Below, piece by piece: positions 1-64,000 of a stretch of 64,000 nt of DNA. The notes beneath the pieces were generated by a model. The model did not search any database, was not told where the DNA came from, and saw only the letters and a list, made by a program, of their open reading frames with translations. Made by a program: the position numbers and the translations under genes. Numbering within the stretch: the first letter of the stretch is position 1; each line of letters starts with the position of its first letter. Source of the DNA: Dioscorea cayenensis subsp. rotundata (lineage: Eukaryota; Streptophyta; Magnoliopsida; Dioscoreales; Dioscoreaceae); the NCBI RefSeq assembly GCF_009730915.1, contig NC_052491.1, positions 1,784,908-1,848,907 of the forward strand, written 5' to 3'.

Positions 1-1509
1 GGAGAGTTATGTAAACCTCTGCAGGAGGTTGAAGTTGTGGTTAGATAAGTAGAACGTGGATTTGGTTGATTGCCGTTTTGACATGATGTAGTAGCTGCCA
101 TTAACTTTGTAGTTCACAATATCAAATTAGGTAGTGGAGGTGACGTATATTTTGCAAAGTTAGTGGGTGTGGTCTTTCGTTTGTGGATATAAAAGACAAT
201 TTGTTGCTTTTCATCTGTGGATTTGGTGATTTGTAATGGTAGGAAAAGAGGTAGTTATAAGTTATAACATGTTTATTTGATAACACTTTATCCTTATAAA
301 TGATGATGGTGTTACTGCTTTCTGGATATAAACATATGGGGTTAGTGTTTGTGAGAAGTGTTGTGAATGGTAGGGATGCTATTAGTATTAAAATATTGAA
401 TATGGATGTCAGTTGTTTCATGAATTTTTAGCGATGATGGGCTAGGCAAGGCAATTTAGACAAAGAAATTCTAGTTTCAAGGGTGTTTAACATCAATCAG
501 TCCTACTCGTTGCTGTAAACTTCGACATTTTACTTTGAATGCTAAACACTGGCACCTTCATGGGGAGGTCTGTGAACTGTGTATACCTATCATATCTCTA
601 TATTTGCCTATTTTCAATCTGATTTGATGCACTTGAGTTGGATATGGTATGGTAGGATATTTAACATAAAACTGCAGAATAGAGTGCTTTACGTTTCGTT
701 TCTTTCTTTCTGCTCATCTTTAATCTGACTAGGTTATTGCAAGCAGGCTGTCTTATGGTGGGAGATGGAACATATACCTATTATAAATCTCTATTTGCTT
801 ATCTAAAATCTTACTGCGTTATTTCAAGCAAGATATGGTATGGTGGGAAATGTATTATAAAACAGCAGAATGCTGGTGCTTGTGTGCTTTTGTTCTAAGA
901 TTTGATTCTTTTGTATCAAGTTGGTTCCACTTTATGCAATCATTAGTTTCTTGACTACATCACATGTCTATTATATTTTTCCAGCTCATCTTTTGTGGTT
1001 TATCCATTATCTTTATGAAATTCATTAGTTTGTTTACTACATCAGATGTCTCTTATATGTTTCCAGCTCATCTTTTGTGTGTCATCCACTATCAGCAATG
1101 TTGAAATGCTCTTCTTACAGGATTTTGCTTGTGCATGTTTGGAAATTTGGGTTCTCTTGTTGAATTTTTGAATATCATTTATGGGTGCCATGTTAAGAAG
1201 ACATTGTCTCTGAGCTAATCGTGTTTTTCCTTTGTGTTTGAATTAGATGTCCTTTCTTTTGCAAAATATTAAAGACTTTCGTATGTTTTTACTGACAAAA
1301 TTTCGTACACATCATTATAATTTAGAGATAGACATGAAATGAGTGGATGAGCTTGTCTTCATTCTTGGACTTTGGCAGTCTTTTGTCTCTTTCTGGTTGT
1401 CAAATCAATGCTGATTTCACCTCATGTTATTACTGTTCTTTTTTTGTTTGAAAGTGACAGCTTTGTGATTTTTTTTTTCCTGGCTTAATAAAATCTCTGT
1501 TTTGTGCAG
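1..1509. other. Gene-poor stretch with short direct repeats
   Basis: No coding region is recognised. Two sets of direct repeats are visible. An 82-bp unit occurs twice in tandem at about 941-1100, sharing the words cattagttt, actacatca and ccagctcatcttttgtg. A looser pair lies at about 578-690 and 768-875, sharing 'atatggtatggt' and 'cagcagaat'-like words about 182 bp apart. The stretch could be an intron or introns of the gene whose last exon may be at 1510-1646. No upstream exon could be assigned. Confidence 0.4.
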
Positions 1510-1646
1510 GTGATGAGATCATTGAGATGTCTAATGTACCCACCAAATTTTTGGTGAGGCCAAGCAGCTCCATGTTGTGCGAGAGAAAATTAGATTTTTG
1601 GCGGAGAGAAGTCATTTTTCCAGATGTACCAATAAGTACTGTTTAG
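1510..1646 (+). CDS. Possible terminal exon of an unrecognised gene
   Basis: A pyrimidine-rich stretch ending in tttgtgcag at 1501-1509 is a good splice acceptor. It is followed by an open frame (first full codon at 1512) of about 45 codons ending in TAG at 1644-1646. The peptide starts G-D-E-I-I-E-M and ends D-V-P-I-S-T-V. The first residues recall the G-D-E-I-I turn of PDZ-like domains, but that is too short to name a family. No upstream exon was found in the 1.5 kb available, so this may be a real last exon, a pseudogene remnant or chance. Function unknown. Confidence 0.25.
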
Positions 1647-2375
1647 GCAGTCTTCTGTATTGGGAGCCAACTATGTAACTTATGACTATGAACAAAAATG
1701 CCGACATTAATTCTTCAAATTGTTTTTTTAGCCTGATTTTGTATTTAGGAAAACAAAACATAATTTTGTGCAAACTAAGGTTTTTTTACAAAATTTTTTT
1801 GGTAGTGACCAATAGCATGATGACATTTGGCTAATTTTTAACTAAACTTAGCTAATGTTTGATTAGATTAGGTGTAGTTGAAAATATAGTGGATTTCAAA
1901 TTACAGTATAGTTATAATTACTATGTTTAAAAATACAAAAAATGATGTAGTTGGAATGCTAAATTATAAAATTTTGTGTTTGGTTGAAGGGATTTATAAA
2001 TCTGGATTTTAAAAATATTATTTAGTTGGATATATTTATATGATATAAACACGTTTAGTGCAATTACCCCTCATCTTGATTCAACATTAAATTTAACTAA
2101 TTATAAATACACAATTAAATGTTATTAATAGTAACAAAAATAATTATGCATATAATTACTTATTTTAATATATAATTATGTTTTCATTACAATTTATTGT
2201 TAATTTTAATAATTATATTAAATATAATACACAATTTATAATTTTATTAAAACAAATTATCGATAAAAATATAAAGATAAAATATAATAATATATTATTT
2301 TTTTCATTTATATTAAGATTAAATATAATAATATACTATTTTTTATTTTACATGATGGAAAATCATAGTCTGCCA
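1647..2375. other. AT-rich spacer, possibly the left part of an older transposon
   Basis: Very AT-rich with no gene. The segment at about 1855-1930 (gattagattaggtgtagttg, then tggatttcaaatta) loosely resembles the reverse complement of about 5290-5400 on the far side of the MULE-like insertion. An older inverted-repeat element may therefore have been split by it. The similarity is patchy and no target duplication was found. Confidence 0.25.
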
Positions 2376-2384
2376 AACAAAAAA

Positions 2385-5063
2385 GGGAAAATTACTGTTT
2401 ATCCCTCAAGAATTTCAAAACTTCCCAAATAGCCCATGTGAGTTTTGAATACCTCAGACATCCCTTCCTTTATTGTTTCACATCTTTTTTACCCCCTGCA
2501 GGTCACTAGGACTGGTTCCATGTTATGAAATTTCATCCTTGCCCTTAAAAATGGTGGGAAAACAACCGCCCAATCACATCATGTTAAACCTTTTTGCATA
2601 CATTTTTAGATTCTTTTTGGTTTTTTGTTTAAATAGAAATGTTTCCGTTTAAATTTATCAAGTTTCTGTTTAAAATGTTATGTATTTGGTTTAAATTTAT
2701 CCAGTTTCTGTTTAAACAGAAATGATTTCAGTAAGCATTCGGATTCTACGAGCGTATCCGTTCCACCTCAGGGCGATCTTGACTATTTAGTAGGTCTTTC
2801 TTACTCGTTAGATCAATTTAAAGTTTGTCATTGCATGTCGGGCAACGTTTTGTAGGCACTAACCATTTAAAAAACTCACTTCACTACCACGAGTGCAGAC
2901 AAAATCGTAGATCTTGCAAAGAAACTGTCGCCAACTAAGCATAGAGGACAACTTATATTCGTTACATATGTTTGCACAAACCATCGCATATTATTGTACA
3001 TTTTGCTCGTTATTTATTAAAATTGTTTCCATAAATAAACGCAAATTTAAAATGAAACGATGATATTTAAACAGAAACATAGTTGTACAAGTTAATTATT
3101 GATTAATTATCCTAGTTTTCACTTAAAACTTATGTTTTTTCTCAGCTATCCTTGTCTTATCCCCGTTCCCGTTTAAAATTATACAGTTTTTTGTTTAAAC
3201 AGAAATGTTTCTGTTTAAAATTATCAAGTTTCTATTTAAAATATTATATCTCTGTTTAAATAATTATCCAGTTTCTATTTAAACAGAAATGATTTTAGTA
3301 GGCATTCAGATTCTACGAGTGTATCCGTTCTACCTCAGGGTCATTCTGACGGTTTAGTAGGCCTTCTTTCCTCGTTAGATCAATTTAAAGTTTTGTCATT
3401 ACATGTTGGACAACGTTTTGTAGGCGCTAACCATTTAAAAAACTCACTTCACTACCACGAGTGCGGACACAATCGTAGATCTTGCAAAGAAACTGTCGCC
3501 AACTAAGCATAGAGGACAACTTATATTCGTTACATATGTTTGCCACAAACTATCGCATATTATTGTACATTTTGCTCGTTATTTATGAAAATCGTTTCCA
3601 TAAATAAACGCAAATTTAAAATGAAACGATGATATTTAAACAGAAACATAGTTGTACAAGTTAATTATTGATTAATTATCCTAGTTTCCGCTTAAAACTT
3701 ATGTTTTTTCTCAGCTATACTTGTCATATCCCTGTTCTCATTTAAAATTATACAGTTTTTTGTTTAAACAAAAATGTTTCTGTTTAAATTTATCAAGTTT
3801 CTATTTAAAATGTTATGTCTCTGTTTAAATTTATCCAGTTTCTATTTAAACAGAAATTATTTTAGTAGGTATTTAGATTCTACGAGGGTATTCGTTCCAT
3901 CTTAGGGCCATCCTGACGGTTTAGTAGGCCTTCCTTCCTCGTTAGATCATTTTGAAGTTTTGTCATTGCATGTCGGACAACGTTTTTGTAGGCTCTAACC
4001 ATTTAAAAAACTCATTTCACTACTATGAGTGCGGACACAATTGTAGATCTTGCAAAAAAACTGTCACCAACTAAGCATAAAGGATAACTTATATTCGTTA
4101 CATATGTTTGCCACAAACTATCGCATATTATTGTATATTTTGCTTGTTATTTATGAAAATCATTTTCGTAAATAAACACAAATTTAAAAAGAAACGATGA
4201 AATTTTAACAGAAACATAGGTAGTTAAACATAAACACTGAAACTTAAACAGAAAAATTGAAACTTAAACAGAATAATCGATAGTTAAAAAGAAACAACAA
4301 TATTTACATTCAAAATTAAACCTGGCCGTCCTAGACAAATGTGGATCGAGTCGCACATCACAATGAGATTGCAAAACAATCGAAAAATCTCCTTCAACAC
4401 AGCATTATCGCTTTTGATCGTGTACACAGACCAAAATGAAAAACAAACAAAACCCTAGCCGAAAAATCTCCCTACAAACTACAAGATCATCCAATAATCA
4501 CACCATAAAACCGAAAAATTTCTCTTTCTAATAGAATACTTTACAAATCAAACCAGAAATAAACCCACAGAATATCAAAACAAAAGGAAACTGCACAACA
4601 TCTTCAACGGCATCCACCTCGCCTCAATACCTTGGAGCGCAAACTAATGAAATGCCGAAGAGTTGAGCGGGAGTTCTCCTTCGAGGTAGTGGTCCAATCC
4701 TACAGAAGATGTCCAGGCAATGATAACTTAGAAAAAAGAAAAGCTGAAGAGATGAAGAGAGAAAAAGAAAACCAGTGCCAATAATGGTGTTCTCTGAGGA
4801 TTAACCAAGAAAAAAAAACTGCTACCTCTTAAAGAGGAAAAATTATTGTAGCAAAGGGCGTTATGGTCAAACCATGTCTCACTTGCCACAACTTCCTATA
4901 CAAGGGATAATTTCGTCCAAAAAATTCAAAACTAACTCCATTGCATGCTTGGGGGGTTTCAAATTCATTGTATTTAAAAGGAAGGGGTTTTTAGGGATTC
5001 CCAAATTAATGGGGTGTTTTTAGAAATACTAAAAACTTAGGGGTTTTTTTTGGCAATTTCCAC
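2385..5063. mobile_element. MULE-like non-autonomous element with 9-bp target duplication
   Basis: The 9-mer AACAAAAAA occurs at 2376-2384 and again at 5064-5072. The ends just inside it are inverted-repeat-like: GGGAAAATTACTG on the left, and GTGGAAATTGCC when the right end is reverse complemented. The next bases on both sides continue in a comparable C-rich pattern (cccct, aagtttt-like words). A 9-bp duplication and GG-AAATT ends are typical of Mutator-like elements. There is no transposase frame. The interior holds a 567-bp tandem repeat (2621-4219) and a segment at about 4330-4800 with an aaaccctagcc word and moderate GC, like a plant promoter or 5' leader. The duplication is A-rich, so a chance match is possible. 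Confidence 0.55.
2621..4219. repeat. Tandem repeat, about 567-bp unit, nearly three copies
   Basis: The landmark gattctacgag recurs at 2742, 3309 and 3876, exactly 567 bp apart. The landmark ttttttgtttaaa recurs at 2621, 3187 and 3756. The third copy diverges after about 4219. Each unit contains several copies of gtttctgtttaaa and its inverse tttaaacagaaac, so units begin and end in short inverted motifs. The inverse motif continues as a decayed array to about 4310. No coding potential is seen. Confidence 0.9.
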
Positions 5064-5072
5064 AACAAAAAA

Positions 5073-5618
5073 TTAAAGATAAAAATTTGTAAAAATAATA
5101 AAAACTTTTAAAGAGGAAATTTACAAATTTTAAAAAACAAAGATAAAGACGAACATAAATTTCTTGTTATCCTGCCAAGATCTTGGTCTGAGAAATAATA
5201 ATAAAAAAATCCATGACACATGACACCACGTGCAATACTCTCTTAAAATTACAAAATGTAGGAGTCTGAACTACGTCTGATTTGGGCGTAATTACAAATA
5301 CACCAAAATCCATCACCACTGTAGTTGTAACTACTTTGAATTTCTCAAATCCACTCAAACAAACATGTTGCAATTCCAATTACATGCACTTTTAAATATG
5401 CCCAAACAAACACACCCTTAAATGGTCAATAATCTTTAATGAAGGTCACCCGAGGAATTTAAGAATCAAATTGTTGAGGTGGCGGCTAGAAAATCCCTTT
5501 CAACCCAGTTTGATGTATTATTATTGTCATATTAGAAATCAAGTCATCCATCCTTTTTAGCTGATATGGCATTGGCTAAAGTGAAGGAATTCTATGAATG
5601 CGGATACCACATCAGTTG
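5073..5618. other. AT-rich spacer, no gene
   Basis: No gene recognised. About 5290-5400 may be the right arm of the older element suggested at 1855-1930. Short open frames here have no family features. Confidence 0.4.
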
Positions 5619-6289
5619 GTGTCCCCATCCAATTAAAATTTACCATATCACTTTTTTTATTTTTAAAGTTTTAAAAATGAAAATAAGCCCTTTTTCTCCT
5701 GTTCGTCTATTCACTTCCTTCTTTCTTGGAAACACTAATTATCAATCCCCTTCTATAGATCACTTTAATTTGGCTATCAAGTTTGTAAAAATCTCAGGTA
5801 CTTATTATTATTATTATTTTATTTGATTATTACATTTATATATTATATTAATTTTCTATTTCTTATATTGAAAAATTCAGAGTAATTTTTATCTTACTTT
5901 TTACTGAGATAATAGGCCATAAGATGTGGAGAAATTCTAATAAAAAACACACCGACGAGGGACATTAGAGAGATGAACGGTATCAGAGAGACTGATGGTG
6001 GCCGGTGTAAAGAACAAACTGAAAAAACCAACCTTAGGTTTGAAGTTCTAAGAGGCCAAAGAATAACTTGTTGGTCGGCGAGGGGCCTCAAAGATGTGGA
6101 CAACACAGCGATTTGAGGTACCGATAGGGAGTGATTTGAGGATTTAGGGTTTCTCTTGCCTCTAGATCATTTAATTGGATGAGGATGAGGTTTTAAAAAA
6201 AATAATTATTAAAAACAGATTTGGATATTTTTTTTTAAAATTTTAAAACTTAAAATGTGATGTGGTAAATTTTAATTGGATGAGGATAC
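5619..6289. mobile_element. MITE-like element with long terminal inverted repeats
   Basis: The left end at 5619-5690 reads GTGTCCCCATCCAATTAAAA and continues through tttaccatatcac. The right end at 6220-6289, reverse complemented, reads GTATCCTCATCCAATTAAAA and continues through tttaccacatcac. The arms are about 70 bp long and well matched apart from A/T indels. The interior has no convincing coding frame. No clear target duplication was found, so the superfamily is open. Confidence 0.6.
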
Positions 6290-6379
6290 TAGCTTATGGC
6301 TGTCACCAAACTAATATGACATATGGCCAGACATTAATATTAAGTATGTCGTCACAGTACTCATTCTTTCTAGTTGATG

Positions 6380-7116
6380 TAGCCCTGTCTTAGAACAAAT
6401 GGGGCCTCGGCAAAACCATAATAATTTTTTTTAATTCTTTTTATCATATAATAAATTATATAATAAAAATAAAAAATATTATCATAAATCAATAAATTAA
6501 ATAAGATAAAATGTAGAGTTTAAAAAAATTAATTAAAATTTTTTAAAATTATATTTATGTGCATAGAATCGTATGATAGTAAATAAAATTTTTTAATATA
6601 CTTAAAAAAACATGAATTGTGTGAGGCCTAGAAGTTTGTGGGGCCTATTATAAATGTTATAATTTAAAAATAATTAAAAATTTTTAAGATAATTATATGA
6701 ATGGGATTATAGAATGATAATAAATAAAAAATTTAATACAAATTTTTTAAAAAAAGCATGAATGGTGAGACCGTGAAAAATGTGGGGTCCTATCATATTA
6801 GTTTAAAAATTTTAAATTTTCAAATAATTATATGGATAGGATCATAGGATGATAGTAAATAAAAATTTAAAATATAATTTTAAAAATGAATTGTGAAATT
6901 ATGGGGCCTCAAGGCCAAATTTATTACACATTTTATAGTTGAAAAAAAAAATTAAAATCTTCAATATGATAATTATATGGATAGGATAATACTAAATAAA
7001 AATATTAAATATAATTTTTTTAAAAAATATATATATATATATAAATTATAGGCCCTCGGAAATCTTGGGGCTCTAGGCATAGGCCTTGGTCACCTATGCC
7101 TAGGGCTGGCTCTAGG
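6380..7116. mobile_element. hAT-like non-autonomous element with internal repeats
   Basis: The left end agccctgtcttag and the right end, reverse complemented (gagccagccctag), form a short imperfect inverted repeat. They resemble the CAGGGCCGGTCTTAG end of the element at 20695. The interior is extremely AT-rich. It carries about four degenerate copies of a 130-140-bp unit with the landmarks gataattatatg-gatagga, atgatagtaaataaa and gtggggcct at about 6540, 6680, 6810 and 6960. The same interior words appear at 20700-20900 and 22620-22910, so the two elements are one family. No transposase. The target duplication is too decayed to call. Confidence 0.55.
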
Positions 7117-7906
7117 TTGCTTATATATCTTAAAAATTTGAGTTTATCTAAGATTTTATCTTAGCCATTATATTTGATTGAATTCTTTAAATTGATGATA
7201 TCCATCCTTAATCGTGATTGAAATTATGTTTAAAAAGACAAATTAATCTTTTAATGAGGTTTTGAAGAGAGAAAGTGGAAATCACTAATTAAGAAAATTT
7301 CATGATTGAATTCCTATAATAGCTAAACTATGGTAGGGTTTAGGAGTGTGCCAAATTAAGGTTCTTGAGAATATGCTATAGCTCTTTGTTGAATAAGTTC
7401 AAATATAATCAAAGTTTGTTTTAATCTATTGTTCCAATACAAGTGGTAGTATGAATAACTTTCATAGGGAAGGTCAACAATTCAACTCCCTTTCAAAGCA
7501 TGATTAAGGATTTGAGGTGTATATGTGAGATGACTTGTCTACATTATCAAATAAAAGTAATAATACTAAAAAAATAAAATATAAAAATTGTAAACCTTTC
7601 ATCTCTTATGCATGTACAACAAATTTGATATATTTCTTTAGCCATTGAATAACTCTTGCATTATGTACCTTAAACTAGTAAATCCATTTGTTTATTGACA
7701 TTATTAGTATTTATTACATATTTTCATAATTTTTATTATAATTAATTAGAGACTAGCAAACTTTGGGGGTCATGCTCAGATGCATCCCCTAACCATGCTT
7801 GAGATGAGCTTGGCTTCCCACCCTCATTCTTTATCTCTTGTTCAAGCTTGCCTTTTATTTTCTTTTTTATTTAATTAAATTTTTATTAATTCTATAGAAT
7901 CTTAAG
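7117..7906. other. AT-rich spacer, no gene
   Basis: Nothing recognised: no long frame, no repeat with clear ends. Confidence 0.4.
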
Positions 7907-7911
7907 TTTAT

Positions 7912-9194
7912 TGTTAGAGCTAGACTCTATATTTGGTATCATTTGACACGTATCAACAGTAATGTGGCAAGATGACATGGCAACCAAGATGATGTGGTAT
8001 AGAATGATGACGTATGTGGTAAGAGATGACAAGAAGATATAAAACTAACTATGAAGGATTTAATTTTGGCATGGCAATCAACTTGGAGGATCTCTTGAAG
8101 TGCAAGTAATGATCATGTGAAGAACAAAGCTAAATGGAGTCACATCTATATTTGGTAAGTAAATCAAGCTTGCGAGATCAACTACATAGACGCTAGATCT
8201 CATTGAGGCTAATCAAAGATTGAAGCTATTTGTGAGAGGAGATCTATTTAAAGACCAAGTTATTCAAGGACAAATCTATTTGAAGACACAAATATATTTG
8301 GAGATAATTAAAGTCCAAGCTTGGATGAATAAAGATCATGCTTGGAAAATATTGAAGAGCTAAACTTGGATGAAAGGAGATCAAGTTAGTAACAAGGATA
8401 TTGATGAACCAAATTTGGATGAATGAAGATCAAGTTTGAAGATTGTGAATATCAAACTTGGATGAAAGGAGATCAAGTTTAGTAACAAGGATATTGATGA
8501 ACCAAACTTGGATAAATGAAGATCAAGTTTGAAGATTCAAATTACCAAACTTGGATGAATGGAGATCAAGTTTGGAAAGAAGATTTTAAAGATCTTTGAA
8601 GACTATCTTTGGTGAGATGGAGACCCATCTTGGTGGGTATGACCCTCAGGAGAGAGACCTGCTGATATGATGTGCGGAGGCGAGCTAGTTACTGGCAGGA
8701 AAAGCTCGGGAGGAGTTGACTGCATTGACTTGGACTGGCACAACTGAGAGGGTTGGAGGCGTTGCAAGGTCGCATTGCAACGGAAGCTAGAACTCAGTTG
8801 GGATCAGCAGGAAGATCGCATTGTAAGCTCAGTTAGAATAGGAGTTGTAATGTTTAATTTAGAAGATGTTTGAATTAGGAGCCATGGAGATTCTAAAAGA
8901 GGGAGGAGCTATATTTGGGATGTTGAGATGTTTATATAAAAATCCTTCTCTGAGATTTAGGATGTGCCATCGGAGAGAAACCCTTGGACAAGGGTGAGAG
9001 AGTAGGCATCGACCAATCTAGAGAAGGTTTATGTATTCATTGTGAGAGTGAGAGTGAGTGTTGTACTCTTCTTTCTTCTTTCTCTTTTAGTGGATTGTTA
9101 TTTTCGGGCTTGGCCCCCCAGACGTAGGTAAGTTGTGCCTAACTGGGTAATCGATTTGTGTATCTTCTTTCTCTTACTTGTTTGATTTTACATT

Positions 9195-9227
<33 letters not shown>

Positions 9228-9285
9228 TACATTACATGAGAGATTGAGCGAAAATCGCCACACTAGTACCCCTCCAGAACTAACA
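7912..9285. mobile_element. Solo LTR with perfect 5-bp target duplication
   Basis: The segment starts TGTTAG and ends CTAACA, the TG...CA ends of an LTR extended to a 6-bp inverted repeat. It is flanked by TTTAT at 7907-7911 and again at 9286-9290. There is no internal retrotransposon domain or second LTR nearby, so this is a solo LTR left by recombination. It contains degenerate direct repeats of about 85 bp (gatgaa-gaagatcaagttt words, about 8360-8580) and a GT microsatellite at 9196-9225. A truncated, inverted relative lies at 31518-32377. Confidence 0.8.
9196..9225. repeat. GT microsatellite inside the solo LTR
   Basis: Uninterrupted (GT)n run of about 30 bases. Confidence 0.95.
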
Positions 9286-9290
9286 TTTAT

Positions 9291-10383
9291 GTTTATGTTA
9301 CATCTTATGTGAATTAACACATGATCATCATATATATATATATATATATATACCAGTAGAGATTAAGATTAGCATTCAATGTTTATGGTTTAACATAATC
9401 ATCTTGTACAACCACTACCATTCACATAGATATAAGTATTTGATGGTCGATATAACATGATGATCAGCTAAAAAAATTTTAATAAAAATTAAAAATAAGT
9501 AAAATAATAATATTTATACTTGCTTTATTCCAAGCAAATGAACTAAAAACATCTTTTAATGAACTAGCTAGCCTCCCAACTTCATTAATTTTTAAGATAA
9601 TTTTCATAAATTTCATTATGAAGTTAATAAACACCACGTTTGTATGTTATTATATTATTCCAGTAACAGAAATCAATTGAAGAAGCAAAGTAGGTTCATG
9701 CTTCTCAATTCCCAATCTACAGTTACATTTCCTTATCCAACTGCCCTCAAACTCAATCAATTAAATGGTTCATCTCATTTAATAAAAAAAGTTAGGACAC
9801 ATCATTAGGGTGTCCAAATACATTAACAAAAGCTACATTTGTGTCCAAGAGAGTGAGTCTTTCTTAAGATAATTGAAAACTAATTATGTAATCAAAGATA
9901 TCCAGGTCATTAGAGAGGTTGTTATAGAGTCAGACATTATTTTAGCATTATTAGAGAGGTTTAATGAATGATATGATTATGTAATCAAAGATTTCCAGAT
10001 TATTAGAGAGGTTGTTATAGAGTAAACCATTATCCTCGCACAAGTGGTGTAATCTTTTTACCAGACTCTATCTCCTCTCCTCTTCTCCTTCTTCCTCTCC
10101 TTTCTTCTTATTCCCTCCTTCTACTCTAAAGTTTCTCTTCTTTGCATCAGTGCACTTCTGTCCTAAACCATGAATCACTTCCTGTGTGTCCTTTGCTCTC
10201 ATCTTGGTATGCAATTGCATCTCCTCAATCTCATTCAAACATCCATGTTCTTTTACTAATTAAAATACTACGTTATTTAAAATCATAGAAACTGGTACTC
10301 ATGTATTCACTTCCCAAGTCTACTGGCATAAAATGTTACCCAACTCTCCCATGCCCAGAGCCATCCTGGACTTCATATTCTAT

Positions 10384-10386
<3 letters not shown>
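9291..10386. other. Spacer with a 49-bp direct repeat
   Basis: No gene. A direct repeat of about 49 bp sits at 9882-9930 and 9975-10023 (attatgtaatcaaagat, then ttagagaggttgttatagag). A third partial copy of ttagagaggtt lies between them. 10040-10160 is pyrimidine-rich. Confidence 0.6.

Positions 10387-10420
<34 letters not shown>
10387..10420. repeat. TC microsatellite
   Basis: Uninterrupted (TC)n run. Confidence 0.95.
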
Positions 10421-10423
<3 letters not shown>

Positions 10424-10489
10424 TCCTTGTGTGTTTGATAAAAACTTAAAACTTTAATGAACAATTGTGTTTTGCATAAACTACAGATG

Positions 10490-10830
10490 AACTAGATGAA
10501 GATAAGACAGGGACAATAGTGAACACTAGGAAACCTGGAGGTAGTCGCACAAAGTTCAATGTATGTCTCGGTGGTGTTGGAGTTAACGACTGCTTCAAGT
10601 ATTTGTACGTTATCAGTGAGACTCAAGTCCATGTTGCCTAGGGACGAAGGGATGAGGGGAGCGACTGCCCTTCCCCCTATTAACATTGGGTTCAATGGGC
10701 CCTGTTGCCCCGAGCTTCCCTCCATCCCCTTTTATGGCCCAAATCCCCCCACTTCCCAACGTTTCTCTACAGACCACAGGCCACCCCCATTTCCCAGTTA
10801 AAGGTGGCAATAACATGTTAGGGCCCACAG
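10490..10830. other. GC-richer coding-like segment, unassigned
   Basis: This stretch is clearly more GC-rich than its surroundings and is open on both strands for 70-80 codons. The minus frame (10492-10725) contains G-N-M-D-L-S-L-T-D-N-V-Q-I-L-E, which looks protein-like, but no family is recognised. The plus frame is proline-rich. It may be a captured gene fragment or part of the repeat that follows. Confidence 0.25.
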
Positions 10831-12344
10831 ACGCAGTTTTGTCAGGCCTGGGATAAACCGGGTTTGGACAGAAGTTTTGTTAATAAGGGTCAGGTCTGGA
10901 TATCGTCTGGTTGTCCCTGATTTAAATCTAAGCTGGGCCCGGCCCCAGAAAATTTGGACAACTGGGCCTTTATATATATATATAATATTTTGATATACAT
11001 AATGTTAAAGCCCAATTGTCCAAGCCCAAATTTTTATTATTACTAATTAAATATTAATATAATTATATATAATAGGATGGGAATTCATTGAATGATTGAA
11101 TTGTGATTTAAAAATTCAATCTTGCATCGATTAGTGCGTTAGTGTGTCTGTGTCACTTGTGTGCAGTGTGCCATCCTTTCTTCACAATTGGCAATTTGGC
11201 ATTAATTCTCTGAAGCCTGAAGCTCACACTTACAGGTCATGACATCTTCATTTTTTTGATTGCTCACAAACTTTGTGACTTTCTTTCTTCACAATTGGCA
11301 ATTTGGTATTTTTTTGTATTATTAAGAACATGTATTTTTATTTAATACTTATTAAAAATTGGACTATTGTATGAATTAATTTGGATTGTTAGACACTATT
11401 TTTTGCATTTGAAATGAATTAAATTATTTCTATATAGTTTAGTATTTGAATGTATTTTAAATGTATATTACATGATTCGAATAAAATTCGGACATTTGGA
11501 TAACTCGGTTTTGAAAGAAACCAGGCCTGGACAAGTCACACTTGTCCGGATTTAAAAACTTGGGCTGGGTTTGGGCATCTAATTTAGTTACTTATAAGAG
11601 TAGTTGTCCGGACCAGGATTTTTACAACTCCTATCCCCAGTAGTAGGTAGCAGCTAGCAGGTGTTTCAGACTTCAGTTTTCCCCAAGAGTGTGTGAGCAA
11701 CTAAGCTGTGAGAGTCTCTCCAGGCCGCTAGTGCGCGTTTAAGGATTACAAGTTTCCACGTGACTGTGTGAGCGGCCGCTAGAGCACGTTAAAGATTACG
11801 AGTTCCAATAAGGCTAGAAAGGTCTAATTAAGTCAATATGGGCCAATGAGAATTTGAAACGTGGCTAACATATCTCTTTCCCGCTGTCTAGATGTGATTT
11901 TCATACATTTAAAAATATAAATGTACCTAAGTTCTGATTTCTAAGAGAAAGTAACTTTTCAATTGCTGAGAAGGATTACAATTTCTGACAAAAAATAACA
12001 CAAGCCAAACTCTGAGCCTACAACCTTTTAGATCTCTTCAGCAAAATGCTGATCTTTTCAAAGGAGGTGAAGCTGATTTTTTTTAATCATCTTGTTTGTT
12101 TATTTATCTATTTTATTAAAAATTTTTTTTTTAAGAATTTGTCATGTATAGAGTTTTAGGAAATTTGTTGTTGAAATGCTTGTGGATTGAAAAAATTAAT
12201 GTGGAATGTGAAATGATATCATTGATTTGGAGTTATCATATATGGATTGATATTATTAATTTAATTTAGAGAATTTATCCATATTAAAAGAAAAATTTAT
12301 GATTTAGTGATAAATATATATATATAATTAAATATAAGTTATTT
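10831..12344. other. Repeat-rich spacer before the BURP array
   Basis: No gene. An internal palindrome lies at about 10948-11028: aatttggacaactgggcc, then an AT run, then gcccaattgtccaagccc. The related words 'ccgggtttggaca' and 'tgtccgga' recur to 11640, suggesting a decayed inverted-repeat element. A short direct repeat (gccgctag, gcacgtt, then aagattac) occurs at about 11725-11755 and 11775-11805. The rest is AT-rich. Confidence 0.45.
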
Positions 12345-12665
12345 CTTTCAAATAAGTAGAACGGTGATGCAGAGATGAAACAATCCTATAGTGTTACTCC
12401 GGGTGGTATCCCGCGATGGGTGGAAAGAAGCTAGTGGTGTGCCATGTGCAGTTGTACCTGTACGTAGGGGAAGAGCAAGGTATACAAGATGGAGTTGGAG
12501 GGGAATGATGGGACAAAGGAGAAGGCCATAGTTGTGTGCCATCTTGACACATCTAAGTGGAACTCAAAGGGCTTGGATTTCCAAGTGCTCAAGGTGAAGC
12601 CTACTAATGTGCCAATTTGCCACTACATGCCAAAGGATCATGTTCTGTGGACAGTTAGGAAGTAG
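12345..12665 (+). pseudogene. BURP-domain pseudogene, copy 1 (5' truncated)
   Basis: Only the C-terminal half of a BURP domain is present. The best frame gives a first C-H at the sequence for V-V-C-H-V-Q-L-Y. A frameshift follows, then an open run to TAG at 12663-12665 with V-V-C-H-L-D-T-S-K-W, V-P-I-C-H-Y and D-H-V-L-W. These are the third and fourth CH motifs and the final W of the BURP signature. The second CH motif is missing. BURP proteins are secreted plant proteins (RD22, USP, PG1-beta types). This copy cannot encode one. It keeps the best 3' half of the array. Confidence 0.8.
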
Positions 12666-13243
12666 AAAGTGGAAACAGAGATTATATTTACTAGTTTATT
12701 CCCATATTGTGGCATTGTAACATGGAATAATAAGATTGTCTCCGTGTGTATTTATGAGGCACTGCTCATCTTACAATATGTTATATGATATTGTAATAAA
12801 ATTTTCCTTCAACATTAGCTTGGTTGCATGTTTCTAAGTCAGTTCTCGAGAATCTGTCAAATTCACCTTGCAATAAACTATAATTTTATTTAAATTCGAC
12901 AATGCTGTATCAGAGCGATTAATTAAATACACTGTATTGTTAAATCACGGATTAGAATTAATAATGAAATATTTTGATTTTTAAATTATGCCTATACCTT
13001 AACCATTTCTCCCTTCACTAGTAATGATAAGCCATGCACCGTCCTTTTCAAACTATCATATACCTTGATTGCTATGCAACTTAATGTTCAGATTTTGGTA
13101 CATCGTACTGTCAGAAATATACTAAATTTAAACTATAGTTTTATTTTAAATAAGCTCAAAGGAATCTAATTCTCTCTTTCTTAATAATATCTTTCATATA
13201 TAATTTTTGGCCCCGTCCCTGATAATGCCCCTAACGTAACAAT

Positions 13244-13858
13244 CTTCTTTCTGGAAAAGACTTGAATCCTGGTTCCCAATTCAAGCTCCGGCTCACCAAG
13301 ACAACCTCTGGAGTGATCATTGTATCTTGTTCACAAGCAAACACCATCCCGTTCTCATCAAAGAAGTTGCTTGAGATTCTAACCCATCTTTAGGTAAAGC
13401 CAAGGTCCATTACGGCTGGTGCCATGAAGAAGACATTCGTAGAGTGTGAGGAGCCAACCATGAAAGGGGAGAATAAGCTCTGCGCTATGTCATTGTAATC
13501 CATGGTAGAGTTCAGCATGATGAGTTTAGGAACAAGAGATGTGCAGGTTATCTTTGCAACAATAAATGAGTAGAATTGTAATGCTGAGATAAAACCGTCC
13601 TATAGTGTTAATTCGGGTGGTGTCCGTACGATTGGTGGAGAGATACCGGTGGTGTACCATGTGCAGCTGTAGTCATATAAGGATAAGAGCAAGGTGCACA
13701 TGATAGCGTTGGAGGGGAATGATGGGATGAAAGTAGAGGTTATAGCTGTGTGGCATCTTGGCATACTAAGTGGAACCCAAAGCACCAAGAGCTCAAGGTG
13801 AATCTTGGGAATGTGCCAATTTGCTACTACATGACATAGGATCATGTTCTATGGACAG
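13244..13858 (+). pseudogene. BURP-domain pseudogene, copy 2
   Basis: The domain runs from a frameshifted F-F-L-E-K start through the equivalents of T-K-T-T-S-G, I-P-F-S-S-K-K-L, C-E-E-P-T-M-K-G and L-C-A-M-S-L. A stop TAA at 13496-13498 replaces the usual Glu codon before S-M-V-E-F. Further stops and frame changes follow, and the CH motifs are decayed (Y-H, W-H). Domain order matches RD22-type BURP domains. The 3'-UTR-like tail of other copies is absent, and the spacer begins directly after the D-H-V-L-W equivalent. Confidence 0.8.
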
Positions 13859-14407
13859 TGTTGTATCAGAGCAGTTAATTAAATTCAAATTATAATAAAC
13901 TATAATTCCATTTAGAGTCTACACTATATTAGAGGGGTTAATTAAATTATATTATAATAAATTATAATTTTATTTACAGTCTATAGTATTGTATTAGAGC
14001 GGTTAATTAAATACAATGTAAACGTTAAATCACATATTAGAATTAATGATGGAATATTTTGATTTTACCTTAACCATTTCTCCTTTCACTCATATATTTA
14101 AAATTTTTCATATACTGTTTATTAGAATATAAATATAATATGCATCTAGATAAATATATTTTTAATAGATTAATATAATAATATAGATTCTTCCCTAGAA
14201 ATGATAAGCCATGCATTATCCTTGTCAAAGTATCACATACCTTGATTACCTTGCAACTTGATGGTACATTGTACTATCAGAAATACGATGAAGTCAAACT
14301 ATAGTTTTATTTTAAATAAACTCAAAGGAATCTAATTCTCCCTCTCTTAATAATATCTTTCATACATAATTTCTAACTCCGCCCCTAATGATACTCCTAA
14401 CATAATG

Positions 14408-15036
14408 CTCTTTTTCTTGGAAAAGACTTGAATCTTGGTTCCAAATTCGAACTTTGGTTCACCAAGACAACCTTTGGGTCACCCTTTATATCTCGTTCAT
14501 AGGCAAACACTATCATGTTCTCATCAAAAAAGTTATCTAAGATTCTAACCCTTTTTCAGGGCAAGCCAAGTGTATTACGGTTAGTGCCATGAAGAAGACG
14601 CTCATTGGGCGTGAGGAGCCGGCCATGGAAGGGGAGAGTAAGCTCTGTGCTACGTTATTGTAATCCATAGTGGAGTTCATCGTGGTGAGTTTAGGAACAA
14701 GAGATGCGAGGTAATCTCAACAACAGTGAATGAGAAGAATGGTGATGCTGAGATGAAATTATCCTTTAGTGTTACTTTGGGCGATGCTGTGTGATGGGCT
14801 TATAGAAGCTAGTTGCGTGCCATGTGCAGCTATACTCATATAAGGATAAGAGTAAGGTGTACACAATGGCATTGGAAGGGAATGATGGGATGAAGGTAGA
14901 GGCTATAGCTGTGTGGCATCTTGGCACATCTAAGTGGAACCTGAAACACTTGGCTTTCCAATTGCTTAAGGTAAAACCTAGGAATGTGCTAATTTTCCAC
15001 TACATGACAGAGGATCATGTTATGTGTATTGTTAGA
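14408..15036 (+). pseudogene. BURP-domain pseudogene, copy 3
   Basis: A frameshifted N-terminal part is followed by C-E-E-P-A-M-E-G and the shared stop at 14661-14663. The C-terminal part is the longest clean stretch: from 14824 it gives M-Q-L-Y-S-Y, A-L-E-G-N-D-G, T-S-K-W-N, H-L-A-F-Q and L-K-V-K-P. The CH motifs have become W-H and F-H, and the final W is lost. No intact protein is possible. Confidence 0.8.
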
Positions 15037-15510
15037 ATAGTGCTATTTAGAGTTGACAGTGTTGTATTGGAGCAGTTAATTAAATACATAAATACACAGT
15101 GCAGTTCAATCACGGATTAGAATTAATTATGAAATGTTTTGATTTTTAAATTATGTCTATACCTTAACCATTGTCCCTTCACTCATATATTTGAAATTCA
15201 TATGTATTGTTTATCAGAGTATAAATATAATTTTCATCTAGATAAATATCTTTTCAACATATGAATATAATAATTTAGATCTTCCTAGAAATTATAAGCC
15301 ATGCACCATCCTTGTCAAAATATCACATACCCTGATAGCTCTGCAACTTGATGTTCAGATTCTGGTAGATCGTATTGTCAAAAATACACTTAATTTAAAC
15401 TATAGTTTTATTTTAAATAAACTTAAAGGAATCTAATTCTCTCTCTCTTAATAATATCTTTCATATATAATTTCTAGCTCATCCTTGATGATGCCCTTAA
15501 CGTAACACTA

Positions 15511-16135
15511 TTCTTCCTAGAAAAAGACTTGAATCTTGGTTATGAATTCGATCTCCCCTCCATCGAGACGACCTCTAGGTCACCCTTTATATGTCATTCA
15601 CAGGCAAAACATCCCGATCTTATCAAACAAGCTGCCTGAGTTTATAACCCATTTTCAGGTCAAGCCAAGGCCCATTACGATTGGTGCCATGAAGAAAATG
15701 GTAGTGGAGTGTGAGGAGCCAGCCATGGAAGGGAGAATAAGCTCTTTGCTACGTCATTGTCATCGATGGTGGAGTTCAACATGATGAGTTTTGAAACAAG
15801 AGACGTGCAGACAATCTTAAAAATAGTGAATGAGCAGAACAATGATGTTGAGATGAAACTGTCCTATAATGTTACTTTAAACAGTGTTTATGCGATGGAC
15901 AGAGAGAAGCTGGTGGTGTGCCATGCGCAACTGTACACAGGGGAAAAACTAAGGCCTACACAAATGGCGTTGGAGAGGAATGATAGGACGAAGGGGGAAA
16001 CAATAACTATGTGGACTCTTGACACATCTAAGTGGAACCCGAAGAATGTGGCTTTTGAAGGTGCTTAGGATGAAGCCAAGAAGCATGCCACTTCATAATA
16101 AAAGATCATATTCTTTGGGTTGTTAGGAAGTATTA
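15511..16135 (+). pseudogene. BURP-domain pseudogene, copy 4
   Basis: The start reads F-F-L-E-K-D-L in frame. The middle (15757-16068) is open and gives S-M-V-E-F, a D-V-Q segment, V-V-C-H-A-Q-L-Y, L-D-T-S-K-W-N-P-K and V-A-F before a frameshift. At the position of the shared stop this copy has TCA (about 15757) instead of TAA, so it is the only complete copy without that nonsense codon. Other indels still break it, and the second CH is absent. Confidence 0.8.
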
Positions 16136-16827
16136 GGTCAAATTAGTTCTCTGCGTGGGATTGTGTTTACTAGTTTATTCCCATATTGTGGCATTGTGGC
16201 ATTGAATAATAAAATTGTCTCGTGTGTGCTTATGAGGAATTGCTCATCTTGCCTTATATTTTATGATATGGTAATAAAACTTTCCTTCAACATTTGCTTG
16301 GTTGCATGTTCCTAAGTCCGTAAGTTCCCGGGAATCCGTCAAATTCACATTGCAATAAACTAGATTTCTATTTAGAGTCGGCATTGTTGTATCACAATGG
16401 TTAATTAAATACACTCTACCATTGTATTATGGATTAGAAGTAAAGATGGAATGTATTGATTTTTAAATTTTTCCTATACCTTAACCATTTCTCCCTTCAC
16501 TCGTATATTTGAAGTTTCCATATAATGTTAATTAGAGTATAAATATAATATGCATTTAGATAAATATCTTTTCAACGTATGAATATAATAGTTTAGATCT
16601 CCCTAGAAATGATAACCCATGCACCATCCTTGTCAATGTATCACATACCCTAATTGCCCTACAACTTGATGCTCAGATTTTGGTTCATCGCACTGTCAGA
16701 AATACACTGAATTTAAATTATAGTTTAATTTTAAATAAATTTAAAGGAATATAATTCTCCCTCTCTTAATAATATCTTTCATTAATAATTTCTGGTTCCG
16801 CCCTTCATGATGCCCCTAACGTAACAC

Positions 16828-17467
16828 TCTTCTTCCTGAAAAAGACTTGAATCCTGGTTTTAAATTCGAGCTTTGGTTCACCAATATGACCTTTGGGTCA
16901 GTCTTTATATCTCATTCACAAGCAAACACCATACCATTCTGATCAAACAAGATGCCTAAGATTCTAACCCATCTTCAGGTAAAGCTAAGGTCAATTACGG
17001 CTGGTGCTATAAAAAAGACGCTCGTGGAGTGTGAGGAGCCAGTCATGGAAGAGGAGAGTAAGCTCTATGCTACGTCATTGTAATCCATGGTGGAGTTCAG
17101 CATGATGAGTTTGGGAACAAGAGACATGCAGGTAATCTTAACAACTGTGAATGAGTAGAATGATGATGCTGAGATGAAACCATTATATAGAGTTACTTTG
17201 GGTGGTGTCCATGTGATGAGCGGAGAGAAGCTAGTAGCATGACATGTGCAGCTATACTTGTACGCAAGGGAAAGAGCTAGGTGTATACGATGACATTGGA
17301 GAGGAATGATGAGATGAAGGTGGAGGCTATAGCTATGTGCCATCTTGACACATCTAAGTAAAACTCGAAGCACGAGGCTTTTGAAGGTGCTCATGATGAA
17401 GCCTAGGAGCGTGCCAGTTTCCCACTTCATGATAGAGGATCATGTTTTGAGGAATTTTAGGAAGTAG
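16828..17467 (+). pseudogene. BURP-domain pseudogene, copy 5
   Basis: The same order of BURP blocks is present, with C-E-E-P-V-M-E, the shared stop at 17081-17083, S-M-V-E-F, a second stop in the N-E-x-N block, and G-E-K-L-V-A before a stop replacing the first CH cysteine. It ends with an R-K-stop equivalent at 17465-17467. A 3'-UTR-like tail with a GT microsatellite (about 17551-17595) and an aataaaa signal follows. Confidence 0.8.
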
Positions 17468-17549
17468 TTGGTGGAAGTAGTTCTCTACATGAGATTATGT
17501 TTTCTAGTTTATTCCCATATTGTGGTATTGTGACATGGAAAAATAAGAT

Positions 17550-17550
<1 letters not shown>

Positions 17551-17595
<45 letters not shown>
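17551..17595. repeat. GT microsatellite
   Basis: A (GT)n run in the 3' tail of BURP copy 5. Other copies have a short gtgtgtgt at the same place, so the microsatellite expanded after duplication. Confidence 0.95.
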
Positions 17596-17597
<2 letters not shown>

Positions 17598-18192
17598 AGC
17601 CATTGCTCATCTTGACATATGTTTTATGATATGGTAATAAAACTTTACTTCAACATTATCTTGGTTGTATATTCCTAAGTCAGTCAGTTCTAGGGAATCT
17701 GTCAAATTCACATTGCAATAAACTATAATTCTCTTTCGAGTCAACAATACTGTATCAAAGTGGTTAATTAAATACATTGTATAGTTGAATCACATATTAG
17801 AATTAATGATGGAATGTTTTGATTTTTAAATTATTTCTATATCTTAACCATTTCTCTCTTCACTCGTATATTTCAAATTTTCATATACTGTTTATTAGAG
17901 TATAAATATAATACGCATTTAGATGAATATCTTTTCAGCACATAAATGTAATAATTTAGATCTCCCTATAAATTATAATCTACGCATCGTCCTTGTCAAA
18001 GTATCACATACCATGATTGCCCTGTAAGTTGATGTTCAAATTTTGGTACATCGTACCATTAGAAATACACTTAATTTAAACCATAGTTATATTCTAAATA
18101 AACTCAAAGAAATCTAATTCTCCCTCTCTTAATAATATCTTTGGTATATAATTTCTGATTCCGTCTATGATGATGCCCCTTAATGTAACAAT

Positions 18193-18797
18193 CTTCTTCC
18201 TGGAAAAAGACTTTAATCTTGGTACCAAATTTGAGCTCCGGTTCACCAAGATGACCTTTGGCTCACCCTTTATATATCGTTCACAAGCTGCCTGAGATTC
18301 TAACCCATTTTCAAGTCAAGCCAAGGTTTGTTAATGATGGTACCATGAGGAAGACGCTCGTGGAGTATGAGGAGCAGCCATAGAAGGGGAAAGTAAGCTC
18401 TGTGCTACGTTATTGTAATCCATGGTGGAGTTCAGCATAATGAGTTTGTGAACAAGAGAAGTGCATGCAATCTTAATAAAAGTGAATGAGCGAACGGTGA
18501 TGCTGAGATGAAACCATCTTATAGTGTTACTTCGGGTGGTGTCTATGCAATAGGCGGAGAGAAGCTGGTTGCGTGCCAAGCGCAACTGTACTCATACGCA
18601 GGGGAAGAGCAAGGAGTACACGATAGTGTTGGACGGTAATAATTGGACGTAGGTGGAAGCTATATCTGTGTTCCATCTTGACACATCTAAGTGGAACCCG
18701 AAGCAGTTGGCTTCCCAAGTGCTCAGGATGAAGCTGGGAGAGTGCAAGTTTGTCACTTCATAATAGAGGATCATGTTCTGTAGACTGTTAGGAAGTA
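18193..18797 (+). pseudogene. BURP-domain pseudogene, copy 6
   Basis: BURP blocks are recognisable but heavily shifted. About 40 bp are missing after the T-K-M-T block (the region equivalent to I-P-F-S-S). The shared stop is at 18416-18418. G-G-E-K-L-V-A-C-Q stands in place of the first CH, and T-S-K-W-N-P-K is present. A 3' tail with a polyadenylation-like aataaaa follows. Confidence 0.75.
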
Positions 18798-19491
18798 TTA
18801 GGTGGAAGAAGTTCTCTACTTGAGATTGTGTTTACTAGTTTATTCTTATATTGTGCCATTGTGGCATGGAATAATAAGATTGTCTTTGTGTGTGTTTATG
18901 AGGCACTGCTCATCTTGTCGTATATTTCATGATATGGTAATAAAACTTTCCTTCAACATTTGCTTGGTTTCATGTTCTTAAATTAGTGCGTTCCCTGGAA
19001 TCCATCAAACTCACATTGTAATGAACTATAATTCTATTTAAAGTTAATAGTGTTGTATCATAGCTATTAATTAAATGCATTGTACTGTTGAATCACATAT
19101 TAGAATTTATAATGGAATGTTTTGATTTTTAAATTATGCTATCCCTTAACCATTTCTCCTTTCACTGGTATATTTGAAATTTCCATATATTGTTTATTAG
19201 AGTATAAATATAATACATATTTAGATAAATATCTTTTCAGCATATAAATGTAATAATTTAGATCTCCCTAAAATTATAAGCCATGCATCGTCCTTGTCAA
19301 AGTATCACATACCATGATTGCCTTGTAAGTTGATGTGTCAAATTTTCGTACATCGTACTGTTAGAAATACACTTAATTTAAACCATAGTTTTACTTTAAA
19401 TAAACTCAAAGGAATCTATTTCTCCCCCCTTAATAATATCTTTCATATATAATTTCTAACTCTACCCCTGATGATGCCCCTACATAATACT

Positions 19492-20075
19492 CTTCTTCCT
19501 GGGGGAAGACATGAATCCTGGTTCTAAATTCGATCTCCAGTTCACTAAGACAACCTCTAGGTCACCCTTTATATCTTTTTCATACGCAAACACAATCCAG
19601 TTTTCATCAAACAAGCTGCCTAAGATTTCAACCAATTTTCAGGTCAAGCCAAGGTTCGTTACGGCTAGTACCATGAAGAAGATGCTCATGGAGTGTGAGG
19701 AGCCAACCATGGAAGGGGAGAGTAAGCTTTGTGCTAAGTCATTGTAATCCATTATGGAGTTCCAGCATGATGAGTTTGGGAACAAGAGACATGTAACAAT
19801 CTCAACAACAATGAATGAGCAGAAGGTGATGTTAAGATGAAACTATCCTATAATGTTACTTTGGCCGTTGACCAGTGTATTAGGCAGAGAGAAGCTAGTG
19901 GCATGCCATGCGCAGCTGTACCCGTATGCAGGGGAAGAGCAAGGCTATAACTGTGTGTCATCTTGACACATTTAAGTGGAACCCGAACCTGCAGGCACTG
20001 AAGAGGAAGCGTGGGAGCATACCAGTTTGCTACTTCATGATAGAGGATAATATTCTGTAGACCGTTAGGAAGTAG
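19492..20075 (+). pseudogene. BURP-domain pseudogene, copy 7
   Basis: The N-terminal half is open from 19511 to the shared stop at 19745-19747. It encodes F-T-K-T-T-S, I-Q-F-S-S-N-K-L-P-K, F-Q-V-K-P, M-K-K and C-E-E-P-T-M-E-G-E-S-K-L-C, a clear BURP N-terminal half. The C-terminal half has lost the segment around L-E-G-N-D-G, is frameshifted, and ends in an R-K-stop equivalent near 20075. Confidence 0.8.
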
Positions 20076-20914
20076 TCGGTGGAAGTAGTTCTCTATGTGA
20101 GATTATGTTTACTAGTTTATTCCCCTATTGTGGTATTGTGGCATGGAATGATAAGATTGTTTGTGTGTGTGTTTATGAGGCACTGCTCATCTTATCATAT
20201 GTTTTATGATATGGTGATAAAACTTTTCTTCAACATTAGCTTGGTTACATGTTCCTAAGTCGGTTCCTAGGAATCTGTTAAATTCACATTGCAATAAATT
20301 ATAATTTTATTTAGAATTGATAGTGTTATATCAGAGCGGTTAATTAAATACACTGTACTGTTGAAATGTTTTGATTTTTAAATTGTGCCTATACCTTAAC
20401 CATTTATTCCTTCACAAGTATATTTGAAATTTCTATATACTCTATTTTAGTATAAATATAATATGCATCTAGAAAAATATCTTTTCAACATATAAATATA
20501 ATAATTTAGTTATCCTTAGAAATGATAAGCCATGCATCGTCCTTGTCAAAATATCACATACCCTGATTGCCTTGCATCTTGATGTTTAGATTTTGGTTCA
20601 TTGTACTGTCAGGAATACAATTAATTCAATGCATGCAACACCAACATCATAAGTTATCAATCCAGTTGCAATCAAGCATGTGTGTTGATGTTACCAGGGC
20701 CGGTCTTAGAGAAAATGGACACTAAGGAAAATCATAATAAATATTTTTTTAATTATTTTTATCAAATAATAAATCATTTAATAAAAATAAAAAAATTATT
20801 ATTATAAATCTATAAATTAAGTACGATAAATTTTAGAGTTTTAAAAAATAATTAAAATCTTTTAAAATTATAATTACGTGGATAGGATCATATGATAGTA
20901 CATAAAAAGTTTAA

Positions 20915-21776
20915 GGGCCCGTCTGGTGAATAGTATGATATGAACGGATATGATATGACAACTGGATAAGAGTAGGAAAGAATATATGCATGATAAGCTC
21001 ATATCATATCTTACGCTTGGTGAGCACCGAATAAACAATTAGATAGTATCTTGTTATCCTATTTTAAGTTTGAAGTTGACCAGATAATGACAAAGATATG
21101 ATATGAATGGTATGTAAATTTATAAAATTGACATTTATAATATAGTATAGTTGTATATCTTTTTTTTAAAATTAAACTTTATTTATTTATTTTTTCCTTA
21201 AAAATTTACTTATCAATAGATTTATTAGTTTAAATTAAATTTTTGAAAAATAAATTACCTATAAATAATGTCCACAAAAATATTGATTACAATATCACCA
21301 ACTTTCAAAAATTATAGTTCATACCTTTTTTTTTTTAAGAAAAATCATACACAAAATCATCAATATATCAAAATAAATATCAAAATCAATTTGAGAAAAA
21401 AAATTCATCTAGAGAAGCTAAAAATAAGACATGATAAAAAAGAGATTTAGAAAAAAAAAATAACTTGGTCAAGAATGAGATCGAAGGAGAAACCTTTTAA
21501 CCACTTCAGATGCCAAAAAAATCCTACTTAAATAGTGAAATTAGTGTCCTATCTAGTTATTGGCAAACTTCTTGTCCCAAGTATTGGGGTTAATAGATCA
21601 AAATAAGAGATATAATAAAATCCTAGATGAAGGAGAGAAACCAAATAATAGGGCAAAATTGTAAATTTAATTTTTTTATCAAATCCTACCTCTTTCTATC
21701 CTGACTCCCCCATAAGGTAGTAGTAGGATATGATAGGATATGATATCCTATCATATCATGTCCACCAAACGAGCCA
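20915..21776. mobile_element. PIF/Harbinger-like MITE A, TAA duplication
   Basis: The left end GGGCCCGTCTGGTGAATA and the right end, reverse complemented (TGGCTCGTTTGGTGGACA), form a terminal inverted repeat that continues through tatgatatg words. It is flanked by TAA at 20912-20914 and 21777-21779. A 3-bp TWA duplication with GGNCNNGTTTGG ends is characteristic of PIF/Harbinger (Tourist-type) elements. It contains the landmark 'acaagaaacttcttgtcccaag'-like block shared with copies B and C. A 60-aa frame at 21268 has no family feature. Confidence 0.75.
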
Positions 21777-21890
21777 TAAATATATTTTTTTTTTTTAAAA
21801 AAAGAAAACATGAATTTTGAGGCCTTAGAAATTTGCGGGTGCTATTGTTTAAAAATAATTTAAATTTTCAAGATAATTATATATATATAG

Positions 21891-22556
21891 GGTCTGTTTG
21901 GTAGACAAGATAGGATATGGATGAATATGATATGAAGAATGGATAGGAGTAGGAAATGATATGGGCATGATAAGCTCATATCCTATCATATGGTTGATGT
22001 GCACTGTATATAGCATTTCGTTAATTTATTTTATGTTTGAAGTGGACCGGATAATGACAGGATAAATGAACGGTATGTAAATAGATAAAATTACTGTTAT
22101 ATATTTTTTTAAAAAAAATAAACTTTTTATGGATTTTTTCCCTTAATGATTTACTTATCTGTATATAAATAAGATGTCCATAAATATATAGATTGCAATA
22201 TTACCAACGTGCAAAAATTATAATTAATACCTATTTTCTTGAAGAAAATCAGATCAAAGATAAAGTAACAAACTCATTAATGAAAAATAAATAGATCACA
22301 TCAAAATCAAATTAAAAAAACAAAATCATCAGGCTAGAGAAACTAAAAAAATAAGATATTATTTTAAAAAAGAGATTTAGATGAAAGATAATCTGCTCAA
22401 ACACGAGATCGATAGAGAAATCCTTTAACTACTCTAAATGCATAAAATCATACTTAAAATACTAAATTTAGTGTCATATTTAGTTGTCGACAAGTTTCTT
22501 GTCCCAAGCATCGTGTTTAAAAAATCAAAAGAAGAAATGCAATGAAATCCTAGAGG
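21891..22556. mobile_element. PIF/Harbinger-like MITE B, right end lost
   Basis: Starts GGTCTGTTTGGTAGACAAGA and follows the order of copy A (ggataggagtagg, gataagctcatatc, agtttcttgtcccaagcatc, gaaatcctagagg). It then stops near 22556 without the right terminal repeat. It is therefore a truncated member inserted in the same hAT-like host. Confidence 0.65.
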
Positions 22557-22954
22557 TTGAGATACAATGTCCAGCCATAGGATTATAGATGAGAATAAAG
22601 AAAAAATTTAAATATAAATTTTTAAAAAAGAAAATTATGAGACCATGAAAAATTGTGGGTCTATTAAGCCAAAGTATTAAAATTTAAAAAAATTTAATAT
22701 TGTCAAGATAATTATATGGATAGAATTATAGGATGACATTAAATAAAAATTTAAAATATAATTTAAAAAAAGAATTCTTGAGGTTGTTACACATTGAAAA
22801 AAAAAATTTAATACGATAATTATATAAATAAAATAATACTAAATAAAAATATTAAATATTATATATATATATATATATATATAAATTATAGGCCTCTGTG
22901 AAATATTGGGATCCTAAACATAGGCTTTAATCATTTATGTCTAGGCCAGTCCTT

Positions 22955-23244
22955 ATGTGGCATCTTGTTAGATATATCCATTCTCTCTAGTGGACGTAGC
23001 TAAATATATCAATTTTATGACTGCTGGCCGCATCTCTATTAATATTAATGGAACAAGTTGGGTAACATGATAAAGGGTGCTCCGATATCAGCAATTTGTT
23101 TTCTGAATCTCACTTTTTGAAACAAAATCAGCGGTAAGTGACAATTTTTATGCAAAATTGAACCTTCCAGAATTAAAAGAATACTACACTTTGTTATTAT
23201 CGTGGTTCGTGGATTAGGTTCTCTGTGGAGGAAACAGAGGAAGC
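22955..23244. other. Upstream region of the ATG1t-like gene
   Basis: A short AT-rich region between the hAT-like element and the kinase start. No distinct TATA box or motif can be singled out. Confidence 0.4.
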
Positions 23245-24872
23245 ATGGCAGCGAGAGATGTGGGAGATCCCGAGGCTGAGCCCTTGGCGGTGATCGGAGA
23301 GTACGAGCTCTGGGAGAAGCTCGGCGGAGAAGGCCCCGGCTCTACGGTTTGGCGCGCGGTGCACCGGCCGAGCTCCTCCGTTGTGGCGCTGAAGCAAGTC
23401 CGTCTCGCTGGCCTTAGCCGTGCTCTCCTTGATTCCCTCCGGTGCGAGATCGATTTCCTCGCCGGCGTCTGCCACCCCAACATCGTCCGTCTCCTCGACT
23501 TCTTCCAGGTTCCTTATCCCCTTGCTTTGATTCTGTTTCAAAGACATCTGATTGATTATTTGGAGATGGTGCCCGAGATCTATGCTTTTGAGAATCAGAA
23601 AATTTGCATCCCTTTTTGGTTTCATTCTTTAGGTTTAGATGTGAAGAAAAGCAAGTACTTTGCCAGTCTTAGGATTGGTACTTAAGAATGCTTATTTCTA
23701 TGTGCTTCAGATGGATGGGAGCATCTACATGGTCTTGGAGTTCTGCCAGGGAGGAACATTGGCGACTTATATTCAAAGCAAAGGCAGATTGAATGAGTAT
23801 TTTGCCAAAAAATTCATGAAGCAACTAGGTAGAGTTATTGTACAATTCTTTTAGATGTTTGCTCCAATAGACATTGATGGGATGGTGATTTGTCCACAAT
23901 GCTCTTGTTAATTGACTTTATTCATTCATTAGTCACCTTGTCCAAGCTGTGTCCTGACTACTATTGCCTCTTAGGAATTCGGTGCTTTGTATATATTTTG
24001 CAGGAGCTGGTCTGAAGGTGCTTCATGCTCACCACATCGTTCACCGGGATTTGAAACCGGAGGTATATAGAGCTTCATTAGCTGCTATTTATGTTTATTT
24101 ATGTGTATGTGTATGTGTATGCTGATGTTCGAGCAGAACATTCTGCTTTCAGATTCAACAAGTGATCCAGTGCTAAAGATAGCTGACTTTGGATTGTCAA
24201 GGTAGTTGTTAACAAGAATTTAGTGCAGGAAACTGATTTGCATGAGAAGAATTTAGCTTTTTTTAAAATGTTCACATATTTTCTGCTTGCAGAGTCGTTT
24301 CTCCAGGAGAATATGCAGATTTTGTTTGTGGAACACCCTTGTATATGGCTCCTGAAGTTTTACAATTCCAGAAGTATGATAATAAGGTAAACTTCCTTTT
24401 CCCCTATTCTGGCATCGGAATTTGAAAATGAAATGGTGATGCGCTTGAATAGGCTGATATGTGGAGTGTTGGTACCATCCTCTTTGAGCTTCTTAATGGG
24501 TACCCGCCTTTTCGAGGCAGAAACAATGTTCAGGTAGCTTGTCTAAGTGCAGCTAGCAACCCCATTTTCATCACCATAGTTGTTAGCTGATGGTTTCTGA
24601 TGGTTTCTGATTCTCCTTTAGCTGCTTCAATGCATAAGGAGTAGCTCTTCTGTGCCATTCTCACAACTCATACTCCCCGGTTTGGATCCAGACTTGGTTG
24701 ATATGTGCACAAGGCTCTTATCTGCAAATCCAGGTTTACAAGATTGACTTCCAACTCTTAGCTAATAAAATGCCAATTACTCATTTTGACAACAAATTTT
24801 TGCTCTGTCTTTTGGGCAGTACACCGGTTGTCCTTGGATGAGTTTTATCACCACCAATTCTTTCAGAGATGA
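23245..24872 (+). CDS. ATG1t: ATG1t-like serine/threonine protein kinase, 8 exons
   Basis: Exons: 23245-23508, 23711-23828, 24004-24062, 24137-24201, 24293-24386, 24453-24533, 24622-24733 and 24820-24872. All junctions are GT-AG and the joined frame encodes 281 residues. It is a complete kinase domain and nothing more: Gly-rich loop G-G-E-G-P-G-S around 27-33, VALK lysine K50, helix-C Glu 69 (C-E-I-D), H-R-D-L-K-P-E-N with catalytic D143, D-F-G at 164-166, G-T-P-L-Y-M-A-P-E, and a C-terminal H-R-L-S-L-D-E-F block. ATG1 kinases start autophagy. Plants have a short form, ATG1t, without the C-terminal regulatory region. The short length and sequence fit that form and not full-length ATG1a-c. The start is the first ATG of a GC-rich exon in good context. 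The 3' end converges on the PPR gene, 234 bp away. The ortholog name is inferred, not searched. Confidence 0.9.
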
Positions 24873-25106
24873 TGATGTTCTCAACATGTATAATTAAGAG
24901 CATGCTGTAGTGTATTTGCCAGAAAACCTGGTCTAAAACCTTAAATCATTGTGTAAATTTGTCTTTTACTGTGAAAGCAAAGAATTAATTGTGCATGTTC
25001 AATTGTTCGCTGTGTCTGCCAATTGTATCTGGAATAATTTGTGTATTATCTCTGGGCACTGGCAGTGTCTCAGCAAAGCAGATGAAATGAATGTTCATGT
25101 TCATGT

Positions 25107-26753
25107 TCATGAAATGATCCCCATCCAAGAGAAGTCATCATGTTTAAATCCCAAATCATTGTCTGCATTCCCAGCTTCTCCAAGCTGTGCCCCCAAGAGC
25201 GCTAACATTTTTGCTATCTCACCGTACTCAGGGTTCAAAACATCAGCGGCAGCAAACTCACAAACGACATTGTTGACCTCAATTGCGCTGCACCCGGGCG
25301 TCTTCTTCATACTTCTGCTCCTTATCAACTTCCTCATCTTCGCGACGCCATCCCACCTCCCTGCCGCTGCATAGATGTTTGACAGCAACACATAGTTCCC
25401 CGTGTCCTCTGGCTCAAGCTCAAGCAAGTGTTCCATTGCAATTACTGCAGTATCAACATCCCCATGAGTCCTACAAGCACTGAGCAAAGATCCCCAAATG
25501 GCCGCATCTGCAGGCATTGGCATGCCATTGATGACCTCCAATGCACGGGAAATGCACCCTGACTTTCCAAGAATATCAATCAAACAACCATAGTGCTCAA
25601 TTTCTGGAACAATGCCATATACTTGCAGCATTGAATCAAAATAGTTCAATCCTTCATCTGACAATCCAGCGTGAGCACAAGCTGATAGTACACCCAGAAA
25701 TGTGATGCTGTTCGGCTTCACCATCCCCTCGGTCTTCATTTCCACAAACAATTCTATCGCCTCACAAGCCTCCCCATGCATTGCAAGCCCGCTGATCATC
25801 GTGCTCCATGAAATAACATCCCTATTTCTCATACCATCAAACAACTGCCTTGCTTGGTCGATGCTACCGCATTTTGCATACATTTCAATGAGTGCATTGC
25901 AAACAAAAGTTCTCTTAAGCAAACCATGCTTGTTTGCATACTTGTGAATCCATTTGCCAAGCTCGAGAGCTCCAAGCCGTGCACAAGCCGGGAGCACAGA
26001 GACAACACTGATATCATCTGGCGCAAACCCAGCAAGCTGCATTTGCTGAAATGCTTCTGCAGCCTTTGAGTATCTGCCAATGCTCGCATACCCAGAGATC
26101 AATGCAGTCCATGACACAACTGTTCTATTTGGCATTGAATCAAACAAAGATCTTGCTATTTTCATGTCTCCAAGTCTGGCATACGCTGAGATGAGTGTGT
26201 TCCATGACACAACATCCCTCTCAAGCATTTCATCAAACACCTTGTGCGCATGCACCAAATCATCACATTTAGCATACAACTCCACCGCTGAATTCAGGAC
26301 AATAGGAACAAACACCAGCCCAGACCTCAGAACCTGAGCATGAACTTGCTTCCCAAGATCCAACTCCGCAAGCCCTGCACAAGCCTTGAGAACAAACGGG
26401 TAAGTGAATTCGTTAGCAAAAACCAAACTTTGATCTCTCTCTCTTCTCATCATCTGCCTATAAACTTGTATCGCTTGCCAATGCTTGTGGTGCTGTGCGA
26501 AGGCTCTTATCAATGCATTATATACGAAAACATTGGGATCCACTGCTTGCTCAAAGACTAACGCTGCATAATCTATGTATCCAATGGAGTTGCAAAGGTT
26601 GATCATTTGGGTTGCCAAATAGTTGCTGGACGATAAAGAACACACCACGATACGAGCATGAATCTTCTCTAATTCTCTGAAACTCGTGCAATTTCTCAAT
26701 AAAGGTGTGATCTGGTCCTCAATTTGTTTACACGCGAAGGAAAGGAACTTCAT
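25107..26753 (-). CDS. MEF21: E-class PPR protein, MEF21-like (At2g20540-like)
   Basis: Intronless, 548 residues. The N-terminus (L-E-K-I-H-A-R-I block) is followed by successive PPR motifs of P, L and S types with typical F-V-Y-N-A-L-I-R-A-F, D-V-V-S-W-N-T-L-I-S-A-Y and L-G-K-W-I-H signatures. The E/E+ region follows from about residue 430 (A-A-I-W-G-S-L-L-S-A-C-R, L-E-P-E-D-T-G-N-Y-V-L-L, K-K-T-P-G-C-S-A-I-E-V). There is no DYW domain. Block order, length and the M-G-I-I-S-like tail match Arabidopsis At2g20540 (MEF21), a mitochondrial C-to-U RNA editing factor reported to act on cox3. A mitochondrial role here is inferred. It lies between the kinase (convergent) and the DUF167 gene (divergent, 349 bp between start codons). 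Confidence 0.92.
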   Translation of the reverse strand: MKFLSFACKQIEDQITPLLRNCTSFRELEKIHARIVVCSLSSSNYLATQMINLCNSIGYIDYAALVFEQAVDPNVFVYNALIRAFAQHHKHWQAIQVYRQMMRRERDQSLVFANEFTYPFVLKACAGLAELDLGKQVHAQVLRSGLVFVPIVLNSAVELYAKCDDLVHAHKVFDEMLERDVVSWNTLISAYARLGDMKIARSLFDSMPNRTVVSWTALISGYASIGRYSKAAEAFQQMQLAGFAPDDISVVSVLPACARLGALELGKWIHKYANKHGLLKRTFVCNALIEMYAKCGSIDQARQLFDGMRNRDVISWSTMISGLAMHGEACEAIELFVEMKTEGMVKPNSITFLGVLSACAHAGLSDEGLNYFDSMLQVYGIVPEIEHYGCLIDILGKSGCISRALEVINGMPMPADAAIWGSLLSACRTHGDVDTAVIAMEHLLELEPEDTGNYVLLSNIYAAAGRWDGVAKMRKLIRSRSMKKTPGCSAIEVNNVVCEFAAADVLNPEYGEIAKMLALLGAQLGEAGNADNDLGFKHDDFSWMGIIS

Positions 26754-26860
26754 TTGGTGTTCTGATCATGAGGATAGATACTGCACGCAAGCTGTTTGAT
26801 GGAATGCCAGAAAGAAGCATAGTTTTCTTTTTCATGCTATAATAAAATATTATTTATTTA

Positions 26861-26892
<32 letters not shown>

Positions 26893-27102
26893 TCTTTGAC
26901 CCACGGTGGCCACTGGCCAGGAATATATATATATAATTTATTATTATTTTTTATTTTGAGCAATATAAAAAAAATCAGAAAAATTAAAATATACAAATTG
27001 TATAGGTATGCATTGCGGGTCGGATTCTGTACGGTTGGTACCCGGATCCGAAATCATGAAAAGGAGGTAAAAGACGGGAAAGAGGACGAAGCACTGAGTT
27101 CG
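26754..27102. promoter_or_regulatory. Shared divergent promoter region, PPR / DUF167
   Basis: The 349 bp between two divergent start codons must hold both promoters. It contains two TA-rich runs (about 26858-26888 and 26922-26940) that could act as TATA regions, and a PPR-like remnant next to the PPR start. Transcription starts are not determinable from sequence. Confidence 0.45.
26768..26842 (+). pseudogene. PPR motif fragment
   Basis: Read on the plus strand, this gives [17 protein letters not shown], a textbook half PPR motif, ending at TAA 26840-26842. It lies 15 bp upstream of the start of the intact PPR gene, on the opposite strand. It resembles the I-D-Q-A-R-Q-L-F-D-G-M block inside that gene but ends M-P-E-R-S instead of M-R-N-R-D, so it could be a decayed inverted copy or a remnant of another PPR gene. 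Confidence 0.6.
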
Positions 27103-28737
<1,635 letters not shown>

Positions 28738-29153
28738 CATTCACACGCTTAAAAGACGAAAGCAATCTTAACATCTCTTTAATCAAGCGGAAAGCAACAG
28801 TGCCTGAAAAAAGCCTGTGTTGTCGCAAATTATGACTCGATGTTGCAATCAATCAAGCAAAATGTGAAGCACCATTCATTGGTTGCACATACTTGTATAT
28901 TTTTCTTAATTATCTTGTTATAAAGAAGAGTTTGACAATGAATATCATCTTGTGTGTTTGTCTGGGAACTAAAGATGCTTCCACTTCAACCAACCAACGA
29001 ACCAATGAAGCAACCCCAACTGCATACATTATATGCACCGTTGAGTTGAAAAAGCTTTCATCAAGGTACTCAATAATGGTGGACAAATGTGCCTTCTAAT
29101 TCAGAAAAATGTCTACTAATGACCTCTCCAGCTCTGTCATTTACTTGTTATAG
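28738..29153. other. 3' region of the DUF167 gene
   Basis: Probable 3' UTR and spacer. A 68-codon frame at 28893 has no family feature. Confidence 0.4.
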
Positions 29154-29216
29154 GATGACATAATTGATGACCCTGCAGAGGATGATGTTGAATATCTTGA
29201 AAGAGTGATGCACTGA
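29154..29216 (+). CDS. Possible orphan terminal exon
   Basis: After an acceptor-like gttatag, a 20-codon acidic frame runs to TGA at 29214-29216 (D-D-I-I-D-D-P-A-E-D-D-V-E-Y-L-E-R-V-M-H). Its composition is protein-like and unlike the AT-rich surroundings. It could be an alternative last exon of the DUF167 gene or a remnant of another gene. No family is recognised. Confidence 0.25.
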   Translation, partial: DDIIDDPAEDDVEYLERVMH

Positions 29217-29542
29217 TCCAGTTTAACTTTGCTTTTTAGGCTCCCAGGACCCAGACTTTCTTCTAGCCCTCTGAATTATTACATCAACTCAAAACACATC
29301 AGAAAATCTCAATAGTTTAAAAGAGCAATCCAATCCAACTAGTGGTACTCTTTTCCAAGTTGCAACCTTTGCTCCATCCATAATGTCTTTTGTCCTACTC
29401 CTATAGACTCTCAGCTTTAAGTAACAACCCCTTACTTTATAATGTCCTTATTCCACACCTATATATATATATATATACTCACAGCAACACCCACTCCCCC
29501 ACCAAAACACTTTAGCTCTTCCTTCTCTTAGTATTTTGCCAT

Positions 29543-29779
29543 ATGGATCACTCTGTTAAAGCTTCAGTTCTACTCATGGTTCTCTTCCACTTGTTCTTAT
29601 TTTGCAATGGTTCCAGAGAGCACATTGGAGTTATCCCAAAAATGAAGCTACCACCTTCTTCACACAAGGATACTTCTGGCTTCCACTTTGTAACATTGCC
29701 AAGGGCAGTGCCCATACCACCTTCAGGACCATCAAGGAGGCACAACTCCATAGGTTTGAAACATCAAGGACTCCATTAA
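29543..29779 (+). CDS. IDA-like (IDL) secreted peptide precursor
   Basis: An intronless 78-residue frame. Residues 1-24 form a signal peptide (V-L-L-M-V-L-F-H-L-F-L-F-C-N-G). The C-terminal part carries P-I-P-P-S-G-P-S-R-R-H-N at residues 57-68, the EPIP core of INFLORESCENCE DEFICIENT IN ABSCISSION and IDL peptides. In Arabidopsis these are ligands of the HAESA/HSL2 receptor kinases controlling organ abscission and cell separation. Compared with the IDA core P-I-P-P-S-A-P-S-K-R-H-N, Ala is Gly and Lys is Arg, both conservative. The central Pro that is hydroxylated in IDA is kept, as are the R-H-N residues needed at the C-terminus. A 10-residue tail follows. A TA run at 29461-29476 lies about 70 bp upstream and may serve as TATA region. 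Confidence 0.92.
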   Translation: MDHSVKASVLLMVLFHLFLFCNGSREHIGVIPKMKLPPSSHKDTSGFHFVTLPRAVPIPPSGPSRRHNSIGLKHQGLH

Positions 29780-31139
29780 AGTTTATATGTTAGCCTTGTT
29801 TGCTTTCCCTCCCTTCTGTTCTTTTGTCATTTGGCATATGTTTAAGCTCAACTTAATTTGCTGAAAATGTAATATGTTGTTCTTCATATACATAAATATA
29901 TAAATCTATTTTGTTCTTTGAATTGTGATGGGGAAAGATGATGTGAGAGAGTAGCAGCAGCAACTTACTTTGTGACTTGTGAGAAATATAATGGTACTTT
30001 CTTTGTTTGTATTTATTGAAAATGTGAACCTGCTGCTAAGTCATGGAATAGTTGGAGAAAGAAGGGAAATGGTACAAATGAATTTGCAGACATGACAAGG
30101 CATGGAAGATGAAGTCTTTGTACTGGCGACCAAAATCATTTGACCATGTCTCTTGTAAAGACATGGGTTAGGGTTTACGTCAGTGGCAGGGCTGTCAACT
30201 CCTATATATGCTAATATAATTTACTATGTACCACTCGTGTGAGAGAGGTCCTATTTGGATATTTAACAGGTTTGACATTTTAGAATGCAAGTCTGAGGTG
30301 CTTTTCTGGCTGTAGATCAGCTCTAGTTTTTATTTATTTATTTATTTATTTATTTTTCCATTCTATCAATGTATATCTTCATTTTCAAATTTATAACAAG
30401 GGTGGAAAAGGATGGGAAAATCACTTAGGGTAACTCAGAGTGGCCCTTACTATCAATATTATTTTATCTTGATCATGGGTGGCTCAAGATAATTATAGGT
30501 TTGAAGTCAACTATTTTTAATAATTTAGATAAATCATAATTTATAAAAAAAAATATCAAATAGAAAACTTGACGAAAATTAAGCTAGACTACAAAACACC
30601 ACAGAAGATTCAAGAATAGATAAACTCAAATTTTAAAATTAGACTTATAATTCATTTAATAAAAATAAAATTTATTTAAATTTGTTTTAACAAATGCCTA
30701 TATATATATATATATCACACCTCATATATATATATATATATATTTAAAAAATAATTTATTTATAATTAAAAAATGAATGTTATTATAGTATTGGGTTAAA
30801 AAAATAATTTTTAAAAAATTGGATCAAAGCAGATATGCAAATGACTAAGCATTAAATTAAAATATTTAATGTCTTAATTTATTATTCTAAATTTTAAATA
30901 AAAAATTTTAAGACTTTTGAAATTATTATTAAAGCATTTAAAATTTTAAACAATTATTTTAGTAGCCTTATTTTTTAACTGCATAAATAGAGAAAAGGAA
31001 CAAAAGTGCTTAGTGGGGAGCCAGAAGATAACCCCAACCCTCCTGAACGAAACATTTTAAAAAAAATTAATAATAATAAGAAGAAAAGGCAAGAAATTTT
31101 TATTTATTATAATAAATTAAAAAAGAACCTATTACACAT
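29780..31139. other. AT-rich spacer, no gene
   Basis: Holds a (TTTA)n run at about 30330-30357 and TA runs near 30703-30718 and 30725-30742. No gene or element with clear ends. Confidence 0.5.
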
Positions 31140-31211
31140 GGGCATTTGGTCTAGTGGTATGATTCTCACTTAGGGTGCGAGAGGTCCCGAGTTCAATTCT
31201 CGGAATGCCCC
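31140..31211 (+). tRNA. tRNA-Pro (AGG)
   Basis: A 72-nt cloverleaf with acceptor stem GGGCATT / AATGCCC, T arm CCGAG-TTCAATT-CTCGG, anticodon loop TTAGGGT at 31170-31176 (anticodon AGG at 31172-31174) and discriminator C. There is no encoded CCA and no intron. A Pol III-type TTTT lies at 31221-31224. The anticodon stem is CTCAC / GCGAG, so A31168 faces C31178. The usual plant gene has CTCGC there, so a G-to-A change gives one A-C mismatch. All else is intact, so it may still be functional. Confidence 0.93.
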
Positions 31212-31220
31212 CATTGTTTG

Positions 31221-31224
31221 TTTT
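31221..31224 (+). terminator. Pol III T-run after the tRNA
   Basis: The first run of four T's lies 9 bp after the tRNA 3' end, the usual Pol III stop signal. Confidence 0.6.
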
Positions 31225-31517
31225 CCTCCAAACCGGATCTTGGTCAACGAAAAAAAAGATATTCAATTTCTTAATTTAACTTTTTTAAAATATATTTATT
31301 TTTCTTTTAATTTTTCTCTTTTAGTCCTTATTAACCCGCGTCTTTTCTCTATCTTCATTTTTTAATGAGATGTTTGACACTTCTGAAAATATTTAATTTT
31401 TTTTTTTGTATTGTTTAAGATTGACAAAACTTTTTATTATTTTTGTTATATAGAGAATAACACAAGATTTTAATTTTTTTTTATTATAAGTTTGTTATAT
31501 TTGTTTTTTATGTAATA

Positions 31518-32377
31518 CGTCACTTCAGCATGCCTCCTCTCTTGAGGAACGCGCCTACCAAGGCACACGCAACCATCTCACCAAAGACGGTCACTGAAGA
31601 TCTTTCGATCTTTTTCAAACTTGGTCCAAGTTTGGTTTTCTCATGTGATCTTCATTTGAATCATGGAAATATTTTTACTAAACTTGATCTCATCTCATCA
31701 AAGTTTAGACTTCAATATCTTCAAGCATGATCTCCAATCGTCCATACTTGGATCTTCAAATTTTCAATCAAATCTCAATTAATCTTCAATCAATCCTCCA
31801 TATATGATTAGTCTCCTTGAATAGCTCCGTCCATAATTAGCTTTAAATCTTCCTTCAAATTATATTGCTAATTATGATCTTGAGAATCATATTGGCTTGT
31901 CCTTGCCTTTCTTAGTTTGTGTCTTCAAATAGCTTCAGACCAAACTAAGCTCCATGCAATCTTCATGATGATCTTTTATTCTTGCCAACAATAGATTATT
32001 CCTTTCTTTTAAAACTAGATCTCTCATAAAAGGAGTTTTACCAAAGATATAATTTATCATCCCGGATTTTACCAAAGATAGATAAAATCACACCTAAGAT
32101 AAAACTTACTTTTTTTATGAGATCTCTTTATCTTGATGCGCTTTCCAAAATTAGTTAATCATCACATGAACCATTGAGAGAAATTTCTTCAAAACATGGT
32201 CTCCCATCATGATCTTCTAACACTCATATCTTCTCATGTCATATCACCAAGCTTTGGCCACATTATCATCCTAGTGACTTCTTCTTTTTGCCAAGTCATC
32301 ATTGTCATGCCATCTTCCTTTGCCATGTCACCTCTTGGCTTGTCACATAATATCAATCCATATCGTCAGACCTAACA
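31518..32377 (-). mobile_element. Truncated, inverted relative of the 7912-9285 LTR
   Basis: Read on the minus strand it starts TGTTAGG at 32377. It proceeds through gtgacatggca, gatcaagttt and aagatcttcagtga, then ctttggtgagatgg, then a 'ctcaagagaggaggcatgctga' block at about 31525-31552. These follow the same order as in the first two-thirds of the solo LTR. The 3' third is missing, as are the right TG-CA end and a second target site. It is a decayed LTR fragment. Confidence 0.65.
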
Positions 32378-33242
32378 CATAGAAAAATACTATACAAATT
32401 TCATAACATTGATTTGTTAATTTTTTTTTTTTATCACTTATGATTTTAAATTTTATCCTTTTCTAAAATATGTTTTAAAAATCACTTGTTTCTTCTTTAT
32501 CCGTGAACTAAATTCAATTTCATATTTAATTTATTTAACTACATATCATATTTGGCATATTTTTCTCATATTTAAAGAAGTTTCAATTGCTAGAAAAGCC
32601 TCATTCAAAAAAAAAAAATATTTACGAAAAAACACAATTATTATCTGAATCTTTGTAATTATCAATTGGTGTGCCCATTACCCCTTGAATAATCTTTTCA
32701 TCTGCAGATCATTTTGTAAAAATATCATTTTAATTCGGCTAGTTCAAAAATTACTCAACATCCATTGCATGTCTATAATGTAGGCTAGAAATAACTTTTT
32801 TTAGCCCATGGATGCCTTTTCTCTCAACAACTTGCTAAAAAGCATTTATTCATATGATCAAATTTTGCAATGTGGAAATCAGTTTGCAATAGTTGTTGTT
32901 TTTACATTAATATTGCAGTATTGATTAAATTAATAACATCCAATATATTAATTGTTTAAGGATTTGTTACTCCTACCTTATTGCATAAAATATAAAAACT
33001 CCCACTAAATTAATAAAAATTTATTTATTGATAAATTAATAAATTATTCATTTATCAATAAATAAATCAATTCAATAATTCAAAAAATTATTTTATAAAA
33101 ATTTTACTGTAAATGGCAAACTATGAACTTTTATAAATATTTTTCTTATTAATTTGTAAAACACTCAGGGGCTCCCTCCATATATGATCACATGATTCGC
33201 ATTTGTAAATATAATAGCATAATTTTTCATACCAAATGCAGG
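32378..33242. other. AT-rich spacer, no gene
   Basis: No gene. A short palindrome lies at about 33019-33066 (tttatttattgataaattaa paired with its inverse). Confidence 0.4.
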
Positions 33243-33250
33243 CCTATGAC

Positions 33251-34104
33251 CAATGGCGGATTTAGAGGGGGGCAAAAGTGTGCTCAAGCACCCCCCTTGC
33301 CCATGACTATATATATATATATATATTATAATATGTATGGAAAGTGATATTATTTATTTATTTATTTATTAAATTTTATCCACAATATTTAAAATAAATT
33401 AAATAAAAACAATAAGATTATTATATTAAATAAATTGATTCAAATATTTTGTTTTAAAATTTAATATTTAAATATATTTTTTTATTGAACTTATCAATAC
33501 ATTATTATTAATATTTTAGGATATTAATGTAAAAATAGTAATAATAAATATAAAACAATAAAACAATAAAAAAAAGTTATTACTATTTTAAAATCTCTTA
33601 AAACAATTATTGTAGTTTATGAGTTAAATATTTGATATTTACTAAATAATTATTGGATATTTATTAAATATTTGTTTGACTATTTGTTATGGAAATTGTT
33701 GTGAAAACGGTTAGATATTTGTTGTGATTATTGAGTTATACACATGTAATTGACCTTAAGAACAAATTTGACGCACAAGGCAAATCGGTGCATTTGTGTC
33801 CACATGATCAGCCTACATTGCACCCCTCGCCCTACTGAGAGTGCATAATTACAAAACCAAGGTTGAAGGCTAATAAATAGTGGTATATATAAAGTGGATG
33901 AAGTTCTTGTAAATAGAGGCAATGTGGTACTAAACAATATATGAATGTTTTGAAATTAGGATAGGCCCAATATACATGGGCCTCCAACAACACCTAAACC
34001 AAAATCTTTAGATTGATGTATATATTATATTTTTGAATTATTGATTATTATTGTCTCAAATTTAAATTCAACACCCCCTAATTTTGTTTCTAGTTCCACC
34101 ACTG
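33251..34104. mobile_element. hAT-type MITE with perfect 8-bp target duplication
   Basis: CCTATGAC is present at 33243-33250 and at 34105-34112. The ends are CAATGGCGGATTTAGAG and, reverse complemented, CAGTGGTGGAACTAGAA. An 8-bp duplication with CA-TGG-GGA-TAG ends is typical of a widespread plant hAT group. The element is 854 bp, AT-rich inside, with no transposase. The 69-codon minus frame near 33728 has no family feature. Confidence 0.9.
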
Positions 34105-34112
34105 CCTATGAC

Positions 34113-34512
34113 GTAAGTATAATAGCATAATTCAATAAAAATGTATATATATAGATTTTAATTCAATAAAGTATTTGTAAATATAATAGCAAAATTTATA
34201 AATTTTGAGAAATTATACTAATGCAAATAAAAAGCTAATAAATAAAAAGCAAAACTCCCACACTTCACTCATGCTTGTGATTTTACCTAGGTAAACTTTA
34301 TTACCTAAGTTTTTGATAAAATTGATAGACCTGGAATTTTTTAATTTTTTAATTTTTTAATTTAATTTTTTTTTTTTAAAGAAGACCTGGAAATATATAT
34401 GAAGTCATTTTCCATGTTCCATCAACTTGTAGAGAATTATAGTTTTATAAATCAAGTAAGAGATCATTTTGTACTTGCATTTCTCTCCAATTATGGGAAA
34501 TCATTTATATAT
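34113..34512. other. AT-rich spacer, no gene
   Basis: Only AT-rich simple sequence (for example tttaattttttaattttttaa near 34340). Confidence 0.4.
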
Positions 34513-34521
34513 TTTATAAAT

Positions 34522-34845
34522 GGTATAATACCCTAGTTGGTCTCTCTACTTTTCTCTCTGTTTCCTTTTGGTCCCTCTACTCAGAAATGCTCCCGACTAG
34601 TCTCTCTACTTTTGAAAATGTGCCCACTTAGTTAAAAATGCTCACTCGGGTCCTCTACTTTTAGAAATGTGCCCACCCTGAGACTAAGTGGGCGCATTTC
34701 TAAAAAGTAGAGGGACCTGATGAGCATTTTTAACTTAGTGGACACATTTTCAAAAGTAGAGAGACTAGTCGGGAGCATTTCTGAGTAGATGAACCAAAAG
34801 GGAACATGAGAGAAAAGTATCAGGGACTATTTTGGTGATTATACC
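34522..34845. mobile_element. Foldback MITE with perfect 9-bp target duplication
   Basis: TTTATAAAT flanks the element at 34513-34521 and 34846-34854. The whole 324 bp is a near-complete palindrome. The left arm has gtccctctactcagaaatgc, tcccgactagtctctctac, ttttgaaaatgtgcccactt and aaaaatgctcac. The right arm carries the reverse complements in inverse order around a centre near 34675. Ends are GGTATAATACCC and, reverse complemented, GGTATAATCACC. A 9-bp duplication points to a Mutator-type foldback element. If transcribed it would form a long hairpin. Confidence 0.9.
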
Positions 34846-34854
34846 TTTATAAAT

Positions 34855-35226
34855 ATATATATGTTTATATACCTACCACATCATTCTTATTTACTTATGT
34901 GTCATTTGATTAAAAACAAAATAAATGACTTTTATCTTTGTTTTAATGAAATGTAGACGAAATATGCGTAAAAGGTATACATATGATCATACGCATGGGA
35001 CTCGATGTCAATAGAGAAAAAAGTGGCTTGCTTTTTTATCCTCATCCTTTTATTCATTTGAATATATATATATATATAATGACAATGTGAACAAGCTAAC
35101 TAACGGCCTTTAGATCTATCTGTGCCAGGTCTTTTGTGTAGAGTGCTTATCGAATCCTAAAATGCTATGTATGATGTGGGAGTGGATGTTTGTTGAGTTT
35201 GTGATTGTGCTCCATGCTTGTACATG
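34855..35226. other. AT-rich spacer, no gene
   Basis: Nothing recognised. Confidence 0.4.
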
Positions 35227-36048
35227 TGTAACACTCCCTTCTTTCTTGTTGGCCAAAAAGAAATCTCAATCATCTACTCTTGAAAAATAGATGGCAAGGG
35301 GATGAGTTGCTAGCTTAGTAAGTACAATATTTATACAATTATATAGGTAATCACACAATGTTATATATGTAAGTAATATCATAAAATCAACCATATCAAT
35401 TAAATAATATGTACAGTTGAATAATACGCACAATTAATCATACAAATCTAAAATTTACATAATCATTACTTATTCTATACCATCATTAATTATTCTCTTT
35501 TATTAATTTAGGCCCTACTTGACCTAGCTAAGTATGTCCCATGGTCTAATGGCCATCCCGGGCATACGCTATCATCACCATAGACATGCATCCCAATTTT
35601 ATCAATCTCAAGTACTGCTATTGTCGCCTATATAGACACAGTACCATGACAACCTATCATCGTCTATATGGACAGCTGTTTAGCACCCTATTGTCATCTA
35701 TATGGACAAGTGTGGGCCCCACACATTTTTTTAATTACTTTATTAATTGTGCATAGATGGCCGTTACGGAATTTTTTTTAATTTATCTTTTATTTAGGTT
35801 TCAAAACCCTAGCCGCCGCCTCTTTGTTTTTCTCATTATGGATCTTTGTTTGGATTAAGAAGAGGGAGAGATCTATTTTTTTTTTCTCCTCCTCTTCTCC
35901 TCTTTTTCTTTTGATTTGGTGTGCGGTGCCGGCAGCGAGGACAGGGATAGGTCTCTCCATCAAGGGTTTTGTCTCTTACGTTGAGAGGTTCCATCAAATA
36001 AATATCGTAGAATTTTGGGGGTTTTCGAGCGATCGACAGGTAAGTAAA

Positions 36049-36104
<56 letters not shown>

Positions 36105-37391
36105 GTATATGCAGATTCTGATTTTCGATAATGGTTTATAAAATTATTTTGTTAATTTGGATTTTATTGCTTAGAAAATAAAACCATTCCTATTCACAGG
36201 TTTATGTTTTGATTTTTGTGGTTATGTTGACCATTATTTTTAGAATTTATTAATATTTATTAATTGTTTATTTTATTATTGATAGTTTGCCCATTGATAA
36301 TTACTTTCAAATATATTAATGTTATTTAATTGATTTATGATATTTTTGCATAGTACGGTTTATATAAATGTTAACCTGACATTAGCTTTTCATTTGGTTA
36401 TTTATTGTTTACTTTGTTTTATTTTATTATTTGTTTTACTTATCAAATTATTAAAAGAAAAGAAAGAAACATGTTGTTGAGTGCTGAATTGTTTCATAAA
36501 TTCTATATATATATAATCTTATTTATGTAGACGATATTGATTATTTATGTTAAGAGAGGTTGTCACATATTGGCATTATCTTATTTGATATAATTGGAAT
36601 TGTTCTTGTTAGAAAACGGGATCACTAAATTTCAGTATTGTTGTGTTGACAATAATTTTGAACTCGACATATTTTTGCTATAGAAACTCGTAGTCCATAA
36701 TTAACTGTGCAATAATCCTGTCAATGGGGGTTAAACACTGACCACGTCGACACGTACTTCTGACATAGAAACTATAGTTTCGCACCGTTCCATCGGTGAA
36801 GAATAACGGCTTCTGATATTCTGGCTCGGGTCACCGAGGGTAAACTTATGAGTTCTGAAATCCGACTCGGGCACCGAGTTTAAATAAATGAGTTATGATG
36901 TTTTGTTTTGGCATTAGTTGTTTGGGGGACTTACATGCTCATTATTTTGGTAAATTAAATCTGTTTTGATTTATTTCTGATTTTTGGGTTCATTTTGATA
37001 TTTGTTTTGTTATGTTACATTTTGTATGTTTTTAAAGATTATTGAACATTTTGTGATCCCGATATTTTTAGTGGTTACTTACTGGGCTCCCAAACTCATA
37101 ATCTTGTTGTTGATTTTTTTCAGATCCGAAGTGAATAGTGCAATAGGCATCTAAGTGGGCTAGTGAGTTATTATATTTCCATTTCTAAATTTGAGTTAAC
37201 TGTCTAGTTGTGTGAGTATGAGATTTATGTATATAACACTAGCTTCTATTGGATGTTAAAATTCTAAACTTTGTGTTTCCCATTGTGTGATTAGATTCTG
37301 AGGCCTTGCAAGCCTACTAGGTCTCGGCCTTGTGGGTGTGCACCCGTTTGTCGGCGCACCGGGTCTGGTAAGCTAGGTTCGGGGCGTGACA
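35227..37391 (+). mobile_element. Solo LTR, probably Ty3/Gypsy type
   Basis: Starts TGTAACACTCCC and ends GGGGCGTGACA, an inverted-repeat-like LTR pair (reverse complement TGTCACGCCCC). Flanks are ACATG (35222-35226) and ACAGG (37392-37396), a 4 of 5 target duplication. Inside, 35790-36050 looks like a transcribed leader (aaaccctagccgccgcc, then a gacag-gtaagt donor-like site). About 37280-37390 is a GC-richer 3' part. There is no gag-pol and no partner LTR in range, hence a solo LTR of about 2.17 kb. The 105-codon frame at 35824 lies in this leader and an AC microsatellite and is not considered a gene. Confidence 0.7.
36050..36097. repeat. AC microsatellite
   Basis: (CA)n run of about 48 bases inside the solo LTR. 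Confidence 0.95.
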
Positions 37392-37396
37392 ACAGG

Positions 37397-37766
37397 TACA
37401 AGAAAGATCATAGCACAGAACAAAAATAAAGTGCTTACCTCTCATCTAACGTTAAACCAAAGTTTATACACCCTTTACTTCACCCCTATCTGGTTTTTTT
37501 TCGTTAATCGATATTAAACATTATAGTTCTAATCCTCTAAATGGGAAAAATCGACGACTTTATGAGGAGAATGAGAAATATATTGTTATGGTTAAAAATA
37601 TATTTATATATAGATATTTGTTTATCCATGTTGATCTCTAGTATTTACTTTAATTATATTTTATCTTTTTTTTATCATAATGATTCATAACATTTACCTT
37701 ATTTCCCTTTCACTTGTAACTAATTAATAACTATTTAAATTTTTTTTACTCAATAATTATATTATT
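37397..37766. other. AT-rich spacer, no gene
   Basis: Nothing recognised. Confidence 0.4.
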
Positions 37767-37769
37767 TTA

Positions 37770-38737
37770 GGCCTGTTTAGTGGGCATGATAAGAATGATA
37801 GGATATGATAGACTATTATATCCTATTGTTGTCATTTGTTTAGTGTGCCAATAGAATATGATAGTCTTATCCTATTGGCCCACTTTATTATGCCGGCCAC
37901 ATGATAATGAATCCTATGGGGGAGTCAGGATAGAAATATGTAGGATATGATAAAATAAAAAAAAAACTTTTTTGCCCTATTATTTGGTTTGTCTCCCTTA
38001 TCTAGGGTTTCATTGTATCTCTTCTTTTAATCTTTTAAACACGATGCTTGGGACAAGAAGCTTGTCCACAACTAGATAGAACACTAATTTCACTATTTTA
38101 AATAGGATTTTATGCATTTAGAGTGGTTAAAAGGTTTCTCCGTTAATCTTCGTGCTTAAGCAGATTATTTTTCATCTAAATCTTTTTTAATCATGTCTTA
38201 TTTTTAGTTTCTCTAGTATGATGATTTTTTTTCAAATTGATTTTGATGTGATATATTTATTTTTCATTAATGAGTTTGTTACTCTAACTTTATGTCATAT
38301 TGATGACTTTGTGTATAATTTTCACCAAAGAAATAAGTATTAACTATAATTTTACAAGTTGGTGATATTGCAATATATATATATTTGTGGACATTATTCA
38401 TAGGTTATTTATTTTTAAAAATTTTAAAATATACCAATAAGTAAATCATTAAGAAATTTTTTTAAAAAAGTCTATTTTAAAAAAATATATATATATATAT
38501 AACTATATTTATAAAGAGTAATTTTGTCTATTTACATTCCATTCATATCATATCCTATCATTATCCAGTCCACTTCAAACATAAAATAGGATAACAACAT
38601 GTTGTCTAATGGTTTATCCGGTGCGCATCAAACATATGATAGGATATGAGCTTATCATGCCCATATCCTTTTCTATTTCCTATCCAGTCCTCATATTATA
38701 TCCATCCATATCCTGTCCTGTCCACCAAAAGGGCCCT
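37770..38737. mobile_element. PIF/Harbinger-like MITE C, TTA duplication
   Basis: The left end GGCCTGTTTAGTGGGCATGA and the right end, reverse complemented (AGGGCCCTTTTGGTGGACAG), pair as terminal repeats. Flanks are TTA at 37767-37769 and 38738-38740. The interior (cttgggacaagaagcttgtc at about 38047, then gataagctcatatcc-type words near the right end) is the reverse complement of copies A and B at 20915 and 21891. It is one family, here in the opposite orientation. Confidence 0.75.
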
Positions 38738-38740
38738 TTA

Positions 38741-39195
38741 GTATAAATATAAACAATAGCAAAATTTTTAATTGTGAATTTAATTAGGGTTTTTAATTTC
38801 GGGGATGTTACAACATGTCTCCGACTTTGCTTAAATAAAAGGTGCTTATTGTCTATTTGTCAATATATATATGGACAAGCCACCCTAGCCCATATTTTTT
38901 TTTAATTATTAAGCTTCAACTATGCATCAGAAGGAAATCAAACCCTCCAATTAAGTGCTTCAACCACTTGACTATTGTGGCAATGGAAAAAAAGAAAAAC
39001 AATAAAAATCAATATATATTTTTATATAATTTGTAAGTTGGTAGATTATATAAATAAATAAAAATGTTTGTAGTTATATACTACAAATATTATTTTTATG
39101 AAAGTACAGTAGCAATTATCTAGTCTCAAGCCAGCAATTTTCTCATTAGATATTAACAAAACAAACTAAAAATAATGATTAATGAAATATAATAG
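38741..39195. other. AT-rich spacer, no gene
   Basis: Nothing recognised beyond short AT runs. Confidence 0.4.
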
Positions 39196-39264
39196 CTAAC
39201 AACCTTCATGTTTCTCACCATCAACAGTGATCACCTTGCCTTGCTTCGATCTCCCCCGTGCAAC
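39196..39264 (-). CDS. Possible orphan terminal exon
   Basis: On the minus strand an acceptor-like gtgcag is followed by 22 codons (V-A-R-G-R-S-K-Q-G-K-V-I-T-V-D-G-E-K-H-E-G-C) and TAG. The basic, non-AT-rich peptide is unlike its surroundings. It lies 450 bp downstream of the VQ gene stop, which is intronless, so it is probably not part of that gene. No family recognised. Confidence 0.25.
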   Translation of the reverse strand, partial: VARGRSKQGKVITVDGEKHEGC

Positions 39265-39716
39265 CTGCACCTACACCAACTTAATTCCCCCAACATTAAC
39301 ACCTGATCCAATGGTGTCATATAATATACATATAAACTCATTTATATATCTCTTCATCTAAAGTTTTCTAAGCCACTGTAGGGTTTAAAACAAAATGACC
39401 AAATTAAGAAGACTAATTTTGCGGTTCTAAAAACAAGCATTTTCTTGATTTATATATCTCTTCAGTCACAAATCTTAACTAAAAGGAATTATTACAAAGA
39501 GCTATATGTAGGCAGACATACATCCAAAACTATTATTATATATGATTTATATAATATTAATTGTATGCATGAAGTAACTAAGAAGATCATGCATGCCAAG
39601 CAATGCATATAAAGAGAGAACAAGCTAATAGCCACTATATATATATATATATAAGTATATTGACCTACCTAACTAAATTAGCTAGTACTCAAACTCAAAC
39701 CAGAGTTCCATTTTGA
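39265..39716. other. 3' flank of the VQ gene
   Basis: AT-rich with TA runs (about 39638-39654). No gene. Confidence 0.4.
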
Positions 39717-40148
39717 CTAGTCTTTGAACTGATATAAGGCATCCCACTCATCTCCTAATGAAGGAGGATAATTCTCACTTGCTGACAAGCCTGGCATGTT
39801 ATTGTCATTAGAATTAAGGTTTCCAAATACGTTCTCCATTTGTGTCGTGCCACCATATACTTGATCACCATGCCTCTCTTGATTCTCCCTATTGCTGGCA
39901 AGGCCACCGGGATTGGAAGACGAAGAAACGCCGGTGTGACGTTGCACAACTGACATGAAGTTACTTGGTTCAGTGTGAATGACCTTCGGTGGAACCGTGT
40001 AGATGATCACCGGTGGCTTTCGTTGAGCTGGCGGCTTCTTCATCTTGTAGGATTCACTACTAATCTTGAGACAAGATTGCCGAGGATCTCCGGACTCTCG
40101 TTTCGCCCAGGGTTCCTCGTCGGAGATCTTCTTTTTATCCATTTTCAC
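39717..40148 (-). CDS. VQ-motif protein, MKS1/VQ8/VQ20-like
   Basis: Intronless, 143 residues. The VQ motif F-M-S-V-V-Q-R-H-T-G is at residues 64-73 (F-x3-V-Q-x-H/L-T-G). It is preceded by the block K-P-P-V-I-I-Y-T-V-P-P-K-V-I-H-T (about 44-59), which marks the MKS1-like subgroup. The N-terminus is basic (M-K-M-D-K-K-K) and the rest is Ser/Asn-rich and probably disordered. VQ proteins are plant-specific nuclear cofactors that bind WRKY transcription factors through the VQ motif. MKS1-type members are MAPK substrates in defence. The second Met (residue 3) could also be the start. The motif has H in place of the common L before T-G. Confidence 0.92.
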   Translation of the reverse strand: MKMDKKKISDEEPWAKRESGDPRQSCLKISSESYKMKKPPAQRKPPVIIYTVPPKVIHTEPSNFMSVVQRHTGVSSSSNPGGLASNRENQERHGDQVYGGTTQMENVFGNLNSNDNNMPGLSASENYPPSLGDEWDALYQFKD

Positions 40149-42327
40149 AAGATATCATACAACAAGAAGAGCTATATATATGTACTAGTACCTGTGATTA
40201 TTACATGAAGTGGATGTGTGGATATATAGCTAGAAGCCTAGAACGTTCACCAATCATAAATTGGGGCAGAATTTAATTGAAGAACTTTTCTTTTATCAAA
40301 CTTTGAACTCTTCTTAATGGTGCAACTTTTCTGGTTTATTATCTCCTTGAAGTCTTCATTGACTTGGTAGTAATAGTAGCTAGAAGATTAATGGTTGATG
40401 TAAAAGCTTGATTTGAGGTCTAGCTAGCATTCTGAATGAGTAATATATGGGAGTTGGGATGTTAATTAGGATAATTTATTGTAAATTCAATCACGTTTGT
40501 GTCTCTTGAATAGGTTTATAGTTCATGGCCCACCATCAAACGGTTGGTCCAAGTCAGCTGGACCGAGTCAGGGCTTGACTGCATCAAGGAATCGCTTTTG
40601 GTTTTAATTGGTGGGCTACACTAAGGGGTTTATTTATAATAGATAAATTTCTAGGGGCTAATGTGCAAAAGAGTTATAACAGTTAAATCGTATAAGTAGG
40701 CCTGGCCCAATAAGACCTTAGCATGCATGCTAATGGCCTGCCAGGCCCAGACTTCATGACCATGCTGGGCCTGGATTACAAAGAAACCCTAAACCTCTTC
40801 ATGGGCCAAGAATGGATGAGGGCTTTGTCAATGGGCTGGGAGGTTTAGAGGAGAAAATGGACAGGCTGGTAATTTAGCACTTTAAACCTAAAATTTGGAG
40901 GAAGATCTTGTCAAAGGATGTTGGTAGAATGTTAGGTATGTAGCTTATTCTAGGTATATTTAGGGCATATGGGTATTTATTAAGAATAAAAGGAGTCTAA
41001 TGTATTTATGTTTCTTTTTGTGTAAATTTCAATATTTGCATAGTATTTATTGTATTTTTAGATATAGACAAATGCAAACTAGAAAAAAAACCAACTGGAT
41101 ATTTTCAGTCAGATTTAAAACTAGAGAAAATACAAGTTAGTTGGTTGTGGTTGATTTTTCGAAATTTTTATTTTGTTAAATATGTGTTTTAATTAGTGAT
41201 TTAATTACCAATAGCTTTAACAAAAGCTATAAATTTTTAGTTACATATTAGTGTTTGCTCTTAATAAAGCTAGTCTTATATATTTTTAAACTAGGTTTTC
41301 AACTTTAATTTTGTGTTCTAATAATTATGTTTGAATGATTGTTACTGTACTATGATTATAAAATTTTAAGAAAATACATAAACAGATGTTCAATAATAAG
41401 GAGATATTAATTAGTCTTGTATTGTAATTGTTGGTACTCATGTGTATAGAATCGGGTATTATTTTTTATATAAATAGCATTTGTTTGCACTCACATATTT
41501 ACAATTGCAGTTAAAAGTTTTATAGATTATAAGTGAATATTATTTTTAAGTTATTTGATGCAAATAAGTTAAAAAGTTTTTAACTAAAGTGATGTGTTCT
41601 AGTGATACCTTGGGTCCCCTTGTTTGGGAGAGATCCTTAGTTTTAAAAGGGTGAGGGATGCGTGATAATTCCCCGTCTGCATATGCCCCTAAAAGATCCT
41701 TAGGTTTTAAAAGATCTCAAAAATAAATAAATAAATAAATAAAAACAGTTTTTTTTATTGTGTCCACGTGCATCATAACTAGATGATCAAATAATGTCCG
41801 GACTTGCCATGCCGAGCAACCAAGCCCGTTTTGACTCCTAATACGCATGCATCCATTCATGGATTTTCTACATCCTTGCGTATGCAAATTTTCTTCTCAT
41901 ATCTCTGTTTTTTTTTTCCTGGTGTGGCAAGCTCTAAAGAAGGTTGCTTAATTAATTATATCTCCATAAATAGAGATATATCACTTGCAAATTTTAGCCC
42001 TTGTGATCACAATATTGAACCCCGGATGTTATTTGTTGATTAAGATTCATGAATGCTATATAAACCAATAATGCCATGCTTTGCAGCTTATAATTAATAT
42101 TTACTACTCTTTGGTAGGTCATGCATATGAAAATCAACATAATGTGTGTCAGATGATCAATATCACTTTATAAGCCATTCTTGCAACTTGCAAGCAGCAT
42201 AATATTATTTCTCTTTTTATCCAATTTTCTAGTTCATGTGTTTTACTTAATTATTACAGATTTAACATGATGCAAAGGGCAAACGAATAGGGGAGATTCA
42301 AATATAGAAGGTTTTCTAGATTTTGAC
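40149..42327. other. VQ promoter and gene-free spacer
   Basis: The VQ promoter must lie just above 40149. A TTGACT W-box core lies near 40358. About 40690-40860 is rich in GGCCCA/TGGGCC words and an aaaccctaa word, like promoters of growth genes, but no gene follows. A short direct repeat (agatccttag-g-ttttaaaag) lies at 41630-41650 and 41695-41712. Confidence 0.4.
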
Positions 42328-42330
42328 TCA

Positions 42331-43698
42331 GGGCCCATTTGGTAAGAGGAAAAGTTGTTACTTGGTAGGGAAAGTAATAGATGTGAATCATTTTCATTCG
42401 TTTGGTTTATAAACCAAGTGTGTAAATTAATAGTCAAAATGTAATCATTTTTCCTTTGACCAATGAAAGTGATTCATAGGGGAGGGGGTGTGAAAGAGAT
42501 TACATCGTGGGATGTAATCTTGTGACATTTGTTAAATTACCAAATTACCTAAATAAAGTTCTCTTTTTCTATTAAAAAGATTTTTTCCATAATAAAAAAT
42601 TAATGAAATAATCGCAAAAAGATTAAATTACGTTAAAGATTAGTTTTTTAATTAAAAATTGCTTTTCATAACAAGATTTTTAAGATAAAAAATTAATTTG
42701 ATATTAAAATTTTAAAATAAATCATTATTTTTAAATTAATCTTTTGAATTTGTTTTTAGATAACAAATTTAAAGATTAATTAAATAATCATTAATATAAA
42801 TAATATTTTAAATAATTAAATAGTTGACCGCACATATATGACTTTTTTTTGATAGAAAATGAAAAGAAATAAAAAAAATTATGGGATTTGTCTTTCTAAA
42901 ATAACTAATAATGGCAAAATTGACAAAAACCACAACTTTGCTTGGAAAGTCTGTTTATACCAAACGGATGAATTAACTTTGCATGCGTTTAGATTACAAT
43001 TTTCTGAAAACATAACAAACATTGTAATGTAACTTTACAAGGAAACACTTTACAGGGAAAGACTTTGCGGGGAAAGATTTTGCTGGGAACGTATATCCCT
43101 ACAAAGCACCAAACGGACCTTGATATCCAAAATTTTGAGGGACAACACATGACAACTTTCAGTTTGATTTACAAATGGGACGGGAGTACAGCACAAACTA
43201 CCCAATCGGTACAGCACAACTTTTTAATTTTTTTCTACCGCTAAAACCACGGTACAAAAATTCTTATAGTACAGGACAACTTATGACAAAATTGTCCGTA
43301 TTTAAAATTAAAAATTACATACTCATTAAGAAGTGATAACACGATTTATTTTGTTTTATTTATTTATATATCTATTTATTTATATTTTAGGATTTAGATA
43401 TTAATGAAAGTTTGTTTGTTGTGGATTAAATGTTTTTAAAATTATGTTAATTTTTTTAACTTATTGTGGTTGTTGGGTGTTGTAAAAGTTGATAAGATTT
43501 TCATAAAATATTATTGTATGTTTTTTATTATAAAATAAATATACAATAATAAAAAGATATTATCGTAATTTACTATTTTGTTCCGTACTGTTCAATGAAA
43601 ATCAAACATAGAACAGCACAAGCACTTGTGCTATACTTTAACTATTTGTACTGTATTGTACTACTTGTGATGTTCTCTTTAACGAATCAAACGGACCC
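42331..43698. mobile_element. MITE-like region, one or two elements with GGGCCC-type ends
   Basis: The left end GGGCCCATTTGGTAAGAGG at 42331 pairs with two possible right ends. One is ccaaacggacc at 43109-43119, giving a 789-bp element. The other is tcaaacggaccc at 43687-43698, which adds a matching TCA duplication (42328-42330 and 43699-43701). The interior has ggaaagactttgc-like repeats near 43060 and a separate block after 43130 with gtacagcaca words. The simplest reading is two adjacent or nested elements. No transposase. Confidence 0.5.
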
Positions 43699-43701
43699 TC
43701 A

Positions 43702-46578
43702 GAGTATTTAATCAAAGACTCAGATGAAGCGAGCAAAACATAATTAATATATTCACTGCAAATTTTTTATAGCATGCATTATGCATGTATATTTGATATC
43801 TTATTCCTTATGTCCTGATTGATAATGTGTTTGTAATTATGGATACTAATTAGATCTTGTGTTTTATAAAATAGATTAGGGATTAATGCCGAATTTGGAA
43901 TAAATTAAATTTAAAAGTGAAGTTTGGGTAAGAGAAGAAGCAAAATTACACATTTTAAAAATTTATAATTATCTATCATAGAAAGAAATAGAAAATGTCC
44001 AAACTTAGTGTGTGGGCACGTCTTATATATTGCTGAATTTGGGTGTTGAATTAAATGGTTGTGGATTTCAACCCCATTTCTTTAGTTTATTTTATTAATT
44101 TTATATAAATATACACTTTATCAATCTCTTAATTTGGATTCGACTTTTCTCACTATTATACATAATTTATTGATGTTAATAGAACATGATTAATATTGTT
44201 GGATTTAACATCCACAACATTTCATAGTCCAAGTGGAACATGTGTTGCTTGATTAAGCTATATATGCTTAATTTAAGGTATAGAAGAAGAGATGATATAT
44301 AAAGTGAACGTGTTGTCATCTTCAAGTAGCTTGTTAATTTTAGATTAGAAATCTAGAACTCATCTATAGCAACAAGGCATGGCTTTGAAACTATTGGGTT
44401 ATTCCTTGGATTAACTTTAAATGTAACTGTGATAAATCTTATAAGATGTGACGTTGTTTTAAGATTTTGATAATTTGGTTAATTATATAATATATATATA
44501 AATTCCACATGGCTCCAATCAATTCAGGCTTCAGGCTTGCAGGCCAACTCAGCAGTATTTATACTCCCTAAATTATTGTCCAACTCTGCTTGTGATTGAT
44601 TAGGGTTTGAATGCTCACCATGCATGTTTGTGTTCTCTAATGCATCTATATATCATCCATGAATAAGTCTAAATGATTATCAAAATACACATGTCCATTA
44701 TACCTAACTTGATTATGTAGCCTCTCAATCATCCTCTCTCTGTCTCACTCCACTACGTACTGTTGTCCTTTCTTCTGTGATATATAGATACTAATACAGC
44801 TGCTTTTTTCTCATATATATATATATATGGTCCCCTTCCACCTGTTCATTCTTAAGTTCCTTATCTTACTCTCCTGCATGCCATTTAATGCACCTTCATT
44901 CATTCCCTTGCCAACCCATACTTACCTAACATATATATACTTCTTCATTCCTTTCCTTCTAAATGATTGTTTGCACTGATTGATACATATAATTCTCATA
45001 CTCCATTCATAAATTGTTGACAAATTATTTATGCACATGCATTATGCATACCTCCAATCCATGACTTCTGAGCACTACTCTTTAATGACTTTCTAAATCA
45101 AACCGGAAACTTTGGTGTGAATGACTATAGCTTAATTTTTAACCCTAAAGACTCACGTTAGCTGCTTGACTTGATTTGCAAACTATATATTTTCTGGTTT
45201 TCATTTGGTTTCTCATAAACCAACCATATATCCATTCAATTCCTCCACTGGAATATCTCCCTCTCTCCATCTTGGAAGCGATATCATGTTTGCTGTGAAG
45301 ATATATGAACCACGTGACATCCAATTAAGTTTGGCCTACTTCCTTGCAAGCAATCAAAGCCACACCAGTAGTACCAACATAGAACTGATAGAGAAACTCA
45401 GTAATTGTTTGCATGCCATGTGGACCCCTAGACGTTGATCTTCTCTCTTGGCTCATGTTCATTAATCATCCCAAAGGCATGTGCTAGCTTGTCGGTCTTC
45501 ATTGCACGTCTATTTGGAAACCAACTCCAATCAATGCAACTATGACTATACATACACTGCCGCTCTTCTCCTTGTTTCCAATAGCTTTGGATTATTAAGG
45601 AATATATATATATATATATATATATTTACATATATATAACTCTTCCAACCTTGTACTTTGGATGCTTAACCAAAATGCTATCAAGTGGGGTCTCAATGCA
45701 TGCATGGACATAAGAACATGAATGTTTGTGCATGCTACTCGTTTGTTGTATCTTTCCAAACTTTTGCATGAAATGCATTTTACACTGTAAAATCAACATT
45801 GATCAAGAGAGTGACACAACTTACTTAGATGTATGAACCCTACGTTTAGGTTTTCATTTGTGCTTTTTCACTACTTACACTAGGTGTGCTACACATGAAA
45901 GTGACTTATTTTGAATCCTTTCTTTGAACTAATTAATAGCCCTTAATTGTTTAATAAGATTACTGTTGATTTCTAGAAATTTTCTTTTTGGTTGTTTATT
46001 TAACGAGGGGAAACGCATTTTTTGGTTGACTAGTTGGAAAACGCGTTTCCCAAAGTATATTTAATGAAGCCAAGCTTTTTCCCGAGATCTTTGCCTCCCG
46101 TGCATCGCATTAAAAGCTTCTAATTCTCCAACTAAGCCAATAAAATAAGGACACGTGTTCCTAACTAGTGACAGGACGTATAGCATATGTAGATCAAACG
46201 CGTTTCCCTTCATCCCAGCGTTTCCCGCCACCGTCCATCTCCTTCATGCTTATTTCACCACGTGAAAAACACACCTAAAAACTTGACCTTGGAAACTGAC
46301 ACCCTTCATCATGTGGTTATTATCTATTTATCCTCCAATCAAAACAATGTCAATATTTCATGTATGTATTTAGCTTGGCGTATACATAAAACTCAATCAC
46401 AAGCCATAAAATAACTCTACGTAAAACAAGCACATGCACATGCATCCTCACATGCAAATGCACACAAAATAAATAAATAAGTAAATAAATACAAACCCTA
46501 ACCCTAGACTTCACCAATAAAACCACTCCTCTTTCCTCATAAGTCACAAACCCACATTCCCTCTAATCAGGAACTTGT
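43702..46578. other. Gene-free spacer and Dof promoter
   Basis: AT-rich, with a TA run at 45605-45626. Near the Dof gene, 46015-46280 is less AT-rich. It carries paired gcgtttccc words (46041, 46199, 46218), TTGACT, and a palindromic CCACGTGA G-box at about 46258. No gene with family features. The small frames at 45205 and 46350 are judged chance. Confidence 0.4.
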
Positions 46579-46626
46579 CCATCTTCTTCTTCTTCTTCTT
46601 CTTTTCTTCTTCTCCTTCCTCCTCTT
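46579..46626. repeat. CTT-rich pyrimidine tract in the Dof 5' leader
   Basis: A (CTT)n-like run 35-80 bp before the Dof start codon, typical of plant 5' leaders. Confidence 0.85.
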
Positions 46627-46659
46627 CTTGTGCTATCAAAATTCTACTAAATTTTTTCG

Positions 46660-47568
46660 ATGTTCTGCCCAGATGATCATCGGATGCTACCGTACACTCC
46701 AAGGCCTTTGATCATGGACAGAAGGTGGAAGCCGGACATTGAGCTAGCACCGAATTGTCCCCGGTGTGATTCCTCGAACACTAAGTTTTGCTATTACAAC
46801 AACTACAGCCTCACTCAGCCTAGATACTTCTGTAAGGGTTGCCGGAGGTACTGGACTAAAGGAGGCTCACTTAGGAATGTTCCAGTTGGTGGTGGATGCC
46901 GGAAGAATAGAAGAGGAAAGTCAGTGAGAACGGCAAGCAATCTGATGAATAATAGGGAAGCAAACCATGGTCATCGGCAACCTCAAGGCACTCTCCGGCC
47001 AGACCTTGCTCTTGAAGGCATGGTAGGGAATTCATGCAATCAAACCAGTGGATTGATTGATATGTCAGACATTAATGGTGGTCCAACCATAGACCTTTCA
47101 CTGCTCTACACCAAGTATTTAAACCAACCATGCCAGGAAAACGGCAATGGGGAATCGGTACCGGAGTTTCAGGGAGAGATTGATGAGCCTTTGAATAGCT
47201 TGATGAACACATCAAGTTTCGTCCATCCAATGACAACAGACACATTGAGCCAAAATTCATCAGAGCCAGTGTCAGACACTTTAATGAGCAATGGGAGCTG
47301 CCAGGGCCTCATGGGGGAGCTCAACTCCTCTCTGGATCAAATAGAATACATGAATTCACTGCCTTTCTCTGTTGATCATGGAGTGGCGGCTAATGAGGTT
47401 TTGTCTTCAAATTGCACTATTGCCCCTGGTTTCATGTTGCAAGAAACTAAGTATCACGGTTTAGAAACCTTCATCTCTGAAGATAATACTGCACATCAAG
47501 AAAATCTTATCAGTGGTGATTGGAGCACCTTTAGCCAGACCACTTTTGAAGCTTTCTATACTTTATAA
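46660..47568 (+). CDS. Dof zinc-finger transcription factor (DOF3.5/DOF1.2-like)
   Basis: Intronless, 302 residues. The Dof domain spans about residues 31-85. C33, C36, C58 and C61 form the C-x2-C-x21-C-x2-C zinc finger, followed by [18 protein letters not shown] and a basic tail (R-K-N-R-R-G-K) that is a likely nuclear signal. Dof proteins bind AAAG cores and regulate plant genes. The W-K-P-D-I-E lead-in and the [12 protein letters not shown] variant resemble the DOF3.5/DOF1.2 group, but subgroup assignment is tentative. The C-terminal 200 residues are Ser/Asn-rich without a recognised motif. The first ATG is used. A second Met at residue 9 and a third at 19 also precede the domain. Confidence 0.93.
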
Positions 47569-48194
47569 GTTATTACAATAAGTGTAGTTAATTTAATTTC
47601 TTCTTGTTCATCATCATCATCATCATCATATATCATCTTCTTCTTTCTTCTTCTTCTCTGAGTTCTTGAATTAATGATGTAGAAAACATGAGAGATGTGA
47701 GAGGAAGGAAACTTATCTCTTGTTTCAATTAAGATGAAATGATCTAAGATGTGTAGCAGACATGGATAGTGATGTCTAACAATGATCAATATACAATAAT
47801 GCCCACATTTTTCTTGGCAAGTTGTTATGCCAGTGAATGATAAATATCTCAGTCTTGCTACCTCTGATGATGGATGATAGATAACTAACTTGATGGTTTG
47901 AAGACATGCTGTTTTTATATTTCTTTTTACATATGACTCTCCATTCATGAGATTCTTACATATCAGATTCTCATGACTATTATTTTCAAGAAATGCAATT
48001 ACTTGAAGGTAAATAATTAGAAGTGAATTAGTGTTAATAAGTAAAGCGGTTTACTAGTTCCAAAGTTCATTAGGATCATGCATATATGCATGAAGGCATG
48101 ATGAAGAACATACGGAGTCGCCGACAAGGATGCGAGATTCAGTGCATCGCTCATGATCCAAGAGAGTATATAATCTCAGCCCATGATCCAAGAC
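47569..48194. other. 3' flank of the Dof gene
   Basis: Probable 3' UTR starting with (ATC)n and CTT runs (about 47608-47660). No gene. Confidence 0.4.
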
Positions 48195-48227
48195 ACCACG
48201 TAGTCTAACTGATTAGTTAACTTCTCA

Positions 48228-48261
<34 letters not shown>

Positions 48262-49060
48262 TGATTCATATGAATAATTAGTATTTTTTTAATTAATAGT
48301 TACACAATTATAGTTTATGATTTTTCTTTTGCAATCAGGAACAATTATCTCAAAAAGTAATTTGATGTTTAATTGATGTGGCAGCAAAGCACCATAGCCC
48401 ATAGATTTCTCATTAACTTATTAACTTCCCCTCATTCTGATCTCACGCCTCACTGATTCTTATAAACAAGGAGGTCAAAACTCATATATATGATTTTTTA
48501 TTTAATAGTCACAGATTTGTTTCTTTTCTTTTCCAATCAAGAACTATAATCACAAGAGTACTTTGTTGCGTTATATATACATGTGGCAGCTAAGCATCAT
48601 ATATAGCCAATAATAGACGTCTTAATATCTTATTTACTTCATTCTGATGAACCAAGTAGCTAGCAAGCCCACTGATATAATTAACCTCTCATGCATCACT
48701 GATACTTATGAACAGGAAGAGATCAAAACTTATATAAACTTTATAATATTCTTTTAATAGTCACACTTGTTTAATTTTTTCTCCCTCTATCAGAAACAAT
48801 AATCTCAAGAGTCCAAATTGATGCTTAATTGATGTGACTTTTCACCTTATTAATTATCTTGATCACTTTGATCCATCAATTAGTACTCTAATTAACTTAT
48901 AATGCAGCACAGATTCTTATGAACAAGAAGATCAAGAATTATGTAAACTTCTTAATAGTCACACTTTGTTTTTTTCCTATGATCAGGAACAAATAATTTC
49001 ACTTGTACTTTTGTGCTTAATTAATGTGGCAACAAATTAAAGCACCATGGCCAAGCATAT
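48195..49060. repeat. Degenerate tandem repeat, about 200-250-bp unit, four copies
   Basis: Four successive blocks share the same order of landmarks: a cactgat-tcttatgaa word; an aaaact-atat-aa word with ttaatagtcaca; tt-tctt-caatcaggaacaa-aatctca near 48335, 48535, 48788 and 48982; and tgatgtggca-caaagcaccat. Copies have diverged by small indels. No coding potential. A TA run sits in the first copy (about 48231-48258). Confidence 0.7.
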
Positions 49061-51078
49061 TCTCAACTTATTAATTATGAACTTTAATTTGGTAATAATT
49101 TGAAGTTTAATTTGCTGATGAGAAAAATAAGACAGATTAATTAATGATATATGATCATCACCTCCTTGGATGATATATATTTTATGCCACTGGCACAAAG
49201 TTCATGTCGATATATATATTATTAATTTTGTATGAATTGAACTTCTGTGGTGGTTGATGACTCCAGAAAACTAACCAACCACTTGTTTAATAATGCTCCC
49301 AGATGTTGATGAGTTGTGTGACTTCTGACTTTCAATGCAGAAAAATAGAAAAGAATTGAATAGAATAGTGTGATGAATGACCTCAGCTTTAAATTAATTA
49401 ATAATGTTTGAAGCTGTTAATTTCTAGGTTTATTGTTTAGTTTTACTATAATTTATTGATCAACAAATTGCAATATTTGGGTTTCACTAAAATGGATCAC
49501 TTAATTTTCTTAACTGAGTCTTGTGGAATCTATGTTGTTTGGGCTAGTCTAAATTCCCAAATTTCACATTTTTATTTTGTTTAATTCATTCTCTTAAAAA
49601 CATTTACAATAAAATTAATTGGTTCGAAAAGCAATATAACACCCAAAATTAAAACAGCTAGTACATTACTCTTATGTATTCTTTGTTTGATTTGCATCAT
49701 AGTTTAATTTGCGTTAATTAATGCTAAAATTAAAAAATTTAATACAAGCAAGAAGAATAGAGTTATTTATGTTAATTGTGTTTTTTTAAGTAGTTTCTTA
49801 ATTTATACATCTTAATGAATTAAGCATTTACATGCAAATCACATTCAGTAGCCACCCTTGGGAAAATTATTTAATTTCTTAACTTCATATTTAATTCTTT
49901 GACTAGCAAACTTTTTTATAGCCTCATTTTCCTTGAGAAAATTGAATGCTATGATCGGTTGTAGTACTTAATTAGAGAAAAAAATTTTAATTAGTACAAA
50001 CATATATATATGAAAGTCTAAATGAAGAAGAGGAAGCAAACCAATCCAACCTCTAGAATATATTTGAATAATTAATAAATGGTTAGGTCGATCTTCTATG
50101 TTCACATTGGTAGATGATCAAAATGAAATTTACTAATTTAAACAAAAATATTATAAAAAGAATAGTGCTAATGTTTTCAACATAAAAAAAAAAAATTCCA
50201 AAAAATTCAATTCTAAGTTACCAAAGAAAAATTTTAATAAGTTGATTATACTATTTCTAGATGGATATACATCTCTTCATACAATTAAATTAATAGCCAC
50301 ATGTCACATATAAACTAATGGCCAGCTACCAAACTAGTGGGATTTGAGCTAACACATACATGAACCTTATTTTATATAGCAAATTAATTATAGTAATAAT
50401 AATTGATATACTTCAATTATATATTCAGCAATTTCAAATGTGATATAATGCTTTTGATAATTGATAATTATTTCTAGATAGAGACAATTCAATCCTCAAA
50501 CAACACAATTAGACAAAACAAATAATGTCCATGGCTTATTCTGAAAATTCCAATAATACTATAAATTATTAACTTTGCATTCATCACCTCCACATTATTC
50601 TTCCATTTTTTTTACACAATTGTTCAATACATAGCAATATTATTTGGAGTTTTCACACAATAAAAATAAAAATAGAGAAAATATAAATTACTTTCTCATT
50701 TTTATTTTTGTTTTGGTATTTTCATTTTTATTTACATAGAATAAATTATGGATGTTGAGTTATTCTGTAATATTGTATAGTTTTTTTTTAAATATTGTAT
50801 ATTTTTAAAAATGAACAAACTATGAATAGGATTTGAAACACTCCACCTTTGAGTTATTAAAGGAATGAAATACCTTTTATCTTATTAATTGTAGGGGTGG
50901 TAATAATCATATAATTTAGCACGCTTTAATATTTCTACATTTGTTCTTGGTAATTATATATATTTTTTTATTTTTCATGTAATTTTTTTATTTTTTGCTT
51001 TTAATAAAGCATTGATTTGTTCACTGTTATATATGTATATATATTTTAAAGTAAATTAGGGCAAGAAATGTATACATC

Positions 51079-51121
<43 letters not shown>

Positions 51122-51411
51122 CGATTAATTAAGTTATAATCACAAGAATTGTAGAATTACTGAGAGTAGGTTAGAAATGTCAATGGCAACACAAAGGAAG
51201 AAGGATGGAAGTTAAGAAAACCCTAATATCACATGGTACATTGATAAGATTGGAAGGTCAAACAAGAACAGCTGCCCATTGATAAGATCCACTCAATGCA
51301 AAGGTGGCTGGCCACCTTCATATAGAAAAGACTATGTCGGCTCCACACATTGAATCATTAAAACTTTTAATCTTAATATTAATCCACTTTTAAGCCTATA
51401 ACTGCATCAGC
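49061..51411. other. Gene-free AT-rich spacer
   Basis: No gene or bounded element was recognised in 2.3 kb. A TA microsatellite lies at about 51085-51119. Confidence 0.45.
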
Positions 51412-51542
51412 TTTGACCAGATTAACAAGTTCAGCCACTGTTTCACGTTTGTAGAAAGTCAACCAAACTAAAAAAATAGAGAAAAAGTCAACTCTCAATA
51501 GGAGAAAAAACACCTCTACCATCTCAACACCGACGCGTTGAC
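51412..51542 (+). promoter_or_regulatory. W-box cluster upstream of the PUB gene
   Basis: Four TTGAC cores lie within 131 bp: TTTGACC at 51412-51418; AAAGTCAACC at 51455-51464 and AAAGTCAACT at 51484-51493 (both inverted TTGACTTT); and TTGAC at 51538-51542. A TATA region (tatatatatata) follows at 51564-51575, 110-120 bp before the start codon. W-boxes bind WRKY factors, and PUB22/23/24 are elicitor-induced in Arabidopsis, so this spacing is plausible. Binding is inferred. Confidence 0.55.
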
Positions 51543-51684
51543 ATTACTTTATTATGTTCTTTTTATATATATATGGAATTCATCTTGTAAAACTCATTAC
51601 AACAAAACAAACTGCTTTCATCTTCATCTTTTCAAGAGCATCATCATCATCATCATCATCTTCTTCTTGTTCATTTGGTTTTCA

Positions 51685-52878
51685 ATGGAGATTGAGGTTC
51701 CATCGTACTTTCTTTGTCCAATAACTCTGCAGTTGATGAGAGATCCAGTGACTTTGGCAACTGGAATAACTTATGACAGAGAAAGCATTGAGAGATGGAT
51801 GTTCACCGAGAAGCACTGGACTTGTCCGGTGACCAAACAGGAGTTGCCGGAGAATGAGCTCATCACACCCAACCACACACTCAGGAGATTGATTCAAGCA
51901 TGGTGTACAGTCAACGCTTCTGCCGGCGTTGAGCGGTTTCCGACCCCTCGACCACCGGTGAACAAGTCAGAGATCTTGCAGATAATTGGAGAAGCTCAGA
52001 AACCTCAGGCTTTAATGGAATGTCTCCGGAGATTGAGAATGATCGTCTTGGATAGCGAAAGGAATCGGCGGTGTGTCGAGGAGTCTGGTGCAGTAGAGTT
52101 CTTGGCATCCATTGTAGATGATTTCAGAGAAAAGGAAGAAGAAGAAGAGGGAGCTTGTGATGAAGCACTTTATATTCTTCATTGCATTCATGTCAGTGAG
52201 CAAGGTCTTATAAAGCTCATATCAAATAATGGAGGTTTCATTGAATCACTGGGAGTGGTTATGAGTAGAACAACAAACTACCAAACAAGAGTTCATGCAG
52301 TACTAATTCTCAAGTCTTTGGTTGAAGTTATAGCTCCTGTGAGATTGATGGCAGTGCAAGAAGAGGTGTTGAGAGAGGTGGTGAAGGTGTTGAGTGATCA
52401 AGTTTCATGCCAGGCAACAAAGGCAGCATTGAAGGTAATTGCTGAGGTTTGTCCATGGGGGAGGAACAGAATCAAGGCTGTCAAAGCTGGGGCTGTGCCA
52501 GTTTTGATTGAGTTGTTACTGGAGGAGCCTGAGAAGAGGGAATGTGAGATGATCTTGGTTGTACTGGAATTGTTGTGTTGCTGTGCAGAAGGGAGAGCAG
52601 AGGTGGTGGGGCATGCGGCCGGGATTGCCGTTGTCTCGAAAAAGGTTTTGAGAGTTTCACATTCTGCGACCAATCGGGCGGTGAGGGTATTGTATTTAAT
52701 AGCCAAGTATGCAGCAGCACCGGCAGTCCTTCAGGAGATGTTGCAGGTTGGAGCTGTGTCTAAACTTTGTTCGGTACTGCAAGTTGATTGTGGGATGAAG
52801 ACCAAGGAGAAGGCATTGGAGATACTCAAAGTTCATTATAGGGTTTGGAAGAACTCCCCTTGTGTTACTTATCCCTGA
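51685..52878 (+). CDS. U-box/ARM E3 ubiquitin ligase, PUB22/23/24-like
   Basis: Intronless, 397 residues. The U-box spans about residues 5-78 (F-L-C-P-I-T-L-Q-L-M-R-D-P-V-T, T-Y-D-R-E-S-I-E-R-W, C-P-V-T-K-Q-E-L, N-H-T-L-R-R-L-I-Q-A-W-C). The rest is helical and Leu/Val-rich ARM-like repeats, for example V-L-I-E-L-L-L-E-E and V-L-Y-L-I-A-K-Y. Length and layout match the PUB22/PUB23/PUB24 (CMPG-like) group, cytosolic E3 ligases that dampen immune and drought responses. The start at 51685 was chosen because the U-box begins four residues later. An in-frame ATG at 51538 would add 49 residues of simple, Ile-rich leader containing the TATA region and an (ATC)n tract. Confidence 0.93.
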   Translation: MEIEVPSYFLCPITLQLMRDPVTLATGITYDRESIERWMFTEKHWTCPVTKQELPENELITPNHTLRRLIQAWCTVNASAGVERFPTPRPPVNKSEILQIIGEAQKPQALMECLRRLRMIVLDSERNRRCVEESGAVEFLASIVDDFREKEEEEEGACDEALYILHCIHVSEQGLIKLISNNGGFIESLGVVMSRTTNYQTRVHAVLILKSLVEVIAPVRLMAVQEEVLREVVKVLSDQVSCQATKAALKVIAEVCPWGRNRIKAVKAGAVPVLIELLLEEPEKRECEMILVVLELLCCCAEGRAEVVGHAAGIAVVSKKVLRVSHSATNRAVRVLYLIAKYAAAPAVLQEMLQVGAVSKLCSVLQVDCGMKTKEKALEILKVHYRVWKNSPCVTYP

Positions 52879-53356
52879 TTTCCATGAGTTTCAATCTTGT
52901 AGATTATCACTGATTTTGTGGGCATCAAACAATGCCCAGAATAGCAAATACTTTATAGAAAAGAAAAAAAAAACATTACTGATTCTTGTACATCTTCTTC
53001 TTCACTGAATTTCAAAACCTGATTGCAAATTAGTTGAATGTCAAATTCCTGAAGATAAATGCATCAAAGACCACGAAGCTAAAAGTAAACAAAAGAATTA
53101 AGTAACAAAAGCAAGCTATGTTAAAGGCAAACCATATATACTGACTAGGATTGTTTTTGATTGTTGATAAGAGTGAAGAATCAACAAGTCATAGACCACG
53201 GCAACTTTTGAAAAATCAAATTAAAGGTTGTTCTCTGGAGTCTAAAGACACAACCATGAAGGGCTTAAGCAAGGATTGACAAATGAATATACAATCTACC
53301 AAGGGATGTACTTCATAAACTGACTAACATTTTCTAGGAGCAATAAATAAAAAGAT
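52879..53356. other. Spacer between convergent PUB and MUSTANG genes
   Basis: Presumed 3' UTRs of both genes. Nothing else seen. Confidence 0.4.
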
Positions 53357-55593
53357 TTAAGCAGGTGATTTGCACGTCTGCTTGTTATGCCCAAAGGATT
53401 TGCACCTGCCACAGCGGTTTGATCTCTTGATCGATACCCGGGGAGTTGCAGGCTTTACTTTTGGTCGGCCAACCATTCGCCTTGTTCGAGGAGGGCATGA
53501 AACTGGACTGTGAACAGGATCACCGCATCCTGGCCAACCAGCATCAGGTATAGGGTTTATTGACAAGGCGTAAGTCGAGCGGAAGTATTCCGTTAAGAAG
53601 TATTTCGAACAGAAATCATACACACAACCATCAGTGCGCTCAATTACTGCAAGGGCGTGCATGCATGGTAAGCCAAAAACCTGCCATCTTCGGCATGTGC
53701 ATTCCCAGGTTTCAATATTAACGACATTGATAGAATCATCCTGCACCTCGAAGACACTGCCTGATGTACATACCACATTGAGAGCCTGTGCTTTGACCAT
53801 CTCTTCTTCCATTCTACGATTTACTGATGGTGTAAGTGCCTCGGTCCAAGTGTTCGAAGACTCCCGTCGTGAGTACATCATCTCCATCATCTTACACCTA
53901 ATTACATCAACAATCTGCACCAGAGATGGCTCATATCGCATTGAAATCCAGTTATTAAATGTATCTGCAGCATTGGAGTAGTAATGACCGAACCGGTGAC
54001 CCTTGAAGTATGCATTTGACCAGATCTCTGGTTTGCTAGCCAAAACCCATTCAGAAAGTTCTTGGGATTCAGCCTTTATGCTTGTGACGCATTCATTAAA
54101 CTCCTCCACCTTACAAGCAAATACACATCGCTCAAACGTATGAACCAGAACATCTTTCACCTCTTGTGTCCATGACTCATCCAACTCTGCCTTGAAGTTC
54201 TCAATGAGCTGATGCACACAGTATCCATGATAGCTATCCTCAAATACTTGAGCCACTGCCTCTTCCAAGCCATTTTGTTTGTTCGAAACGAAGGTTATGG
54301 TCCGAGACATAGAAAAAGCTGATTTGAGTTGAACCAAAAACCAAAGCCAATTGTCATTCGTCTCGGCCTCAGCAACAGAAAATGAAACTGGGAAAATATT
54401 ATTTTCTCCATCAACTGCAGTTGCAACCAACAACTTCCACTGTTTGTTTGCTTTAAGCGGTATCGCATCAAGAAAAATTAGTGGGCGGCAGCCATGCTCA
54501 AATCCACCAAGGGAGGCATGAAATGCAACGAAAACGTGAAATCTCATATCACCTGTTGTTTGTAACACAGCCACACTGCCAGGATTTGTCTCCATTATCC
54601 GGTTGCAAAACCAATTCAACTGATCACATGCTTCTTTGTGTGAATTGTTAAGCTCTTTCTCGGCAATGGATCTCCCCCGCCATGCTTGTGCATAATTCAA
54701 GTTGAGCCCATATTCTCGTTGGAGATCATTCAAGATTTCCCTTGGCTTATAATCTGGGCTATCACGCAATTTGTCCTTTATAATATTAGCAACCCATTGC
54801 TGTGATGCTAAACGATGGCCTTCTTTGCTAATCACCCTACCGCATGTATGGGTGTCATTCATTTTCTTTATTGTAAACTCCTTCTTAGCTGACCTGGATG
54901 CCTGTATCCGCCATGAACAGCCCTCAACAGAACATTCAGCAATTACAGAAGCTGCATCATTTTTAATGAATTTAAATGAAAAATTATTTGTCGCGCCATA
55001 CTTCTGAAGTGCATCACGGAAGGGCTTCGGGCCATCAAACACCTGCCCCACACCAGTGATTAGGCCTTCTTGACCAGTGGTGCTCAACCTTAGCCGCTTG
55101 GCACCCCTTCGGGGAGCTACCACAGCAGTGTTGCCATCAGTGGAAGTGCCCGAGTCAGCTGGAGTGCTCCTTATTATTGTCCTGCCAAACATGTTTCACA
55201 TAAAAATGGTGCACCCATTAAAACTAGAATGCTAAAGACAAATGAGCACAACGAACAAAAGCCTTTAGACAACTACCTGTTCCTGTTCTTCTTCAGAACA
55301 TAAACATCTGTGGTCGCTGAATCAGCATTAAAGTCTACCATACGCTTTAAATCATTGTCATTGGATACAGTAATCAAAGTCTTCTTATTGTTTGGAAGGA
55401 AGTATTTTATGGTAAAACCATCCGTGCTGCTGTCGAACATACTTGATAACTCTGATTTAAATTCACTGAATTTCATTTCACGGTTAATTTCCATTGCTTT
55501 TGCATCTCCACCATCATACGACATAGACCCATCACTATTAGTAACAAATTCACCACCAAACTGGCAGATAGTTACTATTCGCCCCCCTGCCAT
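53357..55593 (-). CDS. MUG: MUSTANG-type domesticated MULE transposase with PB1 domain
   Basis: Two coding exons, 55593-55277 and 55181-53357. The 95-bp intron is GT-AG and the joined frame encodes 713 residues. Residues 1-105 form a PB1-like domain (I-V-T-I-C-Q-F-G-G-E-F start, N-D-N-D-L-K-R-M-V-D-F end). A MuDR N-terminal domain follows (about 147-218, ending T-H-T-C). The MULE transposase core (about 310-520) has I-F-L-D-A-I-P-L-K (D344) and T-A-V-D-G-E-N-N-I-F-P. A SWIM zinc finger C-T-C-x9-C-M-H lies at 600-614 and a CCHC knuckle C-G-R-C...H...C at 696-709. No terminal repeats or target duplication flank the gene. Fusion of PB1 to a MULE transposase marks the MUGB branch of the MUSTANG family, host genes with roles in growth and reproduction in Arabidopsis. 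The position of the usual second catalytic Asp (F-I-S-D-R) reads F-V-S-N-K, arguing against transposase activity. Confidence 0.9.
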
Positions 55594-56700
55594 ACTTGGA
55601 TGCTAATCCTATATGACAGCAACCAGTGGAGATGCCATGTTAAGGACAAAAAAATACATAAAAAAACATTGCAATCAACTTTACCATTAAATACATCTAG
55701 AGAAAAACGGGCATCTGCATTCAAAATCACTTCAAAAGAAAATATATTCAAAGCACGTGCACAGAGTTATGTAGAAAAAAAAACCAACCATCTGCATTCA
55801 AAATCACCTCAAAACACATTACATGCAAAGCACATGCACAGAATGACGGTGATGTTTTATCAGCATACAGAGGAGCAAATCAGTACATAAAAGTCTTTGC
55901 TTCAATATAATGCTCATACACAAACGCTATGCTAAGTTCTGAACAAAACTTTGACCATTCCTCATCAAGTTTATTTCTCAAATCCATATAATCATCATAT
56001 ATTGCAATAAAAACAGGCAAAAGTGTTTGTACATGTTCAAATTCAAATTCAACTGACATTACAAACCAATATTTACTACCTCATATAAATCATATTCCTA
56101 TTTGACCTCAAACTGATCTGAGACACAATGGCAAATCCACTAAACCTACAACAAGCACCAAAAAGGGAATTCAGCAACTCTACTCTCACTGTCAAAGCAA
56201 TGCCTTGTAAAATAAGATCACACAGAACTACAAATATCAAATTTTCGTGTCTAATGCTAACATATACGTCTAATGCCAACACACTGGTGCAAATATGAAA
56301 AACAATACTAAATATGGTCGCACAATTAAATTTATTCTATTAATCGAATAAATATGACAGAGTTCTTCAACAAATCAAAACGCAAACCATACTCCACACA
56401 CACATTTAATTGTTCATCACTAACAATGCTGCAATCCGTTCAATTCCTACGATAAATAATCATGAAAGATTCCGCAGCAAAGATGAAATTTTTATGCAAC
56501 AACAAATCGACAGGATTGATATTCAAAAAAAAAAAAAGGATCAAAACGAAGAAGAAGAAGAGATTGAGAGAGATAGAGATTAAAGACATAAACCTCGAAG
56601 CGATCGAAGCTCGCATCCACACACAGCGCCGTGGGAGATCGATCGATGGGAAATCGAAACCCTAGCGCCCTTTCTCTCCGTGGACTTTTCCAAAGAGGGA
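55594..56700 (-). other. 5' leader and probable leader intron of the MUSTANG gene
   Basis: On the minus strand a GC-richer stretch at about 56700-56594 contains a gctagggttt word typical of plant leaders. It ends at a donor cttcgag/gtttatg (56594/56593). An acceptor gtcatatag lies 16 bp before the start codon (exon resumes near 55608). Together they define a likely non-coding first exon and an intron of about 985 bp. Small frames within are not considered genes. Confidence 0.5.
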
Positions 56701-57560
56701 GGGATCTTTTCGGAATTTTAAGACTTAAGTGAAGATCGGTTCGCACGAACCGGTCTGTGTTGAACCGGATCGGACCGAATTCCCTTTGACTTTACTCATA
56801 AGCCCCTATTTTATATTTTCATTGAAGACTCTTGTTCCTTTTATTTTAGAGCTTATCCATATATTCTTAGACTTCATCTTCAATAAAATAAAAAAAAAAA
56901 TTATTTTTATTTTCATCTATATCGCCATACACTATTAAAATGTTTTATAAATTATATGAGAACTAATTTTTATAATAATAAACAAAATTTTAAAATTTTA
57001 AACTATGCTGATAGTGTTAATTTTTTATTTAGATATAATAAATATATCTAATTTAAATTTTTTTAGACATATATGAAAAATATTAAGTTAATGATGAGTA
57101 GAGTTTTTTAAAGATATATATATATATGAACATATTTTTTTATTGTATTTTAATAATATATATGCCATATATATAATTTTTAAAATATACATGAGAGATG
57201 TATACATAATTAAGTAATTTTGATTAAAAGATCTTAATCTTATGTGGAATGTCATCAAATCTCAACTATTACAGGAAAGATTTAAATCGGTTTTAGTGAT
57301 GAAGAAATTAAATTTAGAAATTTATATCACATCAATCAAAAAAAAAAATCTTATCATGAAGTGACATTTAATAAAACAGATAAGAAGTACTTTGGAGGTT
57401 TTTGTGGTGCTTGATGATTTAGAAGAAAAAAGGACTAAAAAAGAAGAAGAAAAAGAAGAGTTTGCGTCCAAAATGAGGAATTCTTTGGAGAAAATTTTGT
57501 CACAGACACAATAGAAATCACAACAATTTTCTTTTCTTTTTTAAAACAGAAATGCCTCCT
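56701..57560. other. AT-rich spacer, no gene
   Basis: Probable promoter side of the MUSTANG gene, then AT-rich DNA up to the gap. Nothing else recognised. Confidence 0.4.
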
Positions 57561-58560
57561 NNNNNNNNNNNNNNNNNNNNNNNNNNNNNNNNNNNNNNNN
57601 NNNNNNNNNNNNNNNNNNNNNNNNNNNNNNNNNNNNNNNNNNNNNNNNNNNNNNNNNNNNNNNNNNNNNNNNNNNNNNNNNNNNNNNNNNNNNNNNNNNN
57701 NNNNNNNNNNNNNNNNNNNNNNNNNNNNNNNNNNNNNNNNNNNNNNNNNNNNNNNNNNNNNNNNNNNNNNNNNNNNNNNNNNNNNNNNNNNNNNNNNNNN
57801 NNNNNNNNNNNNNNNNNNNNNNNNNNNNNNNNNNNNNNNNNNNNNNNNNNNNNNNNNNNNNNNNNNNNNNNNNNNNNNNNNNNNNNNNNNNNNNNNNNNN
57901 NNNNNNNNNNNNNNNNNNNNNNNNNNNNNNNNNNNNNNNNNNNNNNNNNNNNNNNNNNNNNNNNNNNNNNNNNNNNNNNNNNNNNNNNNNNNNNNNNNNN
58001 NNNNNNNNNNNNNNNNNNNNNNNNNNNNNNNNNNNNNNNNNNNNNNNNNNNNNNNNNNNNNNNNNNNNNNNNNNNNNNNNNNNNNNNNNNNNNNNNNNNN
58101 NNNNNNNNNNNNNNNNNNNNNNNNNNNNNNNNNNNNNNNNNNNNNNNNNNNNNNNNNNNNNNNNNNNNNNNNNNNNNNNNNNNNNNNNNNNNNNNNNNNN
58201 NNNNNNNNNNNNNNNNNNNNNNNNNNNNNNNNNNNNNNNNNNNNNNNNNNNNNNNNNNNNNNNNNNNNNNNNNNNNNNNNNNNNNNNNNNNNNNNNNNNN
58301 NNNNNNNNNNNNNNNNNNNNNNNNNNNNNNNNNNNNNNNNNNNNNNNNNNNNNNNNNNNNNNNNNNNNNNNNNNNNNNNNNNNNNNNNNNNNNNNNNNNN
58401 NNNNNNNNNNNNNNNNNNNNNNNNNNNNNNNNNNNNNNNNNNNNNNNNNNNNNNNNNNNNNNNNNNNNNNNNNNNNNNNNNNNNNNNNNNNNNNNNNNNN
58501 NNNNNNNNNNNNNNNNNNNNNNNNNNNNNNNNNNNNNNNNNNNNNNNNNNNNNNNNNNNN
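57561..58560. other. Assembly gap (1000 N)
   Basis: Exactly 1000 undetermined bases, a scaffold gap of nominal length. Anything inferred across it is unsafe. Confidence 0.99.
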
Positions 58561-59586
58561 CTGCTGAGGTAGAGATTTTGAGACCGAATGTATTCTGAAC
58601 TTATGGCAACATGGTGGCCCTGAGATGCTAAACCATCTGCTTGGTAGTTTGGAATAGTACAGGTTGAATGCTACAACAAAGTGTATTACCTCTGGTTGCA
58701 TAAAATTCATTTCTCTCTTACCAGTGCCACTCTTCATGAGTCTAGTATTACTATTTAAAATAGGGTTCTTTCTTATTATCACCACATTCTGGCACACCTC
58801 TCTTAATAAACCCCATGGTGGTCAATCCTTACTGTTTAATACCTTGTTGTGAGGCTTCATACCTAGAATGTACCGGAACCGAGGTTAGTACTTTCCGCAC
58901 AGAGCTGAATCAAAAACCAGTACCAGTTCAATAGGCTGATGCTGTTAACATAATAAATTTAGATACAGAAGGTGTGATGTTTTATGTTTTGAGTAGTGTC
59001 ACTCAGGGTTCGATTGCCTGCTAAAATAGTGAGCTCTTGTATAATAACATTGGGGTTAACTCGATTCTTCTGAAAGCTCTTTTTTTTAAGGATTATTAGG
59101 GACTGTTGGTATTTTTTCATTTCTGCGTTTTATGATTTAATAAATTTTTTTTTTTTTTTAGTTGACAGCTTTACCACTTACAAAGGACTTCTCTTAAGTA
59201 CCGCTACTTTACCTTGAGTTTCGCGATCTTGAGAATCGTGCATAAGTATAACTTCTATATTTCCCTTCAATTTTTACCTCTTTTCTGAAGGGTTGAATTA
59301 ATCTCTTACTCTGCAAGTTACCATTGCAACAGTTGTAATGTGTTTCAAATGATGTGGTGACTCTTCTTTTTCTTTAGTATGATTGAAAAAAAGAAGAGTT
59401 ATGTTAGTAATAAAGGAATTGTTGTTGAAATTGAATTACACTTGTGGTGAACTTTGGGTTGTATTAAGTATGGTCATTTCTGTCTCATTCTTCATGAGGC
59501 TGCACAAATGCTTTCAACAAAAATTGGCGTGCTTCTTAACTCGTGCCTGTCTCCTTTAACTGCTCTCTTCTTTTCTTTCTTTTAAG
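58561..59586. other. Region before the Raf-like pseudogene
   Basis: No exon could be assigned. The first part (58561-58650) has protein-like short frames on the plus strand. It could belong to earlier exons of the EDR1-like pseudogene, but this was not shown. The rest is AT-rich. Confidence 0.3.
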
Positions 59587-62500
59587 AGAGATTCTTCTGG
59601 AGTCTCATGGCGGACCCTGGCACTCTTATTCCAACAGATGTACTGAGCATAAAAGATGTACACTAAGTTCAGGTGATTCAAGACTACTTGAAACTTCAAT
59701 TCCTGGGCCTGAAATAAATCCAGGGGTGACTTATTGGGATCCGAAACGGTTATATGAAAATGAATCTGAACTGTCGTTACAGATAATAATATCTCAGATA
59801 AAGGTCGAGGCATGAGAGACCATACTAGTACCTTCCTGTTGCAGTATTTGAATGTCATCCATAACAGTTGGTATGGGTTATTTCGTCACAAAGGGTTTGC
59901 GTCTTCTGGAGTCAGCCAAGTCGTTTCCTTCAAGCCATGTTGCTACCTTTACGGATGTTAATAATTGATTGGTGAAACTCAGCATAGTATCAAGTTTACG
60001 GAGATACAAGATTCTAGAAACCTTTTCGAAATGAGCCACCAGAGGTGGAATTAGAAGAAACTTCTGGACCACTTTAAGTTACTAATATCGCTTATTCTCG
60101 GTAGCAGAGAAAGCACTTACTGAGCTGCAGGCCTCAACAGCTGATTTGGAAAATACCCCTCGCTTGCAATGGGGTTCCAAACACAGCAATATAAATTTGG
60201 CGGAAGAATTTTACCGAAAGAAAAATATGACCGTCTATGCTTCCTCTTCTCATCAATCAACTACAGATGGGAAGGCATTGCTTCGTGAATAAGTGGAACT
60301 GGTGCTCATTGTCACTGGCAGGAGATACTTCTAAATACAGCAGAGGAATGGGTGCCTTCAGTGCTGGTATTATACGAGTTCAAAAATTTGAACATTCTCG
60401 AGATTACCTCCAGATGGTGGGTAGCCCTGCTGGCCAAACTACTTCCTGGCCCAATAAACAGCAGGATCCAACCATCAGAAAGAAAAACAGAAATGAAGAC
60501 TCAGATGGCTTTGCAAACTCTACAAAATGAACCAATAAATGACATTGAAACCCAGTCAGAAGAAGCACTTGGTGATAAGTTTTATGGGGACGAACATGTC
60601 ATTGAAGAACCTAGAAGTCCTCTTCTCCTTGAGTAAGGTCAACAGGCTTGATTCAATGGCGATGATGTGCGGAGACCAAATCCATTAGGAACACCTTGTC
60701 ATTGGGGAAAGGATTGGGATTAGAATTTTACAATTTTGTTATTGATAATGAATGATTTTGGGGTTCTACTACATGGATAGGCAGATGCCATTTAGGAATT
60801 TAAAACACCATCAAATTATATTTCGATATATATCTAATCAGGTTAAATACAGCCAATTTCATTCATATATATCAATTTACCTCAGGATCTAATAAAACTG
60901 GAAAGACCCTTATGTTTTGGTGTTAATTTTCCATTATCATTTTGGTGAGTTTCATTTGTTTACTGAAAAAGAACAGATTACTCATTTTTCTAGCAATATT
61001 TGCCTTTTAATGGCCAACATATTTTGTGAAATTAATTATATGTTGTTTTGTTTCACTGAACAGGATTCTTATGGGAAGTGTGCATTGCAGATTGGAATGT
61101 ACGGTGAGTTGTTAGTGCGATATCACTTGCACTCTTTATTATTAAAATCTTTTGAGTTAAATAAAACTATTTGAATTTTCAGTTCTGTTTTAGAGTTCTT
61201 TTCTGCCTTTTTCCTTTAATATGATTAATTGGTTGTCTTATGGTTTGACTATCCTCTAACTTTGTTGTATAATAGATTTCTGACATATTGGGTCTAATAT
61301 GCCAGAATTCTTATCGATAACTAGAGCCTATTACTATGAGAGATATCATGGTAATCTTAAGATGAAAAGTGTTTTGTTGGCTAGTGATGCTTTTTTCTTA
61401 TAGTTTGTGCCTTATTTTAGTAGGATATTGAGCTTCCAACTTGCTGGGTTTTATGAGCTACTTCCGGCAAAATGCTCAATGGTTTGATTGAACATGTAGT
61501 AGATATTACCAATCTTGAATTCATTAATAGGCTTGATGGTTTGAGTTGAGGATATTTGATATGACTGTTTGACATGACTTACAAATAGTTTTTCTATTTT
61601 TTTATATGCTGTGATTGATTTGTTATGTTTCCTATTTTCCATTTTGGGTCCAATGGGACAAGGAGTCCTATTGTTTGAGAGGATCAGTCAAGCAGAAGTT
61701 GTTTGATTATGTCGTTTGTATGGGGAAGTAGTACCTAATTGAGTTGTTTAAGATGAGATAGAGAGAATTTGTTTTATAGGTTTGAATATTGTGTGGTGCA
61801 TCGCGCTGAAAGGAATATTTTGTTTAGTATAAAATTTGCTGCAAAATTGATATTAGTTTCTGACTGGTAATGGAGTACACTTGATGTAATTGTTGCAAGA
61901 GGATGGAGGCTTCTTGATTATGATTATTTTAATAGTTTTAAATCTTGCCTGTTTTTTTCTATAACTGTTCTTGGTCTGCATCCTTCATAGCATGTCTTTA
62001 GTACGGTGATCATAAGTGAAACCATAAAACAAAGGTGAGCTTGTCTTTAGTGAGAGTGGTCTGTAATAGGTCCTTTAAACAACTAGCTACCCCAAAGAAA
62101 TACTGTATTGTCATTTACATTTTATCCACTTTTAGCTGCTTTAGCAAGGAAATGTTTTGAATTTTATTTTTGTGTTTAAAGATGTTCTAGGTGATCCCTC
62201 ACAATTTTTTATGTGAAGAAGGATCTTTGCTTCATTATGTTATTTAATATATACAGCACTATTCTTATCTTGTTTGGGTTTAAATCTGGACATCTTTTAG
62301 TGAGGATATAATTTATCTGTACCGTATGAATAATAGGAGTAGCTGTGAAGAAATTCTGGACCGGAGTTTTTGATGGAGATGCTTTGGACAATTTGGAAAG
62401 TAAGTTGCTTGTTTCTAGAGTAATCATTACATGATTTACTGTTGCCACTTCCATCTTTTGGCCCGGGGAGCTTTTTGTTACCCCATATTGCCATTGGGTG

Positions 62501-64000
62501 AAAATAATGCGTGGGTTGAAAGCATCCAAATGTTGTTCTAACTTTTTATGGGTGCTGTGTTCGCCTCCCAACTTATCAGTGTTTCAGAGTTTCTTCCAAA
62601 GGTAAAAAGAGAATCTCTTTCAACTTTAAATTGAACCAGTGATGTATGGAAGAAATCAATTTGCATATTAGGTACTTCAAAGTTAGCAATACTCTTAAAT
62701 TTGGTTTCAATTGAGCCATTAGCATGAGCTCAGATTTAATATGTTCCGACATTTGTTTGTCGCCTACTAATTGATTGCAAAGCATTTGTTTCTTTTGGTT
62801 TATATAGCTTTCTCCAAAATGGTCCTTATCTCACATGTGCACTGATAATTTGAAAGAAGGAGTTGTACCATAATCTTGAAAGCTCTAACAGAACACTCCC
62901 ACCTCCACATTTTAGATTTCATGACCAAGATCTAGCAATGAACTTCCAGAAGCAGAGCTGTATTCAACATCTGTTGTTTGGAAGGCAATTGAGCTTCATC
63001 CTGTCATTAGTTTGTCTCAATGGGCCGAAGCCCATCCTTTTCTAATGTTTTATAAATTCTTGCACTTTGGGGTTTAGAGGAACTGTGGCTGCCATCTGTA
63101 TTTGGTTAAATTTTCCAGTGTATATTTTTTAGCCTTTCTCCTTTCTACATGAAACAGTGCAGCTTAAACCTAAAGTTTTACATATATAATTCTCAAACCC
63201 TATCGACATAATCATATCTTATTAGGTTTCATGCTATTCAGAGCAGATACCAAGGTGGACTTTTTTGTTATTTGTGTTATATAACAGAATTGAACATCAG
63301 GAAACATCTGATGTGCATGGGCTTATAGAACTTAAAATTAGGGGAGCAAATAATGAAGTATTTGAAGGGTATAAAGAGTTTAATGCAATGTTTTCAAGGA
63401 TACATAGGTATTTAGGTTTTGGGGATGTATTAGCTACAAAAAAAGAAATTATTTGTTGATTTACTTTTGAATTTCAAATTGTGCCAACTGTGTTTTAAGA
63501 TGATGGAAAAGGTCTTTTTGCTCCTTTCATCCACTTTGACTTAAGTAAAACTTGATCTATCAGGAGGTCTGTACAAATTCTTCCACCGTCCAAATAGATA
63601 GGTAGGGAGAAAAGCGAAGTCAAAGGCTGTTATGATGTGAGTATGTTTCTAGAATTTTTCATAATTTCTTGATTTGAAGTCTTGTATTGAGCGATCTCTG
63701 TGTTGTCCACGAACCCAGGGCATGAACTGTTTTCCAGCATACCAACAATTGTTATCGTGATCTGAAATACACCAAATCTGTTGGTTGACAGAACTGGACT
63801 ATGAAGGTATTTTAATTTGCTAACCTTGAATACATGGAAGGTTTGGAACTCTGCTTTTAATATGAGGATAACTTTAATAAGGTAATTTCAGAAAGTAACA
63901 GCAGAATATTCATCCAAAATTTAAAACTATCTCAAACTGATTGAGTTGTGCACTTTCAGCCATAGTTGGTAGAATAATATTAAGGTTACTTGTGTTGGTT
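59587..64000 (+). pseudogene. EDR1/CTR1-type Raf-like MAPKKK pseudogene, partial
   Basis: Decayed exons keep their order and introns. 59604 on encodes L-M-A-D-P-G-T-L-I-P-T-D-V-L-S, the end of the EDR1 regulatory domain. 60010-60640 has acidic, Ser-rich protein-like frames that shift several times (E-P-P-E-V-E-L-E-E-T). 61066-61103 gives D-S-Y-G-K-C, the Gly-loop exon. 62337-62399, joined in phase, gives V-A-V-K-K-F...F-D-G-D-A-L-D-N-L. About 62500-62601 gives I-M-R-G-L-K-H-P-N-V-V-L and a first-strand M-G-A-V-T-R-P-P-N equivalent only across frameshifts. 63564-63636 gives G-G-L-Y-K-F-F-H-R-P-N-R followed by TAG where kinases have Gln. 63719-63806 carries an H-R-D-L-K-x-P-N-L-L-V-D equivalent with indels. 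Retained introns indicate a duplicated, not retroposed, copy. The catalytic loop is broken, so no active kinase is possible. It continues beyond the window and may begin before the gap. Confidence 0.8.

Follow-up and report, generated by a model that had tools for sequence, protein, structure and literature searches.

Among described systems, the locus reported here is closest to the BURP genes and to the tandem pseudogene clusters of plants. According to the available text of one survey, all of its BURP proteins had four CH motifs. In ArbB2, as far as the accessible part of that study describes it, copper is bound by four invariant histidines, His237 pairs with His249 in copper binding, and the His249Ala variant is inactive (PMC12186524). 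Pseudogenes, according to the portion at hand of a survey of the BURP family, were left out (PMC6102523). For plant pseudogenes in general, the accessible sections of another survey describe density spikes that are tandemly duplicated stretches, more pseudogenes in tandem than expected, and an N/S ratio that is higher where pseudogenes are aligned (PMC7935947). As judged from those sections, the array analysed here reflects the same kind of tandem duplication, but differs in that the order of lesions first and copies later can be read from shared lesions, and in that its unit is a single-exon fragment. Our literature search, within the text it returned, found no account of such a BURP array. 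Very probably, we believe, it descends from one dead BURP fragment that was amplified in a short time, with the copies then decaying independently at the neutral rate.

Self-BLAST of the window, by which we mean the whole stretch of 64,000 nucleotides analysed from Dioscorea cayenensis subsp. rotundata, placed a head-to-tail array of BURP fragments at 12351-20629 on the + strand, with ~75-84% identity between units and only a few bases' difference from the span (12345..20627) given in the original prediction. Also in keeping with that prediction, which had counted seven tandem units with a decayed BURP domain, seven copies (PF03181) were found, every one of them on the + strand. Units U1-U6 measure 1.10-1.34 kb and U7 is curtailed, while pairwise identity among the seven aligned units is 0.743-0.836 (~80%). 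The 3'UTR-like part is absent from U2 and U3 and retained in the other units of the alignment. The array and its BURP copies (B1 to B7) are laid out as follows.

12351..20629, + strand: whole array, units head to tail (self-BLAST and unit alignment).
12351..12668, + strand: BURP copy B1, 3' half only, at the left edge of the array; lacks the second CH motif (CH2) and does not cover the TAA site.
13215..13860, + strand: BURP copy B2, with no 3'UTR-like part behind it.
14375..15036, + strand: BURP copy B3, with no 3'UTR-like part behind it.
15478..16134, + strand: BURP copy B4, which has diverged further than any other gene copy and has the longest gene-tree branch.
16795..17467, + strand: BURP copy B5.
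18165..18798, + strand: BURP copy B6.
19474..20076, + strand: BURP copy B7, with an extra 45-nt deletion beside the CH2 gap.
18799..19473, + strand: representative spacer, a 3'UTR-like part with AATAAA-type signals followed by an AT-rich flank.

Other repeats and genes are found around the array. A ~205 bp repeat (84% identical) occurs just past the right edge at 20700-20907 and again at 6384-6588, and is probably a transposable element; related direct and inverted repeats (69-76% identical) to the right of the array, at 20913-22554 and 37915-38749, are probably small transposable elements. A ~1 kb direct repeat, offset by 566 bases and 92% identical, occupies 2620-4219, and a 368-base long palindrome at 34499-34866, with an 85% match to its own reverse complement, is perhaps a foldback element. 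On the - strand, an open frame of 611 aa at 53357-55192 contains MuDR/MULE transposase and SWIM domains and is either an intact Mutator-like transposase or a derived gene. Ordinary plant genes, or parts of them, encode a PPR protein (25107-26753, - strand), a Dof factor (46660-47568, + strand), a U-box/ARM protein (51538-52878, + strand), a VQ-motif protein (39717-40148, - strand), and a piece of a protein kinase (23245-23685, + strand).

The majority consensus of the units matched the Pfam BURP profile (PF03181) with E=3.5e-67 and 226.6 bits (cut-off 27) over profile positions 1-215 of 216, as well as the solved BURP protein AhyBURP (8sy2) with E=3.1e-15. By profile match, then, the consensus is a BURP domain; by the four-CH pattern it is not, as the first, third, and fourth CH motifs are kept and the second is missing in 7/7 copies, just as the original prediction had claimed for the segment carrying it. 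Apart from the TAA, the CH2 deletion, and one tied CAG/TAG codon, the reading frame of the consensus is open. While the domain sequence and CH motifs 1, 3, and 4 are common to the consensus and to BURP genes (PF03181; AhyBURP, 8sy2; ArbB2), the array units differ from such genes in having no second CH, an internal stop, and no recognised 5' part. Judged by spacing, the histidine of the lost second CH would be the counterpart of His249 in ArbB2.

Where CH2 is expected, the flanking pieces of the consensus end at profile position 145 and start again at 155, and AhyBURP (8sy2) has CH-x10-CH at this position. From the Pfam coordinates, the deletion may be put at about 20 nt, with seven profile residues and an odd base gone. 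In the individual copies, the gap is -20 in B1, B6, and B7, -19 in B5, -21 in B2 and B3, and ~-24 in B4; small indels came after the deletion, and so the frameshift is no longer found in every copy. The second shared lesion is the TAA before S-M-V-E-F, which was said to occur in five of the six copies covering the site. In the unit alignment, it is indeed present at all five of the named positions, and the sixth copy has TCA.

13496..13498, + strand: TAA before S-M-V-E-F in B2.
14661..14663, + strand: TAA before S-M-V-E-F in B3.
15760..15762, + strand: TCA at the TAA site in B4.
17081..17083, + strand: TAA before S-M-V-E-F in B5.
18416..18418, + strand: TAA before S-M-V-E-F in B6.
19745..19747, + strand: TAA before S-M-V-E-F in B7.

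As read from this distribution, the ancestor from which all the copies descend carried the CH2 deletion (7/7), and most likely carried the TAA too, barring the TCA copy as an older branch.

In the majority sequence, the BURP start is preceded by in-frame TAAs at about -36, -39, and -54. No in-frame Met stands between these and the start, and the nearest AG lies 61 bases upstream. Near the boundary, U3 has TTTCTAG, but six units divide 3:3 over the two bases that vary, and a hand calculation with the measured rates makes GG ~40 times likelier than AG at this site. A 5' exon encoded in the spacers was considered and rejected, as the spacer ORFs, inspected by eye, are only short Met-ORFs with none recognised as BURP. 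Similarly, a secreted full-length frame with an N-terminal hydrophobic region is not seen (no in-frame Met, upstream in-frame stops; ORFs judged by eye). Past the AATAAA-type signals of the majority sequence, there is no obvious poly(A) stretch and the DNA continues. The founder was probably a 5'-truncated BURP fragment, and dead on that ground as well. Because the unit seems to be without a BURP 5' part, the TAA need not have killed the founder.

The tree of the units is close to a star, with internal branches making up 3.4% of the unit-tree length and 4.1%, 8.3%, and 4.6% in its sub-regions. Groupings do occur: U5 and U6 in the spacer tree (91% support), U2 and U3 (87%) and U4-U7 (88%) in the tree of the 3' gene part, and B2 and B3 apart from the rest (90%) in the six-copy gene tree. 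How far two units have diverged is not significantly linked to where they lie in the array (r=0.28, permutation p=0.14). We take the pattern to reflect a single short expansion, with the copies isolated afterwards. A satellite-like spread, as originally predicted, finds no support. Although the head-to-tail units of constant orientation are shared with satellite DNA, the array has only seven of them rather than many homogenised copies, their identity is 0.74-0.84 (~80%), the tree is near-star with no link between divergence and position, and there is no sign of continuing homogenisation.

Regarding the timing, about two inactivating lesions are ancestral (the CH2 deletion and, if ancestral, the TAA), as against 6-10 per full copy since then. 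With hand-counted input, the ratio of ancestral to later lesions is 0.26 (Poisson interval 0.03-0.92). The counts used (7, 8, 6, 10, 8, 8) leave out indels at the alignment ends, take lesions common to a subset of copies once per copy, and give B5 ten lesions rather than nine, as two of its stop changes share one codon; for this table, the ancestor was typed by hand at some ambiguous sites. Since few lesions are ancestral and many are later, the gap between the death of the unit and its amplification was no longer than roughly the time that has passed since the amplification, and probably much shorter.

Still, a near-star tree reaches back no further than the ancestor shared by the present copies. 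The same tree would result from a live tandem array of BURP genes in which one dead member overwrote the others through unequal exchange or gene conversion, whereupon exchange ceased. Of the original claim that the unit was dead before it multiplied, what holds is the ancestor with the CH2 deletion and likely the TAA. Live BURP genes are also found in tandem, with 32/125 reported in the available text of one survey (PMC6102523). Moreover, divergence varies along the unit: the part with the TAA has the lowest value (obs/exp 0.53; p=0.059 by permutation) and the 3'UTR-like part the highest (obs/exp 1.64, p=0.011), and the dip was counted in favour of a takeover. However, the dip is found both in the five TAA copies (0.112-0.127 versus 0.201 overall) and in the TCA copy (0.135-0.144 versus 0.225), and therefore does not record a spreading of the stop; on this ground, we rejected spread of the stop by local conversion. 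Further against a live array coming first, none of the spacers contains a recognisable 5' half of the gene, and a search for a live donor in the window found no BURP sequence with E<1 outside the array (best E=1.3; tblastn with E up to 10, a 1000-N stretch masked). On balance, we regard an earlier live array as unlikely.

As for the TCA copy itself, TAA to TCA and TCA to TAA are each one change, and the residue of AhyBURP at this site is Ser. No branch of the gene trees is longer than that of B4 (0.173 with six copies). Rooting under a non-reversible model left nine root positions all acceptable (p-AU 0.16-0.64), and with no significant root, neither an older branch nor a back change can be taken as proven for this copy.

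To return to the reading of one dead fragment whose copies decayed independently, the substitutions in the gene part follow what the spacer alone predicts. The observed nonsynonymous, synonymous, and stop changes number 296, 132, and 16, compared with 303.4, 137.4, and 17.2 predicted from spacer rates alone. The N/S obs/exp is 1.03 (95% CI 0.86-1.24; single copies 0.75-1.43) and the stop/S obs/exp 1.02 (0.60-1.56), which bears out the expected ratio near 1 for copies spread without selection for a product. No selection is visible since the amplification, with a short functional period right afterwards being compatible with the test, and the units would seem to have no product. Against uniform neutrality, in 4/7 units the divergence from a majority ancestor is greater for the gene part than for the spacer (Fisher p<0.05). 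We attribute this excess to the higher G+C of the gene part, the rates (gene part and spacer) being 0.098 and 0.078 for G:C>A:T transitions and 0.022 and 0.016 for A:T>G:C. The counts against spacer rates, the N/S and stop/S values, and the TAA probabilities given below rest on a rule-based plurality ancestor in which tied sites became N; ties account for 16 of the 20 sites where it departs from the hand version.

C>T changes are strongly dependent on context, being polymorphic at 20/20 CG, 22/24 CHG, and 135/242 CHH sites (CG and CHG together versus CHH, p=5e-8; CHG alone, p=0.0004), where only columns holding just C and T (or G and A) with conserved neighbours were counted. Between pairs of array copies, which are not independent, the figures are 222/364 (61%) for CG, 269/484 (56%) for CHG, and 997/4181 (24%) for CHH, whereas the contrast is weaker among 12 other repeat pairs of the window (41/107, 38%; 27/82, 33%; and 199/855, 23%). 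CHG methylation is a mark of silenced plant DNA, and the CG/CHG bias suggests that the array may be a cytosine-methylated locus. A silenced locus is also what would be expected if the units functioned as RNA or chromatin with no need of a protein, for instance as a source of small RNAs silencing BURP genes, and the excess of this bias over the other repeat pairs suits such a role. Against it, the gene part and spacer have evolved at the same, apparently neutral rates, and the CpG observed/expected of the array (0.45) is no lower than that of the left flank (0.44; right flank 0.58), so that a strong array-specific CpG depletion was rejected. A hairpin source of small RNAs was rejected because there is no long inverted repeat, the longest of 21 pairs being 37 nt with 70% complementarity. 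We therefore consider an RNA or chromatin function improbable. More specifically, the array might be a silenced, methylated decoy in which a dead BURP fragment is retained, or simply tolerated, as a small-RNA template against live BURP genes; this version is a shade more doubtful still, though if true, the CG/CHG decay would be the trace of long methylation.

Lastly, an independent origin of the TAA in several copies has next to no chance of being right: recurrent mutation does occur in the array, as seen at the CAG/TAG codon (TAG in B1, B2, and B5, ancestral state tied), where the CHG context makes C>T frequent, but the TAA requires a transversion from GAA or TCA, at least five of six independent TAAs have a probability of 1.9e-7 from GAA and 1.1e-6 from TCA (measured per-copy rates, star tree assumed), and the CH2 deletion is common to 7/7 copies. 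The alignment thus supports the original view of the stops as not independent (P ~1e-6 or below for a chance origin on a star tree), and with such an origin excluded, the sequence from which the copies descend was dead before they separated. Disabling lesions together with neutral evolution, and lesions that predate the duplication (CH2 in 7/7, TAA in 5/6), mark the units as duplicated pseudogenes.

In our preferred reading, the dead founder would have consisted of a BURP-domain exon, the 3' untranslated region, and some flanking DNA, with no recognisable 5' part, and would have carried the second-CH deletion and most likely the TAA. This fragment would then have multiplied head to tail rapidly, with unequal crossing-over as the likeliest mechanism, after which sequence exchange among the copies presumably stopped, and each copy would have decayed alone at the spacer rate, in a substitution context that suggests cytosine methylation.

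Debris of this kind is ordinary in plant genomes, but here its history can be read unusually well; the understanding of BURP function is left unchanged by it. Its worth is that of a small and clean natural experiment, in which the order of lesion first and amplification later is legible. Moreover, the copies provide several independent neutral replicates, which allow the spectrum of mutations, the decay by indels, and the C>T rates linked to methylation to be determined at one plant locus. For the BURP family, it also means that copy numbers taken from domain matches may include dead fragments.
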